In this document: in pieces, positions 1-64,000 of the stretch
How the letters are laid out: every line of letters starts with the position of its first letter
How positions within the stretch are numbered: position 1 is the first letter of the stretch
Assembly (NCBI RefSeq): GCF_009708035.1
Contig: NZ_WMBQ01000001.1
Span: forward strand, 682,001-746,000
Length of the DNA stretch: 64,000 nucleotides
Direction of reading: 5' to 3'
Source: Hyphomicrobium album
GTDB lineage: Bacteria > Pseudomonadota > Alphaproteobacteria > Rhizobiales > Hyphomicrobiaceae
Translations under genes and position numbers: made by a program
The notes under the pieces: model-generated
Seen by the model: only the letters and a program-made list of their open reading frames with translations
The model's database searches: none
What the model was told of the DNA's origin: nothing

Positions 1-586
1 AGCCCTTCAGGACGGAAATGATGTCCATCTGCACAGTCGTTGCCGCTGCCGCGGCGACGGCCGTGGTGGCGAACAGCGGCGCGAAGGCGATCAGCGGGAT
101 GGCCGCGAGGTCCTGGAACAGGAGCACCGAGAAGCCGAGACGGCCGTGGCGGGTATTGAGGTCGCCGGTCTCCTCCATGACCTGCAGTGCCAGCGCCGTG
201 GACGACAGGGCAAGCGCCAGGCCGGCGAACAGCGCCGTCTGCCAGGAGAAGCCGACGAGCAGGCCGATGGCCGCGAGCGCCGCACCCGTCAGCAGCACCT
301 GCTCGGTGCCGAGGACGAACACGGCGTAGCGCATCGCCCACAGTCGCTTGGGCCGCAGCTCGAGGCCGATCAGGAACAGCAGGAGCACGATGCCGAACTC
401 GGCAAAGTGCAGAATCTCCTTCGCCTTGTAGTCGGAGAACGACCAGCCGATCGTGTTCGGGCCGAGCAGCATGCCGACGACGAGGTAGCCAAGCACCTCG
501 CTGATGCCGAGCCAGCGCGCCAGCGGCCCGGCGATCGCGAGCGCAGCGAGGAGTATCGCGACTTCGTGCAGTGAGACGCCGACCAT
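1..586 (-). CDS. KefB/KefC-type cation:proton antiporter, N-terminal part
   Basis: This gene runs off the left edge of the window, leaving the first 195 residues. It is an inner-membrane monovalent cation:proton antiporter of the CPA2 family. In the family these proteins export K+ in exchange for H+, and KefB/KefC are gated by glutathione adducts. Visible here are closely packed hydrophobic helices, the family motif FLIGLELRPKRLW (about residues 71-83), LALSSTALALQ (126-136) and GFSVLLFQDLAAIPL (151-165). The ATG at 586 begins the alignable N-terminus directly. The regulatory TrkA-N domain that would separate KefB/C from simpler antiporters lies outside the window, so the exact subtype is open. 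Confidence 0.9.
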   Translation of the reverse strand, partial: MVGVSLHEVAILLAALAIAGPLARWLGISEVLGYLVVGMLLGPNTIGWSFSDYKAKEILHFAEFGIVLLLFLIGLELRPKRLWAMRYAVFVLGTEQVLLTGAALAAIGLLVGFSWQTALFAGLALALSSTALALQVMEETGDLNTRHGRLGFSVLLFQDLAAIPLIAFAPLFATTAVAAAAATTVQMDIISVLKG

Positions 587-974
587 TCCCGCCCATTCCC
601 CCACGCCCGCGCGTCGTGCGCGGCTACTCCCAACTTAAGCGCGCAGCGGCCACACCGTTAGCGTTACCTCTACCACGGGCGTGGGCCACGTCGCCGCTGG
701 CCGATCAATCCACGCGACGGCGGCAAAATTTTCGCGAGCGGTCAGCAACGCCTCGTCGAAGCGCGATGAATCTGCGATACTTATTCGCGTCAGTGATTTG
801 CGTCATCTGGATGGGGGCATCCAACGAATCGACGCGTTTAACCGGCGTGTAACCTTAACGTCGCGTTAAGCGGTCTTTCCATACGATGAACATGTCGGCT
901 GATCGTCCGCAGTCAAGGCTCGGACAAGCGGCGCGGTCGATGTGCAAGCAGCTTTGACTATTTGGGGGTCGCCG
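587..974. other. Intergenic region with a CtrA-like box
   Basis: This stretch separates the divergently transcribed antiporter gene and the small membrane protein gene. I see no credible coding frame in it. The recognisable element is a TTAA-N7-TTAA motif listed separately. The promoters of both flanking genes are expected here but I could not assign -35/-10 boxes with confidence. Confidence 0.5.
855..869 (+). promoter_or_regulatory. CtrA-like binding box TTAA-N7-TTAA
   Basis: Two TTAA half sites at 855-858 and 866-869 are separated by exactly seven bases. This is the spacing recognised by the alphaproteobacterial cell-cycle regulator CtrA. It lies about 105 bp before the small membrane protein gene starting at 975. 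In 66% GC-like DNA two TTAA words at this spacing are uncommon, but binding is inferred only. Confidence 0.4.
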
Positions 975-1214
975 ATGTCATTCGATCTCGTCATGCGCAC
1001 GCTGGGGGTACTGACCTGCCTCTACACCGTCGCCTACTTCGTCACCACGATGAGCGTCGCCGCGCTCAACGGCGTCACCTATAACTCCGGCCCCATGTGC
1101 GGCCATGACGGGTGCGTTACCGTCGCCAGCAAGCAGCACGCGAGGCAGCGCTACGCCTTCGTCGCCGACGATGCACCTCTGTGGACGGCAGCTTCGTACC
1201 TGCCGCTCAACTAA
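975..1214 (+). CDS. Small membrane protein of unknown function
   Basis: A 79-residue product of unknown function. The ATG at 975 has a good ribosome site (GGGGG six bases upstream). An upstream in-frame start at 942 lacks one. The first 25 residues form one hydrophobic segment, which could be a signal anchor or signal peptide. The rest is polar and has two cysteines in a CGHDGC arrangement that might bind metal or form a disulfide. The gene is monocistronic and is followed at 1239-1277 by an intrinsic terminator on its own strand, which supports it being transcribed. I recognise no family. Confidence 0.6.
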   Translation: MSFDLVMRTLGVLTCLYTVAYFVTTMSVAALNGVTYNSGPMCGHDGCVTVASKQHARQRYAFVADDAPLWTAASYLPLN

Positions 1215-1234
1215 GCTCAAAGTTCAGACGGACT

Positions 1235-2113
1235 TCACAAGGAGCGCACGCCACCGGCTGCGCTCCTTTGCTTTTTCACGAGCGCGTCGATCTCGATCAG
1301 CTCGGACATCAACGAAGCGAAGTCCTTGAGCGGCACCATGTTGGGGCCGTCGGAGGGCGCGCGGTCCGGGTCCTCGTGCGTCTCGATGAAGAGCCCAGCC
1401 ACACCGACGGCCACCGCGGCGCGCGCCAGCACCGGAACGTAGCGGCGGTCCCCGCCCGAGCTCGTCCCTTGGCCGCCCGGCTGCTGCACGGAGTGGGTGG
1501 CGTCGAAAATCACCGGGCACCCCGTCTCGGCCATGATCGGCAGCCCGCGCATATCGGTGACGAGCGTGTTGTAGCCGAAGGACGAGCCCCGCTCGGTCAG
1601 CAGCACGTTCGGATTGCCCGAGGCGACGACCTTCGCCACGACGTTCTTCATATCCCACGGCGCAAGGAACTGGCCCTTCTTCACCTTCACCACGCGCCCC
1701 GTCTGCGCTGCGGCCACGAGAAGGTCCGTCTGCCGGCACAGGAAGGCGGGAATCTGCAGCACGTCCACCACGGGCGCCACGAGCGCGCACTGGGCCGCGT
1801 CGTGGACGTCGGTGACGACCGGCAGCCCTAGCGTCTCACGGATCTCGGCGAACACGGGCAGCGCCGCGTCGAGCCCGATGCCGCGCTTGCCCGACAGCGA
1901 CGTGCGGTTCGCCTTGTCGAACGACGATTTGTAGACGAGGCCGAGGCCAAGCTTGGCGGCCATCTCTTTCAGGGCCGACGCCATCTCGAGTGCGTGCGCG
2001 CGGCTCTCCATTTGGCAGGGCCCGGCGAGCACCATCAGGCGCGCGTCGTTCGCGACTTCGATGCCGCCTATCAGGACGCGCGCATTCGGCTTTAGGGATT
2101 CATGCTTGGTCAT
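1235..2113 (-). CDS. kdsA: 3-deoxy-8-phosphooctulonate synthase (KDO-8-P synthase)
   Basis: A 292-residue cytoplasmic enzyme that condenses phosphoenolpyruvate with arabinose 5-phosphate to give KDO 8-phosphate, the committed step towards the inner core sugar of lipopolysaccharide. The TIM-barrel family motifs are clear: LAGPCQMES near residue 33, DVHDAAQ, KKGQFLAPWDM, GTSSGGDR and ETHEDPDRAPSDG. Cys33 in the GPC motif marks the metal-dependent class, whereas the metal-independent E. coli enzyme has Asn at that position. The gene stands alone on the minus strand, with its 3' end overlapping the terminator of the convergent small gene. Other lipid A genes in the window lie 40 kb away. Confidence 0.97.
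   Translation of the reverse strand: MTKHESLKPNARVLIGGIEVANDARLMVLAGPCQMESRAHALEMASALKEMAAKLGLGLVYKSSFDKANRTSLSGKRGIGLDAALPVFAEIRETLGLPVVTDVHDAAQCALVAPVVDVLQIPAFLCRQTDLLVAAAQTGRVVKVKKGQFLAPWDMKNVVAKVVASGNPNVLLTERGSSFGYNTLVTDMRGLPIMAETGCPVIFDATHSVQQPGGQGTSSGGDRRYVPVLARAAVAVGVAGLFIETHEDPDRAPSDGPNMVPLKDFASLMSELIEIDALVKKQRSAAGGVRSL
1239..1277 (+). terminator. Intrinsic terminator embedded in the 3' end of kdsA
   Basis: A perfect 10-bp stem (AAGGAGCGCA at 1239-1248 with TGCGCTCCTT at 1259-1268) is followed on the plus strand by TGCTTTTTC. It sits 25 bp after the small membrane gene and would end its transcript. The same bases encode the last codons of the convergent kdsA. Confidence 0.75.
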
Positions 2114-2216
2114 GCCGCTTTATATCACCCCGCCGGGCCGCCGGTCGCAACAACCGGCCCTAAAGCAAATGGCCGCGCCCGAACCGGCGCGGCCATCGCT
2201 AATTCCCGTTTCGGCG

Positions 2217-2474
2217 CTAAGCGACGCGCCGGATCAGGCCGATAACGAACAGCAGCAGGACCGCGCCGAGTGTCGCCGAGATGATGGCACCAATCGGGTA
2301 GTCCATGGCGAAGCCGAGTTGCGGAAACAGCCAGTTTCCGATGAACGCGCCGACGATACCGACGACGATGTTGCCGATAAGGCCGAAGCCGTAACCCTTG
2401 ACGATGACGCCGGCAAGCCAGCCAGCAATCGCACCGACGATTAGAAGTATGATGAGTGATTCAAGACCAGGCAT
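2217..2474 (-). CDS. GlsB/YeaQ/YmgE-family stress membrane protein
   Basis: An 85-residue, very hydrophobic protein of the transglycosylase-associated (GlsB/YeaQ/YmgE) family. These are small inner-membrane proteins often induced by general stress and of uncertain function. Three predicted helices and the Gly-rich signature are visible: GAIAGWLAG (15-22), GNIVVGIVGAFIGNWLF (34-50) and a C-terminal helix ending IRRVA. The ATG at 2474 is preceded by AGGGGAG at a suitable distance, so the longer upstream frame is not used. It is monocistronic, with a 337-bp gap upstream. Confidence 0.88.
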   Translation of the reverse strand: MPGLESLIILLIVGAIAGWLAGVIVKGYGFGLIGNIVVGIVGAFIGNWLFPQLGFAMDYPIGAIISATLGAVLLLFVIGLIRRVA

Positions 2475-2811
2475 CTGTGTGACTCCCCTGAGCGCGAGCG
2501 CTTTTCTCGCCGCGACAAGCCGCGGCATCGTTCGGGAGGACGTGCCTCTTCTCACGTCTACTGGAGCCCCTGCGGCGACGTCCTCCGCGTTCCCCTTATC
2601 GCCCGATTCGGGCTGCGGAGCCCCGTAGACTGTGTACATGGAGTTGTAGCCGCACGATAGGCACACGGCGGGAGTGGGCCAAATCCCACGTGGCGTGAGG
2701 GACACACCGGGCGCGAGTTGACCGGCAAGCCTCAGATAGGGCCCGCCGGGATCCGAACCGCTGCAGCGGCCCGGGCTCCCGGCGAGATGGGCGGCGAATG
2801 ATACCGCAGGA
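2475..2811. other. Intergenic region between glnK-like gene and GlsB gene
   Basis: About 340 bp lie between the stop of the PII gene and the start of the GlsB-type gene. It must hold the GlsB promoter. A GGAAC word occurs near 2593 on the minus strand, but no matching CGTT -10 element follows at the EcfG spacing. I see no gene and no strong hairpin. Confidence 0.4.
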
Positions 2812-3174
<363 letters not shown>

Positions 3175-3241
3175 CTATCGCCCTATCGGGCATCCCCGCC
3201 GGAGTTTCACACCCGACGATTGGTTAACGACGCAAGAGGTA

Positions 3242-3258
3242 ATCAATTAGCGTGCCAA
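3242..3258 (-). promoter_or_regulatory. Putative sigma-54 (-24/-12) promoter of the PII gene
   Basis: Read on the minus strand, TTGGCACG, four bases, then TTGAT matches the sigma-54 consensus YTGGCACG-N4-TTGCW with one mismatch, at the C of the -12 GC pair. It lies about 92 bp before the PII start codon. Control by NtrC and sigma-54 is typical for glnK genes. No clear NtrC site was seen. Confidence 0.5.
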
Positions 3259-3450
3259 GTCGTTTGGAACACACACAAGTCAATGTTTTTACAGATGTAT
3301 TACGCAACTCTGGCGTCTGTCATTGGCCGGTCGCAAATGGGCGATCCGGCGCCCAATGCTTAAACTTTAGGCGGTCGATTGGCGAGGAAAGAAGACGCCG
3401 ACCGCATCGCAGCGGTTCAGATGCACTGCACAGGAGGGCCGAAGAAACCC

Positions 3451-3741
3451 CTAGGCGCTGGTCGACATCCAGCTGCTACGCCGGCGCGCCTGTCGCACCC
3501 GCGGCGTCGCTTTCGCCGCTAAGCAGACATTCAGGCGATCGACGAGGTCGCCCACGGTGACGAGACTGTCGTCGACGGGACCGAAATGCACGTCGAAGCG
3601 GTCCTCGATGTCGAGGGCGATCATCGGAAGATCCAGGCGATCGATCCCCGCTTCCCGCAGGGTCGTCGTGCGCCCCAGGGGCGCGTGCACAAGCGCACAA
3701 TTGCGCAGGATTGCATGCAATTGCATGGTTAAGTCGGACAT
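3451..3741 (-). CDS. Acyl-carrier-protein-like protein without the phosphopantetheine serine
   Basis: A 96-residue protein with the helical pattern of an acyl carrier protein: LREAGIDRLDLPM (28-40), DIEDRFDVHF (44-53) and a final helix TVGDLVDRLN. In true carrier proteins the second helix starts D-S-L and the serine carries 4'-phosphopantetheine. Here the matching residues are D34-R35-L36, so Arg replaces Ser. The C-terminal 20 residues are basic and Ser-rich. The start is uncertain: ATG 3741 suits the family length, but no strong ribosome site is seen and the frame is open further upstream. The gene is monocistronic between pyrG and the PII gene, with no biosynthetic partner nearby. It may be an unmodified regulatory or structural homologue. 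Confidence 0.62.
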   Translation of the reverse strand: MSDLTMQLHAILRNCALVHAPLGRTTTLREAGIDRLDLPMIALDIEDRFDVHFGPVDDSLVTVGDLVDRLNVCLAAKATPRVRQARRRSSWMSTSA

Positions 3742-3889
3742 GGGATCGCTCGGGCGTGAGCTATGGACGGTTCGCATGACAGTTCTGTTGCAGGATTGCC
3801 GAGGGCGCGCGGTTCCCGGCGTTACCGCGGCGCCAACGCCACGCCCCGCCGGGTGCCCGGCCAACCAGCAGTCTGCTAGGTCGAAACCC

Positions 3890-5533
<1,644 letters not shown>

Positions 5534-5591
5534 TTACACGAAGGTCCCGACGATTCGAAGCGTCTTTATCGCCTCATCCCCGCCCGATGGT

Positions 5592-5624
5592 AAAAAGCGG
5601 CAAAATGCGCCGCGCCGTGCCGCT
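5592..5624 (-). terminator. Intrinsic terminator after the lipoprotein gene
   Basis: On the minus strand a 7-bp stem (AGCGGCA with TGCCGCT; plus-strand arms 5596-5602 and 5618-5624) is followed directly by TTTTA. It begins seven bases past the lipoprotein stop codon and should prevent read-through into pyrG. Confidence 0.65.
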
Positions 5625-5630
5625 AAAGCT

Positions 5631-6149
5631 TCAGGTCGCTTGGGCGCAACCGGCCCGCGCCTCCTGCTCGGCGATGGCTCTTGCCTCGGGGGCGATGACC
5701 TCGGAGTTGAGCTCGCCGTTGAGCGTCTCGTAGCTCTCCGCCGCACTCACATAGCTGGGGTCGGGCGGCTCCTTCGCGTAGACGACGTCGAGCATCACCA
5801 TCTGCCGGCTTCCGGCGGTCGTCGCGCCGCCCTTGTAGAACTCGTGCTTCTTGGTGCAGTTGGCGCCGAATTGCACGTTGGTGACCTTGTAGTATTTGAG
5901 CCGCTGCTCGACGCCGATCTGCGCGGCGCGAGCGCGCGCGATCTTTTCGATACGCGCCTTGGGCGTCGACTCGGTACCGGTCGCGCGCACCTGGTACTGG
6001 GTGTCGCTGACCTTGCTCTCCGAGTAGCCCGACGGCGACATCATGTTCGCCGCGCTGAGTGAGGCGACCGGCTTCTCGATGCCAGCGCACCCCGTAAGGA
6101 GGAGTGCGCACGTCAGCCCGGCGAAACAGGTTTGGATCGTCCAGCGCAT
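5631..6149 (-). CDS. Putative lipoprotein of the CC0125/CC1285 type
   Basis: A 172-residue protein with a lipoprotein signal peptide: a short basic start, a hydrophobic core and the lipobox LLTGC with Cys near residue 21. The mature part has GYSESKVSDTQYQVRATGT and then RIEKIARARAAQIG. This GYSE...Y.V...RAA pattern is shared with small alphaproteobacterial lipoproteins called CC0125/CC1285 family, whose function is unknown. It is presumably anchored in the inner or outer membrane facing the periplasm. It lies between secG and pyrG on the same strand, with hairpins on both sides, so it is probably its own unit. Confidence 0.78.
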   Translation of the reverse strand: MRWTIQTCFAGLTCALLLTGCAGIEKPVASLSAANMMSPSGYSESKVSDTQYQVRATGTESTPKARIEKIARARAAQIGVEQRLKYYKVTNVQFGANCTKKHEFYKGGATTAGSRQMVMLDVVYAKEPPDPSYVSAAESYETLNGELNSEVIAPEARAIAEQEARAGCAQAT

Positions 6150-6243
6150 GCGAATCCCAATGCTCGTTGGCTTGATTTGCCGACGAGACTAGCGCACGCG
6201 CCAAGGCCGCATAGTGCGGGAAGACAACAGTCAACAGTTTGCC

Positions 6244-6268
6244 GCGCTGCCTAAGGGCTGGGCAGCGC
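6244..6268 (-). terminator. Hairpin downstream of secG
   Basis: A perfect 8-bp stem (GCGCTGCC at 6244-6251 with GGCAGCGC at 6261-6268, loop 9) begins five bases beyond the secG stop codon on the minus strand. It is not followed by a U run, so it may stabilise the mRNA end or act with Rho. Confidence 0.45.
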
Positions 6269-6272
6269 TGTG

Positions 6273-6665
6273 TTAGCGGTTCTGCGGAACGGCCGGCTGC
6301 TGCAGCTTGTCGAGGATGCCGCCGCGGGGTGCACCGCCTTCAGGCGCCTTGGTAGCCGGCGCGGGGGCCGTGCCGGGAGCGGCGTCGGTTGCCGGCGCGG
6401 CGGTGCCCGGCGCGTTGTCGAAGATCGAGCGCGTGGGTGCCGAGTGCTGGGCAACGAGCGTCAGCAGAATGCTGGTGGTGAAGAATGCCGCCGCGAGCGC
6501 CGCCGTCGTGCGCGTCAGCAGGTTGGCCGTGCCGCGGCCGGTGAGAAAACCACCACCGCCGCCACCGCCGATGCCGAGTGCGCCGCCCTCTGAGCGCTGC
6601 AGCAGAACCACCGCCACCAGAGCGGTCGCGATCATCAGGTGCAGAACGAGCAATGCGGTGGCCAT
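6273..6665 (-). CDS. secG: Preprotein translocase subunit SecG
   Basis: A 130-residue inner-membrane subunit of the SecYEG channel that assists SecA-driven protein export. Two hydrophobic helices (about residues 5-22 and 54-72) flank the conserved loop LLQRSEGGALGIGGG, which identifies the family. The C-terminus is a long Ala/Pro/Gly-rich tail ending PQNR, longer than in E. coli but common in Hyphomicrobiales. It lies between tpiA and pyrG on the same strand, a familiar tpiA-secG-pyrG arrangement here interrupted by a Pro/Ala-rich gene and a lipoprotein gene. Confidence 0.95.
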   Translation of the reverse strand: MATALLVLHLMIATALVAVVLLQRSEGGALGIGGGGGGGFLTGRGTANLLTRTTAALAAAFFTTSILLTLVAQHSAPTRSIFDNAPGTAAPATDAAPGTAPAPATKAPEGGAPRGGILDKLQQPAVPQNR

Positions 6666-6794
6666 GGCGATCTCTTGAAGCTGTGGGGAATGCCCAGCGC
6701 GGGCACTTGCGGCCTTCTATAGCAGATGGCGCTTGGGTGCTAGGGGGCCAAGCCCTCGGATGCCAAGTCCTGGGATTCTGCGGAAGTTCGCCGC

Positions 6795-7856
6795 CTAGCG
6801 CATTCCGGGGAGCCCATAGGGGGTCACCTCATCGGGCGAGACGTAGGCGCTGCTCGGCTTGCGCCGCTGGTTCTTCTTGCGGGCCGCCGCCTTAGCGGCC
6901 GGATCGAGAGTCGCGGCGGCAGGGACGGCGCCGGGCGCCGGCTGTGCGGCCGTCGGCGGAACTGCGCCCGGCGTGGGGTTCAGCTTGGCGACGGGTGGCG
7001 TTGCCGGCGGCGGCGCCACGGCCGGCGGCAGGCCCGGGGTAACGGCCGCAACGGGCGGGGGTTGCGGTGCCTTCGGCGTGACTGGAACGGTCACCGATGC
7101 TGCCGGGGGCGGCGTGGCCCCGGTCGACGCCGGCGGGGCGGTCGCCGTCACGGGATTTGCCACCGGCTGCGCGGGAGGCGCAGGGGGCCCCACAGTAGCG
7201 GGTGTGGTCGCAGGAGGTACGACGGCAGCGGGTGTCACAGGTCCTGCCGGGGCAGCCGGAGCGGCCGCGGCTTGAGCGGGCGCGGCCGCTGCGGGCGGCA
7301 CGCTCGCCGCAGGTGGAGCGGCGGCGGCAGGGGCGGCCTGCGCCGCTGGCGTCGGATTGATCGGCACCGGTGGCTTCGTAACGACGAGGGCCGGCGGCGT
7401 CGTGCGTTGTTGAGGGACCGCAACCGGCGAGGTTGGCGCTCCCACCGGACCGGGAGTTACGGGGGTGGCCGCAGGGCTGGGCGTCACCGGCGCCGCTGCA
7501 CCACCGGGTGCGGGCTGGCCAGACTGCTTGTCGTCGGGCTGCTTGTTAGCCGGCCCCTCGTCCTTTTCCTTTAGCTTGGCGACGGCATTGCGCCCGCCGC
7601 AGCGGAACTCGAGCTGATCGTCGATCTCCAGCATCCGATGGATGCTCTGCAGCCGGTCGGGCGCGAGATTTGCCTTCGCCCACTCCGGCCCGCGTTCCAT
7701 GTCGGCCCGCGCGCCGCTGGCGGTGATCGTGGTGAGCTCGCTGACGAGATTGGCGCACGCGGCCTTGTCGAGCTTGGCGGCCAAGGCGGCGCCCGGGCAT
7801 GCCGCCGCAAGGGCTGCCGCCAGTGCGCTGCGCAGTGTCCGTCCCCCGCGGCTCAT
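6795..7856 (-). CDS. Secreted Pro/Ala/Val-rich protein of unknown function
   Basis: A 353-residue protein of unknown function. The ATG at 7856 opens a signal peptide (basic start, Ala-rich core, cleavage near ALA-AKL). Residues about 27-90 look like a small folded domain with two or three Cys (KAACANLVSEL, EFRCGGRNAV). About 200 residues follow that consist almost only of Pro, Ala, Val, Thr and Gly, and the end is basic (AARKKNQRRKPSSAY). This suggests a periplasmic or envelope-spanning protein with an extended linker. The in-frame extension to 7952 overlaps tpiA and lacks a ribosome site. The low-complexity region makes homology unreliable. Confidence 0.7.
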   Translation of the reverse strand: MSRGGRTLRSALAAALAAACPGAALAAKLDKAACANLVSELTTITASGARADMERGPEWAKANLAPDRLQSIHRMLEIDDQLEFRCGGRNAVAKLKEKDEGPANKQPDDKQSGQPAPGGAAAPVTPSPAATPVTPGPVGAPTSPVAVPQQRTTPPALVVTKPPVPINPTPAAQAAPAAAAPPAASVPPAAAAPAQAAAAPAAPAGPVTPAAVVPPATTPATVGPPAPPAQPVANPVTATAPPASTGATPPPAASVTVPVTPKAPQPPPVAAVTPGLPPAVAPPPATPPVAKLNPTPGAVPPTAAQPAPGAVPAAATLDPAAKAAARKKNQRRKPSSAYVSPDEVTPYGLPGMR

Positions 7857-7948
7857 CGAGGAAGTCTCTCGCTCATCGCTGATTTCTACGGCGTGGACTG
7901 AGGGAACTCTACCATCAGTAGCCGTGATTCCTACTTCAAGGCGAGGGC

Positions 7949-8710
7949 TCAAGTTCCGTAGAAGGCGAGGATACCCAGGAAGTCTGCGGCTTTCAGGCTG
8001 GCACCCCCGACGAGGGCGCCGTTAACGTCGTTAATGGCGAGCAGCTCCTTGGCATTGGAAGGCTTCACCGAGCCGCCGTAGAGAATGCGCATCCCCCGCC
8101 CCTCGCCGCCGAAACGATCGGTGAGAGCCGCGCGGATGGCCGCGTGAACGCGCGCCACGTCGGCGACGGTCGGCGTCAGTCCGGTGCCGATCGCCCACAC
8201 CGGCTCGTAGGCGACGACGGTGTTGGCGGCCGTCGCTGCGTCGGGCAGCGAACCAGCAAGCTGGCGGCGCACCACCTCCTCGGTAAGCCCCGCAGCGCGC
8301 TCGCCCGCCGTCTCGCCGACGCAGACGATGGCGGCGAGCCCGGCCCGATGCGCCGCAGCCGCCTTGGCGCGGACTTGCCGGTCCAGCTCGCCGTGCAGGG
8401 CGCGGCGCTCGGAGTGTCCGACAATCACGGCGCGTGCGCCGGCATCCGCCAGCATCTCGGCGGAGATGTCGCCGGTGAACGCACCGGCTGCCTCCGCATG
8501 ACAATCCTGCCCGCCCAGGAGAACGTTCGAGCCCTTCACCGTCCACGCCATCTGCGCCAGCAGCGTCGCCGGCGGGCAAAGCATGACGTCGGCCTTGGGC
8601 GCAGCCTTGGCGATGGCGTCACGCACCGCCTGCGCCTCAGCGAGCTGTGCGGCGAGCCCGTTCATCTTCCAGTTGCCGGCGACCAGCGGCCGGACCGACG
8701 CCCCTGTCAT
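7949..8710 (-). CDS. tpiA: Triose-phosphate isomerase
   Basis: A 253-residue TIM-barrel enzyme that interconverts dihydroxyacetone phosphate and glyceraldehyde 3-phosphate in glycolysis and gluconeogenesis. The catalytic residues are visible with the start at ATG 8710: Asn13 and Lys15 in AGNWKMNG, His99 in IVGHSERR and Glu169 in [13 protein letters not shown]. The phosphate-binding YGGSVKP is near the end. GAAGGG precedes this ATG, so the in-frame upstream codons are not needed. It is divergent from the PpiD-type gene, with about 215 bp between the start codons. Confidence 0.97.
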
Positions 8711-8925
8711 CGCGTACCCTTCATGAAAATCCGTCCATGTTAAGCATCGACCGCCGCCCCGGCGCGGGCGCCGCACGGCAAACTTGCAAAGCCGCAGCGG
8801 CTGGGCTTCATATCATGCCCACATCGAGGCCACGCGCAGATTTCGCGGGCCGCTCACACGGCGTTGCGCATGGAGGGTCCCACCTTCCGGCACCACGGCC
8901 CCCAGCGAACGGAACGATCAAGACA

Positions 8926-10833
8926 ATGCTCGACGCCCTTCGACGCGGCTCCACCGGTTTTGTAGCCAAGCTGCTCTTTGCGCTTCTTGTGCTGAGCTTC
9001 GCCATCTGGGGCGTCGCGGACGTGTTCACCGGCTGGGGACGCGGCTCGCTCGCCAAGGTCGGTGGCAGCGACATCAGGCTCGAGGACTACCAGCGCGCCT
9101 TCCAGAACGAGATCAACATCATCTCCCAGCAGGCCGGCAAGCGAATCACCACCGAGCAGGCGCACGCCGCCGGCCTCGACAACCGCGTCATGGCTCAGCT
9201 CATCGCCTGGTCGGCGGTCGAGCAGCACGCCAACAGCCTCGACCTCTCCCTGTCGGACGCGGCGCTCGCCGAGGCGCTGAAGAACGATCAGGCCTTCAAG
9301 GGTCCCGACGGCAAGTTCAACCGCCTGGCCTTCGAGAACGTGCTGGACCGCCTCGGCGTGAGCGAGCGCGGCTTCCTGCAGTTGCGGCGCCGGGACGAAC
9401 TCCGCGAGCAGCTCACCTCGGCGCTCATCAACGGCATCGCGGTGCCCGACACGATCGTCGAGGTGACGAACGCCTGGCGCAACGAGACGCGCATCGCCGA
9501 GCACTTCGCCATCGACGCCGACAAGGCCGTCACGGTCCCCGCACCCGACGACGCCAAACTGAAGGCGACGTACGAGGCGAGCAAGGCGTCATTCATGGCG
9601 CCGGAAGCGCGCAAGCTCGCGCTGCTCGTGCTGTCGATCGACCAGATCAAGAAGGGCATCGAGATCTCGGATGCCGACGCGCAGGCGAGCTACGACGACA
9701 CGAAGAAGGATTACAACACGCCCGAGCGCCGCCGTGTGCAGCAGATCGCCTTCAAGGACAAGGCGGCGGCCGAGGCCGCCAAGAAGGCCATCGCCGGCGG
9801 CAAGTCGTTCGGCGACGCCGCCAAGGATACCGGGGCCAAGGATTCCGACATCGACCTCGGCCTCGTCACCAAAGACCGCCTGATCGACCCGAAGATCGCC
9901 GATGCGGTGTTCAGCCTGCAGAAGGACGCCGTCTCCGACCCGGTCGAGGGCCGCTTCGCCACCGTGCTCGTGCGCGTCACCGACATCCAGCCGAAGGTCG
10001 ACCGCACCTTCGCCGAGGTCAAGACGCAGGTGAAGGACAAGCTCGCCACCAAGAAGGCAGAAGGCCAGCTGCAGTCGGTGCTCGACCAGGTCGAGGACCA
10101 GCGCTCGGCCGGCAAGACGCTGAAGGAAATCGGCGATGCGTTGAAGCTGCAGTTCTTCGAGATCCCCGAGGTCGACCGCGCCAACAAGGCGCGCAACGGC
10201 CAGCCGGCCATTATGATCAGCGATCCGACCGCGGTGGTGAACGCCGCCTTCAACAGCGGCGTCGGGGTCGAGAGCGACGTGATCGAGCTCAGCGACGGCA
10301 GCTTCGCCTGGCTCGACGTGCTCGACGTGATGGCGGCGAAGCAGAAGCCGTTCGAGGAAGTGAAGGATCAGGTGAAGCAGTTCTACCTGACGCAGGAGCG
10401 CACCCGCCTCGTCACCGAGCTGGCCAACAAGCTCGTCGAGCGTGCCGACAAGGGCGAGGCGATGGCGGCGCTCGCCACGGCCGGCGGCGCCGCGAAGGTT
10501 GAGACCACACCGGCCTTCAACCGGTCGACCACGCCGCAGGGCATGAGCCGCGACGCCGTCGTGCGCGCCTTCACGCTGGCCAAGGGCAAGGCCGGCTCGG
10601 CGCCCGACAGCAACGACAAGACGCGCATCGTCTTCAAGGTGACGGAGATCACGCCGGCGCCCGCCGTGAGCGATGCCCAGCGCACGACCATGACCTCGGA
10701 GCTGCGCAACGCCCTGGCGGACGAGACCTTGAGCGAGTACGTGCTGGCGCTGCAGAAGCAGCTCGGCACGCACATCAACGAGGACGAGTTCAAGAAGGCG
10801 ACCGGAGCCGCCACCGGCGATCAGACCCAGTAG
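8926..10833 (+). CDS. PpiD-type peptidyl-prolyl isomerase / periplasmic chaperone
   Basis: A 635-residue inner-membrane-anchored periplasmic folding factor of the PpiD/SurA-N class. ATG 8926 starts MLDALRRGSTGFVAKLL, followed by a single transmembrane helix (about 15-32) and a long SurA-like N-terminal helical domain. A parvulin-like domain follows from about residue 260 (RVQQIAFKD to ATVLVRVTDIQP) and then a helical C-terminal part. In the family the protein sits near SecYEG and helps newly exported proteins. It lies directly upstream of trpE, as often in Hyphomicrobiales (tpiA-ppiD-trpE), but two palindromes separate it from trpE here. Confidence 0.9.
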   Translation: MLDALRRGSTGFVAKLLFALLVLSFAIWGVADVFTGWGRGSLAKVGGSDIRLEDYQRAFQNEINIISQQAGKRITTEQAHAAGLDNRVMAQLIAWSAVEQHANSLDLSLSDAALAEALKNDQAFKGPDGKFNRLAFENVLDRLGVSERGFLQLRRRDELREQLTSALINGIAVPDTIVEVTNAWRNETRIAEHFAIDADKAVTVPAPDDAKLKATYEASKASFMAPEARKLALLVLSIDQIKKGIEISDADAQASYDDTKKDYNTPERRRVQQIAFKDKAAAEAAKKAIAGGKSFGDAAKDTGAKDSDIDLGLVTKDRLIDPKIADAVFSLQKDAVSDPVEGRFATVLVRVTDIQPKVDRTFAEVKTQVKDKLATKKAEGQLQSVLDQVEDQRSAGKTLKEIGDALKLQFFEIPEVDRANKARNGQPAIMISDPTAVVNAAFNSGVGVESDVIELSDGSFAWLDVLDVMAAKQKPFEEVKDQVKQFYLTQERTRLVTELANKLVERADKGEAMAALATAGGAAKVETTPAFNRSTTPQGMSRDAVVRAFTLAKGKAGSAPDSNDKTRIVFKVTEITPAPAVSDAQRTTMTSELRNALADETLSEYVLALQKQLGTHINEDEFKKATGAATGDQTQ

Positions 10834-10861
10834 CCCGCCGCAGGCAAGCCTAGTGAGCACG

Positions 10862-10940
10862 CCAGTGTGATGATCGAGAAGTCCGCCACATCCATCGCGG
10901 CCGGGTCAAGAAGCGGACTTCTCGATCTGAATCACACTGG
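10862..10940. repeat. Palindromic element A of the ppiD-trpE gap
   Basis: A 25-base left arm (10862-10886) is complementary to a 28-base right arm (10913-10940), the right arm having three extra bases. The arms share CCAGTGTGAT and GATCGAGAAGTCCGC. The loop is 26 bases. No U run follows. It is related in sequence to element B 14 bases further on. Confidence 0.75.
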
Positions 10941-10953
10941 TACATTCGCTCTT

Positions 10954-11028
10954 CTAGCGTCATTCAGATCGCGAAATCCGTTCCCCATCCGCCTCACAAG
11001 ACGACGAATTTCGCGATCATGACGCTAG
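10954..11028. repeat. Palindromic element B of the ppiD-trpE gap
   Basis: A left arm at 10954-10981 pairs with a right arm at 11005-11028. Shared words are CTAGCGTCAT and GATCGCGAAAT. The left arm is a diverged copy of the reverse complement of the right arm of element A (common core ATTCAGATCG.GAA.TCCG). The right arm overlaps an in-frame ATG at 11019, which argues that trpE starts later. Confidence 0.75.
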
Positions 11029-11057
11029 CGCGCACGACGAGAGCAAGGCCCGGTCAG

Positions 11058-12566
11058 ATGGAAGCGATGCCGCCGCTGCCGGCCTTCGTCGAACGCTACG
11101 ATGCGGGCGCGCCGCAAGTCGCGTTCACGCGCCTCGTCGCCGATCTCGAGACGCCGGTCTCCGCCTACCTGAAGCTCGCCGCCGACAAGCCGATGAGCTT
11201 CCTGCTGGAGTCGGTGGAGGGCGGCGCCACGCGCGGCCGCTACTCGGTGATAGGTCTCGAGCCCGACCTCGTCTGGCGCGCCGACGGCGACAACGCTTCG
11301 ATCAACCGCACGCCGGTCGCCAAGCCCGAGGCGTTCAAGCCCGACAAGCAGCCGACGCTCGCGTCGTTGCGCGCGCTCCTCGAAGAATCGCGGATCGACC
11401 TTCCCTCCGAGCTGCCGCCGATGGCCGCCGGCATCTTCGGCCTCATGGGCTACGACACCGTGCGGCTGATGGAGCGGCTGCCCAACACGCCGGCGGATGC
11501 CTTGCACGTCCCCGACGGCATCCTGATGCGCCCGACGGTGATGGCGATCTTCGACGTCATCAAGGACGAGATCACCATCGTCACGCCGGTGCGGCCCGAC
11601 CCCAAGGTGCCGGCCGAGAAGGCCTACAAGGCCGCGTGCAAGCGCCTGAAGAGCGTCCTCGCCGCCCTGAACGAGCCGCTGCCGCATTCGCCGTCGGTGG
11701 CGGCGCGCAAGATCGCGGCGCCGAAGCCGACCTCGAACACGACGCCCGCCGAATACAAGAAGATGGTGCAGAAGGCGAAGGAGTACATCGTCGCCGGCGA
11801 CATCTTCCAGGTCGTGCTCTCGCAGCGCTTCTCCGCGCCGTTCTCGCTGCCGTCGTTCTCGCTCTATCGCGCGCTGCGCCGCACGAACCCGTCGCCGTTC
11901 CTGTTCCATCTCGACTTCGGCGACTTTTCGCTCGTCGGCTCGAGCCCAGAAATCCTCGTGCGCGTGCGCGAGGGCGAGGTCACCATCCGCCCCATCGCCG
12001 GCACCGCCCGGCGCGGCAAGACCGACGCCGAGGACCAGGCGCTCGCCGAAGCGCTGCTGAAGGACCCGAAGGAGCGCGCCGAACATCTGATGCTGCTCGA
12101 CCTCGGCCGCAACGACGTCGGCCGCGTCGCCGCCGTCGGCTCCGTCGACGTCACCGCGCGCTTCTTCATCGAGCGCTACAGCCACGTGATGCATATCGTC
12201 TCCAACGTCGTCGGCCGCCTCGACAAGAAGCACGACGCCGTCGATGCGCTGATGGCGGGCTTCCCGGCCGGCACGGTTTCCGGGGCGCCCAAAGTGCGCG
12301 CCATGGAGATCATCGACGAATTTGAGAAGTCGAAGCGCGGCCCCTACGCGGGTTGCGTCGGCTATTTCTCCGCCACGGGGCAGATGGACACCTGCATCGT
12401 CCTGCGCACCGCGCTCATCAAGGACGGCGTCATGCACGTGCAGGCCGGCGCCGGCCTCGTGCACGATTCGGTGCCGGAGAAAGAGCAGCAGGAGTGCATC
12501 AACAAGGCACAGGCCTTGTTCCGCGCCGCCGAGGAAGCCGTGCGATTCGCGACACGCGCCAAGTAG
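11058..12566 (+). CDS. trpE: Anthranilate synthase component I
   Basis: A 502-residue chorismate-binding subunit of anthranilate synthase, the first step of tryptophan synthesis; TrpG (17440) supplies ammonia. The chorismate-binding domain shows SSPEILVRV, IAGTARRGKT, DLGRNDVGRV, GTVSGAPKVRAMEIIDE and the C-terminal QAGAGLVHDS. I chose ATG 11058 because the upstream in-frame ATG (11019) lies inside palindrome B. trpE is separated from trpG by 4.9 kb containing an autotransporter, a membrane-protein pair and a phosphatase. The fused trpE(G) found in many rhizobia is therefore absent. No Trp-rich leader peptide is evident. Confidence 0.96.
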   Translation: MEAMPPLPAFVERYDAGAPQVAFTRLVADLETPVSAYLKLAADKPMSFLLESVEGGATRGRYSVIGLEPDLVWRADGDNASINRTPVAKPEAFKPDKQPTLASLRALLEESRIDLPSELPPMAAGIFGLMGYDTVRLMERLPNTPADALHVPDGILMRPTVMAIFDVIKDEITIVTPVRPDPKVPAEKAYKAACKRLKSVLAALNEPLPHSPSVAARKIAAPKPTSNTTPAEYKKMVQKAKEYIVAGDIFQVVLSQRFSAPFSLPSFSLYRALRRTNPSPFLFHLDFGDFSLVGSSPEILVRVREGEVTIRPIAGTARRGKTDAEDQALAEALLKDPKERAEHLMLLDLGRNDVGRVAAVGSVDVTARFFIERYSHVMHIVSNVVGRLDKKHDAVDALMAGFPAGTVSGAPKVRAMEIIDEFEKSKRGPYAGCVGYFSATGQMDTCIVLRTALIKDGVMHVQAGAGLVHDSVPEKEQQECINKAQALFRAAEEAVRFATRAK

Positions 12567-12685
12567 ATCCGCGCAGGCCGTCTTCCACATACGGCGAGCG
12601 GCGTAAGTCCCAGCTTTGACTTAAGTCCGATTCTGCCATCAGGAAGCGTCCAGGCGCGGGTTCAACTGGCCGGGGCAACGCAGGC

Positions 12686-15682
12686 TTGTCGACAACCAAT
12701 CCACGTTCAATCCCCACGCGCGGATGTCTCGCGGCTGTGTGGCTGACGGCACTTGCGGTCGTCGATGTCGGGCCGGCACACGCGCAAGCAATCACGCCGC
12801 CCAGCCCACCGGAGTGCGTATCCGTCACCGGCATCGGCGTCGAGATCATCACCTGCACCGGCAATCTCAGTCCGGGCGTGAATCTCGCCAACGGTCCGGG
12901 CCCCTATGACATCCTCAACGTCCACAGCCTGACAGCCAACATCACGCCGGCGTCAGGCACCGCCGGCATCCTGTTCACGAGCGACGGGAGTGTCGAGCTG
13001 AACGTCGACACGGGACCGTTCGGCATCTTCACCACCGCTGCCGATGGCGTGTTCGCAGCCGGCGACGCCGGTCCCGTCACTATCAACTTTTTTGGCGCCA
13101 TCACGACGTCGGGCAACGGCGCCGTCGGCATCAGGGCCGGTGGATTGGACGATCTGGTGAGCATCGTGGCCTCGGGCACGATCGTCACGGATGGCCTCTC
13201 TGCTTCAGGCATCGCGGCCAGCACCGACAACGGCCCAATCGACATTCGATCGTCCGTATCCATCGCCACGCAGGGCCAATCGGCGCACGGCATCGACGTC
13301 TCCAGTGTCGGCGGCGCCATCAACATTCTCTCGATGGGCAACATCGCTACCGGAGGCACAGATGCGATCGGTATCTATGCCACCAGCACCACCGGCCAGA
13401 TCACCATCACGTCGACCAGCGACATAACCACGTCGGGCGGAGACAGTGTGGGCATCTTCGCCGAGACCTCCGGTGTGGCGATGGTGGAGTCGAGCGGCAA
13501 CTTCCTCACGCGCGGCGATGGCGCCGCAGGCATTGCCGCCGCCGGCCAGACCGGAACAGCCGTCATCTCGACCGGCAGCATAGCGACCGAAGGATCGGAC
13601 GCGCCCGGCATTACCGCCATCTCCGACGCGGAGGTTGGCGTCGCAATGTCCGGCAGCATCGCCACGGCGCGCGACAACTCGCGCGGCATCTGGGCGCAAA
13701 GTCTCGTCAACGGCATGGTCGCCGTCGGAGCGGGAGGAACCATCACGACGGCGGGGGACGACTCCGACGGCATCTGGGCGGACAGCTCCAGCGGTGCGGT
13801 GGTGGTCATCTCGTCGGCAAACATCACGACCACGGGCCAGCAGTCGGACGGCATCAGCGCCATCAGCGGGGCGGCCCTCGCCACGGTCGTCAACTTCGGC
13901 GTCGTATCCGCGAACGGCGTGGGCTCCGCCGGAATTTTCGCCGAGGGGCAAGAGACGCAGGTAGAGAACTACGGCACCGTCGCCGGAGGCCCCTGCTGCG
14001 GCGGCGTGATGATGGATGCCGTCGATTTGGCGGTCCTGATGAACTACGGCACGATCATCGGTCAGACCTCCGGCGAGGCCATCTTCGGAAGCGGCACGGA
14101 TGTCCGCATCGAGAACTTCGGCACGGTGACGGGCAACGTCATCCTGTTCGGAAGTAATTCCAGCTACTTTTTCAACCAGGCGGGTGCCCTGTTCAATTCC
14201 GGCGAGCAGGTTATGTCGGGCTTTGTCGTCAACGATGGCACCATTGCGCCAGGCGGCCGCGGCAGCGTGCTGACGACACTCATGAGTGACTTCTATTCGC
14301 AGGGCGCCGGTGGCACCTATGCCGTCGACCTCGATCCCCAGGCCTCGAACCCCTCCGACCGCAACGACTACATCGTCGCCTCTAATAACGCCGAGGTGGC
14401 GGGCGTTGTCGAGGTCAGCGTCCTCAGCCTGCCCGTAGCCGCGTCGGAGACCTTCATCATCCTCACCGGCATGAGCAGCCTTACCGACAACGGGCTATCG
14501 CTGATCGCCAGCCCGGCGCTGCACGCGACGCTGTTCACCGACGCCACGAACGTCACGCTCGGCATCTCGGTCGACTTCACCGTCGACAGCCTCAATCCCA
14601 ACCAGCGCCACATCGCCGCCGACCTCAACCAAGTCTTCCTGGCCGGTGGCGGCGGCGTCACGCCGGTGCTGCTGGGCCTGCTCAACACCGGAAACTTCGA
14701 CGCCTACAAGAATGCCCTCAACCAGCTCTCACCGGAGATCTACTCCAACGCCGAGATCGCCGCGCTCTATTCGAGCCTGGCGTTCTCCAACAGCCTCTTG
14801 TCGTGCAAGGTCAACGGCACCGGCACCGGCACCGCGGCGATCATTCGCGAGGGCCAGTGCCTTTGGGCCGGTGCCAGCGCCAATTTTGTCGACACCGGCA
14901 CGACCAGTGACCAAATCGGCTTCACGCAGACCACCGGCCTGTTCAACGCCGGGGCGCAGGTCGCGCTTGACGACGTATGGCGGGTGGGCTTCGGCGCCGG
15001 GTACCAGTCGAGCAGCCTGCAAACCGCCACCAACGCCCAGAGCGAAGGTTCGCTCGCCCAGGCCGGCCTTTCGGTGAAGTACAATCCGGGACCGCTGCTG
15101 CTGGCCGGTGCCGTCAGCGGCGGCGGCGCGTGGTACGACACGACACGCACCATGGCATTCGGCGGCTTCACCGGCGTCGCCGAGGGCGACCAGGACGTCG
15201 GCATCGTCTCCGGGTCACTGCGCGCCGCCTACGTGCTCGGCTCGCCGCATCTCTACTACAAGCCCATTCTCGACTTGGGCCTCACGCATCTCGAGCTGGG
15301 CGGCTTTACCGAAAGCGGCGGCGGCGGCGCGGCGCTGACCGTGGCGGGCGGCGGCCAGACGGTATTCTCGCTGGCGCCGACGCTCGAGGTCGGCAGTGAA
15401 TGGTGGATGTCGAACGGGACGCTGATCCGTCCAATGATCCGCGGCGGTGCCATCTGGTACGACGGCGCCGACTTCGCGCTGACTGCGGCGTTCGCCGGAG
15501 CGCCGCTGGGCGTCTCGCCGTTCACCATCAACACCAACATCGACGAGGTGATGGGTCTCGTCGGTGCCGGGGTCGAAGTGATAAACGGCGGCGATGCGGC
15601 GCTGCGCTTCTCCTACGACGGCCAGCTCGGCGAGACGACGCAGATCCACACCGTCGGCGTCAAGGGCAGCGCCCGCTTCTGA
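12686..15682 (+). CDS. Autotransporter with repetitive beta-helix passenger
   Basis: A 998-residue type Va autotransporter. A signal peptide ends near residue 34 (AHAQA). Residues about 60-430 contain some twelve imperfect repeats of roughly 25-30 residues with the pattern [I-T/A-T-x-G-x-x-S-x-GI-x-A], which should form a right-handed beta-helix on the cell surface. A linker and a C-terminal 12-strand barrel of about 280 residues follow (starting near CLWAGASANFVDTG), ending in the outer-membrane signature with terminal Phe (VKGSARF). The best frame starts at a TTG at 12686. A start further in would cut the signal peptide, so TTG is likely but not proven. Ligand and function are unknown; adhesion is the usual role. 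It sits between trpE and trpG. Confidence 0.85.
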   Translation: MSTTNPRSIPTRGCLAAVWLTALAVVDVGPAHAQAITPPSPPECVSVTGIGVEIITCTGNLSPGVNLANGPGPYDILNVHSLTANITPASGTAGILFTSDGSVELNVDTGPFGIFTTAADGVFAAGDAGPVTINFFGAITTSGNGAVGIRAGGLDDLVSIVASGTIVTDGLSASGIAASTDNGPIDIRSSVSIATQGQSAHGIDVSSVGGAINILSMGNIATGGTDAIGIYATSTTGQITITSTSDITTSGGDSVGIFAETSGVAMVESSGNFLTRGDGAAGIAAAGQTGTAVISTGSIATEGSDAPGITAISDAEVGVAMSGSIATARDNSRGIWAQSLVNGMVAVGAGGTITTAGDDSDGIWADSSSGAVVVISSANITTTGQQSDGISAISGAALATVVNFGVVSANGVGSAGIFAEGQETQVENYGTVAGGPCCGGVMMDAVDLAVLMNYGTIIGQTSGEAIFGSGTDVRIENFGTVTGNVILFGSNSSYFFNQAGALFNSGEQVMSGFVVNDGTIAPGGRGSVLTTLMSDFYSQGAGGTYAVDLDPQASNPSDRNDYIVASNNAEVAGVVEVSVLSLPVAASETFIILTGMSSLTDNGLSLIASPALHATLFTDATNVTLGISVDFTVDSLNPNQRHIAADLNQVFLAGGGGVTPVLLGLLNTGNFDAYKNALNQLSPEIYSNAEIAALYSSLAFSNSLLSCKVNGTGTGTAAIIREGQCLWAGASANFVDTGTTSDQIGFTQTTGLFNAGAQVALDDVWRVGFGAGYQSSSLQTATNAQSEGSLAQAGLSVKYNPGPLLLAGAVSGGGAWYDTTRTMAFGGFTGVAEGDQDVGIVSGSLRAAYVLGSPHLYYKPILDLGLTHLELGGFTESGGGGAALTVAGGGQTVFSLAPTLEVGSEWWMSNGTLIRPMIRGGAIWYDGADFALTAAFAGAPLGVSPFTINTNIDEVMGLVGAGVEVINGGDAALRFSYDGQLGETTQIHTVGVKGSARF

Positions 15683-15685
15683 CCC

Positions 15686-16591
15686 TCAAGGCAGTGGACG
15701 GCGCTGCCGCGGCGTCCAGGCCATGATGAGCCGTGCCGGCAAGTTCTCGTCGCGATGTCGGCCGCCGTTCTGCGCGGCGAACCACGCAGCGAGCAAGCCC
15801 ACTAGCAACGCCGTTGCGGTCACCAATCCGGCAAGCACGGTCGCTTTGCGCGCCGTCTCCAGCGCGCTCACCGCGTCGGCGTAGGCTTGATCGACGCGCT
15901 TCTCGGCTTCGGCCTGGGAGATGCCGGTACGCTCGGAGACGATCTGCGCCAGCGTGCGCTTCTGCGCCGGCGTGACCTGACCATTGGCCGCGGCGGCGAT
16001 GAGCGTGCGGGTGATGGTGGCGCGGGCCTCACTGTCGGGAACGGCGGCGCGTTCACCGGTGACGGGGGCGGCGGTGGGCGCCGGAGCACCGGGCTGCGCC
16101 GTATCGGCGGGTGCTGCTGCCGGGGCGGCGGCAGCAAACAGTGTGTCGATCGCCGTCGCTACGACCGTGTCGCGGCTGCTCAGCGCCGCGACGTGCGCGC
16201 CCGACGTGGCGGCTGCGCCGGCGGCGAGAAAGGCGATCATCGCGCCGGCAACGATGCTGAGCGACCAGACAAGGACGCCGTGCATGCCGTCACGGAACTG
16301 GACTTCCTCGAGCGAAGCATCTGCCCAGGCGCTACGTAGGCGTCCGGCGAGATAGCCGCCGATGAGGAACGCGAGGATGGGCACGGCTATCGACCAGAAT
16401 GCCGCAACTGAGGCGGCGGTCTTTGTATAGGACTCGCTAGCGTAGGGTGAGATCAGCGACAGGCCGATTGCACCGCCCGCCGTCAACAGGACAAATGAAA
16501 TTGCGCTCGCCGTCAGGGCGCCCGCAAACACGGCGCCCCATTCGACGTAACTCGTGCCGGCGCGCGCCGGCGTTGCGACGACATCCACCAT
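15686..16591 (-). CDS. Multi-pass membrane protein of unknown function
   Basis: A 301-residue inner-membrane protein. Four hydrophobic segments are visible: about 17-50, 64-86 (FWSIAVPILAFLIGGYLAGRL), 108-128 and 249-267. Between the third and fourth lies an Ala/Pro-rich stretch (135-180) and then a helical region (RTLAQIVSERTGISQAEAEKRVDQAY) that could be a coiled or paired-helix domain. I know similar proteins in Hyphomicrobiales only as hypothetical. It starts 22 bp after the stop of a 24-residue membrane peptide on the same strand, so the two form an operon. It is convergent with the autotransporter, with stop codons three bases apart. Confidence 0.72.
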   Translation of the reverse strand: MVDVVATPARAGTSYVEWGAVFAGALTASAISFVLLTAGGAIGLSLISPYASESYTKTAASVAAFWSIAVPILAFLIGGYLAGRLRSAWADASLEEVQFRDGMHGVLVWSLSIVAGAMIAFLAAGAAATSGAHVAALSSRDTVVATAIDTLFAAAAPAAAPADTAQPGAPAPTAAPVTGERAAVPDSEARATITRTLIAAAANGQVTPAQKRTLAQIVSERTGISQAEAEKRVDQAYADAVSALETARKATVLAGLVTATALLVGLLAAWFAAQNGGRHRDENLPARLIMAWTPRQRRPLP

Positions 16592-16613
16592 TTGACCTTG
16601 AACTCCCGCTGGG

Positions 16614-16688
16614 TCAGCGCACGCCGACGAGGCCGAGAATGAACATCACGACGACGACGAGGCCGATGAGATAGATGATTTCGTGCAT
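16614..16688 (-). CDS. 24-residue membrane miniprotein
   Basis: A very short frame of 24 residues, MHEIIYLIGLVVVVMFILGL followed by VGVR, forming one transmembrane helix. It lies 22 bp upstream of the 301-residue membrane protein gene on the same strand. Similar single-helix miniproteins precede such membrane proteins in related bacteria as far as I recall, so a partnership is plausible. AAGAG occurs about eight bases before the ATG. The assignment rests on its hydrophobic pattern, clean start and operon position. Confidence 0.55.
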   Translation of the reverse strand: MHEIIYLIGLVVVVMFILGLVGVR

Positions 16689-16886
16689 GGCTCTTATGGT
16701 GTTGACTGGCCTAAGACGCTTCGGGGTGTCCAACTCCACCCGGTCGGCGAAGTTCCCCGGTCCGCAGGTCGGGGCGCGCATTTTTGATGCTGCAATGCGA
16801 AGCTTTCACCCCGGCCATCAACGGCTTCTTAGCCCCTCGCTAGCGACACACCTTGACAGCGCCGGGGAGCACGGCATCGTCCCTGG

Positions 16887-17405
16887 ATGCTCACCTTGCT
16901 GCTCCTGCGACATGCCAAATCAAGTTGGGACGTGCCGGCGCTCGCCGACTACGACCGGCCGCTTGCCAAGCGCGGGTTGAAAGCGGCCCCGCGAATCGGT
17001 GCGGAGATCGCTGCCCTCGGGTTGCGACCCGACCTCGTTCTGTGCTCGGGCGCCAAGCGCACGCGCGAGACGCTCGACCTGGTGCTCGCCGCCCTGGGAT
17101 CGCCGCCGCCCGAAGTCCTCTACGACGACGTGATCTACATGGCGCCGCCGACCGGACTGATGCAGATCCTGCGCCGCCAGCCGGGGGAGGCCGCGACCGT
17201 CTTGGTCGTCGGCCACAACCCGGGGCTGGAGGAACTCGCCGAGCTCATGGTCGGCAAGGGTGACGAGGAGCTGCTGGAAACCCTGGAGGAGAAATTTCCG
17301 ACCTGCGCCCTGGCGGTCATAATCTTCGACGCCAAAGCCTGGGCGGACATAGCCCCCGGCACCGGAACGCTTACCCGTTTCCTAACGCCGGCGCGGCTTA
17401 CTTGA
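16887..17405 (+). CDS. SixA-like phosphohistidine phosphatase
   Basis: A 172-residue cytoplasmic histidine-phosphatase-superfamily protein resembling SixA, which removes phosphate from histidine-containing phosphotransfer proteins. The catalytic RHAKSSW motif is at residues 8-14. [14 protein letters not shown] carries the second arginine, and [11 protein letters not shown] has the second catalytic histidine. The length is close to E. coli SixA (161). It lies 34 bp before trpG on the same strand, but no functional link to tryptophan synthesis is implied. The substrate is unknown here. Confidence 0.85.
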
Positions 17406-17439
17406 CGCCCTCCCGGCCGCTCCCCTACACCCTTACCCC

Positions 17440-18054
17440 ATGCTCATCCTCATCGATAACTACGACAGCTTCACCTACAATCTCGTCCACTTCCTGGGCG
17501 AGCTCGGCGCGCCGTGCGAGGTGATCCGCAACGACAAGATCACCGCCGACGAGGTGCTGAAGAAGAAGCCGAAGGCGATCGTGCTGTCGCCCGGACCGTG
17601 CACCCCCAACGAGGCGGGTATCTGTCTCGACCTCATCGCCAAGGCCGGCGGCAAGGTGCCCCTGCTCGGGGTCTGCCTCGGGCATCAGGCGATCGGGCAG
17701 GTCTACGGCGGCAAGGTGATCCGCGCGCCGGAGCCGCTGCACGGCAAGCTGTCGACGATCAGCCATACCGACGAGGGCGTATTCAAGGGCCTGCCCAAGA
17801 AGTTCGACGTGACGCGCTATCACTCGCTCATCGTCGAGCGCAGCAGCCTGCCCGACGACCTCGAGGTGACGGCGGAAACGCCCGACGGCCTCATCATGGG
17901 CCTGCAGCACAAGACGCATCCCGTGCACGGCGTGCAGTTCCATCCCGAAAGCATCGCCTCGCAGCAGGGCCACGCACTCCTCGCCAACTTCCTGCAGCTC
18001 GCCGGCATGAGCCCGAAGCGCCGCAACGCGCCCGGCACACGCGACGCCGCCTAA
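17440..18054 (+). CDS. trpG: Anthranilate synthase component II (glutamine amidotransferase)
   Basis: A 204-residue class I glutamine amidotransferase that releases ammonia from glutamine for TrpE. The triad motifs are present: [11 protein letters not shown] with the nucleophile Cys, and VQFHPESI with His and Glu. [13 protein letters not shown] opens the protein, as expected. It is followed by trpD after 20 bp, forming trpG-trpD. The protein could also serve p-aminobenzoate synthase (PabA), since one subunit often does both jobs. The trpD neighbour favours trpG. Confidence 0.95.
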
Positions 18055-18074
18055 GGCCGCCCCAAAAGGTCATC

Positions 18075-19100
18075 ATGCCCGCCATCGAGCTGAAGCTTCT
18101 CATGCAGAAGGTGGCGACCGGCGCCTCACTCACCGAGGACGAGATCGCCGACGCCTTCGAGACGATGATGTCGGGCGTCGCCTCGCCCGTGCAGATGGCG
18201 GCGTTCCTGATGGCGCTGCGCGTGCGCGGCGAGACGATCCCCGAGATCACCGGTGCATCGCGCCTGATGCGGGCGCGCATGCTGCCCGTCGAGGCGCCGC
18301 CCGACGCGGTCGACATCGTCGGCACCGGCGGCGACGGCCACAACACCTTCAACGTCTCGACCTGCGCCGCGATCGTCGCGGCGGGCGCCGGCGTACCGAT
18401 TGCCAAGCACGGCAATCGCGCCGTCTCCTCGCTGTCGGGCGCCTCCGACGTGCTGGCGGCGCTCGGCGTCAAGATCGACCTGCCGCCCGTCGCCATCACC
18501 CGCTCGATTGCCAAGTCGGGCGTGGGCTTCATGTGGGCGCCGATGCATCACCCGGCGATGAAGGCGTGGGCACCGGCGCGCGCCGAGCTCGGCGTCCGCA
18601 CCATCCTCAATCTGCTTGGGCCCCTCGCCAACCCGGCGGGCGTGAAGCGGCAGGTCGTTGGCGTGTTCAACGCGGCCTGGACCGAGCCGATCGCCGAGGT
18701 CTTGAGCAATCTCGGCTCGGTGCATGCCTGGGTCGTGCACGGCTCCGACGGCCTCGACGAGATCACCACCACCGGCCCGACGCGCGTCACCGAATTGAAG
18801 GACGGCAAGATCCGCACCTTCGAGGTGCGTCCGTCGGACGCCGGGCTGCCAACGGCGTCGCTGGAGGATCTGAAGGGCGGCGACGCCACCGTCAACGCGG
18901 CAGCCATTCGCGAGCTGCTTGGCGGCGAGCAAGGCGCCTTCCGCGACATCGTCGTGCTCAATGCCGGCGCGGCGCTGCTCGTCGGCGGCAAGGCCGCAAA
19001 TCTGCGCGAAGGTGCCGAGCGTGCCGCTCGCGCCATCGACGACGGCTCCGCGGCGCGGGCGCTCGACCAGCTCGTCGCCGCCAGCAACGAAGCGGCGTGA
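18075..19100 (+). CDS. trpD: Anthranilate phosphoribosyltransferase
   Basis: A 341-residue enzyme that joins anthranilate to phosphoribosyl pyrophosphate, the second step of tryptophan synthesis. The PRPP-binding motif [23 protein letters not shown] and the LGPLANPAG segment are all visible. ATG 18075 has AAAGG upstream and lies 20 bp after trpG. The last codons ([10 protein letters not shown] then stop) are found again in degenerate form at 22176-22208. In Hyphomicrobiales trpC normally follows within a few bases; here it is 8.5 kb away, beyond an accessory block. Confidence 0.97.
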
Positions 19101-19117
19101 GCAAGAGCCGAAGCCAG

Positions 19118-19972
19118 TCACACCGGTTCCCGGCGCGGCGTTCTGTCCGTGATGTTAGCGAGGTCCTGCGTCTCGGCCGAAGTCAGCAGCTCGGACGTGA
19201 GCCAGCCCTGAAGATATCCTGCGGCACGTGCCGCAGCGCCCTCGGGCGCATCGAACGCCGCCAGCAGTTCGCATAGAACGTCGAAGCGAGCGCCGCGGCA
19301 CGCTTCGGTCCACATCATCGCCTCTTCGTATGGCATGACCCGAACCATTGGCACTAAGCCTTGTCTCCAGATGATGACACTCTCCGGGTCGGCGAGAGGT
19401 GCCGCTTGCGAGGGCGCGTTCCCATCCTTGAGAGACTTCCAGATCGCGAATGCGTTGGTGACGTTACGAAGCAGGGCCGCAGAGGGGTGGGGCCTGAAGA
19501 TCATCCGTCCCCAGAGTTCACTTGGAACACGTGCAAGGTCGGCGAGGCCGAGCACTGGCGCATCACTGCTATCGAAGGCATCCGCCACGGCCTTCTCGAT
19601 GTGTGCCAGCTCGGCAAGCTTGGAGGCAGCCTCATGCCGAGCCAAGAATTCTGGGAACTCCCCGCCGAACCAGCGCGCATTTGGCGTGCGTGAGGGATGA
19701 GCTGCAATAAAGGCGCGCGCTAGATCGGCAAAGTAATCGTCGCCGATGTACTCCCGCAGGAAGGGGTAGTCGTGCCTTAGAACGTCTACGAGCCGACCCG
19801 TGTAGGCATTGCGGTAGACGCCGAACAGTGTGCTGCGTGTGGTCCGCGAGTTGTCCAGCAGCAAGTCGAGGATGGCATCGTCGCGGCATAGAATGGCCGA
19901 CTGCAGAGATTCCTGAATCTCGCGCAGCGTCGGGGCCGGTCTAACCGGCGTACTAGGCGCCTTTCGCTTCAC
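19118..19972 (-). CDS. bufC: BufC/HvfC-type peptide-modification partner protein (DUF2063)
   Basis: A 284-residue protein with an N-terminal DUF2063 domain: LREIQESLQSAIL, then STLFGVYRNAYTGRLVDVLRHDYPFLREYIG (split here by family residues about 51-81) and ARAFIAAHPS. A helical C-terminal domain follows. In characterised MNIO systems (MbnC, HvfC/BufC) this partner presents the precursor leader peptide to the oxidase. The GTG start at 19972 overlaps the bufB stop codon (GTGA), so the two are translationally coupled. It is convergent with trpD. The gene symbol follows the bufferin nomenclature and is inferred from family and context. Confidence 0.85.
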   Translation of the reverse strand: MKRKAPSTPVRPAPTLREIQESLQSAILCRDDAILDLLLDNSRTTRSTLFGVYRNAYTGRLVDVLRHDYPFLREYIGDDYFADLARAFIAAHPSRTPNARWFGGEFPEFLARHEAASKLAELAHIEKAVADAFDSSDAPVLGLADLARVPSELWGRMIFRPHPSAALLRNVTNAFAIWKSLKDGNAPSQAAPLADPESVIIWRQGLVPMVRVMPYEEAMMWTEACRGARFDVLCELLAAFDAPEGAAARAAGYLQGWLTSELLTSAETQDLANITDRTPRREPV

Positions 19973-20868
19973 AACGACGACTTGCTCTTCAACTCGGGAA
20001 GCATCTCCTCGGCGATTGATCGTGCGACGCCCAATTCGGCCACCAGCTCGGCCAGCGGTGGGATGTTGTCGTCGCGCTCAATTATCGTCGACACGGGACC
20101 GAACCGCCTGACGGCGGCGCGATACAGATCCCACACGGGCTCGGGAACGAGCGCGTCATGCGTGTCGATAATGTGGGTCATGTTGTCCTCGTGGCCCGCG
20201 AGGTGAAATTGAACGACCCGATCGGCTGGGATGCCTTCGATGAAAGCATGCGCGTTGTAATCGTGATTGAAGGCACTGACGAATACGTTGTTGACGTCGA
20301 AGACGAGCCAGCAGCCCGTGCGCTTCGTCAACTCCGAGATGAACTCCCACTCCGGCATTTCCGAATGCGCAAATTGCACGTAGGTCGAGACGTTCTCGAG
20401 CGCGAGAGGGCGCTTGAGATAGTCTTGCACGTGCTGCACGCGCGCCACGATATGATCGAGCGCTTCTCGCGTGTAGGGCATCGGCAGTAGGTCATGGAGG
20501 TTAACCCCATGCACGCCGGTCCAGCACAGATGGTCGGAAACGAACGTCGGCTGGACGCGGTCGGCGAGCGCCTTGAGGTCGGCGAGGTACTCCGTATTGA
20601 ACGGCGTCGTCGAGGCGATGGACAGCGAAACACCATGCAAGACGATTGGATAGCGTGCGCGAATCCTGTCGAGGATGCGCAGCGGCTGTCCGCCAGGCAC
20701 CATGTAGTTTTCCGATATGGCCTCGAACCAATCGACGGCTGGGTCACCATCGAGGATCTCTGAATAGTGTTGCGCGCGCAGGCCGAGACCAAATCCCAGA
20801 TAGGGTGGCCGGTCGTGCAGCGGCGCCACTGTCCGTGTGTGTGCAGCGGAGGCGGTCGCTCTCGGCAT
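19969..20868 (-). CDS. bufB: BufB/HvfB-type MNIO enzyme (DUF692)
   Basis: A 299-residue multinuclear non-heme iron oxidative (MNIO, DUF692) enzyme of TIM-barrel fold. Family members use an iron cluster to oxidise cysteines of a ribosomally made peptide into groups such as oxazolone-thioamide or thiooxazole. Conserved metal-ligand regions are visible: VLHGVSLS, SDHLCWTG, LENVSTY, FDVNNVFVSAFNHDYN, QFHLAGHE, IDTHDALV and IERDDNIP. The ATG at 20868 has AAGGAAC upstream. It lies downstream of the BufA2-like precursor, with a hairpin in between, and is coupled to bufC. The substrate is most probably that precursor. Confidence 0.9.
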   Translation of the reverse strand: MPRATASAAHTRTVAPLHDRPPYLGFGLGLRAQHYSEILDGDPAVDWFEAISENYMVPGGQPLRILDRIRARYPIVLHGVSLSIASTTPFNTEYLADLKALADRVQPTFVSDHLCWTGVHGVNLHDLLPMPYTREALDHIVARVQHVQDYLKRPLALENVSTYVQFAHSEMPEWEFISELTKRTGCWLVFDVNNVFVSAFNHDYNAHAFIEGIPADRVVQFHLAGHEDNMTHIIDTHDALVPEPVWDLYRAAVRRFGPVSTIIERDDNIPPLAELVAELGVARSIAEEMLPELKSKSSL

Positions 20869-20959
20869 GGTCTGTTCCTTATAGCGTAGGCGCGAAAGCT
20901 AGTGACGACAAAGCCCGGCGCAGCTGGGTAGCTGGCCGTTCGACGAGATGATCAGAAGA

Positions 20960-20985
20960 AGAGCGACCTCTGGCGAGGTCGCTCT
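20960..20985 (-). terminator. Hairpin between the bufferin precursor and its modification enzymes
   Basis: An 11-bp perfect stem with a 4-base loop (arms 20960-20970 and 20975-20985) begins 15 bases after the precursor stop codon. On the minus strand it is followed by TTCTTCT. This looks like a partial intrinsic terminator that would give more precursor mRNA than enzyme mRNA. Confidence 0.65.
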
Positions 20986-20999
20986 CCTTCACTTGAAGA

Positions 21000-21266
21000 C
21001 TACTTCGGCATCTCGAACTTGGCGCCTTCGACCTTCGCACATTCCTCCTTCGTGGCTTCCGTGAAGCCCTTGCCCTTACATGCGTTCTGGCCCTTGCAAG
21101 CGTTGTCCGCCGTTTTGCAGGCGCTGTGGCCCTTGCATGCGTTGGCGCCCATGCAATGACCCTTGGCTTCGTCAGCGGCGTTGGCTGCCGGCGCGACGGC
21201 GCCGGCAAGAAGCATGGCGGCAGCAATGGCAGCGAGTGAGGCGCCCGATGTGACAGAGACCTTCAT
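21000..21266 (-). CDS. bufA2: BufA2-family bufferin-type metallophore precursor
   Basis: An 88-residue RiPP precursor. A Sec signal peptide (about 1-30, ending ANA-AD) is followed by a Cys-rich core with six Cys at 38, 44, 50, 57, 63 and 76. These are arranged as near-repeats CxGxNACKG, SACKTADNACKG and NACKGKGF, and then EECAKVEG. This pattern matches BufA2-type bufferins, secreted peptides whose cysteines are modified by the BufB MNIO enzyme and which bind copper in studied cases. AGGAG precedes the ATG. bufB and bufC follow. Copper as the ligand here is inference. Unmodified Cys-rich periplasmic protein is the less likely alternative. Confidence 0.88.
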   Translation of the reverse strand: MKVSVTSGASLAAIAAAMLLAGAVAPAANAADEAKGHCMGANACKGHSACKTADNACKGQNACKGKGFTEATKEECAKVEGAKFEMPK

Positions 21267-21310
21267 GACGTTTCTCCTGGGAATATTTCTGGCGAGGTCC
21301 GGGTGAGTAA

Positions 21311-21344
21311 GGACGCCCCCCGGATGACGATGCTCTGGGCGTCC
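21311..21344 (-). promoter_or_regulatory. Hairpin upstream of bufA2, probably in its 5' leader
   Basis: Complementary 8-base arms GGACGCCC (21311-21318) and GGGCGTCC (21337-21344) lie 45-78 bases before the bufA2 start codon. If transcribed it would form a stem in the 5' leader. No promoter could be placed securely. A metal-responsive role is only a possibility. Confidence 0.35.
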
Positions 21345-21576
21345 CTAGGGCAAGTACGGGCGAGACGCGTTTGAAGTTTCAGCGAGGGCCGCTGCTTTCT
21401 TTCTTGGCGTGACCTGTCCGTGTGTTGGGCGGCTCGCCCAGCGCCGGCCCCGGCCGCATTCCCCTCCAACCGGCGCAACTGATCGTCTATCCGCTGTAAC
21501 GGCGTATAAGGCCGCGTCGTACATCGGTCGAGACTGGCACGCGTCCCACGCGATCGCTGAGCAGGATGGAGCAGAC

Positions 21577-22101
21577 ATGACCCCGTCGCACTCGACCGCT
21601 ACACTCACCAAGTCGGGTGTGTTGGCTTGGATTGTCGATTGGTTGATCGACATGCCAGCGCGGCAATCTGCGATATTTTCGTGGTTGCCGCCGTTGTTCG
21701 CACGAACCGTTGTCGGCTGGGTCTTCATGTGGTCCGGCTGGACCAAACTGAACAACCTCTACCCCAGTCAGGACTTCCCCGGCATGATTGCCAACTTTGC
21801 CGAGTGGGGAATTCCTTACCCTGGCGTCCTGGCGCCGTTTGTGTCCGGCGTCGAATTCTTTGGCGGAATTCTGTTGTTGCTTGGTCTGTTCACGCGCCTC
21901 GCCGCGACGCCGCTCGTGATAGTGATGGTCGTCGCGATCATCAGCGCCAAGTGGGACCAGATTGACAGCCTCGAGACCTTACTTGGCTTTGAGGAGGTGG
22001 CTTATATGGCGCTGTTCGGATGGCTTGCCGTAATGGGGCCGGGCCCGGTTTCGCTCGACCACCTGCTGCAGCGCAAGTTCGGACGCGACGCGCAGCAGTG
22101 A
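21577..22101 (+). CDS. DoxX-family membrane protein
   Basis: A 174-residue inner-membrane protein of the DoxX family with four hydrophobic helices. Typical features are LARTVVGWVFMWSGWTKL near residue 42, the GIPYPG turn, and FVSGVEFFGGILLLLGLFTR (split by family around residues 89-108). The ATG at 21577 has GGAG ten bases upstream; the longer upstream frame overlaps the bufA2 leader. DoxX proteins are frequent neighbours of MNIO RiPP operons and other redox or thiol-handling genes. This gene is divergent from bufA2 and may share a control region with it. Its role is unknown. Confidence 0.85.
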   Translation: MTPSHSTATLTKSGVLAWIVDWLIDMPARQSAIFSWLPPLFARTVVGWVFMWSGWTKLNNLYPSQDFPGMIANFAEWGIPYPGVLAPFVSGVEFFGGILLLLGLFTRLAATPLVIVMVVAIISAKWDQIDSLETLLGFEEVAYMALFGWLAVMGPGPVSLDHLLQRKFGRDAQQ

Positions 22102-22163
22102 CTGACTTTCCGGCGCTGATGCCGCTTTGAGTTCCGTTGCCAACGGGTGGCGCGAGAACGCGC

Positions 22164-22208
22164 GCCCGCGCTCATCAGCTCGTCGCCGCCGCCAACGAAG
22201 CGGCCTAG
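22164..22208 (+). pseudogene. Degenerate second copy of the trpD 3' end
   Basis: Bases 22176-22205 match the last codons of trpD (19071-19097) almost exactly: CAGCTCGTCGCCGCC is identical, then after two changes CAACGAAGCGGC is identical. Read in frame it gives QLVAAANEAA and a stop, against [10 protein letters not shown] and a stop in trpD. Similarity extends weakly upstream with a one-base gap. No start or body of a gene is attached. It is most easily explained as the old trpD end displaced by insertion of the DNA between the copies. Confidence 0.7.
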
Positions 22209-22221
22209 GAGGCCGTCCCCC

Positions 22222-23763
22222 TCAGTTCAGCGGGAAGTTGGTGCCGATGCGGAGAATGTGTCCCTGCGTGTCGAACTCGGGACGGAAGGTAAAGGGCTCC
22301 GGGACACCGCCGATGAGGAACGGCGCGGTTAGGGTTTCCTGCCCTAGGTCATAGAAGAGGTATTCGGTCTTCAGCGACCACTGGCCGAACGAGATCTCGA
22401 TGCCGCCACCGGTCGTGTATCCGGCTCTCAACTGAGAGTTCGAAGCGCCGGCAAATCCGCCTCCCACAAATTGGTCGTCTGTGAGACCGAAGGCATACTC
22501 GACTCGCCCGACCGCCAGACCGCCGGTCGCATAGAGGAGGATGTTTTCGAACGTGTACCCGAGCCTTGCACGCACGGTCGAAAGGCTCTGTAGCTCCTGG
22601 TGCATGAATGTGTCACGCACGCAGCATGGGAACGGCTGTTGGAACGAGGTTGTTGTGCTGATGCTCGTGTAGGCGATGTCGGCTTCTGCGCCAACGACCA
22701 CATTGCCGAACGTCACGTTGTAGCCAATCTGGGCGCCACCGAGAAAACCCGTGTCGTTCAGGCTGAAGAAGTTGCCGGGGATCCTGAATGAGGCGTCGGT
22801 CGAACACACGGTGGGATCGGGGTTGGTGAAATCGAAGCAATTGAGGAACGGGTCTGGCTGCTGCCAAACTGCACCGGCGACCACGCCGACATACAGCCCG
22901 CCCCACGGCGCAGGTGTCGCCTCCGTGGTGGTGACGACAGGCACGACCGGTGTGGCAGACGGCTCGGAGACCTCATAGCTCGGCGACGGCGGCGCGTAGC
23001 TCTGCTGAGGCGGCGATGGTGGTGACGGCGGTGACGGCGGCGCCTCGGCCCGCTGCGCCGGGGGCTGCTTAGGCGCGCACTGATTGAGCTCGACGGCCGT
23101 GCGGGTGAACAGTGGCGTGGCATCGATGCTCGGGGGCGTGACCACGAACGGGAATGCCGTCGCAAAGTTGATGGGCCGCGCCTCGGCGGGCCAACCGATG
23201 GGGCCGTTCAGCGCGCCGGTAGGTGTTATGTGGACGACGCCGCATGGATTGCTGACGTCCGCGCACTGGTTCGCCGCGTTGCAGACCCGCACCGAGCCTT
23301 CAAGCAGCAACAGCCACGTGCCCCCGGCCCCATCGACGTAGACGTCGAAAATCGTGCCGCGCACGGTGATCGAAGCCGACGGCGTCCGCAGCTGGTAATT
23401 GCCCTTGCGCGATAGGCCGGTGATGAAGCGGAACGCGCCGGTCAGCAGGTTGACGCTGACGGTGCCGGTCGAGGGCGCCGGATCATAGACGAACTTGTCG
23501 AGCACCAGCCGCGCGCCGGGTCCCAGCGCCAGCTTGGTGTCGTCGTTGAGCTTCAACTCGCCGAGGGAGTCGGAGGACACCTCGATCGCTTCGTTCTGAT
23601 TGACGGCGTCATCGGTCTTGAGCTGGCGCTGCTGCTGGTCGATCTCGCCCGTCACTTTGTTGACGATGCGGACTGCCGAGCCGATTTTGTCGGCGGCCGA
23701 TGCCGGTACGGCCGAGAGGGCGAGCAAGACAAGAGTCGCTCCGCCGACTGCTTTGAATCGCAT
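22222..23763 (-). CDS. FecR-domain / outer-membrane beta-barrel fusion protein
   Basis: A 513-residue exported protein. A signal peptide ends near residue 23 (ASA-AD). Residues about 28-165 form a FecR-like domain, including TGAFRFITG, LRTPSASITVRGTIFDVYV and LLLLEGSVRV. A Pro/Ser-rich linker (about 230-285, with repeated PPSPPSPP) leads to a barrel like the rhizobial Omp25/Omp31 porin-like family: GLYVGVVAGAVW, GAQIGYNVTFGNVVVGAEADIAYTS (split at about 350-375), LGYTFENILLYATGGLAVG, and a C-terminal strand ending GTNFPLN. In iron signalling FecR is a separate inner-membrane anti-sigma factor. A fusion to a barrel is unusual, and no sigma factor gene is adjacent. Function unknown. Confidence 0.8.
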   Translation of the reverse strand: MRFKAVGGATLVLLALSAVPASAADKIGSAVRIVNKVTGEIDQQQRQLKTDDAVNQNEAIEVSSDSLGELKLNDDTKLALGPGARLVLDKFVYDPAPSTGTVSVNLLTGAFRFITGLSRKGNYQLRTPSASITVRGTIFDVYVDGAGGTWLLLLEGSVRVCNAANQCADVSNPCGVVHITPTGALNGPIGWPAEARPINFATAFPFVVTPPSIDATPLFTRTAVELNQCAPKQPPAQRAEAPPSPPSPPSPPQQSYAPPSPSYEVSEPSATPVVPVVTTTEATPAPWGGLYVGVVAGAVWQQPDPFLNCFDFTNPDPTVCSTDASFRIPGNFFSLNDTGFLGGAQIGYNVTFGNVVVGAEADIAYTSISTTTSFQQPFPCCVRDTFMHQELQSLSTVRARLGYTFENILLYATGGLAVGRVEYAFGLTDDQFVGGGFAGASNSQLRAGYTTGGGIEISFGQWSLKTEYLFYDLGQETLTAPFLIGGVPEPFTFRPEFDTQGHILRIGTNFPLN

Positions 23764-24345
23764 TCCCGCCCCGCCCGTGATTCGTGTTGAGAAACTGTGA
23801 ACGGACGAAGTTCACTGCAGCAAGACTGCGCAATCGCAACTTGCATATCGAATCAGCGGTACGAGTCTTTCGCGCCACACTGACCGGCAGTCGCACTTGC
23901 GCCCAGCATCGGCGTCATCGCTTGCGCATCGGCGCGGGAACAACACGCGGCGTCCACGACGACGGCATTGCTGCCGGTTGCGGTGGCGCCGGCACGGTCA
24001 CTGCCTGCACCGAGAGATAACGATGGCTCGCCGATACGCGCGTCGCGTGCCGGGCCACCTTGTCCGCACACATCGCCTAGACGGCGAGGCTCATGGCTTG
24101 CCGCGATTGGGATCGTCCGGCGGGTTCTCGACGGGCCGGCTCGGCTTGCCGGGCAGTTCCTGCGGCCGTGTCGGGTCGCGCGGCGGCGGATCGCCCTCGG
24201 GCGGATTCGGCGTCGGCACGTCGGGGTCGTCGGGAGGCGTGTTAGGGGTGTCTGGTTGCATGGCGAGTGGCAACGCCGCTTCGCACGCCTTCGTTCCGCC
24301 CCCACTACGACTGCGTGGGAAGCGCGCGCCGGCGGATCGCAGCCG
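23764..24345. other. Long gap with one doubtful small ORF
   Basis: About 580 bp lie between the start of the FecR-barrel gene and the end of the NYN-domain gene. A Pro-rich frame on the minus strand (24091-24261) is the only candidate gene. The remainder has frames open on several strands with biased composition and no convincing ribosome site. No tRNA or hairpin terminator was seen. Confidence 0.4.
24091..24261 (-). CDS. Small Pro/Asp-rich hypothetical protein
   Basis: A 56-residue frame starting at ATG 24261, almost one quarter proline with Asp, Asn and Glu (for example DTPNTPPDDPDVPTPNPPEG). It has no hydrophobic segment and no Cys. No good ribosome site precedes the ATG; an in-frame TTG at 24273 is the alternative. 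Such acidic Pro-rich mini-proteins are annotated in related genomes, but low complexity could be chance in GC-rich DNA. Weak call. Confidence 0.3.
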   Translation of the reverse strand: MQPDTPNTPPDDPDVPTPNPPEGDPPPRDPTRPQELPGKPSRPVENPPDDPNRGKP

Positions 24346-25167
24346 TCAGGGTGTCACGCTCTTGATGATGAACCCGCCCGACTTCTCGTCCAGCTCGAGC
24401 TTGAGATAGCCGCGCGTCTGCGCTTCCTCGAGCAGCTCGTTGAATGAGGCGAACCCGTAAAAGGACTCATTGAACCCGGGATGACGGCGCTTCAGCGTCT
24501 GCTTGATCATCGATCCCCAGAGCTTGGCCGTGTCGCCCCGCTCCGCGTCCAGCGCCTTCGTCGTCTCCAAGACGAGATCGATCCCTTCCTGCTTGCGGTC
24601 TTGCTGCGGTTTCGCCGCCTTGGCTGCCGGCACGCGCCGCGCCGGCCTACTGTCCTTGCCCGGGGCCGGCACCTCGCGGACCAAATCGTCATAGAAGATG
24701 AACTCGTCGCAATTGCTGATCAGCAGGTCGGACGTGGAGTTCTTGACGCCGACGCCGATCACGGTTTTCGCATTCTCGCGAAGCTTGCTGACCAGCGGCG
24801 AGAAATCGGAATCACCGGAGATGATGACGAACGTATCGATGTGCTCCTTGGTGTAGCAGAGGTCGAGCGCATCAACGACCATGCGTATGTCTGCCGAGTT
24901 CTTACCCGATTGGCGGACGTGCGGTATTTCGATGAGCTCGAACGCCGCCTCGTGCATGGCCTTCTTGTAGGTCTTGTAGCGCTCCCAATCGCAGTACGCC
25001 TTCTTCACCACGATGCTGCCCTTTACCAGCAGCTTCTGGACGACGAGCCGCATGTCGAAATCGGCGTATTGGCTGTCGCGCACCCCGAGGGCAATGTTCT
25101 CGAAATCGCAGAACAATGCCAGATTGCGGTCACCGTTCGCTGCCGCCGCTTCTTTTGTCGCGGGCAT
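24346..25167 (-). CDS. NYN-domain (LabA-like) putative ribonuclease with LOTUS/OST-HTH domain
   Basis: A 273-residue cytoplasmic protein. The N-terminal NYN/PIN-like nuclease domain (about 14-165) has the acidic residues expected for metal binding: ALFCDFENIALG, NSADIRMVVDALDL and VIISGDSDFSPLV. A Lys/Pro-rich linker is followed by a C-terminal OST-HTH/LOTUS domain (about 205-273, LWGSMIKQTLKRRHPGFNES), a fold linked to RNA binding. The ATG at 25167 has AAGAGGT upstream. The family is thought to cleave RNA, but substrates in bacteria are mostly unknown. It stands alone in the accessory block between trpD and trpC. Confidence 0.85.
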   Translation of the reverse strand: MPATKEAAAANGDRNLALFCDFENIALGVRDSQYADFDMRLVVQKLLVKGSIVVKKAYCDWERYKTYKKAMHEAAFELIEIPHVRQSGKNSADIRMVVDALDLCYTKEHIDTFVIISGDSDFSPLVSKLRENAKTVIGVGVKNSTSDLLISNCDEFIFYDDLVREVPAPGKDSRPARRVPAAKAAKPQQDRKQEGIDLVLETTKALDAERGDTAKLWGSMIKQTLKRRHPGFNESFYGFASFNELLEEAQTRGYLKLELDEKSGGFIIKSVTP

Positions 25168-25210
25168 AGTTCTACCTCTTATCAAAGCCGGCGGCGCCAC
25201 CAGGCGCACC

Positions 25211-26410
25211 CTACCGCGACGCGACCTCGTCGAAGGCGGCGGCAAGATCCTTGGCGCCCGACAGCTTCGATTCCTGCACCATCTTGGCGTCGGTCGCGGC
25301 AATCAGCTTGGCGACGGTGTTGTTGCGCGCCGCCACCGGATTGCGCTCGTAGCCGCCGCGCTGAAAGAAGTTCGAGGTCGGCACCTTCTCGCGCAACGCC
25401 GCCGACATGACCAGCATGTCATAGCCGTTGCCGTCGCCCGTCAGGTTCATCATCTCCAGCTCGGCGGCGGTGAGCGGCTTGTCGTAGCCCTTGCGCTTGG
25501 CGAACACGACCGAGGTCGTCAGCTTGCGCGTCTGCAAGTACGGCCCAATGTCGACGTCGAGATTGAGCGCGTGCACGCCGATGCCCTTGGGAGTCAGGGC
25601 GAGCCGCCCGTGCGCGCTCCAGTCGTTCGGCACGGTGCGCGCGAACGCGATCATCTTCTTCAGCTTGGCGATCTTGTCCTCGAGCTGCTGCTTGCGCGCG
25701 CCCTCCGCCGCCTCGGCCTTGGCGTTCAGCGCGGCGAGAAACTCGCCGCCCGCCTCGGCCAACAGACCCACCGTGTTGGTCGTCAGCAACTGGTTGTAGC
25801 CCAGCGCCGTCGAGATCACCTTGGCCTTCGGGTCGTACTCGCGGCCGGCCTGGATATCGTAGTTGCCGTCTCCGCCGGATTCGAAGCCGTAGATCTTCAC
25901 CGCCGCTTGCTTGGTGAGGCCGTTGGCGGCCGCGACCCTGGCGTAGGCGCGCTTGTAGGTTCCCTCGTCCGCCGGCGCCTCGGGTATGAAGTCGAACTCG
26001 GCCTTGGCGTTGGCGAGGAAGTCGGTGACGTCCGGAACCTCACCCTTGGACTTCGGTGCGAGCGGGTTGTCGGGCTTCGGCGGCCCTTTGTAAGGGGGCG
26101 GCTGCGTCATCACGTAGTCGGCCGTCGTCAGCTTGATCGCGTTCGCCATCTTGGTGCGGCGGCGCGAGCGCTTGTCGGTGACCGCGGACCAATAGGGCCC
26201 CGCGATCTTCTCGTACGCCTCCCACGCCTTGTTGTAGGCCGCCAGCTTCTTGCGGTATTCGGCCATCACCGCCTTCATCGGCCCGGTCTCGCCGTTGGTG
26301 GCGCCGGCCGCGTCAACGGCAACGGCGGCGCACGGCGCCAGCAGCAGGCAGGCGCAGGTCGCCGCGGCGATGCCGGCGGCGCGATAAGCCGTGCTGGAAG
26401 AAGGGCGCAT
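25211..26410 (-). CDS. Secreted protein with a lysozyme-like (transglycosylase-like) motif
   Basis: A 399-residue exported protein; ATG 26410 has GGAGG upstream and opens a signal peptide (about 1-32). After a helical N-terminal region there is KIYGFESGGDGNYDIQAG (172-189) and TALGYNQLL (201-209). This resembles the ES.G.......S..G..Q arrangement around the catalytic glutamate of lytic transglycosylases, with Glu177 as the candidate. The rest does not look like a standard SLT domain. It may act on peptidoglycan in the periplasm, but this rests on a short motif. It is divergent from the membrane-protein gene starting at 26523. Confidence 0.6.
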   Translation of the reverse strand: MRPSSSTAYRAAGIAAATCACLLLAPCAAVAVDAAGATNGETGPMKAVMAEYRKKLAAYNKAWEAYEKIAGPYWSAVTDKRSRRRTKMANAIKLTTADYVMTQPPPYKGPPKPDNPLAPKSKGEVPDVTDFLANAKAEFDFIPEAPADEGTYKRAYARVAAANGLTKQAAVKIYGFESGGDGNYDIQAGREYDPKAKVISTALGYNQLLTTNTVGLLAEAGGEFLAALNAKAEAAEGARKQQLEDKIAKLKKMIAFARTVPNDWSAHGRLALTPKGIGVHALNLDVDIGPYLQTRKLTTSVVFAKRKGYDKPLTAAELEMMNLTGDGNGYDMLVMSAALREKVPTSNFFQRGGYERNPVAARNNTVAKLIAATDAKMVQESKLSGAKDLAAAFDEVASR

Positions 26411-26522
26411 CGAGCCTCCGAGTGACGGGCTTGGGACGCCGGCGTTGCGGCGTTGATTCGCTTTATCGGCTTTCATTGGGGCAAAGGCAGGGTAAGAGAC
26501 GGGCAAAGGTTGCACACTTGGG

Positions 26523-27476
26523 ATGGGGTTCATCCTTAATGGGCGGCATGGGGGAAGCGTGCACGAGACGGTTGAGCTGACCGACATTGTCCTGCGCGTC
26601 ATCGGCGCTTTCTACGCCTTCGCCGGCTTCGTGGCGACCCGCGCGGCGATGATGTCGCGCCTTCTCGACCAAGCGATCGCTGCCATCTCGCTGCAGAAGC
26701 CCAAGCCGGCGGAGACCGCGCAAAGTGCGTGGCTGCTCGTCACCGCGGCTATCGTACTCGCCGGCGGCGTGTTTCTACTCGCCGGCATGCAGCTCGCCGC
26801 TTGGACGTTCGTCGTCTCGGCGCTCGGGCAGGCCGCTTACATCTACGTGCTCGCGCCGCGCTACTTCGATCGCGAGGATCCACCCGACGCCCAGGGCCGG
26901 CAACACACGACCAACGCGTTCGTCATCTACACCGCCGCGATGGCCTTCATCCTGTGGGCGGCGTATCGCGGACGCCTCGTCGGCATCGGCGAGGTGTCGA
27001 CGCCGGCGCTCGTCGCGGTCGGCGGCGCGTTGCTGCTTTATGCGGGGTACGTCGCCAAAGCGCTGTGGTGGCGCCCGCGCCAGACCAGCAGCGGGATCAG
27101 TGCGTTTACCGATGCGCCCGATGCTGGGCCGATGCTGCCGCCGCACGAGTCGAAGCGCATCAAGGTGATGGCCGACTACCAGTGCGACCCTCTGTGGGCG
27201 CTGGACGAGGAACGCTACGGCTGCTTTGCGCCGGAGATGATCGACGTCTCGCCGGAGCTGTCCGCCGACCTCAATGCCTGGGCCGTCGCCTTCGATACCT
27301 CGCTCAACCTTGACGACCCGGCCACCGGCAATTGGAGCGACGCGCAGTACGCCGCCCATGCCGCCGAGGGGCGACGCCTCGCCGGGCGCCTGAAGCGCGA
27401 GCGCCCCGACCTCATGGTGTATGTGATGGAGCCCGATATCGGCGTCGTCGATATCCACCCCGACGAACCAATTTAG
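26523..27476 (+). CDS. Membrane protein of unknown function
   Basis: A 317-residue protein. Five hydrophobic segments are visible between residues about 18 and 185 (for example [56 protein letters not shown]). They are followed by a soluble C-terminal domain of about 115 residues with [20 protein letters not shown] and [16 protein letters not shown]. The C-terminal part may be a separate small domain facing the cytoplasm. The start is uncertain: ATG 26523 or GTG 26559, the latter preceded by GGGGGAAGC. I recognise no family. It is the last gene before trpC. Confidence 0.7.
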
Positions 27477-27532
27477 CGGTTTGAGCTACCCTCGCTTGAC
27501 CGTCCCGAGGGCCGCGGGTAGCAAGCCGGGCA

Positions 27533-27569
27533 CCCGCGGCGTATCCTCGCGGTTCCCGCGGCGTATCCT
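27533..27569 (+). repeat. Two copies of a 15-base direct repeat before trpC
   Basis: CCCGCGGCGTATCCT occurs at 27533-27547 and again at 27555-27569, a period of 22 bases, ending seven bases before the trpC start codon. It lies at the right-hand edge of the accessory block and leaves trpC without a visible ribosome site. Confidence 0.7.
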
Positions 27570-27576
27570 GGTCCCC

Positions 27577-28379
27577 ATGGCCGACATCCTCGACAAGATC
27601 ACGCACTACAAGCTGGAAGAGATCGCCCGCGCCAAGGCGGCGACGCCCCTGCACGTCATCGCCGAGCTGGCCCGCAGCGCGCCGCGCGTGCGCCCTTTCG
27701 CCGGTGCCATCGAGAAGAAGCACAGGGCGGGAGAGCCGGCGCTCATCGCCGAGGTGAAGAAGGCGAGCCCGTCGAAAGGGCTGATCCGCGCCGACTTCGA
27801 TCCGCCGGCGCTGGCCAAGGCCTACGAGGCGGGCGGCGCAGCATGCCTCTCGGTGCTGACGGACGGCCCTTCGTTCCAGGGCGCCCCCGAATTCCTGACC
27901 GCGGCACGCAAGGCGACGTCGCTGCCGGCGTTGCGCAAGGACTTCATGCTCGACACCTATCAGGTGGCGGAAGCGCGCGCCTGGGGCGCCGACTGCATCC
28001 TCATCATCCTCGCCCAAGTCGACGACGCGACGGCGCGCGACCTCGCCCAGGCGGCGAAGGACTGGGGCATGGACGCCATCGCCGAGGTGCACGACGAGGC
28101 CGAGCTCGACCGCGCCCTACCACTCGACTGCCGCCTCATCGGCATCAACAATCGCAACCTCAAGACCTTCGAGGTCACGCTGGAGACGACCGAGCGGCTC
28201 GCGCCGCGCGTGCCCAAGGATCGCATCGTTGTCGGCGAGAGCGGCATCTTCACGCCAGCCGACATCGCTCAGCTCGAGCGCTTCGGCGTCAACACGTTCC
28301 TCGTGGGTGAGAGCCTCATGCGCCAGGCCGACGTCACCGCGGCGACGCGCACTCTCCTCGCCCGCGCCGAGGCCGCCCA

Positions 28380-28383
<4 letters not shown>
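27577..28383 (+). CDS. trpC: Indole-3-glycerol phosphate synthase
   Basis: A 268-residue TIM-barrel enzyme that closes the indole ring to form indole-3-glycerol phosphate. Signature segments are [15 protein letters not shown] near residue 61, [32 protein letters not shown] and [15 protein letters not shown] 27577 gives the usual N-terminus (MADILDKI); the in-frame extension upstream crosses the 15-base repeats. It overlaps moaC by ATGA, starting the trpC-moaC-moeA operon usual in Hyphomicrobiales. Its separation from trpD is the unusual point. Confidence 0.97.
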
Positions 28384-28868
<485 letters not shown>

Positions 28869-28869
28869 G

Positions 28870-30075
28870 ATGGCGCTGCTCCCCGTCGACGAGGCGCTGC
28901 GGCGCATCCTCGATGGCGCGTCCGCGCTCGGCACTGAGCGCGTCGATCTCCTCGCCGCCGCCGACCGCGTGCTGGCCGAGGACGTCACCGCAAACCTGAC
29001 GCAGCCGCCGTTCGACGCTTCCGCGATGGACGGCTATGCCGTGCGCGCGGCCGACGTCGCCAGCGTGCCGGCCGCACTCGAGGTGATCGGTGAATCGAAC
29101 GCCGGCGGACCCTTCGCGGGCGAGGTCGGGCCGAGCCAAACGGTGCGCATCTTCACCGGCGCCAGCGTGCCCCAGGGCGCCGATGCCGTCGTCATCCAGG
29201 AGGATACGGAGCGCGCCGGCGACAGCCTCACCGTGCGCGAGGCGGCCAAGCCAGGCGCCAATATTCGCCGGGCCGGGGACGATTTCCGTATCGGCGACAC
29301 GCTCCTGCGCGCCGGACGCCTGCTCGATGCCTCGGCGATCACGCTGGCTGCGGCCGGCGGCAACGCCGGAATCAGCGTGCGCCGCGCCCCCGTCGTCGCC
29401 ATCCTCGCCACCGGCGACGAGCTGGTCGAGCCCGGCCGCACGCCCGGGCCGGGGCAGATCGTGTCGTCCAACCCCTACGGCCTGGCGGCGCTCGTCCGCC
29501 GCTTCGGCGGGGAACCGTGGCTGCTCGGCATTGCCGCCGACACGCTCGAAGACTTGCAGGCCAAACTCGCCACCGCGGCCGACGCCGACATTCTGGTGAC
29601 CATCGGCGGCGCCTCGGTGGGCGACCGCGACCTGGTCAAGCCGGCGCTGGAAGCCCGCGGGCTGGCCCTCGATTTCTGGAAGGTCGCCGTCCGCCCCGGC
29701 AAGCCCATGCTCTTCGGCCGTCTCGCCGCCCAGCGCGTCCTCGGCCTGCCCGGCAACCCGCTGTCCTGCCTGATCGCCGCGCGCCTTTTCCTGGTGCCGC
29801 TGATGTTCCGCCTGCTGGGGCGCACGGACGCGCCGCTCGACGAGCGGGCCGCGGTGCTGGCGCACCCCATGGAGGCGAACGGGCCGCGCCAGCACTACAT
29901 GCGTGGCACGCTGGAGCGCGTCGCCGGCGCCCTGCCGCGCGTCACGGCCCTCGCCTCGCAGGACAGCTCCCACATGTCGGCGCTTGCCGCTGCCGATGTG
30001 CTCATCGTGCGCCCGCCCGACGCCCCCGCCGCTGCACCGGGCGACACCGTGCGCGTTCTCCCGCTCGACTTCTGA
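28870..30075 (+). CDS. moeA: Molybdopterin molybdenumtransferase
   Basis: A 401-residue enzyme that inserts molybdate into adenylylated molybdopterin, the last step of cofactor assembly. The N-terminal domain has the conserved FDASAMDGYAV. The MoaB/Mog-like domain has ILATGDELVEPG, IVSSNPYGLAALV, TIGGASVGDRDL and GLPGNPLSCL. It starts one base after the moaC stop codon. The domain order and length fit the family. Nothing unusual is visible. The operon appears to end here. Confidence 0.97.
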   Translation: MALLPVDEALRRILDGASALGTERVDLLAAADRVLAEDVTANLTQPPFDASAMDGYAVRAADVASVPAALEVIGESNAGGPFAGEVGPSQTVRIFTGASVPQGADAVVIQEDTERAGDSLTVREAAKPGANIRRAGDDFRIGDTLLRAGRLLDASAITLAAAGGNAGISVRRAPVVAILATGDELVEPGRTPGPGQIVSSNPYGLAALVRRFGGEPWLLGIAADTLEDLQAKLATAADADILVTIGGASVGDRDLVKPALEARGLALDFWKVAVRPGKPMLFGRLAAQRVLGLPGNPLSCLIAARLFLVPLMFRLLGRTDAPLDERAAVLAHPMEANGPRQHYMRGTLERVAGALPRVTALASQDSSHMSALAAADVLIVRPPDAPAAAPGDTVRVLPLDF

Positions 30076-30194
30076 GAGCCGGAAATACAACCCCTGGTGC
30101 TGGGTGAATTAGGCCAGCCGCGTTTTCGACTTAGGACACTCGGTCCTTAGGCCTTCGTTGAGGAACTTCGGCTCAACGTGAGCGTTCGCGGGGG

Positions 30195-30428
30195 ATGGGT
30201 TTGGAAAATCAAAAGATAGTTGGACGTCTGGGAAAGCGCCGCGACAAGCTGAAGAGGTGGCTTGCCGATGAGGCTCCGTACGTGGCGGCCGATCAGAAGC
30301 ATTTGAATGCCAGTACACCCGAACAGGCGTACTGGCATCATGGCTACTATGCTGCACTTTCCGATGTCTTGCAGATGCTGGGTCCGGACATCAATCAAAG
30401 ATCACGCAGCAAGGGCACATCCAGTTAG
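30195..30428 (+). CDS. Small hypothetical protein
   Basis: A 77-residue, basic, soluble-looking product of unknown function. Residues 1-22 are rich in Lys and Arg (LGKRRDKLKRWLADEAPY), followed by a pattern suggesting a helix (EQAYWHHGYYAALSDVLQML). The amino-acid mix, with Trp, His and Tyr, looks like a real protein. The only purine-rich stretch, GGGGG, touches the ATG, so initiation is uncertain. It lies in an accessory pocket between moeA and lexA and overlaps the end of the convergent GIY-YIG-like gene. Confidence 0.45.
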   Translation: MGLENQKIVGRLGKRRDKLKRWLADEAPYVAADQKHLNASTPEQAYWHHGYYAALSDVLQMLGPDINQRSRSKGTSS

Positions 30429-30738
30429 TCCCGTTAGGCCGATCGGGGTGGATGGCGTTATCCGGCGGATCGAAGTCATGATAGAGGCGGCATTCCTTTT
30501 CGAAGGCCTCTCGCGCTGACTGTGCATAACCGAATTTAAAGTAGCGATACACGCCGATGTAGTCTTGCAGGCGCCCGTGTACGTCGTGATCAGACCGACC
30601 GGCGCGTTCAACAGTAATTCCGCCGTGCTCATTAAGGTCGCCCGCAACATAGTTGCCCGGGCGACCTTGCTGAACGTTGCGATTGATGTCTGCGTATGTC
30701 AGTGCACAGGGGCCGCTCAGGCCAGAGTTCTTCAGCAT
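30391..30738 (-). CDS. Hypothetical protein resembling GIY-YIG-like domain proteins
   Basis: A 115-residue protein. ATG 30738 has GGAG seven bases upstream. The central pattern GNYVAGD, ITVERAGRSDHDVHGRL, YFKFGYAQSAREAFEKE resembles a GIY-YIG nuclease-like domain (GxY, then Y-x-GRS-x-x-x-x-RL, then a late Glu), although the second motif is altered. The C-terminus HPDRPNGTNWMCPCC has two or three Cys that could bind zinc. It may be a nuclease or an inactive relative. The neighbours are two small ORFs and an IS remnant, and the pocket appears acquired. Assignment by eye only. Confidence 0.6.
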   Translation of the reverse strand: MLKNSGLSGPCALTYADINRNVQQGRPGNYVAGDLNEHGGITVERAGRSDHDVHGRLQDYIGVYRYFKFGYAQSAREAFEKECRLYHDFDPPDNAIHPDRPNGTNWMCPCCVIFD

Positions 30739-30767
30739 TTCATATCTCCACGTTGCGCGGCTCGGGC

Positions 30768-30888
30768 TTGACCACACGCACGAGAGACGCGAGACTGAAT
30801 CGTGAAGCTACTGATTCACCCTTGCCGAGCCAGGTAGGGGAAGTGATCGTAAGAGCCGCTGCGCGTGCCCCGCGAGCGGCTCTTTTCG
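30768..30888 (+). ncRNA. Candidate small RNA ending in a strong terminator
   Basis: A strong intrinsic terminator (stem AAGAGCCGCT 30851-30860 with AGCGGCTCTT 30875-30884, then TTCGTT) has no plus-strand gene close before it. Upstream are a small stem (TGAATC and GATTCA) and a TTGACC box at 30768-30773, with a weak GAGACT 17 bases later. This could make an RNA of about 80-90 bases. It is a candidate only, based on the orphan terminator. Confidence 0.35.
30851..30888 (+). terminator. Strong intrinsic terminator with no obvious upstream gene
   Basis: A 10-bp outer stem AAGAGCCGCT/AGCGGCTCTT, with further G:C pairing possible inside, is followed by TTTTCGTT counting the stem's last bases. On the minus strand it is preceded by AACGAAAA and might work in both directions. 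Confidence 0.7.
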
Positions 30889-30925
30889 TTCACGAATCGG
30901 AGTCTCAAGCCTTTCCCCTAAACGG

Positions 30926-31090
30926 TCAAGATTGGCCACCCTCAATCACCCGGAACCGTCCGACGCGACGACCGGGCGCGGGCTCAACTTCTCCCTGCAC
31001 CGCGCCTTCGATCAGTTCGGCAATCGACCACGCATGGTCGGTGAGCCCAAGCGCAGCGGCCGGCGTGGTGCGCAGACGTGGCTCCTGACG
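30926..31090 (-). mobile_element. Remnant of a transposase C-terminus
   Basis: The minus-strand frame ends with PRLRTTPAAALGLTDHAW, then SIAELIEGAV, and finishes RFRVIEGGQS. The segment LR-TPA-ALGLTDH-W-IAEL is, as I recall it, the C-terminal signature of DDE transposases (IS1-like) common in Bradyrhizobium and relatives. No catalytic core, no N-terminus and no terminal repeats are found, so this is a decayed fragment. Family placement is tentative. Confidence 0.45.
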
Positions 31091-31182
31091 AGTTGGAGGA
31101 CGATGCGAGCGACGAGGTCCCGGCGGTTCAGCCACGGACGTCGCCCTCACACAGCGCGCCTCCGAAGAAGGAGCGCGAGAAG

Positions 31183-31359
31183 ATGGAAGGCGAGCGAACT
31201 TTGTTGAAGGGCATCCTATCGAGTGAGGCCGATTTCGAGGTTATCGTGACTGGCCCGGTGGGCGTGAAGGAGATCGAACGGCTCGTCCGCAAGCTTGAGT
31301 TCGACAAGGAAATTCTGGCGGAAAAATCCACGAAACCTGGCGAATACGACGACATCTAA
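31183..31359 (+). CDS. Small hypothetical protein (58 residues)
   Basis: A 58-residue acidic protein, MEGERTLLKGILSSEADFEV at its start, then a likely amphipathic helix (KEIERLVRKLEFDKEILAEK). ATG 31183 has AAGGAG eleven bases upstream, and a hairpin follows the stop codon by five bases, which supports a real transcription unit. Similar short proteins with a VGPVGxKEIERLIRKLEFDKEIL-like middle part occur in rhizobia without known function, to my memory. A longer in-frame version starting at 31078 would overlap the transposase remnant and is less likely. Confidence 0.55.
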   Translation: MEGERTLLKGILSSEADFEVIVTGPVGVKEIERLVRKLEFDKEILAEKSTKPGEYDDI

Positions 31360-31364
31360 GCAAT

Positions 31365-31389
31365 GAGCCCCGGCTTGTGACCGGGGCTC
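31365..31389 (+). terminator. Hairpin after the 58-residue gene
   Basis: A 9-bp perfect stem GAGCCCCGG (31365-31373) with CCGGGGCTC (31381-31389) and a 7-base loop lies five bases after the stop codon at 31359. Only CTGTCTGG follows, so the U run is poor, but position and strength suggest termination. Confidence 0.55.
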
Positions 31390-31721
31390 CTGTCTGGCGG
31401 CTAAGAACCGCCGAAAATATTCCCAGTGAGGGGGTCAATTCCGACAGCGCTTTCGCCTATTTACCAGAAGCCCACGTCATGGACCCCTCTCCCCATCCTC
31501 ACTGACGGGTTCAAACCGGGAGGGCGTGGTTATCCCGCTTATCCTTCAACGCTATTGACGTCTCGGGGGCGGCATGTTTCCGGCGCCTGAAGACGTAGCA
31601 TGTTAGCTCCTCTGCAAACGCGGGGAGGACATGGTTATCGCGTGGCCCACCGACAAGAACATCCCCAAGGCAAATTAGGACGTTTTCCAGCAAATACGGA
31701 CAGCACCCAACCCCTCTTGCG
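31390..31721. other. Gap upstream of lexA
   Basis: About 330 bp without a credible gene between the hairpin at 31389 and the lexA control region. A GGTTCAAACC word near 31508 resembles a tRNA T-loop, but the flanking bases do not pair, so no tRNA is called. Confidence 0.4.
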
Positions 31722-31736
31722 GAACGCTTAAGGAAC
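31722..31736 (+). promoter_or_regulatory. LexA operator (SOS box), GAAC-N7-GAAC
   Basis: GAAC at 31722-31725 and again at 31733-31736 are separated by exactly seven bases. The direct repeat GTTC-N7-GTTC, seen here in the reverse orientation, is the established SOS box of alphaproteobacteria such as Rhodobacter and Rhizobium. It lies 73 bp before the lexA start codon, consistent with autorepression. Confidence 0.85.
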
Positions 31737-31809
31737 GGCTAGGGTACGTTCACGCTTTGTCCAGACAACCTGGAAGGAGCGCCCCGCCGGCCGAGCACCA
31801 GGAGGCTTG

Positions 31810-32514
31810 ATGCTCACCGAAAAACAAAAAGAGCTGCTGCTCTTCATCCACGCGCGCATGCAGGACAAAGGCGTGCCGCCGTCCTTCGACGAGATGAAGG
31901 ATGCACTCGACCTGAAGTCCAAGTCCGGCATCCACCGGCTGATCACGGCCCTCGTCGAGCGCGGCTTCATCCGCCGCCTTCCCCACCGGGCCCGCGCTAT
32001 CGAAGTCATTCGCCTTCCCGAAAACCAGACGACCCCCGCCGTGCCCAAGCGCGCCGGCTTCCAACCGAGTGTCATCGAGGGCAGCCGCAGCCGCGAATTG
32101 TCTACGCCGCCCTCGACTATGATCGACAGCCGCACGGTGTCGGTGCCGGTCATGGGCCGCATCGCCGCCGGCACCCCGATCAGCGCCATCCAGAACCACA
32201 GCCACGACATCGCCTGCCCGCCGGACCTCCTCACCAACGGCGAGCATTTCGCCCTCGAGGTGAAGGGCGACTCGATGATCGAGGCGGGTATTCTCGACGG
32301 CGACACGGTGATCATCCGCCGCTGCGACACCGCCGAGAACGGCGACATCGTCGTCGCCCTGGTGGATCAGGAGGAGGCTACCCTCAAGCGGCTACGCAAG
32401 AAGGGCACCACCATCGCCCTCGAAGCCGCCAACCCCGAGTTCAAGACGCGCATCTTCGGCCCCGATCAGGTCGACATCCAGGGGCGCCTCGTCGGGTTGA
32501 TGCGCCGCTACTGA
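31810..32514 (+). CDS. lexA: LexA repressor, SOS regulator
   Basis: A 234-residue repressor that cleaves itself when RecA filaments form. The N-terminal winged helix begins [13 protein letters not shown] with [11 protein letters not shown] and [15 protein letters not shown]. The self-cleavage site is Ala120-Gly121 in [11 protein letters not shown]. Ser155 in [15 protein letters not shown] and Lys193 in EEATLKRL form the catalytic pair. ATG 31810 has GGAGG five bases upstream; the codon before it is an in-frame TTG. The length is typical of alphaproteobacteria. The operator lies upstream. The stop codon overlaps the end of the convergent comEC by seven bases. Confidence 0.98.
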
Positions 32515-34668
32515 AGGCCGGCGGTGCGCCGCCCCTCCGGGTCGAACCCGGCGGGTGCGCCGCGCCGGGCCGGCATCGACCAGGGGCGGGTGCCGCGCGT
32601 CCGGGCGACCGTTTCGACACGGATGCTGCCGTCGGCGCCGATATAGAGCGCGTGCGTGCCCTCGCGGCGCGCGGCGAAGAAATCGACAACCGTCTTGGGC
32701 GTGGCGCAGCCGCGCGGACTGACCAGGGGTGAAACGAGGATCGCCGCCCGTCGGCAGTCCTCGGCGAAGGCCGCGGGATGTCGTGCCACCGCCACGTCGA
32801 GGCCTTTCACCCGGGAGCGGCAGCCGATGCCGTCGCAGGTGAAGGCCCGCGCTTTAGCCGCCTCCTCGACGGCACCCGGTGAGCCATCGTGCTCGAGCCA
32901 GCGCTCCAGCTCGAAGTTGGCGCTGCGCGCGCCGATTGCCGACAACACGCCCCCCTCCCCGCGTACGGCGACAAGCTCCCCGTCGCTGCCGATGAGAATG
33001 TCGGGGGCCGGCAGCGTCGGTGCCAGGGCAACCCCGCCGGCGATCAGCGCCACGCCGGCGAAGCGCCAGCGCGTCTGCCACAGCATCAGCCACAAACCAC
33101 CCGCCACCATCAGCAGGAACGCCAGCGTCGGCATCGCCGGAACCGGGAGCACCGCGCCCGGCAGCTCCGCCACGCGACGCGCCGTCCACACCATCGCGTC
33201 GATGCCCCAGCCCATCACCCAGAGCGGATAGGCTTCGAGCCCGAACGGCATGGCGACCAGCGCCGCCAGAGCCGCCGGCATGACCAGCAGGTTGCACACC
33301 GGCAGGGCGATGAGGTTGGCGATGACGGCGAACTGCTGGCTCTTGTGGAAGTGATAGGCGGCGAACGGCGCCACCGCGGCGCTGGCTATTAGAGTCGACA
33401 GCACGATACCGGCAAAGAACACGGCGAGCCGTCCCGCACCGCCCTCCATCAGCGACGCCCAGAGATCGCGCTGGCGCAGGGCCTCGTACACCGCGACCAG
33501 CGCCAGCACCGCGGCAAACGACATCTGGAAGCCGACGTCGAACAGGCTTTCGGGAAACGCGATGAGGATAAGCGTCGCGGCCAGCACAACGTTGCGCAAG
33601 GCAAGCGCCGGCCGGTCGAGCAGAACGGCCAGGAACATGATGCCGATCATGATCGTCGAGCGCACCGTTGCGAAGGCCGCGCCGGAGATCATCAGATACG
33701 CCAATGCGGCGATCAGCGCCGCAGCCGCGGCCCATTTCTTGATCGGATAGCGCAGCGCAATAGCTGGGAAGCACGCGAGCCCCAAGCGCACGATGAAGAA
33801 CACCGAGCCCGCCATGATCGCCATGTGGAAGCCGGAGATCGACAGGATGTGCAGGATGCCGCTGTCGCGAAACGCCTCGTTCGTCGCCTCCGAGATGCCG
33901 CCGCGCTCGCCGGTGATCAGCGCCGTGGCGATGGCGCCGCGTTCTCCCGGCAGCGCCGCGGCGATGCGCGCGCCTATACCCTGGCGCAGGCGCTGCACCC
34001 AGGCCCACAGCCGCAAATCCAATGGCGGATCGCCCGCATTCGCATCGACCACCGGCGCCGACAGCGAATAGCCGACCGCGCCGATGCCCGCGAACCACGC
34101 CTGCCGCCCGAAGTCGTAGTCGCCGGGCAGCGCCGGCTCGGACGGCGGCATCAGCGTCGCGCGCAAGTGCACCGCGGTCCCTGCCGCAACCTCCGGCGTC
34201 GCGCGTGTGAGCGAGACGCGCACCCGTGCCGGCCGCGCCGCCACCGCCAGGTCGCCCAGCGCCACGACACGGAGGGTGAACCGCTGCCCACCCCCCCGCC
34301 TTGGGCTCGACCTGCTCGACCCAGCCGTGCACCTCGGCGCTGTTGATCTGCCGCTCCAGCACCGGTGCCCGCACCCATTCGACGCGGATTTTGGCGAGCG
34401 CGAAGCCGACGCTTGCCGCCAGCAGCGCTGCAACGAGCAGCGAGCCGAGCGTCCCCCGCCCCGTGCGCGCCCCGCGCCAGGCGAGCATGACGACCAAGGG
34501 AACCAGAGCGAGCACCAGCGACGGTTCGACGGGCAGCGCGAAATACGCCCCGATGCCGCATCCAAGGAGCACCGGCAGCCAGCAGAACCAGCGTTCCTGC
34601 TCGGCCTCGAGGCGGCGTTCCAGCGGCGCCAGAGCGCCGCCGCCGTCCATGCCTGCCCTACCGAACAT
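32508..34668 (-). pseudogene. comEC: ComEC/Rec2-type DNA uptake channel protein, frameshifted
   Basis: Two overlapping frames encode one ComEC family protein. The first (from ATG 34668) gives residues 1 to about 127: PLERRLEAEQERWFCWLPVL, two or three helices, and the DUF4131/OB-like start ending VEPKAGG. The second continues GGGQRFTLRVVALGDLA and runs to 32508 through the competence domain (HILSISGFHMAIMAG, FDVGFQMSFAAVLAL) and a short metallo-hydrolase-like tail. The break is at a run of seven G on the coding strand (plus-strand C at 34291-34297). Six G would give an uninterrupted 719-residue protein. It may be a sequencing error, a phase-variable tract or a new pseudogene. Family role: transport of single-stranded DNA across the inner membrane. 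Confidence 0.85.
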
Positions 34669-34757
34669 CCCCGAACCCTGCCGCCCCTTAACCGCCCCGC
34701 TCAGGCATGCTACATCGCCAAGCTCAATCCCGCATCTCAACGGCAATCGATAACAAG

Positions 34758-36197
34758 ATGACCGACACGTCACGCAGCGCCGGCGCGCCGATCGTGCGCT
34801 TTGCCCCTTCGCCCACGGGCTACCTGCACATCGGGGGGGCTCGCACGGCCCTGTTCAACTGGCTGTACGCCAAGGGCCGCGGCGGCAAGATGCTGCTGCG
34901 CATCGAAGATACCGACCGCGAGCGCAACAATCCCGAAGCCGTGGCGGCGATCGTCGACGGCCTCAAATGGCTGGAGCTCAACTGGGACGGCGACACCGTC
35001 TCCCAGTTTGGCCGCGCCCACCGGCACCGGCAGGTGGCCGAGGAGCTGCTCGCCAACGGACACGCCTACAAGTGCTGGCTGACCCCGGCCGAGCTCGACG
35101 CCATGCGCGAAAAGGCGCAGGCCGAAAAGCAGCCGCTGACCATTCGCTCGCCCTGGCGCGAGCGCGATCCGGCCGAAGCGCCGGCGGGCGTGCCGTACGT
35201 CATCCGCCTCAAGGCGCCGCGCGAGGGCGAGACCGTCGTCGACGACCAGGTGCAGGGCCGCGTCGTGTTCCAGAACAAGGAGCTCGACGACCTCATCATC
35301 CTGCGCTCGGACGGCAACCCGACCTACAATCTGGCGGTCGTCGTCGACGACCATGACATGCAGGTCACCAACATCATCCGCGGCGTCGACCACCTGACCA
35401 ACGCGGCGCGCCAGACGCAGATCTACGATGCGATGGGCTGGGAGATACCGATCTTCGCCCACGTGCCGCTGATCCACGGTCCCGACGGCGCCAAGCTGTC
35501 GAAGCGCCATGGCGCGCTCGGCATCGAGGCCTACAAGGAAATGGGCTACCTGCCGGCGGCCCTGCGCAACTATCTCGTGCGGCTGGGCTGGAGCCACGGC
35601 AACGACGAGATCATGTCGACGTCACAGATGCTCGACTGGTTCGACACCGTCGACATCAACCGCTCGGCGGCGCGCTTCGACTTCGCCAAGCTCGAGGACT
35701 TGAACGGCCACTACATCCGCAACACCGACGACCAGGAGCTGCTAAACCGCATCGAGGACCTGCTGCCCTACCTTCCGGAAGGGGGGCGGATCGTCGAGCG
35801 GCTCGACGCCAACATGCGCGCCAACTGGCTCAACGCCATGCCCGGCCTCAAGGAACGCGCCAAGACGCTCGTCGAGCTGGTGCAGGCCTCGGAATTCCTG
35901 TTCGCCGACCGGCCGCTCGCCCTCGACGACAAGGCCCAGAAGCTCCTCGACGCCGAGGGGCGGCAGCGGCTGGCCGATCTGCTGCCCAAGCTCGAAGCCG
36001 CGAACCGCTGGAAGGCGGCCGAGCTGGAGGAGATCGTCCGCACCTATGCGGAAGCGGCCGGCGCCAAACTCGGCAAGGTGGCCCAACCCCTGCGCGCGGC
36101 GCTGACCGGCAAGGCCGTGTCGCCGCCGGTGTTCGACGTGATGGCCGTGCTCGGCCGCGACGAGGCGTTGGCCCGCATTAAGGATCAGGCGGCATAA
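34758..36197 (+). CDS. gltX: Glutamyl-tRNA synthetase
   Basis: A 479-residue class I aminoacyl-tRNA synthetase that charges tRNA-Glu (or also tRNA-Gln in organisms that use amidation). The HIGH motif appears as HIGG (residues 24-27) in [15 protein letters not shown], and KMSKS as KLSKRHG in [16 protein letters not shown] 34758 yields the usual N-terminus MTDTS...[11 protein letters not shown]. It is divergent from comEC, with 89 bp between start codons, and is followed 228 bp later by gltA. Many alphaproteobacteria have two GltX-type enzymes; which one this is cannot be decided here. Confidence 0.96.
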
Positions 36198-36425
36198 GGA
36201 TGCCAAGAGCTACGACCGGCCATGGCACGCGGCTTATGACCGGGTCCGCCCCTATGTTGCGCTGCAAAATTAGTGTACAAGGTCGCATCGGGAAAAGATG
36301 AGCGGCCAACGCCGCCAGCCACGCCAGACGACCAAACGTTTCATAGGGGACCGCTGCTTGAGAGGCCCGCCAGGTGGCCACGGAGTGCTCGTAACCCGCT
36401 GCCCGGCATCACAGGATTCCGCGCC

Positions 36426-37745
36426 ATGAACGTTCACGAGAAAGCGCCCAATACCGAGGAAGTCGCCGCCGAGCTAACGCTCGAAGGCAAGTCGACGCGC
36501 ATGCCAGTGCGCAGCGGCACGCTGGGGCCCGACGTCGTCGACGTCGGCAAGCTCTACCGCGATACGGGCTGCTTCACCTACGACCCGGGCTTCACGTCGA
36601 CGGCCAACTGCACGTCGCGCATCACCTACATCGACGGCGACGCCGGTGTGCTGCTCTACCGCGGCTATCCGATCGACCAGCTGGCGGAGCATTCGAGCTT
36701 TCTCGAGGTCTGCTACCTGCTGCTCAACGGCGAGCTGCCGACGAAGGAGCAGTTCGACACCTTCCGCATGACGATCACGCGTCACACCATGCTGCACGAG
36801 CAGATGACGCGCTTCTTCACCGGCTTCCGGCGGGACGCGCATCCGATGGCGGTGATGGTCGGCACGGTCGGCGCGCTGGCGGCGTTCTATCACGACAGTA
36901 CCGACATCAACGACCAGGAGCAGCGCGCGGTTGCGAGCTACCGCATGCTCGCCAAGATGCCGACGATCGCCTCGATGGCCTACAAGTATTCGATCGGCCA
37001 GCCGTTCATCTATCCGCGCAACGACCTCGACTTCACTACCAACTTCCTGCAGATGTGCTTCGCCATCCCATGCGAGCCGTTCATCGCCAACCCGGTGCTG
37101 ACGCGCGCGCTGGACCGCATCTTCATCCTGCACGCCGACCACGAGCAGAATGCTTCGACCTCGACGGTGCGGCTGGCCGGCTCCTCGGGCGCCAACCCCT
37201 TCGCGTGCATCGCCGCCGGCATCGCCTGCCTGTGGGGACCCGCGCACGGCGGCGCCAACGAAGCGGCGCTGAACATGCTGATGGAGATCGGCAGCGTCGA
37301 CCGCATCCCCGAATACATCGCAAAGGCGAAGGACAAGAACTCCGGCTTCCGCTTGATGGGCTTCGGCCACCGCGTCTACAAGAACTACGATCCGCGCGCC
37401 AAGGTGATGCAGAAGACCTGCCACGAGGTGCTGGACGCGCTCGGGCTCCACAACGATCCGCTGCTCAAGGTCGCGATGGAGCTGGAGCGCATCGCCCTAC
37501 AGGACGACTACTTCATCGAAAAGAAGCTCTATCCCAACATCGACTTCTACTCGGGCATCACCCTGCGCGCCCTGGGCTTCCCCGTGTCGATGTTCACGGT
37601 GCTGTTCGCCATCGCCCGCACCGTGGGCTGGATCGCCCAGTGGAAAGAAATGATCGAGGATCCCGAGCAGCGCATCGGGCGGCCGCGGCAGCTCTACATG
37701 GGCTCGAAAGAACGCAACTACGTGCCGGTCGATCAGCGCGGTTGA
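36426..37745 (+). CDS. gltA: Citrate synthase
   Basis: A 439-residue type II citrate synthase that condenses acetyl-CoA and oxaloacetate to start the citric acid cycle. Visible signatures are [56 protein letters not shown] and [15 protein letters not shown], holding the catalytic His and Asp region. ATG 36426 gives MNVHEKAP and the family's expected length; the frame is open for 50 codons upstream without homology. No specific regulator site was identified in the 228-bp upstream gap. Confidence 0.98.
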
Positions 37746-37777
37746 ACGCGGCGCCTCGGCGGTCGAAAAGGCTCGTG

Positions 37778-38596
37778 ATGTTTAGGGCCTACATCGACCG
37801 CTGGGGGCTAGTTCCCGACGGCGCGCCGATTGAGCGCCGCAGCGGCAGCCTCCTTCCCGTCCGCTACAACGGCGCACCCGCGATCCTCAAGCTGGCGCGC
37901 GAGGCCGAGGAACGGCGCGGCGCGGCGATCATGGAGTGGTGGGGCGGCGATGGTGCCGCCCGCGTGCTGGCGCGCGACGGCGATGCCCTCCTCATGGAGC
38001 GCGCCACGGGCTCGCGCTCGCTCTCCGACATGGCGCGCGCCGGCGAGGCTGACGACATCGAAGCTGCGCGCATTCTCGTCGATGTCGCCAACCGCCTGCA
38101 CGCCCCGCGCGCTACGCCGCCACCGCCGGAGCTGACATCGCTGGAAGATTGGTTCCGCGAGCTGTGGCCGGCGGCGGAAGCGCGTGGCGGCCTCCTCGCC
38201 CGCAGTGCGGATACCGCGCGCGAGCTGCTCGCCGCGCCGCGCGATATCGTCGTGCTGCACGGCGATCTACACCACGACAACGTTCTGGATTTCGGCGAAC
38301 GCGGCTGGCTTGCCATCGACCCGAAGCGGCTTACGGGCGAACGCGGCTTCGACTTCGCCAACATCTTCACCAACCCGGATCTGGAAGATCCATCGCGCCC
38401 CGTCGGCGTCAGGCCAGAGCGCTTCTTGCGCCGTCTGGAGATTGTTGCGGACGCCGCCCGACTGGAGCGCGGGCGCCTGCTGCAATGGATCCTCGCGTGG
38501 ACCGGCCTCTCGGCCGCCTGGTACCTGAGCGACGGCGATCCCGCCGAAATCGACTTGATGGTGGCAGAGCTGGCGGTGGCCACGCTCGACGGCTAG
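37778..38596 (+). CDS. APH(6)-like phosphotransferase (aminoglycoside/hydroxyurea resistance kinase family)
   Basis: A 272-residue kinase-like protein of the APH(6)/StrB family. The nucleotide-binding part (PVRYNGAPAILKLA) is followed by the catalytic loop VVLHGDLHHDNVLDF and the metal-binding IDPKRLTGERGFDFANIF. It starts 33 bp after gltA with AAAAGG seven bases upstream; a GTG directly before the ATG is an alternative. Relatives phosphorylate streptomycin or confer hydroxyurea tolerance when overproduced, but many chromosomal copies have unknown natural substrates. Resistance cannot be claimed from sequence alone. Confidence 0.85.
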   Translation: MFRAYIDRWGLVPDGAPIERRSGSLLPVRYNGAPAILKLAREAEERRGAAIMEWWGGDGAARVLARDGDALLMERATGSRSLSDMARAGEADDIEAARILVDVANRLHAPRATPPPPELTSLEDWFRELWPAAEARGGLLARSADTARELLAAPRDIVVLHGDLHHDNVLDFGERGWLAIDPKRLTGERGFDFANIFTNPDLEDPSRPVGVRPERFLRRLEIVADAARLERGRLLQWILAWTGLSAAWYLSDGDPAEIDLMVAELAVATLDG

Positions 38597-38694
38597 TCGA
38601 TGGATGATCGACGACCGACGTTGGCCACGGATCAGGCCGTCGCCACTTTCCGAGTGGAACTCGCCGCTGTGCGGGGATAGCTTTGCTGCCTCCC

Positions 38695-41600
38695 TCAGAA
38701 CCGCCAGGTGGCGCGGCCCGTGACGGCATTGTCCTGCACGTTGTCAGCGAACTGGCCCGTATAGACGATCCCCGCCGTCGCGTTGGGAGCGAGGATGACG
38801 TCGAAGCCCGCGTCGATCAGTGCGCTGTCCTGCGCCAGCGGCACGCCCGAGACGACAAAGCTCTGCCCGAACGTCGCGAACGCGAGACTCTGGTCCGGGT
38901 CGACGTCGCCAAATGCGTGCAGCCAGGTGAGCGAACCGCGCGGCACCACCTCCATCCCGTCGATCAACATCGACCCTGCCGCGCGCAGGCCCAGCGTCAT
39001 GTAGCCGACACTGTCGTTGGCCCCGCTCGATGTGAGCGCGGCGAAGCCACCCCCCTCGGTGAAGCTGCCCGTATCGACACCCACCCAGGCGAGCCCGGTG
39101 AACGGCTCATAGGCGATGTGGCTGTGATTGAGCGGCAGCGCCACCTCGCCGAACACCTGCCCCGTGTTGGCGTTGTAGGAGGCTTCGACTTGCTCGAAGA
39201 ACCCCGGGAACACGATCGAGCGGTCGGTGTCGATGCTGCTCCACGACCACACGCCGCCACCGCGCACCACGAATGATCCCACCTGACCGCTTGTGTAGGC
39301 GGCGAGCTGGTAGCTGTCGACGTCAGCCGAGGAGAGGCGGCTGCCGACGCTCACGTCCGTTTGCGCGTAGCCAAGCGCGCCGCCGATGCGCCAGCCGTCG
39401 GCGAACATCGCATCCATGCCGGACAGGAAGCCGCCCAGCGTGCGGTTGGCACCGGCCGCGTTGCCGTTGCCGTTGAAGTCGGCCCAGGCGCCGTAGCCCT
39501 GCGTCCAGAAGGTGATCGGGGAGGCGACGCCAAGTTGCGGATCGACCGCATCCGAGGCGCCCATGCCCAATCCCGATATGCCGAGCCCCATCGGCGACGC
39601 GTTGCCAAGACCCGCCACCGCCATCGGGCCACCGGAGGCGAGCCCGGCCACCGCTCCGGTGTTGCCGCCCGTGCGCGCATAATAAGCCTGCACCAGGCGC
39701 CCCATGAGGATGTCGCGCACATAGTGGCTGTCGTTGGCGAGCGTGCTCGACACCGTCGCGTGCACCTCGCCCGACAGCGCGTTGAACGCCTGCTGCGCGC
39801 CGGCAGCCGTCGCCTGGAACTGAATGGCCTCGAACACCGGACTGTCCTGCGGCAGCGTCTCCAGCGCTTCCGCCACTGCGCGCTCGTTGGGCGTCCGCGC
39901 CACGGCGGAGAAGTCGGTGCTGCGCCGAAGCGTCAGCATCACGTCGTGATCGGCGCCGAAGTCGTAGTCGACGTAGGGAAGGAAGAAAATGAATGGACTT
40001 ATAACTTGCGCGAAGGTGCCGATGGCCGGTGTTCCGCCCAGGTTGTCGATGATCTCGTAGCTCGTCACCGGCGCGTACCTGCTCCGCGCGATGAGGAGCT
40101 GCAGGACGGCGCCGGTGAGATCGATCGACCCGAAGACGCCCGCCTGGTCGCTGGTCGTGGGATCGACCTCCACTTCGAAAACGCCGCCCAGATCGAAGCT
40201 GAGGTTACCGACAATGATCTGCGAGCCGATGGAGTTGCCCGGCGCGTAGATGCCGCCGGCGCCTATGGTCACGTTGGCGCCGAGAACGCCGGTGCCGCCG
40301 AGCACGCCGCCGTTCTGCACCTCCACGGGCGAGACGATCGAGCCATCGACGCCGAGCCTTCCGCGGGTGACCGTCGTCGGCCCCGTGTAGGCGTTGAATG
40401 CCGTAAACCTCACCGTGCCCGGACCGTCGATGGTCAGGCCATTGCTGCTGCTGCCGGTGATGATGGCGGTGAACTCGGCCGATCCTTCGGGGCTCAACGT
40501 GCTCGAGCCGAACAGCACGAGCGGCAGGCTGCTGGTGAACCCGTCGGGAACGGTGAACGGCCCGCCCAGCGCCATCCACATGTTGATGGTGGGCGACCCC
40601 GCGCCGGACGATGCGAGCTGATACCCGGTAAAGCCGTTGTCGGCATCGAAGATGAGATTAATGCCGTTGAACACGCGCAAGCCCGTATTGAAGTAAGTGT
40701 CGGTGCCGCCAGGGAGATGAACCTCGTGGGGCCGCATCGGATCGCTGACGTTCAGCTGGAACTCGTAACTGAAGATCTGAAAGCCACCGGTGGGAAGGCT
40801 TATGGCGAGGTAGGTGCTGTGGTCAGCACACTCATTCTGGCCGCACGTGAAATGGCCGACCGTTCCCGTTGGGGTGAGAATGCCTGGCTTGAGGCCGGTG
40901 TCCATCAGCACTGTGCCCTCCACCGGCGGCTGGGAATCGACCGTGATCGACGCCGGCACGAGCGACCATTCCTTGTTGGTCGGCGTGAAGTAGGTGGGAT
41001 TCGGCGCGAGCTTGATGAAGCCGGCATTCGCTGTATTGCTCGTTGTCAGGCCAAGCTGGACCTGGTCCCCCGAGACGACATAGCCGTTGTGCCAGTCATC
41101 CGGCAGCACCGTGAGCGGGCCACCCGGTGTGACCGCCACTGCGGTGAGATTGAGGAATGCGTTGTATTCGGGGCTGTGCCGGGAGGGATCCGTTTGCCCG
41201 ACCGCCCCCTCGCGGGCAAAGCCGACGCCCATCATGTGCACGTCGGGGCTGTAGTTCCACTGGCAGTTACCGCCGTTCGCGTCACAGCGCTTCTCATGGG
41301 TCACCTGCAGCACCGGGACCTTCGCCTCAGCCACCAGCACGCCGTTGCTGTAGATTTGCTGCGTGGCCTCCCACCAGACCCCGTACTCGGTGCGGTGGTC
41401 GCTCGAGTAGTACTGCGAGCCCTCGCCGAGCCTCTTGGCGTCGGGACCGGGCGTGAAATACTGAGACGATGCCAGGATGCCGACCGAGCCCGTGTCCATG
41501 GTGAAGGGATTGGACGCGCCCGATCCGTTGAAGCCCAGCTGCACCGTCGGCTGCGTGTCGTCGCCGCTAATCGTGTCGACGAAGTCGACGGCGACCCAGC

Positions 41601-41724
41601 CGCCGCCGACATAGAGGTTGGAGGACTGTGGGGATGCTGGAGTGGCGGCAAGCAGGAGCACACCTGCTGCTGCGCAGGCGCGGTGCGCGTGAATACGGCG
41701 GGTTGGCGATCGCGTCGCTTGCAT
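38695..41724 (-). CDS. Autotransporter with a pepsin-like (two-DTG) passenger domain
   Basis: A 1009-residue type Va autotransporter. After the signal peptide (about 1-33) the passenger has FTMDTGSVGILASSQYF with Asp77 and GTVLMDTGLKPGILTP with Asp275, plus MMGVGF near 164-169. Two DTG motifs about 198 residues apart, with a GxGF-like strand between, recall pepsin-family aspartic proteases (Asp32 and Asp215 in pepsin). Residues about 425-560 form an autotransporter-associated strand-repeat region (NAYTGPTTVTRGRLGVDGS, YAPGNSIGS), followed by a barrel ending TGRATWRF. ATG 41724 gives the signal peptide, but no clear ribosome site precedes it. The protease activity is inferred. It stands alone between the kinase gene and lpxB. 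Confidence 0.85.
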   Translation of the reverse strand: MQATRSPTRRIHAHRACAAAGVLLLAATPASPQSSNLYVGGGWVAVDFVDTISGDDTQPTVQLGFNGSGASNPFTMDTGSVGILASSQYFTPGPDAKRLGEGSQYYSSDHRTEYGVWWEATQQIYSNGVLVAEAKVPVLQVTHEKRCDANGGNCQWNYSPDVHMMGVGFAREGAVGQTDPSRHSPEYNAFLNLTAVAVTPGGPLTVLPDDWHNGYVVSGDQVQLGLTTSNTANAGFIKLAPNPTYFTPTNKEWSLVPASITVDSQPPVEGTVLMDTGLKPGILTPTGTVGHFTCGQNECADHSTYLAISLPTGGFQIFSYEFQLNVSDPMRPHEVHLPGGTDTYFNTGLRVFNGINLIFDADNGFTGYQLASSGAGSPTINMWMALGGPFTVPDGFTSSLPLVLFGSSTLSPEGSAEFTAIITGSSSNGLTIDGPGTVRFTAFNAYTGPTTVTRGRLGVDGSIVSPVEVQNGGVLGGTGVLGANVTIGAGGIYAPGNSIGSQIIVGNLSFDLGGVFEVEVDPTTSDQAGVFGSIDLTGAVLQLLIARSRYAPVTSYEIIDNLGGTPAIGTFAQVISPFIFFLPYVDYDFGADHDVMLTLRRSTDFSAVARTPNERAVAEALETLPQDSPVFEAIQFQATAAGAQQAFNALSGEVHATVSSTLANDSHYVRDILMGRLVQAYYARTGGNTGAVAGLASGGPMAVAGLGNASPMGLGISGLGMGASDAVDPQLGVASPITFWTQGYGAWADFNGNGNAAGANRTLGGFLSGMDAMFADGWRIGGALGYAQTDVSVGSRLSSADVDSYQLAAYTSGQVGSFVVRGGGVWSWSSIDTDRSIVFPGFFEQVEASYNANTGQVFGEVALPLNHSHIAYEPFTGLAWVGVDTGSFTEGGGFAALTSSGANDSVGYMTLGLRAAGSMLIDGMEVVPRGSLTWLHAFGDVDPDQSLAFATFGQSFVVSGVPLAQDSALIDAGFDVILAPNATAGIVYTGQFADNVQDNAVTGRATWRF

Positions 41725-42012
41725 GAGTAGAAGACCGGCGACCTGAAAATGGAGATCAAATCCGACGCGATCGGCGCCCCACTGAAGGCCGCCTGGAACT
41801 GTCAATTGACCCAGCTGACCCAGCCGGCGACGGCATGGTGGTGCACGCGGGGCGTTACTAACTGCCGTTCAGGGTTGGGCGATTCCTAGCCACATGTCCA
41901 GATGCGCGAGTACCCCTCACGCGCTGGTTGTGGCAAATGCGTACTAAGCCGACGCATTGCCGCTCGGTCAGCCCGTAGTTGAACCGGCCGCGGTCTAATG
42001 ACCGGACAATCT
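41725..42012. other. Gap between the autotransporter gene and lpxB
   Basis: About 290 bp that must contain the autotransporter promoter and the end of the lpxB transcript. A nested imperfect inverted repeat occurs at 41889-41934 (outer GCCACA/TGTGGC, inner GCGCGAG/CTCACGCGC) without a U run. No gene is evident. Confidence 0.4.
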
Positions 42013-43260
42013 TCAGCGGTCGGGCCGGCGGCCGTGCACCGCGTAGTCGAGCACGATGTCGGCGGCGGCGTCACTCGGCGTGCCACCGTCGAGGAGCATC
42101 TTGTGGGGTATGCGCGCCAGCGCGGCCAGTTGTGCGCGCCGCTCGGGCGAGTCCCGCAACAGCGGCTCGAGCGCATCGGCGAGCTTCTCGGGCGTGCAAT
42201 CTTCCTGCAGGAGCTCGGGAAACGCATTCTCCTCGAGCACCAGGTTGGCCAGCACCACCGAGGGAACGTTGAGCAGGAAGCGCATGTGCGCCGCGATCCC
42301 ATCGACCTTATAGGCGACGACCATCGGCGTGCCCGCCAGAGCCAGCTGCAGCGTCACGGTGCCCGATGCGGCGAGCGCCGCGTGTGCCAGCCTGAAGGCG
42401 CGGAACTTGTCTTCCTCGCCCTCGACCAGATGCGGCTGCACCGTCCACGACTGGGCGAAGCGCTCGACCAACGGACGCACGTGCGCCACCACCGGAATAA
42501 TCACCTGCGGGCGGATGCGGCGGGCATGCAGGAGCTCGAGCGCCTCACCGAACGGCTGCATCAGGCGCGTCACCTCGGAGGTGCGGCTGCCCGGTAGAAC
42601 CACCAGGACCAACCGACCGGGGTCGAGTTGCAGACGCTCGGCGAGCGGCGCCGGGTCAAGCTCGTGCATCCAGTCGAGGCGCTCGATCAGCGGATGTCCG
42701 ACGTAGGTGCACGGCGGACCGCCGAGGCGCTGGTGCGCCGCCGGCTCGAAGGGCAGGAGCCCCATCACGTGATCGACGTACGGGCGCATCTTGCGCGCCC
42801 GCCCCGGGCGCCACGCCCAGACGCTCGGCGAAACGTAGTCGATGATGGGGATGAACGGAGCGCGCTTGCGGATGCGCTTGGCGATCGGATGCGTGAACTC
42901 CGGCGCATCGATGATGACGACCGCGTCGGGCTCCGCGGCGACGGCTGAATCGACCGTGCGATAGACGCGCGACATGATGCGCGGCAAGCGCGGCAGGATC
43001 GACAGCGGGCCCATCACCGCGACGTCGGACAGCGGGAACTGCGAGGCGAGCCCCGCCGCCTCCATGTCCTCGCCGCCGACGCCCAGATAGTGGATGCGGC
43101 CCTTGCAGCGGGCGCTGAGCGCACTCATCAGTTTGCCGCCCAGCGCATCGCCGGAATGCTCGCCCGCGACCAGGAAGATGCGCAGGTCGTCGCGGCCGGC
43201 GCCGGATCCGCGTTTGCGGCTGGCGGGCCTGTTGGCGGCGGCGCGGTCGGTGAGGCTCAT
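42013..43260 (-). CDS. lpxB: Lipid A disaccharide synthase
   Basis: A 415-residue peripheral membrane glycosyltransferase that joins UDP-2,3-diacylglucosamine and lipid X to form the lipid A disaccharide. The N-terminal VAGEHSGDALGGKLM motif is at about residues 31-45. VGPPCTYVGHPLIE-type and LVLPGSRTSEV segments, and the C-terminal SGTVTLQLALAGTPMVVAYK donor-binding region, are present. Its ATG overlaps the lpxI stop codon by four bases, so translation is coupled. It closes the lpxD-fabZ-lpxA-lpxI-lpxB series. The first 25 residues are basic and poorly conserved. Confidence 0.97.
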   Translation of the reverse strand: MSLTDRAAANRPASRKRGSGAGRDDLRIFLVAGEHSGDALGGKLMSALSARCKGRIHYLGVGGEDMEAAGLASQFPLSDVAVMGPLSILPRLPRIMSRVYRTVDSAVAAEPDAVVIIDAPEFTHPIAKRIRKRAPFIPIIDYVSPSVWAWRPGRARKMRPYVDHVMGLLPFEPAAHQRLGGPPCTYVGHPLIERLDWMHELDPAPLAERLQLDPGRLVLVVLPGSRTSEVTRLMQPFGEALELLHARRIRPQVIIPVVAHVRPLVERFAQSWTVQPHLVEGEEDKFRAFRLAHAALAASGTVTLQLALAGTPMVVAYKVDGIAAHMRFLLNVPSVVLANLVLEENAFPELLQEDCTPEKLADALEPLLRDSPERRAQLAALARIPHKMLLDGGTPSDAAADIVLDYAVHGRRPDR

Positions 43261-44555
43261 GCTCCGCTTCCCTGCGGCGCGGCGATGAGAAACAATCCGT
43301 GCCGGTTGGCCGCCTCTATGCCATGCGCGAGAACGTCGGGCGAGCGGTCAAGCACGGCGATACCCGCAAATTGTGCTGCGGCCGCCGCGGCGACGACCGA
43401 GGCCAGATCCGGGGCAGCCGCGCCGGAAACAACGGCGACCGCCGAACGTCGGCTCCAACGGCGGCGCCCCCACTGGCGCAGATTACCCGAGCGGGCAATG
43501 AGCGCCGCGATCCCCTCGCCGCATTCGATGCTGAGCACATGGCCGCGATCGATGACCATGCCGCCGCTCGGCCGGAACGGTTTGAGAGCGGCGAGCAAGG
43601 CTGCGCCGCGCCCCGCATCGGCGAGCTGCTGCGGTCGGGCGGCCAGGCTGCCGACCGTCAAGAACGGGGCGGCGAATCCCGCCGCCGGAGCAGCAGCGAT
43701 GGTCGCACCGCCGTCGGTGCCCCCATAGACGAAGACGCCGGCGGCATCGGCGCTGCGCCGCAGCTCGGCACGCTCGAGCGCGATGGCGCCCTTGGCCAGC
43801 ACCGCGACCCCGCGCAGGCCGGCCTCCAGGGCGCGCGTCACGGTACGGGCGCCGATCGCCGGCATGTCGACGCGCATCTCTTGCCGCGGCTTCGGCCGCT
43901 TCACCAGTACCCCCCGCCGCGCGCCGACGCCGCCCTCGGGGACCTTTCGCTGTAAGACGAGGCGCGCGAGCATCGCGTCGGTGTTCTCCGCCCCCTCGAT
44001 CGCCTCGATCTGCCCGGCCGTGACGACGACCGCCTGTCCGACGTCGAAGGGTCCCAGCGCGCGCACGACGTCGAAGCCACGGGCGATGTCGAGCATGTCG
44101 GTCGCCTCCGGCGCGTGCACGCCGAGCAGCCCCTCGTCCACGAGCAGCGAGGGCATCACCTCGACCGGCGAGACGACCTTGAAGCCCTTGCTTTCGAAAA
44201 AGCGCACCACGCCGCTCAGCACGCTGTCGTCGCCGGTCGTCGCGATGATGCGGCCGATGGCCGGAAGATTGAGGAAGAACCCCAGGTCGGGCTTGATCGC
44301 GTTGAGATCCGGCCGGCGCACGGCGCCGACGATCACCATCTTGGTGACGCCCGCATTGCGCAGCGCCCGCACCATGCCGCCGACCTGCGCCCAGCCCACC
44401 TTGGTCAGCGGAAAGTCGCCGAGGTCGCGATCGCCCTCGCCGATGATCGATACGATGTGCACGGCCCCGCCGCTCGCCCGCACATGCTCGGCGATCTCGC
44501 GCGGCAGGCTGCCGCCGCCCGCCAGAATGCCGACGACGTCCTGCCCACCAGACAT
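43257..44555 (-). CDS. lpxI: UDP-2,3-diacylglucosamine pyrophosphatase LpxI with extra C-terminal domain
   Basis: A 432-residue protein; LpxI is usually about 270-290 residues. It makes lipid X by hydrolysing UDP-2,3-diacylglucosamine, replacing LpxH. Residues 1-280 are a complete LpxI: VGILAGGGSLPREIA, VGAVRRPDLNAIKPDLGFF, TTGDDSVLSGVVRFFE, GQAVVVTAGQIEAIEGAENT and GLRGVAVLAKG...GVFVYGG. Residues about 331-427 look like a second, degenerate C-terminal domain: GGMVIDRGHVLSIECGEGIA and FAGIAVLDRS...HGLFLIAAP. ATG 44555 has GAGGAC upstream and overlaps the lpxA end by having its ribosome site inside it. lpxB is coupled downstream. Confidence 0.93.
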   Translation of the reverse strand: MSGGQDVVGILAGGGSLPREIAEHVRASGGAVHIVSIIGEGDRDLGDFPLTKVGWAQVGGMVRALRNAGVTKMVIVGAVRRPDLNAIKPDLGFFLNLPAIGRIIATTGDDSVLSGVVRFFESKGFKVVSPVEVMPSLLVDEGLLGVHAPEATDMLDIARGFDVVRALGPFDVGQAVVVTAGQIEAIEGAENTDAMLARLVLQRKVPEGGVGARRGVLVKRPKPRQEMRVDMPAIGARTVTRALEAGLRGVAVLAKGAIALERAELRRSADAAGVFVYGGTDGGATIAAAPAAGFAAPFLTVGSLAARPQQLADAGRGAALLAALKPFRPSGGMVIDRGHVLSIECGEGIAALIARSGNLRQWGRRRWSRRSAVAVVSGAAAPDLASVVAAAAAAQFAGIAVLDRSPDVLAHGIEAANRHGLFLIAAPQGSGA

Positions 44556-44560
44556 ATTGT

Positions 44561-45358
44561 TTAGTCCTCGGACGCTTCTTTCGGCGTGCACAAGCTGCGC
44601 TTGCCGCCGGTACGGATGAAGGCGAGGATTTCCTGCACGATCGGCTGGCTGCCGAATTCCTCGGCCACGTCCTCGGTACGCTCCGAAAGCGTGCCCTCGG
44701 CCGCGAACAGAAGCCGGTAAGCGCGGCGCAAATCGTGGATGTCGTTGCGCGAGAAGCCGCGCCGCTGCAGTCCGACGATGTTGAGCCCCGAAAGATGCGC
44801 GCGGTTGCCGAGCGCCATGCCGTAAGGGATCAGATCGTTCTCCAGTCCCGACATGCCGCCGAGGAAGGAGTGCGCGCCGACGCGCGCGAACTGGATCACC
44901 GCCGCGCCGCCGCCGAGGATGGCGAAGTCACCGACGTTGCAATGTCCCGCCAACATCACGTTGTTGGAGAAGATGACATTGCTGCCGACGTGGCAGTCGT
45001 GCCCGACGTGCGAATTGGCTAGAAACGCGCAGTGGTCGCCGATGGTGGTCGACATGCCGCCGCCCTCGGTGCCGGGGTTCAGAGTCACACCCTCGCGGAT
45101 CATGCAGTCGGCGCCGACGGTGAGCGTCGAAGGCTCGCCGTGGTACTTGAGGTCCTGCGGCTGATGGCCGATGGAGGCGAACGGAAAGATGCGCGTGCGC
45201 GCACCGACCGTCGTGCGGCCCGTGACCACCACGTGGCTCAAGAGCTCGACGCCCTCGCCCAGGGTCACGTCGGCGCCCACCACGCAATAGGGGCCGATCT
45301 TCACCCCCGCGCCGAGCTTGGCGCCCGGCTCGATGACCGCGGTCGGATGCGCCGTCAT
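44561..45358 (-). CDS. lpxA: UDP-N-acetylglucosamine acyltransferase
   Basis: A 265-residue trimeric left-handed beta-helix enzyme that adds the first hydroxyacyl chain to UDP-GlcNAc in lipid A synthesis. Hexapeptide repeats run through residues about 10-190. The catalytic histidine lies in ANSHVGHDCHVGSNV, and LAGHCNVGDFAILGG follows. ATG 45358 lies one base after the fabZ stop codon, with GGGTGAG before it. An ATG three codons earlier (45367) overlaps fabZ and is less likely. The length is close to E. coli LpxA (262). Confidence 0.97.
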   Translation of the reverse strand: MTAHPTAVIEPGAKLGAGVKIGPYCVVGADVTLGEGVELLSHVVVTGRTTVGARTRIFPFASIGHQPQDLKYHGEPSTLTVGADCMIREGVTLNPGTEGGGMSTTIGDHCAFLANSHVGHDCHVGSNVIFSNNVMLAGHCNVGDFAILGGGAAVIQFARVGAHSFLGGMSGLENDLIPYGMALGNRAHLSGLNIVGLQRRGFSRNDIHDLRRAYRLLFAAEGTLSERTEDVAEEFGSQPIVQEILAFIRTGGKRSLCTPKEASED

Positions 45359-45359
45359 C

Positions 45360-45878
45360 TCACCCATTTTTGGTTGCGCCCGCCGCGAAGGCACGGGCCT
45401 CGGCGGTGTCGGCAAGCATGGCGCTGACCTCGGCCTCGGCGACTATGTAACCGTTGACCTTGGCCTCGCCGTAGAAGCGCCAGACGCGCCCGCGGTTGCG
45501 GATCTTGCGCACGTGATAGTGGATCGTGTCGCCCGGCAGCACCGGCCGGCGAAACTTGGCGCGGTCGATGCCCATGAAATAGACGAGTTCGGCGCGGTAG
45601 CCTTCCTCGAGGCTCGAGACGCACAGGGCGCCGGCGGTCTGCGCCAGGCCCTCGATGATGAGCACGCCCGGCATTACCGGGTATTGGGGGAAGTGGCCCT
45701 GGAAGAACGGCTCGTTGATCGTCACGTTCTTCACGCCGACACAGCTCCTGTCGGAGTCCATGTCGAAGATGCGATCGAGCATGAGGAAGGGATAGCGATG
45801 CGGCAGCAGCTGCATCACCTTGACGATATCCGCCGTGCCCAACGCCGGCTTGGCCTGTTTATCAGCCATGTCATTCAT
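45360..45878 (-). CDS. fabZ: 3-hydroxyacyl-[acyl-carrier-protein] dehydratase
   Basis: A 172-residue hot-dog-fold enzyme that dehydrates hydroxyacyl-ACP in fatty-acid elongation; it competes with LpxA and LpxD for hydroxyacyl-ACP, which explains its place in this cluster. The active site shows [14 protein letters not shown] with the catalytic His, and [20 protein letters not shown] with the catalytic Glu. I chose ATG 45878 (MNDMADKQ). An in-frame ATG at 45893 has GAGGAG only one base away, too close for efficient initiation, but it is the alternative start. It is followed directly by lpxA. Confidence 0.96.
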
Positions 45879-45926
45879 GCTCTTCGACCTCATACTCCTC
45901 GGCGCCAGGCGCCGGACATACCGTAA

Positions 45927-46973
45927 TCATGCCTCGTCGGCATCGTCCTTCGCGCCGCGCTTTGCCATGCGCGCGAGCCAGGCCGTTTCGCGCGCCCATT
46001 GCGTGAGAGGGCGCCCCGGGGTGCCCCCCACCTTGGCGCCGGGAGGCACGTCCTTCGTCGGGTGGCTGGTCCCGGCAATCTGGGCGCCGGCGCCGACCTT
46101 GATGTGGCCAGGGGTTCCCGACTGACCGCCCATGACGACGAAGTCGCCGAGCTCGGCGGAGCCCGCAATACCGACCTGGGCAACGAGCACGCAGTGGCGC
46201 CCGACGACGACGTTGTGCCCGATCTGGACCAGATTATCAATTTTGCTGCCTTCGCCGATGACCGTGTCCTTAAGCGCCCCCCGGTCGATGGTCGAATTGG
46301 CCCCGATTTCCACGTCGTCCTGAATAATGACCCGGCCGATCTGGGGCACCTTGAAGTGCCCCTGCGGGCCCATGGCGAAGCCGAAGCCGTCCTGCCCAAT
46401 CCGGACGCCCGAATGGATAATGACCCGGTCACCAACGAGGGCGTGAACCACGGTCGCTAGCGGCCCAATATAGCTGTCGCGGCCGATGCTTACGCGGTAG
46501 CCGACGACCGCCCCGGCAGCGATGCGGGTGCCGCGGCCAATGCGTGCTTCCGCGCCGATGACGGCGCCCGGCTCGACGATGACGCCCTCCTCCAGCTCGG
46601 CGGAGGCGGCGATCCTCTGGTCGCCCGGCGGCGCCGCCTGGGAGAAGCGTGAGTCCGGATAGAACAGCATCAGCGCCAGGGCGAACCCGCGATAGGGGTC
46701 GGGCGTGACGAGCCTTCCGGTTGTGTCGGGAACGCGGGCAGCAAGCGCCGGCAGCACCAGGCAGGCCCCGGCCCGCGTGGCTTTCAGCTGGTCGGCATAC
46801 TTGCGGTTGTTGAAGAAGGTGAGGTCGCCCGGACCGGCGTCCGATAGGGTGCGCACGTCCGCGAGGAGCGTGTCGGCGGTCACTGGGCCCGGCGCCAGCT
46901 CGGACCCGGTCGCCCTGGCGATATCCGCCAACGTGAACGGCCCGGCCCGCTTGAAGAATCCGGGATGTTCCAT
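45927..46973 (-). CDS. lpxD: UDP-3-O-(3-hydroxyacyl)glucosamine N-acyltransferase
   Basis: A 348-residue trimeric acyltransferase that adds the second hydroxyacyl chain in lipid A synthesis. The N-terminal uridine-binding domain ([27 protein letters not shown]) is followed by a long hexapeptide-repeat helix ([33 protein letters not shown] with the catalytic His region [10 protein letters not shown]-like [14 protein letters not shown]). ATG 46973 gives MEHPGFF; an ATG at 47003 is an in-frame alternative. It lies 104 bp after bamA, as usual. Confidence 0.96.
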
Positions 46974-47077
46974 GCCGTGACCCGCCGCTCGGCGACGCTC
47001 CATCAATTGCTGCCAATTGCACGGAGGCGGGCTCCGCTACGCACACGGAGGTCTTCTTAGCACCGAATGCGCGGCGA

Positions 47078-49432
47078 TTAGAACTTCGTCGCCGCGCCGA
47101 AGCGGAAGAACTGCTCGTCGTCGTAGACTTCCTTGGTGAGGGTCTTGGCGAAATCCATACGGATCGGGCCGACCGGCGAGGCCCACATCAAGCTGGCGCC
47201 GACCGACGAGCGGATGGCCGAGCTGTCTGCGAGGCAGACCCGGGTCGTGTCGCCGGCGGCGCAGCCCTGCGGGAGGCCATTAACGTTAGAGCCCCACAGA
47301 GAGCCGGCGTCGGCGAACACCGCGCCGGAGATGCCGAGGTCGTCCGGCACGAACGGGATGGGGAAGCGAACTTCCGCCGTCGTCGCCCAGTAGTACTGAC
47401 CGCCGAGCGCGTCACCCGTGTTCAAGTCGCGTGGACCGTAGCCGGCACGATCGAAGCCGCGCACCGTTTCACCGCCCTTGAAGAACAGGTCGATGAGGCG
47501 GACGTCCGAGCCACCCCAGCCCTGGATCGAGCCGCCGACCGCACGGGCGACGAAGGTGATGTTGTCGGTGATCGGGTAGTAGCCGCGGGCTTCCGCCGCG
47601 AGGCTGACGTACTGCACGTCGCCGCCGAGACCGGCGAAGTCGGCGCCCGTCTGGAACCACAGGCCCTTGGTCGGGTTCTTCGCGTCGTTGCGCAGGTCGT
47701 AGGTGAGCGTCGAGCCCATCATCGAGGTGTACGAAGTGCCCTGAGCCTGCAGAATGGCGCGCGAAGCGGCCGGGTTGACGTTGAAGATCTGGTCGCGCGA
47801 CGCGGTGTACGACGTCTGCATCCAGAGCTTTTCGGAGATCGGGAAACCGAGGCGCAAGCTGGCACCGGTGCGGCGGCTCTGGAAGCCCGACTGGCTCGTC
47901 TGGTCGACCTCTTTGTGGAACAGGTCGAAGCCGGCGGCGAGGTTGCGGTCGAGGAACCGCGGCTCGGTGAAGCTCAGGTTCACCTGCAAGCGCTCGAGCG
48001 AGCCCGACAGCTGCAGGCGCAGGAACTGGCCGTTACCCATCAGGTTGCGCTCGGTGATCGACACGTCGCCGATCACGCCTTCCGCGGTCGAGTAGCCCGC
48101 ACCGAACGACAGCTCGCCGGTGGACTGCTCGACCAGCTCCACGTCGAGCACGACGCGGTCCTGGGCGCTGCCGGGGCGGCGCTTGACTTCGACGCCCTTG
48201 AAGAGGCCGAGGTTGGTCAGGCGCTTCTTGGCCTGATCGACCATGAGCGGATTGTAGGCGTCACCCTCGGCCACCTTGAACTCGCGCCGGATCACGTAAT
48301 CCTTGGTGCGGGTATTGCCGGTGACGTTGATGCGCTCGATGTAGACGCGCGGGCCTTCCTCGATCACGTAGTTGAGCGCGATGGTGCGCGCCACTGGATC
48401 GGGCGTCGCCTGCGGACGCACGCGGGCAAAGGCGAAGCCGTCCTGCGACACCTTAGAGGTCAGGGCCTCGACCGACTTGTCGATCATGTTGGCGTTGTAG
48501 GTTTCGCCCTGATCGGTGAGCAGCTCGCCCTTGAACTTGGTGGGATCGATGGCAGCGACGGTGCTCTCGATATTGATGCCGCCGAACTGGTAGGCCTCGC
48601 CTTCCTCGATCGAGTAGGTGATGAAGAAGCCGGAGCCGTCGCGATCGAGCTCGGCGTTGGCCGCCGTCACCTGCACGTCGGCGTAGCCGTTCTTCAGGTA
48701 GTACTGGCGAATGAGCTCGCGATCGAGATTCATGCGATCGGGGTCGTAGATCGCCGTGCCCTTGAGGAAGTCGAACCAGCCCTTCTCGGTCGTCGAGACG
48801 ACGTCGCGCAGCTGGCTGTCGGAGAAGGCCTTGTTGCCGACGAAGTGGATGCCCTTGACCTTCGTGGCGCCGCCTTCGGCGATTTCGAACACGAGGTTCA
48901 CGCGGTCCTGCTCGAGCTCGATGATCTTCGGCTCGACGGTCGCCGCGTAGCGGCCCTGCCGGCGATAGACGTCGAGCACGCGCTGCACGTCCGCCTGGAC
49001 GCGCGCCCGGGTGAACACCGAGCGCGGCTTCAGCTGAACTTCGTTGCGCAGCGTATCGGTGTCGACTTCGCTGTTACCTTCGAAGGCGACCTGGTTGATG
49101 ACCGGGTTCTCGACGACGGTGACGATGACATCGGCGCCCGAGCGATCGATGCGCACGTCGGAGAAGAGGCCGGTGCCGAACAGCGCCTTGATCGACCCGT
49201 CGACTTTCGCCGGGTCATAGGGGCTGCCGACGGAGAATTGCAGATACGAGCGAACCGTCTCCGGTTCGACGCGCTTGTTGCCCGAGACGTTGATGGCCCG
49301 GATGGTTGCACCCTGCGCTTCGGCAGGGACGGAGTACAACGCGCCACCGACGCAAAGTCCCCCTGATGAGATCACCGCCATTAACAACGCCAGGCGGCAG
49401 AATCTCACCGTGATGGCTCGTACCACAGGCAT
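47078..49432 (-). CDS. bamA: Outer membrane protein assembly factor BamA
   Basis: A 784-residue core subunit of the BAM complex, which inserts beta-barrel proteins such as the two autotransporters in this window. A signal peptide (about 1-40) is followed by five POTRA domains (first: IRAINVSGNKRVEPETVRSYL; last: RVYIERINVTGNTRTKDYVI, each split in families of about 75 residues). A 16-strand barrel follows with the conserved VRGFDRAGYGPRD loop and a terminal Phe (GAATKF). It lies between rseP and lpxD, the standard order in alphaproteobacteria. ATG 49432 has GAGGG about ten bases upstream. Confidence 0.98.
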   Translation of the reverse strand: MPVVRAITVRFCRLALLMAVISSGGLCVGGALYSVPAEAQGATIRAINVSGNKRVEPETVRSYLQFSVGSPYDPAKVDGSIKALFGTGLFSDVRIDRSGADVIVTVVENPVINQVAFEGNSEVDTDTLRNEVQLKPRSVFTRARVQADVQRVLDVYRRQGRYAATVEPKIIELEQDRVNLVFEIAEGGATKVKGIHFVGNKAFSDSQLRDVVSTTEKGWFDFLKGTAIYDPDRMNLDRELIRQYYLKNGYADVQVTAANAELDRDGSGFFITYSIEEGEAYQFGGINIESTVAAIDPTKFKGELLTDQGETYNANMIDKSVEALTSKVSQDGFAFARVRPQATPDPVARTIALNYVIEEGPRVYIERINVTGNTRTKDYVIRREFKVAEGDAYNPLMVDQAKKRLTNLGLFKGVEVKRRPGSAQDRVVLDVELVEQSTGELSFGAGYSTAEGVIGDVSITERNLMGNGQFLRLQLSGSLERLQVNLSFTEPRFLDRNLAAGFDLFHKEVDQTSQSGFQSRRTGASLRLGFPISEKLWMQTSYTASRDQIFNVNPAASRAILQAQGTSYTSMMGSTLTYDLRNDAKNPTKGLWFQTGADFAGLGGDVQYVSLAAEARGYYPITDNITFVARAVGGSIQGWGGSDVRLIDLFFKGGETVRGFDRAGYGPRDLNTGDALGGQYYWATTAEVRFPIPFVPDDLGISGAVFADAGSLWGSNVNGLPQGCAAGDTTRVCLADSSAIRSSVGASLMWASPVGPIRMDFAKTLTKEVYDDEQFFRFGAATKF

Positions 49433-49648
49433 TCGCGACTATGCCCTCAATTATTGCCGAACTCCCCCTCGGTGGCGGATCCCGTCGGCTTCGGGACACC
49501 GCACCGCAACTACTAACACGTGCGCATCGGAAACTAGCCAATAGGCCTGATTCTTCTTGTGAGCGCACTCCCCTGTGTAAAGGTGTTCTTAACGATTCAG
49601 AAGGGGGTGCGGAAGTGGCAAGATTACGTCACTAAACGCCAATTATCT

Positions 49649-50803
49649 TCAGCCGGTCCATCCCCGCCACACCCGCAACAAATCGTTCAAATTCACGTAC
49701 ACCATCAGCATCAGTACGAGTGCCACGCCGATCTGGAATCCGATCTCCTGCATGCGCCTGCTCATGGGTCGCCGGAGCACTCCTTCGATGGCGTAATACA
49801 CAAGATGTCCACCATCGAGGACCGGGATCGGCAGCAGGTTCAGGAAGCCGATGTTCGCCGAGATGAAGGCGATCCAGCGTAGCAGCGGTTCGATACCCCC
49901 CTCGGCCACCCTGGCGGTCACCTGCGCCATCAGGATCGGACCGCCCATTTGGTCGGCCGCCTGGCGCTGCGTCACGATGTCCGCGATGCCCTGCACCGTA
50001 TGGACGATGTTGGTGTAGGTCTCCCGCACCCCGAGCCGTAAGGCCTCGAAAGGTCCGACAGATTTCGCCTCTTTCATCCCGGCGACGCTCGACGGCGTAA
50101 TACCGATCAGGCCCCGTCGGAAAGTCCCCCCGAAGGTGTCGTTCTGCTCCCGGACCTCGGGCGTCACCTCGAACGATAACTTTTCGCCGCTGCGATCGAC
50201 GCCGAACTTGAGCGGCCGCCCACCATTGACGCCGACGATCCGCTGCACGTCCTCGAAGCCTTCGATGCTCCAGCCGTCGATGCTGGTGATCACGTCGCCC
50301 GGTTGGATACCGGCAACGGCAGCGGGCATTCCGGCCTTCACCTCACCCACCGTGGGGGTGATGGTGCGGACACCGAAGGCCAGGTTGACCGCGCTGTAAA
50401 CCGCTATCGCCAAAAGGAAATTTGCCACAGGGCCGGCCGCGACGACGGCGGCGCGCTGCCACAGCGCTTTGTTCTGGAAGGCGCCCGCGCGCTCACTCGC
50501 CGTCATGCGCTCCAAGGCATCCGGGGAGGGTTGGCTCGCTGCATTCTCGTCGTCGACGAACTTCACGTAGCCGCCGAGCGGGATCCAGGCGAAGCGCCAG
50601 CGGGTGCCCTTTTTGTCGGTGAAGCCGAAGATCTCGCGCCCGAACCCGATGGAGAACGTCTTGACCGTGACGCCGCACCAGCGCGCCACGATGAAGTGGC
50701 CGAACTCGTGGACGAACACCACGATGGTCAGCACCACCAGGAACTGGAAAATGGTCAGCAGCACACCGGGCATGGACATGGCTACGTTGGCGAGCGTCAG
50801 CAT
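49649..50803 (-). CDS. rseP: Site-2 membrane metalloprotease RseP
   Basis: A 384-residue inner-membrane zinc protease that cuts transmembrane anti-sigma factors and signal-peptide remnants. The zinc site FVHEFGHFIVARWCGV is in the first helix, with LPIPVLDGGHLVYY near the C-terminus. A single clear PDZ domain lies between (VAGIQPGDVITSIDGW), and the E. coli protein has two. ATG 50803 has AGGAG upstream; the in-frame start at 50872 runs back across the intergenic gap. It lies between dxr and bamA. The 216-bp gap before bamA probably holds a separate promoter. Confidence 0.96.
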   Translation of the reverse strand: MLTLANVAMSMPGVLLTIFQFLVVLTIVVFVHEFGHFIVARWCGVTVKTFSIGFGREIFGFTDKKGTRWRFAWIPLGGYVKFVDDENAASQPSPDALERMTASERAGAFQNKALWQRAAVVAAGPVANFLLAIAVYSAVNLAFGVRTITPTVGEVKAGMPAAVAGIQPGDVITSIDGWSIEGFEDVQRIVGVNGGRPLKFGVDRSGEKLSFEVTPEVREQNDTFGGTFRRGLIGITPSSVAGMKEAKSVGPFEALRLGVRETYTNIVHTVQGIADIVTQRQAADQMGGPILMAQVTARVAEGGIEPLLRWIAFISANIGFLNLLPIPVLDGGHLVYYAIEGVLRRPMSRRMQEIGFQIGVALVLMLMVYVNLNDLLRVWRGWTG

Positions 50804-50947
50804 CGTGCTCCTATCTCTCGTGGGCCGCCGGTAAGGTCCCCGGCGGAAACCGCGAATCCATTGAGGATACACGGCGAAAACGGCAACTTCGGCGCCCGTC
50901 CCCAGCTCGATTTCCGGCTGGCTTGGCGCCCGGCGGGACGGTTTCAG

Positions 50948-52189
50948 CTAGACATAGCGACCGAGCAGGGATTGTGCCAGTCGGCGCCCCTCGGCATCGG
51001 CCGCCAGGATGTCGGCCAGGCAATCGGGCGCGGCGAGGAGCCCCCGCCCTTCGGCCGCCTCGAGGGTGTCGGCGACGTTGCGGGCGATGTCCAGAAATCC
51101 GATTTGACGGGCAAGAAAGGCCTCTACGGCTATTTCGTTGGCGGCGCTGAGGATGGCCGGTGCCGTGCCGCCGCGCACTAGAGCTTCGCGTGCAATGGTT
51201 AAGGACGGGAAACGGACCGGGTCGGGCGCCTCGAAGCTCAAGGTGCCGACCGCCGCGAGGTCGAGCCGGGGCGTGGGCGCGTTCATGCGCTGCGGCCACG
51301 ACAGGGCGAGCGCGATCGGTGTGCGCATGTCGGGAAACGACATCTGCGCGATGACCGATCCGTCGGTATAGCTGACCAGGCAGTGCACGATCGACTGCGG
51401 ATGGATGACGGTCGCCAGTTGCTCGGCCGCGACGGGGAACAGGTGATAGGCCTCGATCAGCTCGAGCCCCTTGTTCATCAAGGTGGCGGAGTCGATGGAG
51501 ATCTTGGCGCCCATCGACCAGTTGGGATGGCGTAGCGCCTGCTCGGGAGTGGCGCCCTGCAACTGCTCGCGGCTCCAGGTGCGGAACGGGCCACCCGAGG
51601 CGGTGAGCACGATGCGCTCGATGCTTTCCGGCGTGGCGCCGGCGAGCGCCTGCAGCGCCGCCGAATGTTCGCTGTCGACCGGCAACAGCTCCGTGCCGGC
51701 ATCGGCGACCGCGGCCATGAACACGTCGCCGGCCGAGACGAGGCACTCCTTGTTAGCGAGCGCCAGCCGGCGTCCCTGGCGTGCGGCTTCGAAGGTGGGC
51801 TCGAGCCCGGCAGCGCCGACGATCGCCGCCATCACGCAATCGGCCGGCTCCGCGGCGGCGGCGATGACCGCTTGCGGACCGGCGGCGACGCGAGTGCCGG
51901 TGCCTGACAGCGCTGCCTGCAATTGCGCATAGAGACCGGCGTCGCCGATGACGGCGAGCCGCGCGTGCGTGCGCCGCGCCGCGTCCGCGAGAGCTGCAAC
52001 GTTGCTCTGGGCGGTGAGGGCCACGATCTCGAACGCATCCGGGTTGCGCTCCACGAGGTCGAGGGTGCTTTTGCCGATCGAGCCGGTGGCCCCGAGGATG
52101 GTGAGCGAACGGCGCGTCACGCCCTTCCCGTTGGTCGGGAGCGGCCCTACCGAAACCGTGCGCGCCGTGCCTTTACGCGGTGAATGCAT
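50948..52189 (-). CDS. dxr: 1-deoxy-D-xylulose 5-phosphate reductoisomerase
   Basis: A 413-residue NADPH enzyme that makes 2-C-methylerythritol 4-phosphate, the committed step of the MEP isoprenoid route that also feeds UppS. The NADPH site is LTILGATGSIGKSTLDLVE. The metal and substrate site is LLPVDSEHSAALQAL, with SIDSATLMNKGLE further on. ATG 52189 directly follows the cdsA stop codon (TAG then ATG), suggesting coupling. An internal GTG at 52120 (VTRRSLTILG), preceded by GGGAAGGGC, would give a 390-residue protein closer to the family average. Confidence 0.96.
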   Translation of the reverse strand: MHSPRKGTARTVSVGPLPTNGKGVTRRSLTILGATGSIGKSTLDLVERNPDAFEIVALTAQSNVAALADAARRTHARLAVIGDAGLYAQLQAALSGTGTRVAAGPQAVIAAAAEPADCVMAAIVGAAGLEPTFEAARQGRRLALANKECLVSAGDVFMAAVADAGTELLPVDSEHSAALQALAGATPESIERIVLTASGGPFRTWSREQLQGATPEQALRHPNWSMGAKISIDSATLMNKGLELIEAYHLFPVAAEQLATVIHPQSIVHCLVSYTDGSVIAQMSFPDMRTPIALALSWPQRMNAPTPRLDLAAVGTLSFEAPDPVRFPSLTIAREALVRGGTAPAILSAANEIAVEAFLARQIGFLDIARNVADTLEAAEGRGLLAAPDCLADILAADAEGRRLAQSLLGRYV

Positions 52190-53047
52190 CTATACGCCGA
52201 GCAGGAGCGCACGCGCCGGAGCGTGCGCATCGATGAGAAGCGCGAGCAGCGCCGCGGCCGTCGCGGCGGCAACGAGGCTATCCATGCGATCCATGAAGCC
52301 GCCGTGGCCGGGGATGAGGTCGCTCGCGTCCTTCAAATGGAATAGACGCTTCAACGCGCTCTCTGCCAAGTCGCCAGCCTGAGCGACAGCCGCCAAGCCG
52401 ATGCCGAGGAGAATGAGGCGCACCGCATCGGCATCGGCGACGAGCGCCGCGAAGATGGCGCCGGAAGCCGCGCCCGCCGCGAGCGCGCCGATGAACCCCG
52501 CCCACGTCTTGTTGGGCGATACGCGCGGCCACAGCTTCGGACCGCCGATGGTGCGTCCGGCCGCGTACGCCGCCGTGTCGGACCCCCAGACGACGGCGAA
52601 GATGAACAGCACTGCGAGAAAACCGTACGGCTCGTCGCCGCGCATCCAGAGCAGCGCGATTGCCGGCAGGCCGACATAGAAGACGCCCAGCGCCGATAGC
52701 CGGGCGCCGCGTCCCATGTAGAGCGGGACAAGGATAATCGCGGCGATGATGAGCGCGGCGAGCCCGAGCGCCGCGTAGCCCGCCGCGGCCAGAACGATCC
52801 CCGCAGCCACCGCACCCGCATGCACGAAGAAGCCGAGGTCGAAAGCGACGCCGCGCACCAGGCGCCCCCACTCCCAGCTGATCACCAGCGCGCACACGAG
52901 AACAAGCACGACGAACGGGATCGGCCCGGCATACGTGAGGGCGAATGCGAGTGCGGCAAAAGCTAGTCCCGATACGAGGCGCAGCTTCAGATTGCTGGAG
53001 ATTAGAGGCGCTGCACCGGCCTCGGACGCTGCGGCGTTGTCGGGCAT
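52190..53047 (-). CDS. cdsA: Phosphatidate cytidylyltransferase
   Basis: A 285-residue inner-membrane enzyme that forms CDP-diacylglycerol from phosphatidic acid and CTP, the branch point of phospholipid synthesis. Eight hydrophobic segments are visible. The family signature near the C-terminus is GDLAESALKRLFHLKDASDL followed by IPGHGGFMDRMDS. ATG 53047 lies eight bases past the uppS stop codon. A longer in-frame version would run deep into uppS and is rejected. The uppS-cdsA-dxr order is conserved widely in bacteria. Confidence 0.96.
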   Translation of the reverse strand: MPDNAAASEAGAAPLISSNLKLRLVSGLAFAALAFALTYAGPIPFVVLVLVCALVISWEWGRLVRGVAFDLGFFVHAGAVAAGIVLAAAGYAALGLAALIIAAIILVPLYMGRGARLSALGVFYVGLPAIALLWMRGDEPYGFLAVLFIFAVVWGSDTAAYAAGRTIGGPKLWPRVSPNKTWAGFIGALAAGAASGAIFAALVADADAVRLILLGIGLAAVAQAGDLAESALKRLFHLKDASDLIPGHGGFMDRMDSLVAAATAAALLALLIDAHAPARALLLGV

Positions 53048-53055
53048 CGCGCGCC

Positions 53056-53811
53056 TCACATGACCGATTGCTTGGAGCGACCGCCGAAGCGGCGCTCGCG
53101 GGCGCGATAGATGGCGATCGCCTCCTCGAGCAGCTCGCGGCCGAAGTCCGGCCAGAAGGCGTCGAGGAAAACGAACTCCGTGTAGGCACACTGCCAGAGC
53201 AGGAAGTTGGAGATGCGCTTCTCGCCGCTGGTGCGCACGAGCAGATCGGGATCGGGAATGCCGGCCGTGTCGAGAGCGGCGCCGAGCGTATCGACGTTGA
53301 TCTCCGACGTCTTCAAGGTGCCGGCGGCAACCTGCTCTGCCAGTGCCCGCGCCGCCTTGGCGATTTCGCCCCGAGCGCCGTAGTTGAAGGCTATGATCAG
53401 CGTAATCGCGGTGTTGGATGTGGTCAGCTCGACGGCCTCGTCGATCAACGCCATCAGCTCGGGATCGACCTGCGTGCGCTCGCCGATGACGCGGATCTTG
53501 ACGCCCGCCTGATGCAGCTCGGCGAGATCGCGGCGGATGAAGCGCTTCATCAGCCCCATGAGGTCGTCGATCTCGTCCATTGGACGCGACCAGTTCTCCG
53601 ACGAGAAGCTGTAGAGCGTGAGGTAGGGGATGCCCAGCTCGATCGCCGCGCGCACGGTGCGGCGCACCGCCTCGACCCCATTACGGTGCCCGACGGCGCG
53701 TGGCAGGCCGTGCTTAGTGGCCCAGCGCCCGTTGCCGTCCATGATGATGGCGACGTGGCGCGGGTGGCCGTCGGCACGCTCGGGTGCAGGCTTTGGGCTG
53801 GTGTCCGTCAC
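53056..53811 (-). CDS. uppS: Undecaprenyl (isoprenyl) diphosphate synthase
   Basis: A 251-residue cis-prenyltransferase that builds the C55 carrier lipid for peptidoglycan and lipopolysaccharide. The catalytic Asp lies in VAIIMDGNGRWATKHGLP, and YSFSSENWSRP and RTSGEKRISNFLLWQCAY are the other signatures. The start is a GTG at 53811, the only codon that gives the expected N-terminus; its ribosome site is weak. It lies 66 bp after frr and is followed by cdsA at eight bases. Confidence 0.96.
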   Translation of the reverse strand: MTDTSPKPAPERADGHPRHVAIIMDGNGRWATKHGLPRAVGHRNGVEAVRRTVRAAIELGIPYLTLYSFSSENWSRPMDEIDDLMGLMKRFIRRDLAELHQAGVKIRVIGERTQVDPELMALIDEAVELTTSNTAITLIIAFNYGARGEIAKAARALAEQVAAGTLKTSEINVDTLGAALDTAGIPDPDLLVRTSGEKRISNFLLWQCAYTEFVFLDAFWPDFGRELLEEAIAIYRARERRFGGRSKQSVM

Positions 53812-53877
53812 CGCGGGGCTTTCGGTTGCGAGGAGCGAGAGCGGAGGATAGCGGCAAAGCCGCCATTCTCAAAGGCG

Positions 53878-54438
53878 TCAGACCTTGTGGATCTCGGCCT
53901 CCTTGGAGGCGAGGGTCTCATCGATCTCCTTAATCAGCTTGTCGGTGAGCTCTTGCACCCTGGCCGATGACTTGTGGTGGTCGTCCTGGCTGATCTTGTG
54001 GTCCTTCTCCAGTTTCTTGAGGAGGTCCATGCCCTCGCGGCGCACGTTGCGGATCGCGACGCGGCCGTGCTCGGCGTACTTGTGGGCGAGTTTGGCGAGC
54101 TCGACGCGGCGGTCGGCGGTCAGCGCCGGGATCGGCAGGCGCAACAGCGTCCCGTCGACGATCGGGTTCAATCCAAGGTTCGCCTCGCGGATCGCCTTAT
54201 CGACGGCCTGCACGTTGCTCTTGTCCCAGACCTGCACCGAGATGGTGCGTGGCTCCGGCACCGAAACCGTCGCCACCTGGTTGATCGGCATCTTCGAGCC
54301 GTAGACCGTCACCTGGATCGGGTCGAGGAGGTGCGTGCTGGCGCGGCCCGTGCGCAGGCCCGACAGCTCTCGCTTCAGGTTCTCGATGGTCGAGCGCATG
54401 CGCTTCTCGAGATCGTTGAGGTCGAAGTTGCTGGCCAT
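53878..54438 (-). CDS. frr: Ribosome recycling factor
   Basis: A 186-residue factor that splits the post-termination ribosome together with EF-G. The family pattern is clear: [20 protein letters not shown], then [25 protein letters not shown] and the C-terminal coiled coil [23 protein letters not shown] 54438 has AAGGAG upstream. The length equals that of E. coli (185). It follows pyrH by 95 bp in the rpsB-tsf-pyrH-frr series. Nothing unusual. Confidence 0.98.
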
Positions 54439-54533
54439 GCTTGTCTCCTTCGGCGCGCGGGCGGAGCGAGACGCTCTGCCGCCGCGGGGGCCGGTCTAAT
54501 GGTTTCCGAAACGCGCGCCGACGCCAAAATCGC

Positions 54534-55268
54534 TCATGCGATCACGGTCGCGCGTCCGGCGCCGCGCAGCACCTTCAAGAGGTTGCCCGGCTCCTCGATG
54601 GAAAAGACAATTACCGGAAGTCCGTTATCGCGAGCAAGGGCGATCGCCGCGCCGTCCATGACCTTGAGATCGCGCGCTAAAACTTCGGAATAGTCGAGCT
54701 TGTCGAAGCGCTTGGCGCCGGCGTTCTTGCGCGGATCGCTATCGTAGACGCCATCGACCTGGGTGGCCTTGGCCACGGCCTGGCAGTCCATCTCGATCGC
54801 CCGCAGCGTCGCCGCGGTGTCCGTGGTGAAGAAGGGATTGCCGGTGCCGGCGGCGAAGATCACTACGCGGCCCGCCTTCATGTGGTGCAGCGCCTTGGGG
54901 CGGACGTAGCTTTCGCACACCGTCGGCATGGGAATGGCGGAGAGCACGCGCGCCGGCACGTTGGAGTTCTCCAGCGCGTTCTGCAGGGCGAGCGCGTTCA
55001 TCACCGTCGCGAGCATGCCCATGTAGTCGGCGGTGGCGCGTTCCATGCCCTTGGCGGCGCCGGCCAGGCCGCGGAAGATGTTGCCGCCGCCGACGACCAC
55101 GGCGATCTCGGCGCCGGCCCCGATCGCCTCGGCGATCTCGCGCGACAGGCGCTCGGCGACCGACATGTCGATGCCGAACTCGCCCTTGCCCATCAGGGCT
55201 TCGCCGGAAAGCTTCAGCAGGAGCCGCTTGTAGACGAGGCCGGATCCGGCCGTCACTGCCGCTGCCAT
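54534..55268 (-). CDS. pyrH: Uridylate kinase
   Basis: A 244-residue hexameric enzyme that phosphorylates UMP to UDP. Signatures are [40 protein letters not shown] (split from residues about 70-86), [15 protein letters not shown] and [15 protein letters not shown] 55268 has GAGGAGG eight bases upstream. It is followed by frr and preceded by tsf after 130 bp. That gap holds two hairpins at 55341-55383, so part of transcription may stop there. Confidence 0.98.
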
Positions 55269-55340
55269 GATGACCGCCTCCTCGCTTGCCCCGCGGTGCA
55301 GCCGGTAGCCGCAAGCCGGCCGGCCACCTTACCTACCTCA

Positions 55341-55383
55341 CTAGGCGGAGATTCGCCTAGGGCGCGCCGTTGTAGACGCGCCC
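55341..55383 (-). promoter_or_regulatory. Two adjacent hairpins between tsf and pyrH
   Basis: A 7-bp stem CTAGGCG/CGCCTAG (within 55341-55360) and a neighbouring stem GGGCGCG/CGCGCCC (55360-55366 with 55377-55383) lie between the tsf stop codon and the pyrH start codon. Neither has a U run. They may be a Rho-independent attenuator of poor strength or an mRNA processing site. Confidence 0.4.
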
Positions 55384-55398
55384 CAGGGGTATTCTCGT

Positions 55399-56343
55399 TT
55401 AGTTGCTGGCGCCGACCGCGGCGGCGACTTCCGCTGCGAAGTCGTCTTCCTTCTTCTCGATGCCCTCGCCCAGCGCGTAGCGGACGAAGCCGGTGACCTT
55501 GACGGGAGCCCCAAGGTCCTTCTCGGCCTTCTTGAGGATATCCGTGACGGTCGCCTTCCCGTCGATGACGAAGACCTGCTTGAGGAGAACCGCCTGGTTG
55601 ACGAACTCCTTCTGCAGACGGCCCTCGCTCGCCTTGGCCAGGATCTCGTCAGTTTTGCCGGCGTTCTTCGGATCGGCCTTGGCCTGCGCGACGTAGATCG
55701 CGCGCTCGTGCTCGAGCGCTTCCTTCGACAGATCCTCGACGTTGACCACCTGCGGATTGGCCGCAGCGATGTGCATGGCGAGCTGACGCCCGAGGTTTTC
55801 GAGCGCTTTCTTGTCGCCGGTGCTCTCGACGGCAACCAGCACACCGATCTTGCCGAGGCCATCGGCGATCTTGTTGTGCACGTAGTCGGCAACGACCCCG
55901 TCCTTGACGGTAAGAGCCGCCGTACGGCGAAGGTTCATGTTCTCGCCGATGGTGGCGATCAGCTCCTTCACCTGCTCCTCGACGGTGGTCTTCTTGCCGG
56001 GGTAGGTGGTGGCGAGCAGCTTGGCGACGTCGCCCTGTGCGGCGCCGGAGAGCGAGGCGATCTTGGTCACCATCTCCTGGAACTGCTCATTGCGGGCGAC
56101 GAAGTCGGTTTCCGAGTTGACCTCGACGACCGCGCCGGACTTGCCCGATGCGGTAACGCCGACAAGACCTTCGGCGGCAACGCGGCCTGCCTTCTTGGCG
56201 GCCTTCGATAGACCCTTCTTGCGCAGCCAGTCGATAGCGGCATCGATGTCGCCCTTCACCTCGGTCAGCGCCGCCTTGCAATCCATCATGCCGGCGCCGG
56301 TCTTTTCGCGCAGTTCCTTCACGAGACTCGCGGAAATCGTCAT
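55399..56343 (-). CDS. tsf: Elongation factor Ts
   Basis: A 314-residue nucleotide-exchange factor for EF-Tu. The N-terminal UBA-like domain reads [21 protein letters not shown], and the core has the [12 protein letters not shown] and [11 protein letters not shown] signatures with the C-terminal [14 protein letters not shown]. The length is normal for alphaproteobacteria. It lies 83 bp after rpsB, with which it is presumably transcribed. ATG 56343 is the only start giving the conserved N-terminus. Confidence 0.98.
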
Positions 56344-56426
56344 GTCTCAGCTCATTGCTTGGCGGGCGCGACTTGGCGCCCGCGGGTTGACTGGAAGCCG
56401 AAACCGCCGCCGCAGCGGCAGCGTTC

Positions 56427-57413
56427 TTAGACGGCCCTCGCCTCGACCAGCTTCTTGGCCTGCTCGCTCCACTTGTCGTTCTCGACCTGGCCCTTGAGCT
56501 TCAGCTTGCGATCGAGCGCCTGGGTCTGCTCGGCGTCGAGATCGGCGATCTGCCAGAAGTGGAACACACCGGCGTCGTTGAGGCGCTGCTCCAGCTTCGG
56601 CGTGATGCCGGTGATGCGCTTCAGGTCGTCCGGCTCGCCGCGAGCGGCTTCGATGCCCTTGAACACGACCGGCAGGTTCTCTCCCGGAGGCGCTTCGGAA
56701 GCGCCGACGTCGACGCCCGCCGACGTCTGGCTGCGCTCCAGGCCGTCGAGCGCGGCGCGGGCGATGAGATCGCAATAGAGCGTGATGGCGCGGCCGGCGT
56801 CGTCGTTGCCCGGGATCGGGTAGTCGATGCCGTCCGGATCGCAGTTGGTGTCGACGATGGCGACGATCGGAATGCCGAGCTTCTTGGCTTCCTGGATGGC
56901 AATGCTCTCCTTGTTCGTATCGATAACGAACAGGAGGTCAGGCGTGCCGCCCATGTCCTTGATACCGCCGAGAGCCTGGTTGAGCTTCTCGCGCTCGCGC
57001 GTCAGCGTCAGGATTTCCTTCTTCGTGCGACCTTGCGGATCGGCGAGAATGTCGTCCAGCTGGCGCAGACGGCGGATCGACTGGGAGATGGTCTTCCAGT
57101 TGGTCAGCGTGCCGCCGAACCAGCGATGATTGATGAAGTACTGGGCGCTGCGCTTGGCGCTGTCGGCGATCGAGTCCGAGGCCTGGCGCTTGGTGGCGAC
57201 GTACAGCACGCGGCCGCCGCTGGCGACCGTGTCGGAGATCTTGACCAGCGCCTGATGCAGCATCGGCGTCGTCTGCGTCAGATCGATGATGTGAATGTTG
57301 TTGCGGGCGCCGTAGATGAAGGGCGCCATCTTGGGGTTCCAGCGATGCGACTGGTGACCGAAGTGCACGCCAGCTTCCAAAAGCTGACGCATGTTGAACG
57401 CGGGAAGCGCCAT
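56427..57413 (-). CDS. rpsB: 30S ribosomal protein S2 with C-terminal extension
   Basis: A 328-residue S2 protein; E. coli S2 has 241. The S2 core spans about residues 1-230 ([45 protein letters not shown]). The remaining part ends with [20 protein letters not shown] and [10 protein letters not shown], a helix-hairpin-helix-like domain known at the C-termini of S2, L21 and NuoE in Hyphomicrobiales. It is thus family-typical rather than odd. ATG 57413 has AAAAGGA upstream. A clear promoter lies at 57545-57573, leaving a leader of about 125 bases that may carry translational autoregulation. Confidence 0.98.
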
Positions 57414-57544
57414 GGGTAGTCCTTTTCCGGTTGAGCCTCCGTGGACCGAAGAGGGCTATCCCTGCATAAAGGGAGTGGCCCACCGGAGCGCCTGGCGGGG
57501 CTTTTAATCCGCCCGGCGCGAGATCCACGTGTGAGATGGCCGCG

Positions 57545-57573
57545 CTTATAGAGTCTACACCTGCAAATGACAA
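57545..57573 (-). promoter_or_regulatory. Housekeeping-sigma promoter of rpsB
   Basis: On the minus strand TTGTCA (57573-57568) and TATAAG (57550-57545) are separated by exactly 17 bases, each matching five of six consensus bases. Transcription would begin about 125 bases before the rpsB start codon. Confidence 0.7.
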
Positions 57574-57625
57574 GCTCGGCCCCGCCGCGGGCCTTCGTTA
57601 AGCCCGCCGGGGACGGAAAAGTGGC

Positions 57626-58408
57626 ATGAACAACAGGGTTATTCACGTTCGGGCGCTGCAGCTCGGCGAGCGCATCGACGTCAAGGGGCTGGAGCGCGAG
57701 GACGCGTTTTCGAGCGTCCCGCTCGCCTTTCGGACCTCGGGCGACGGCGTCGCCGTGCTCTTCAAGTCGGGGGCGGCGGTATTCATCGCCATGAACCCCG
57801 TGGATGAGGAGGCGCTGATCCGCGGCCTCGCCGACCGGATCATCGAGCCCCTCGCCGACCGCGAGACCGAAAGCGTGCGCCTGATCGTCAAGGGCGAGGA
57901 CGAGGGCATGCTCACCCCGACCGGCGACCTGCAGATCAAGGCGGCCGACAACGACCGGCTGCTGCTCGTTGCCGAGGCTTTGGCAATGAGCGTCGCCTTC
58001 GCCTACGACGAGCGGCGCATCGCGGTTGCCTTCGACCGCATCGAGGAAGTCGCCAAGACGCTGCAGAAGCGGCACCTTCCGCGCAGCCCGCAGGGCGATT
58101 TGCTAGAGCAGATCGGCGAAGCGCTGCTCATCCAGCAGCGGCTCGCAGAGCGCGTCGACCTCGACGACAAGCCAGACGTGTTGTGGGACCATCCGGAGCT
58201 CGAGCGCTTCTGGGCGCGTCTCGTCGACGAGTACGACCTCACCCAGCGCGGGCTCGCCATTTCGCGCAAGCTGGACGTGATCCGCGGCACCGCGGATACA
58301 CTCACCGACCTCTTCGCGACGCGCACCTCTCACCGGCTGGAGTGGTACATCATCGCGCTGATCGGGATCGAGATCGGCCTCAGCCTCTACGATAGATTTT
58401 GGAAGTAA
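57626..58408 (+). CDS. RMD1-family (DUF155) protein
   Basis: A 260-residue protein of the RMD1/DUF155 family. Typical features are LPLAFRTSGDGVAVLFKSGAAV near the start (split at about 32-52), an acidic middle with DNDRLLLVAEALAMSVAFAY, the helical part LISRKLDVIRGTADTLTDLF-like AISRKLDVIRGTADTLTDLF, and a C-terminal transmembrane helix (LEWYIIALIGIEIGLSLY). Eukaryotic relatives act in mitochondria, for example in translation; bacterial function is unknown. It is divergent from rpsB and shares the 212-bp gap containing the rpsB promoter. Confidence 0.88.
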   Translation: MNNRVIHVRALQLGERIDVKGLEREDAFSSVPLAFRTSGDGVAVLFKSGAAVFIAMNPVDEEALIRGLADRIIEPLADRETESVRLIVKGEDEGMLTPTGDLQIKAADNDRLLLVAEALAMSVAFAYDERRIAVAFDRIEEVAKTLQKRHLPRSPQGDLLEQIGEALLIQQRLAERVDLDDKPDVLWDHPELERFWARLVDEYDLTQRGLAISRKLDVIRGTADTLTDLFATRTSHRLEWYIIALIGIEIGLSLYDRFWK

Positions 58409-58447
58409 TGGCACGAGATTCGGCAAGCCTCGAGTGCGGCGAGCGGT

Positions 58448-58570
58448 TCACAGCTGCTCGTTCTTGCTCGTCGCCGAGTTGAGCGGCAGGCACCCTTCGC
58501 GACTTCCCGCGAGAATCTTTCCTCCAGCATTGCGCAAGAGGAGCCGGCAATCCGTCTCCTCATTAGCGAC
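58448..58570 (-). pseudogene. Fragment similar to the 3' part of the L,D-transpeptidase-like gene
   Basis: The minus-strand frame ends GCLPLNSATSKNEQL and a stop codon. GCLPLNSATSKNEQ is identical to a segment near the C-terminus of the L,D-transpeptidase-like protein encoded at 60097-60987. At DNA level 58453-58492 and 60189-60228 agree at 38 of 40 bases. Upstream of this the fragment (ETDCRLLLRNAGGKIL) does not resemble that protein, and no proper start is found. It may be a decayed paralogue or a duplicated end. Confidence 0.55.
58453..58492. repeat. 40-bp direct repeat, left copy
   Basis: It agrees with 60189-60228 at 38 of 40 bases, in the same orientation. The two copies enclose the DUF1963 gene. 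Confidence 0.8.
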
Positions 58571-58625
58571 ATGGTGTCCAGCCGGCCGGCCGTGACACTC
58601 CGTTGCCTGTCGAGCGAGCCGCCGG

Positions 58626-60059
58626 ATGCTTTCGGACAAAGATCTGAGCCTTGTCGCCTGGCTCCTCGAGCAACACCGCGAGCCGGCCGTCCTGCTCTTT
58701 TCGCCCTTTCCGCCACATGCGGCACCGAAGGTGCGCAGCAAGATCGGCGGTCGGCCTAATCTTCCGGGGGACTGCCCCTGGCCGATGGGAAGGCACCGCC
58801 GCCAGGCCGTGCCGCTGCATTTCCTGGCCCAGATCGATTGCGCGGAGCTGCCGCGCTTGAGCGATCGCCTGCCGGCGCGGGGCGTGCTGTTCTTCTTCGG
58901 CTGCGACATGGACCAGGATTGGAGCGCGAAAGATCCGCGCGACGACACACGCGTCCTCTACATCGAAAGGATGCCGGCCGAGACGCCGGACCGCGAGCCT
59001 CCGCAGGAGCTGCCGCCCCTCTACGAAGCCTATGCCGCGGGCGACGAGATCGCGGCCTACGGCGGCCTGCCCGGTGAAGAGGGTCCCAAGATCCACGTCG
59101 AGTGGCCCCTTGTTGCGACGCGGATCGATACCTGGCCGAGCGCCGGGGCGTTCCAAGACATCGGTGGCCACTTCGAGAAGGTATTCCCGCACCAAAGCCC
59201 TGCCGATGCGTGGTCCATGCTGGCGGAGAACCGTGACGAATTTCACGCCGCATCGAAGCAGAATGGGAGCATCGCCGAAGTCTACGACGAACGCGTGCGC
59301 TTCAAGCGGCTCGACGCTTTCGTGGCGGCGACGGGGACCACCAATCGGCAGAGAGCCTATCATCTGGGCTGGGAGCACAGCACGGGCAGGCGTTACGACG
59401 AGCCTTGGCGAACCGATGGCGTTCGTTTCCCGCAGCTCGGCATCATGATCGATCGCCTTGCGCGGCATGTCGTCAAAGAAGCGCAGTTCCTTGGTGAGGC
59501 CCGCGGCAAGGACCTCGGTCCAGAGGGCAAGCGGCACATCCACGCCATCGTCGGCGCGGCCCTGCAATGGATCGACCGCGCGCGAGAGATCGGGCCTTTG
59601 GGCAACCCGTCGGACGCCGACGGAAGGGCGTTGAACGCATGGCTCGCCACCATTCATGGCGAACAGCCTTTCCTTCCGTCGGCGCAGCCGAGAGTGGCGC
59701 TCAACATCGAAACCAACCGGCATGTCCGCGCGGCGCTCATCGACACCGTCAACGCGCTCGCAACAACGGCGCCCGAGAAATTCCCTGCCAGATACTATGA
59801 TGCCCTTGCGGCGGACTTTACGCTGCTCTGGTCGGCAGGCATGCCGCAGCTGAGCCAGCATCAGATGCTCGGCCACGTCGCATCGAGCCAGGACGCCAAA
59901 GCTATCGACGATCCCGACATCTGCCTGCTGCGGCTGTCGTCGGACCCCATTCGGCAAATGGGCTTCGGCGACGCCGGCGAATGCACTTTCTGGATCAAGG
60001 CCGACGACCTTGCCGCCCTTAGCTTCGACAAGGCATGGGGCACCATCGTCGGTCACTGA
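58626..60059 (+). CDS. DUF1963 (YwqG-like) protein
   Basis: A 477-residue soluble protein with the DUF1963/YwqG pattern: KVRSKIGGRPNLPGDCPWPM near residue 37, LHFLAQIDCAELP, then GVLFFFGCDMDQDW, and a distant GQMLGHVASSQD-like HQMLGHVASSQ with MGFGDAGECTFWI at the C-terminus. The family (Bacillus YwqG, toxin-immunity-associated proteins) has no firm activity. The protein is long because of an insertion between residues about 190 and 400. The gene is flanked by two copies of a 40-bp repeat. It ends 38 bp before the convergent transpeptidase-like gene. Confidence 0.82.
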   Translation: MLSDKDLSLVAWLLEQHREPAVLLFSPFPPHAAPKVRSKIGGRPNLPGDCPWPMGRHRRQAVPLHFLAQIDCAELPRLSDRLPARGVLFFFGCDMDQDWSAKDPRDDTRVLYIERMPAETPDREPPQELPPLYEAYAAGDEIAAYGGLPGEEGPKIHVEWPLVATRIDTWPSAGAFQDIGGHFEKVFPHQSPADAWSMLAENRDEFHAASKQNGSIAEVYDERVRFKRLDAFVAATGTTNRQRAYHLGWEHSTGRRYDEPWRTDGVRFPQLGIMIDRLARHVVKEAQFLGEARGKDLGPEGKRHIHAIVGAALQWIDRAREIGPLGNPSDADGRALNAWLATIHGEQPFLPSAQPRVALNIETNRHVRAALIDTVNALATTAPEKFPARYYDALAADFTLLWSAGMPQLSQHQMLGHVASSQDAKAIDDPDICLLRLSSDPIRQMGFGDAGECTFWIKADDLAALSFDKAWGTIVGH

Positions 60060-60096
60060 GCGCCGCGAGCACCGTGCGCGGGAGGCAAGTGCTGGT

Positions 60097-60987
60097 CTAT
60101 CGCGTCGGCGCGGAGACCGGCGTCACGGTCAGCTCGGCGCGCTGGTCCTTAGGCGTGCGGCGCGGGTTCGGCTCGGGCACGACCGCCGGCTGCTCGTTCT
60201 TGCTCGTTGCCGAGTTGAGCGGCAGACAGCCCTTGAAGCGCGGCGCCGCTTGCTCCGAGATGACGGCAATCGCGGTGAAGCCCTTGCTGCTCCACTCCTG
60301 CAGCACGGAGACGCGCTCTTCCGGCATGCCGATGCGCGCTTTCGTGCCGGCCTCGGCACCGTCCCAGACGTGGATGAAGATGCACGAGCCGGCCTTCGCA
60401 CCGCGACGCGCCGGGTAGTCGACCATCAGCGCGCGTTTCAGGCCCGGCACCGCCGACATGTCCTCGGCGCTCTTCGTCGTCGCGGCGAGCTGCTTGCTGA
60501 CGATCTTGCCATAGAACAGCGACGTCGGATCGTCGACGCAGAAGCTGCGGCCCGGCTCCAGCTTGGTGTAGCCGGCGACCTTGTTCGCCTCGAAGCCGAA
60601 CGGCCCGGCAACGCGGAAAATGCCGGCCGGCGTGCGTTTGTCGCCTTCGCGCTTCACCGGCTCGTCCTTCTTGGCGAGGTAGTCGAAGTCCTCCGACCAA
60701 CCGATACCTGTCGCGCCGACGACGGCGGCCTCAGGCGGCCCGGAGCGCAACCAGGTTGCATCGGCCGGGCTGCGCCGCTCGAAGGTGTGCAGCGTCCCCT
60801 TCACCGAGGTCATGTCGGGCACGGTGACGATGATGAGGCGCGTGGCCCGGTGCAGCGGGCGTGGGCAGTAGGTGGCGATCGCGTGAGGCGAGGACACGGC
60901 TGCTGCCGGCGACGACAAGGAGACGGCGAGCGCCGGCGAGGCGAAGGGCGCGAGCAGCAACGCGGCGCCGAGGACAGAGCGAAGCAC
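60097..60987 (-). CDS. Secreted L,D-transpeptidase-like (YkuD-related) protein lacking the catalytic Cys
   Basis: A 296-residue exported protein. GTG 60987 has AAAGGGG eight bases upstream and opens a signal peptide (about 1-21, ALA-VS). A TTG at 61008 is the alternative. The fold pattern fits the YkuD-related family: GWSEDF, DKRTPAGIFRVAGPFGF, DYPARRGAKAGSCIFIHVWDG. At the site where TxGC normally holds the nucleophile, the sequence is T215-K-A-R218-I-G-M-P-E, so Arg replaces Cys. It is therefore probably inactive as a transpeptidase. The C-terminal tail is Pro-rich. It lies downstream of dnaE, 56 bp away, on the same strand. Confidence 0.78.
   Translation of the reverse strand: MLRSVLGAALLLAPFASPALAVSLSSPAAAVSSPHAIATYCPRPLHRATRLIIVTVPDMTSVKGTLHTFERRSPADATWLRSGPPEAAVVGATGIGWSEDFDYLAKKDEPVKREGDKRTPAGIFRVAGPFGFEANKVAGYTKLEPGRSFCVDDPTSLFYGKIVSKQLAATTKSAEDMSAVPGLKRALMVDYPARRGAKAGSCIFIHVWDGAEAGTKARIGMPEERVSVLQEWSSKGFTAIAVISEQAAPRFKGCLPLNSATSKNEQPAVVPEPNPRRTPKDQRAELTVTPVSAPTR
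60189..60228. repeat. 40-bp direct repeat, right copy
   Basis: It lies within the 3' part of the L,D-transpeptidase-like gene and matches 58453-58492 at 38 of 40 bases. Confidence 0.8.
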
Positions 60988-61043
60988 GATACGAACCCCT
61001 TTGCACAAATTGTATCGAATAGGTGCTGGGGCTCAGCGTACGT

Positions 61044-64000
61044 TTAGATTTCTAACACTTCGGAAACGCCGGGCAGCGTCGACAGAACGCCCGCCATCGC
61101 TGGGGAGACGTCGTAGCGGCCGGCGGCGGAAAGCTCGACCTCCTTGCCGCGGTCGCCGAGCGGCAGCACGAAGCGGATCTCGCCTTTGCCGGGCTTCAGG
61201 CGCGCCTTGATCTGCGCGAGCGCGTTCGTGTTCTTCTCGATGACGCGCCGGTCGAGCACCAGCTTCAGGCCGCGCTGCACGCTGGCGACCGCCTTGTCGA
61301 GGGCCTCGATGCCCTCGACGCGCATCTTCACCGTATCGCCCTCGCGCTCGGCGGAGACCATGAGCTTCACCGGGGTGCCGGGCTCCAACAGGGCGCCCGC
61401 GGCGGCGAGCGTATCGGAGAAGATGACCGCCTCGAACTGGCCGGTCGTATCGGAGAACAACGCGAAGGCGAACTTGTTGCCCTTCTGCGAGCGGCGCTCG
61501 CGCGCGGCGATGACGATGCCGGCGAGCGCGCCCGAGGTGGCGCCGCGCTCGGTCATCGCCTCGAACTCGACGTAGCGTTTGACGCCCAGCTTCTGCAGCG
61601 CCTGCTCGTATTGATCGAGCGGATGCCCCGACAGATAGAAGCCGACGGCATCGAACTCGTGGCTGAGCCGCTCCATCGGGGTCCAGGCCGTCGCCGGCCG
61701 GAGTTGTAGCGACGGTTCCGCCTTGGCGCCACCCCCTCCACCCAGCGAGAAGAAGTCCGCCTGGCCGTCGGCCTTCTCCTGGTCCATCCGCTGCGCCAGC
61801 TCGAGAATCTGGTCGACGTTGGCGAGCACCAGCGCGCGATTGCCTTCCAGCCCGTCGAAGGCACCGGCTGCCCCGAGCGTCTCGATACCGCGCTTGTTGA
61901 GCGCCTTCGGATTGAGGCGTGCGGCGAAGTCGGCGAGCGACTTGTACGGGCCTTTCGCCTTGCGGTCCTCGACAATGGTGGCGACGGCGGACGCACCGAT
62001 GTTCTTCAAGGCGGCGAGCGAATAGCGGATCGCGCCGGGCTTGCCTGCTTCCTTCGAGGCTTCGGCGAGGAAATCCACCTCCGAGGCATTGACCGACGGC
62101 GGCTGCACCGTAATGCCGCTCTTGCGCGCTTCCGCCGCGAACATGGAGAGCTTGTCGGTGTTGCTCATGTCGAGGGTCATGGAGGCGGCGAGGAACTCCT
62201 CGCGGTAGTTCGCCTTCATGTAGGCCGTGTGGTAGCTCACCAGCGCATAAGCCGCGGCGTGCGATTTGTTGAAGCCGTAGCCGGCGAACTTGTCGACCAG
62301 CTCGAAGATGTAGGTCGCGTCCCTCTTCGACACGCCCTTCGACATGGCGCCTTCGACGAACTTGGCCTGATGGCGCGCCATCTCCGCCTTGTCCTTCTTG
62401 CCCATGGCGCGGCGCAGAAGGTCGGCCTGGCCCAGCGTATACCCGCCCATCACCTGGGCGATCTGGATGACCTGCTCCTGATAGATGATGACGCCGTAGG
62501 TCTCCCTGAGGATGCCTTCCAGCATCGGATCGAGGCAGTCGACCGGCTCCTCGCCGTGCTTGCGGTTGATGTAGGTCGGGATGTTGTCCATAGGGCCGGG
62601 GCGGTAGAGCGCCACCATGGCGATGATGTCCTCGAAGCGGTCGGGCTTCAGCCGCTTGAGGCTCTCGCGCATGCCCGTCGATTCCAGCTGGAACACGCCG
62701 ACCGTGTCCGCCTTCGCCAGCAGCTCGTAGGATTTCTTGTCGTCGAGCGGCAGCGCCAGCAGATCGACGTCGATGCGGCGCCCGCGTTTGACCAGCTCCA
62801 CCGCCTTCTGCAGCACGGTGAGCGTCTTCAACCCGAGGAAGTCGAACTTCACGAGGCCCGCGGCCTCGACCAGCTTCCAGTTGAATTGCGTGACGGGCGA
62901 GTTCGTCTTCGGGTCGCGCGTCAGCGGCACCAGCTCGACCAGCGGCCGATCGCCGATGACCATGCCGGCGGCGTGCGTCGAGGCGTGGCGGTAGAGGCCT
63001 TCCAGCTTCTGCGCGATCTCGACGAGGCGAGCGACCATCGGGTCGGCGTCGATCTGCTCCTGCAGCTTCGGCTCGCTGGCGATAGCCTCGGGCAGCGTGA
63101 CGGGATTGGCCGGATTGTTCGGCACCAGCTTGCACAGCCGGTCCACCTGCCCGTACGGCATCTGCAGCACGCGGCCGACATCGCGCAGCACCGCGCGCGC
63201 CTGCAGCTTGCCGTGGGTGATGATCTGCGCCACGCGGTCGTGGCCGTACTTGCTCTGCACGTAGCGGATCACCTCGTCACGGCGATCCTGGCAGAAGTCG
63301 ATGTCGAAGTCCGGCATCGACACGCGTTCCGGATTGAGGAAGCGCTCGAACAGCAGTCCGAAGCGCAGCGGGTCGAGGTCGGTGATGGTCAGTGCCCAGG
63401 CGACGACGGAGCCGGCGCCCGAGCCGCGGCCCGGGCCCACCGGCACGCCCTGCCCCTTCGCCCACTTGATGAAGTCGGCGACGATGAGGAAGTAGCCCGG
63501 AAATTTCATGCCGGCGATGACGTCGAGCTCGTAGGCGAGCCGCTTTTCATAGTCCGCGCGCGTGAAGCCCTCGGCCGGTGCCGCGGCGGCAAGGCGTTCG
63601 GCGAGTCCGGCCTCCGCCTGGCGGCGCAGCTCGTTGGCTTCGAGCTTGGCAACCTCGTCGGCGCTCACGTCGCCCTTCGCGGCGACGAAGCGCGGCAGGA
63701 TCGGCTTGCGGCCCTCCGGCCGGAAGGCGCAGCGCTTGGCGATCTCGATGGTGTTGTCGAGCGCCTCGGGCAGGTCGGCGAACACCTCCGCCATCGCCTC
63801 GCCGCTCTTGAAGTCGTGCTCGCACGTCACCCGCCGGCGATCGTCCTCGACCACGTAGCGGCCGGCGGCGATGCACAGCAGCGCGTCGTGCGCCTCGTAG
63901 TCGTCGGGCGAAGCGAAGTACGCTTCGTTGGTGGCGACGATGGGAATGCCCTTACCGTAGGCGAACGCGAGCAGTTGCGGTTCGACGTCGTGCTCCGACT
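61044..64000 (-). CDS. dnaE: DNA polymerase III alpha subunit, partial
   Basis: The C-terminal 985 residues of the replicative polymerase; the N-terminal PHP region continues beyond the window end. The frame is open to base 64000, reading YFASPDDYEAHDALLCIAAG upstream of the GTG at 63854, so that GTG is not the start. The active site is GPGRGSGAGSVVAWAL with PDFDIDFCQDRRDEVIRYV supplying two catalytic Asp. The fingers and beta-binding parts follow, and the OB domain starts near VEFEAMTERGATSGALAGIV. It ends VSEVLEI. The form is DnaE1-like, with the full-length end present. The transpeptidase-like gene follows. Confidence 0.97.
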   Translation of the reverse strand, partial: SEHDVEPQLLAFAYGKGIPIVATNEAYFASPDDYEAHDALLCIAAGRYVVEDDRRRVTCEHDFKSGEAMAEVFADLPEALDNTIEIAKRCAFRPEGRKPILPRFVAAKGDVSADEVAKLEANELRRQAEAGLAERLAAAAPAEGFTRADYEKRLAYELDVIAGMKFPGYFLIVADFIKWAKGQGVPVGPGRGSGAGSVVAWALTITDLDPLRFGLLFERFLNPERVSMPDFDIDFCQDRRDEVIRYVQSKYGHDRVAQIITHGKLQARAVLRDVGRVLQMPYGQVDRLCKLVPNNPANPVTLPEAIASEPKLQEQIDADPMVARLVEIAQKLEGLYRHASTHAAGMVIGDRPLVELVPLTRDPKTNSPVTQFNWKLVEAAGLVKFDFLGLKTLTVLQKAVELVKRGRRIDVDLLALPLDDKKSYELLAKADTVGVFQLESTGMRESLKRLKPDRFEDIIAMVALYRPGPMDNIPTYINRKHGEEPVDCLDPMLEGILRETYGVIIYQEQVIQIAQVMGGYTLGQADLLRRAMGKKDKAEMARHQAKFVEGAMSKGVSKRDATYIFELVDKFAGYGFNKSHAAAYALVSYHTAYMKANYREEFLAASMTLDMSNTDKLSMFAAEARKSGITVQPPSVNASEVDFLAEASKEAGKPGAIRYSLAALKNIGASAVATIVEDRKAKGPYKSLADFAARLNPKALNKRGIETLGAAGAFDGLEGNRALVLANVDQILELAQRMDQEKADGQADFFSLGGGGGAKAEPSLQLRPATAWTPMERLSHEFDAVGFYLSGHPLDQYEQALQKLGVKRYVEFEAMTERGATSGALAGIVIAARERRSQKGNKFAFALFSDTTGQFEAVIFSDTLAAAGALLEPGTPVKLMVSAEREGDTVKMRVEGIEALDKAVASVQRGLKLVLDRRVIEKNTNALAQIKARLKPGKGEIRFVLPLGDRGKEVELSAAGRYDVSPAMAGVLSTLPGVSEVLEI

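Follow-up and report, generated by a model that had tools for sequence, protein, structure and literature searches.

A predicted pepsin-like aspartic protease as the passenger of an autotransporter in Hyphomicrobium album

The gene described here lies on the minus strand of a 64,000-nucleotide stretch of the Hyphomicrobium album genome (the window; positions 682,001 to 746,000 of contig NZ_WMBQ01000001.1), and all coordinates are those of the window. It occupies 38695..41724 as a single open frame that starts with an ATG at 41724, stops at 38695 and encodes 1009 aa. An alternative TTG start at 41805 is possible and would add 27 residues. The long plus-strand frame at 39361-41730 was read as an antisense shadow. 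The gene is flanked by lpxB on one side and on the other by an APH-like kinase gene, which is followed by gltA, the names having been read from the sequences. A promoter and terminator scan was uninformative, and no tRNA was found at window positions 30000-50000. A second autotransporter, with a repeat-type passenger, is encoded about 23 kb away (12686-15682, plus strand, 998 aa). The 3.9 Mb genome as a whole holds seven PF03797 places, six of them above the cut-off, and one match to the gene.

The encoded protein, from here on the window protein, begins with a putative signal peptide region (residues 1-33, 41626..41724), read by eye from its basic N-terminus, a hydrophobic core and a final part rich in Ala. 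This region is followed by the two-lobed, pepsin-like catalytic domain (residues 34-373, 40606..41625) and a linker (residues 374-432, 40429..40605). A β-strand stalk (residues 433-736, 39517..40428) begins with a passenger repeat, and the outer membrane barrel (residues 737-1009, 38698..39516) ends the protein with a Phe. The barrel was identified using PF03797 over residues 739-988 (E 3.2e-57, 194.6 bits against a Pfam cut-off of 26). The repeat was identified using TIGR02601 over residues 429-459 (23.6 bits, cut-off 19.85) and PATR over residues 433-457 (22.9 bits, below the Pfam cut-off of 27). Autotransporter and PATR were the only families found when the full-length protein was scanned with Pfam at E≤10, and neither a peptidase S6/S8 domain nor an N-terminal PE domain was matched at that threshold. 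The best stretch of every family or sequence match to the full-length protein lay at residue 404 or beyond; a second stretch of the NCBIfam EprS match was unplaced. The EprS model scored 308 bits of the 1700 required, with its best stretch over the barrel at 737-1009.

Conservation in the catalytic domain was examined using an alignment of 65 rows, the window row included, without L045, L046 and L093 (divergent), L080, L083, L084 and L087 (duplicates) and L092 (partial). The N-lobe active-site motif, DTGS (residues 77-80, 41485..41496), has Asp77, Gly79 and Ser80 in 65/65 rows and Thr or Ser at position 78 in 65/65. The C-lobe motif, DTGL (residues 275-278, 40891..40902), has Asp275 and Gly277 in 65/65 rows, Thr or Ser at position 276 in 61/65, and Ile, Val or Leu at position 278 in 63/65, with Ser in the other two. 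Thr is kept at both 78 and 276 in the window protein. The N-lobe hydrophobic-hydrophobic-Gly motif, MMGVGF (residues 164-169, 41218..41235), forms a strand in the model and contains Gly166 and Gly168 in 65/65 rows. The segment that closes the C-lobe (residues 344-369, 40618..40695), a helix leading into a strand in the model, contains Asn346, Asp360 and Gly364 in 65/65. A third DTGS, at residue 884, lies inside the barrel. In 4/19 rows classed by frame length as autotransporter-type, the Thr of the second motif is replaced by Ile (L044), Ala (L051) or Leu (L085 and L091), and these are possibly less active members.

The flap (residues 104-115, 41380..41415) carries Tyr106 in all 65 aligned rows. 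We likened this residue to pepsin Tyr75 by spacing alone, as it lies 29 residues past the first Asp; the spacing is 32 in two shewasins that the available part of PMC2761423 tabulates as D37/Y69. The tip of the flap reads Asp109-His110 in the window row, versus Ser-Gly elsewhere. Position 109 is Ser in 63/65 rows and position 110 is Gly in 64/65, with His in the window row only. The C-lobe motif we take to be Asn-Thr-Gly and not hydrophobic-hydrophobic-Gly, using a manual spacing argument with the pepsin sequence; its Asn is kept in 65/65 rows. The Asp109-His110 flap and the C-lobe Asn-Thr-Gly are two points that, judged from sequence, appear to speak against full activity.

An earlier note on this DNA had placed DTGS at 77, DTG at 275 and MMGVGF between them, with a strand-repeat stalk and an outer membrane barrel behind, and each of these features was found where the note had it. 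The note had also remarked that Thr or Ser is missing after the Gly of the second motif and had doubted activity for that reason. The residue is indeed Leu, at the position (278) that corresponds to pepsin Thr218. The doubt carries little weight because renin and HIV protease have Ala at the equivalent position, a feature that Rawlings and Bateman connect with activity at neutral pH in the part of their paper available to us (PMC2761423).

The predicted structure of the passenger domain is a two-lobed pepsin fold, and the fold of 4EHC was also matched. The earlier note's interpretation of the passenger as pepsin-like is supported. Foldseek TM-scores were only about 0.5, with 4EHC at rank 2; the Foldseek list holds high-ranked chains only, and the absence of a family from it is uninformative. 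A fold search of viral proteins produced three matches at E≤0.001, two to Pandoravirus proteins and a third to a protein without a name. The passenger alone had 0 matches in the PDB by phmmer. Profile A1, built from 21 members without L045 and L046, matched 4EHC (E 1.6e-7) and pepsin 1am5 (0.0039), the latter with both Asp motifs aligned although each single stretch was weak on its own. Profile A2, which consists mostly of free forms and omits L092 and L093, gave weaker matches to 4EHC (0.0022) and HIV protease (0.023), and no pepsin was among its PDB matches.

The isolated domain matched Pfam PE-PGRS_C (PF20729) at E 1.2e-5 with 25.3 bits, below the cut-off of 33. At E≤10 this model matched 14/21 members (best 3.2e-9) and Asp_protease_2 matched 13/21, while NCBIfam PecA matched 7/21. 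PF00026 had no match to the window protein at E≤10 and none in its own genome. A direct relation to PF00026-type bacterial pepsins was examined using hhalign and rejected. Alignment to one such protein (L170) had a probability of 0.5 and set the N-lobe of the family on the C-lobe of L170; four aligned PF00026-type loci (L170-L173), which served as a yardstick, gave 1.5. Since neither score is significant, membership of peptidase family A1 is not claimed by sequence. From these comparisons the domain of the window protein should work like pepsin and be nearest to PecA by sequence, with the cut-off of neither family model reached.

A single-sequence search of genome contigs found no relative. 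An alignment query of the same contigs identified 47 loci, 11 of them in frames of at least 747 residues. With the window's own genome counted each time, matches occurred in 17/397 genomes sampled in the order, 10/385 in the class and 6/349 in the phylum. Three of 60 close relatives matched, one of the three being the window's own genome; no match was found in other genomes of the genus (0/7) or of the family (0/28). One plasmid record, a Methylobacterium plasmid, matched at 33% identity. Among 22 other places in the order, seven have frames 1018-1189 residues long and the other 15 have frames of 346-589 residues. Judged by eye, the short forms resemble free secreted proteins, some 360 residues long and beginning with a signal-like stretch.

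PF03797 was found in 6/7 long pepsin-type relatives scanned. The seventh, L085, has a C-terminal Hint domain (Hint_2) instead of a barrel; both it and the similar L091 are from Rhodospirillales and carry the pepsin-like domain of the autotransporter group with extra DSG/DTG motifs downstream. Seven of the 19 autotransporter-type rows have a Pfam barrel, six more align with the window barrel and L085 has none; the remainder are four records that are masked or end early and L091, which lay outside the barrel scan. Locus L165 (G776:C4:105500-114500) contains two adjacent pepsin-type autotransporter genes. A planctomycete contig (Isosphaeraceae, L093) has a 1614 aa frame with DTGS and DSG inside a repeat protein.

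The linker is common to other pepsin autotransporters, and an HMM of 13 of their linkers gave the window protein 40.1 bits. When the same HMM was run on 16 autotransporters without a pepsin domain, the best match was a weak one (L160, 18.7 bits). Scores of 48-49 bits were obtained for the proteins of L085 and L091. The idea of a linker specific to pepsin autotransporters was dropped on account of these matches, and the linker is thus not a mark of barrel proteins alone. A portion of it resembles a stalk motif of a general kind.

The unrooted tree of the catalytic domain (65 rows) splits the 19 autotransporter-type rows from 46 free forms by a branch with support of 100/100. The window row is on a long branch (1.44) and its place inside the group is unsettled; other long branches were flagged by the tool. 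Free forms from Burkholderiaceae, Serratia, Atlantibacter and Citrobacter (L047, L049, L056, L059 and L066) cluster within the free side.

The barrel has a different set of neighbors. It shares 44-56% identity with 15 barrels from autotransporters that lack a pepsin domain; these barrels were taken from a list ordered by resemblance to the window barrel, a choice that favors them. Identity is 38-41% to the seven order-level pepsin-autotransporter barrels and 24-27% to six others including Reyranella; in that list at its greater length, pepsin-autotransporter barrels appear at 38-39% only. Stalk residues 433-700 are 30-38% identical to 13 pepsin autotransporters and 32-48% identical to 15 others, eight of which reach at least 43%. 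In the barrel tree (31 rows), a group of the window barrel with the seven order-level pepsin barrels was rejected (p-AU 5.8e-5), this grouping having been named after the identities were known; several forks in the tree are unsettled. Locus L102 of the window's own genome is absent from the tree because barrel extraction gave no hit. Local similarity to the 15 non-pepsin autotransporters begins at residues 397-444 in eight of them and at 259-357 in seven. A pepsin-plus-linker module was probably joined near residues 397-444 to the stalk and barrel of a lineage that has other passengers in relatives. Recombination near the first stalk repeat would be the simplest reading, with the exact joint unfixed.

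The lpxB-gltA site is variable, and no claim is made as to which state is ancestral. In two genomes of the same genus (G001 and G002, loci L107 and L108) the site is taken by an autotransporter whose passenger is Gly-rich and not of the pepsin type; this autotransporter is 43% identical to the window protein over residues 444-1009. In the two genomes with the closest lpxB (G005 and G006) the aligned lpxB and gltA ends are about 70-75 bases apart and no autotransporter lies between them. Comparison of seven autotransporter loci found no neighbor gene common to all, and so no partner gene is proposed.

Several known systems share part of this design. The C-terminal aspartic domain of mycobacterial PecA/PE_PGRS35 and PE_PGRS16 (PF20729, NF038019; PDB 4EHC) likewise has two lobes, each with an Asp motif; the two motifs are separated by 177 residues in PecA and by 198 in the window protein. 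The PecA domain is displayed on the cell surface within a larger secreted protein, as is proposed for the domain of the window protein, and the PecA kind is the best sequence-profile match of the window family. PE proteins are secreted by the type VII route and carry their PE domain at the N-terminus, as described in the available text of PMC6819658, whereas the window protein has a C-terminal barrel and no PE match. Peptidase family A1 (pepsin, renin, plasmepsin and the shewasin type) is alike in fold, in both Asp motifs, in the N-lobe hydrophobic-hydrophobic-Gly and, judged by spacing, in a putative flap tyrosine, but is not linked to the window protein by a PF00026 match or a significant hhalign score. 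The bacterial A1 members listed by Rawlings and Bateman lack signal peptides, as far as the available part of PMC2761423 goes, whereas the window protein appears to be exported. The chymotrypsin-like SPATEs and the subtilisin-like EprS, SphB1 and NalP share the layout of N-terminal catalytic domain, stalk and barrel, and differ in catalysis. Retropepsins are single-lobe dimers, and Rickettsia APRc is not known to be an autotransporter passenger. APRc is an aspartic protease tied to the bacterial surface, as proposed here, and is described in the title of its report as retropepsin-like in properties.

In autotransporters generally, the chain is exported and the passenger folds outside. We consider it quite probable, from the sequence and the structural model, that the window protein belongs to the classical (type Va) autotransporters and carries as its passenger an aspartic protease of the PecA/PE_PGRS16 kind, made of two lobes in a single chain. 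The Sec system would deliver the chain to the periplasm, the barrel would insert into the OM, the stalk would fold outside and the N-terminal domain would end at the tip. There Asp77 and Asp275 would jointly activate a water molecule and cut peptide bonds held beneath the Tyr106 flap. Activity is predicted near neutral pH because Leu278 stands in the place of pepsin Thr218. No member from the proteobacteria is known to have been shown to be active. By analogy, PecA is the nearest working precedent. In the available text of PMC6819658, PecA is an aspartic protease at the cell surface that cuts both itself and PE_PGRS proteins, its D293G mutant shows no self-cleavage, and the solved relative PE_PGRS16 has the pepsin fold with no activity seen. 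The likely job of the window protein, as for PecA on mycobacteria, would be trimming or shedding of other surface or extracellular proteins.

That the DTG motifs arose by chance within an ordinary adhesin-type passenger is highly improbable. When residues 34-420 were shuffled 20,000 times, two D[TS]G motifs occurred 150-230 residues apart in 2.1% of shuffles, or in 0.45% when the first motif was D[TS]G[ST]. At 2.1% the motifs alone are only moderately unlikely and therefore weak evidence, and several of the autotransporters with similar barrels that were read have passengers of the repeat type or rich in Gly. The case for a pepsin-like domain is made by the conservation in 65 rows and the predicted fold, and we regard chance as already refuted by them. 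It is unlikely, though less so, that the passenger keeps the fold and no longer cuts, binding peptides, sugars or surfaces and serving as an adhesin whose active site is a fossil. The window-only change at 109-110, the long branch, the replaced Thr in the second motif of the four rows above and the precedent of PE_PGRS16 all lean that way. However, both Asp residues, Gly79, Ser80, Gly277 and Tyr106 are invariant, which is hard to explain without catalysis, and the retained Thr78 and Thr276 also count against a fossil.

A protease that mainly cuts its own linker or stalk to release the passenger, with no other substrate, also seems improbable to us. PecA cuts itself, the autotransporter-type forms have a related linker after the domain, and the seven autotransporter loci showed no dedicated partner. 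However, the free relatives have the same active site and no stalk or barrel to leave, and no invariant cut site was obvious by eye in the linker alignment.

The autotransporter enzymes named in the available text of a 2022 classification are chymotrypsin-like proteases, subtilisin-like proteases and GDSL esterases, and its protease autotransporters are serine proteases (PMC9289746). The terms aspart- and pepsin are absent from the main text, as available, of two autotransporter surveys (PMC3419190, PMC9289746). A literature search by title and the start of the abstract, with subscription papers, preprints and database annotations outside its scope, found no aspartic or pepsin-type autotransporter. 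The wider proposal is that aspartic-protease autotransporters are a previously undescribed enzymatic class: a single lineage of pepsin-like passengers, separated from the free secreted forms, would ride on three or more alphaproteobacterial barrel lineages (plus one betaproteobacterial contig) and act as a neutral-pH surface sheddase and Gram-negative counterpart of mycobacterial PecA. We find this proposal evenly balanced.

The invariant dyad and the solved distant relative make activity, pH optimum and substrate directly testable on one purified domain. If the passenger is of the pepsin type, it would be an exported bacterial pepsin homologue, the A1 members of 2009 having no signal peptide in the available part of PMC2761423. 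It would also bring a further catalytic class into type V secretion. The family may offer an example from nature of an enzyme module that has moved from one barrel to another, with implications for the way autotransporters acquire functions.
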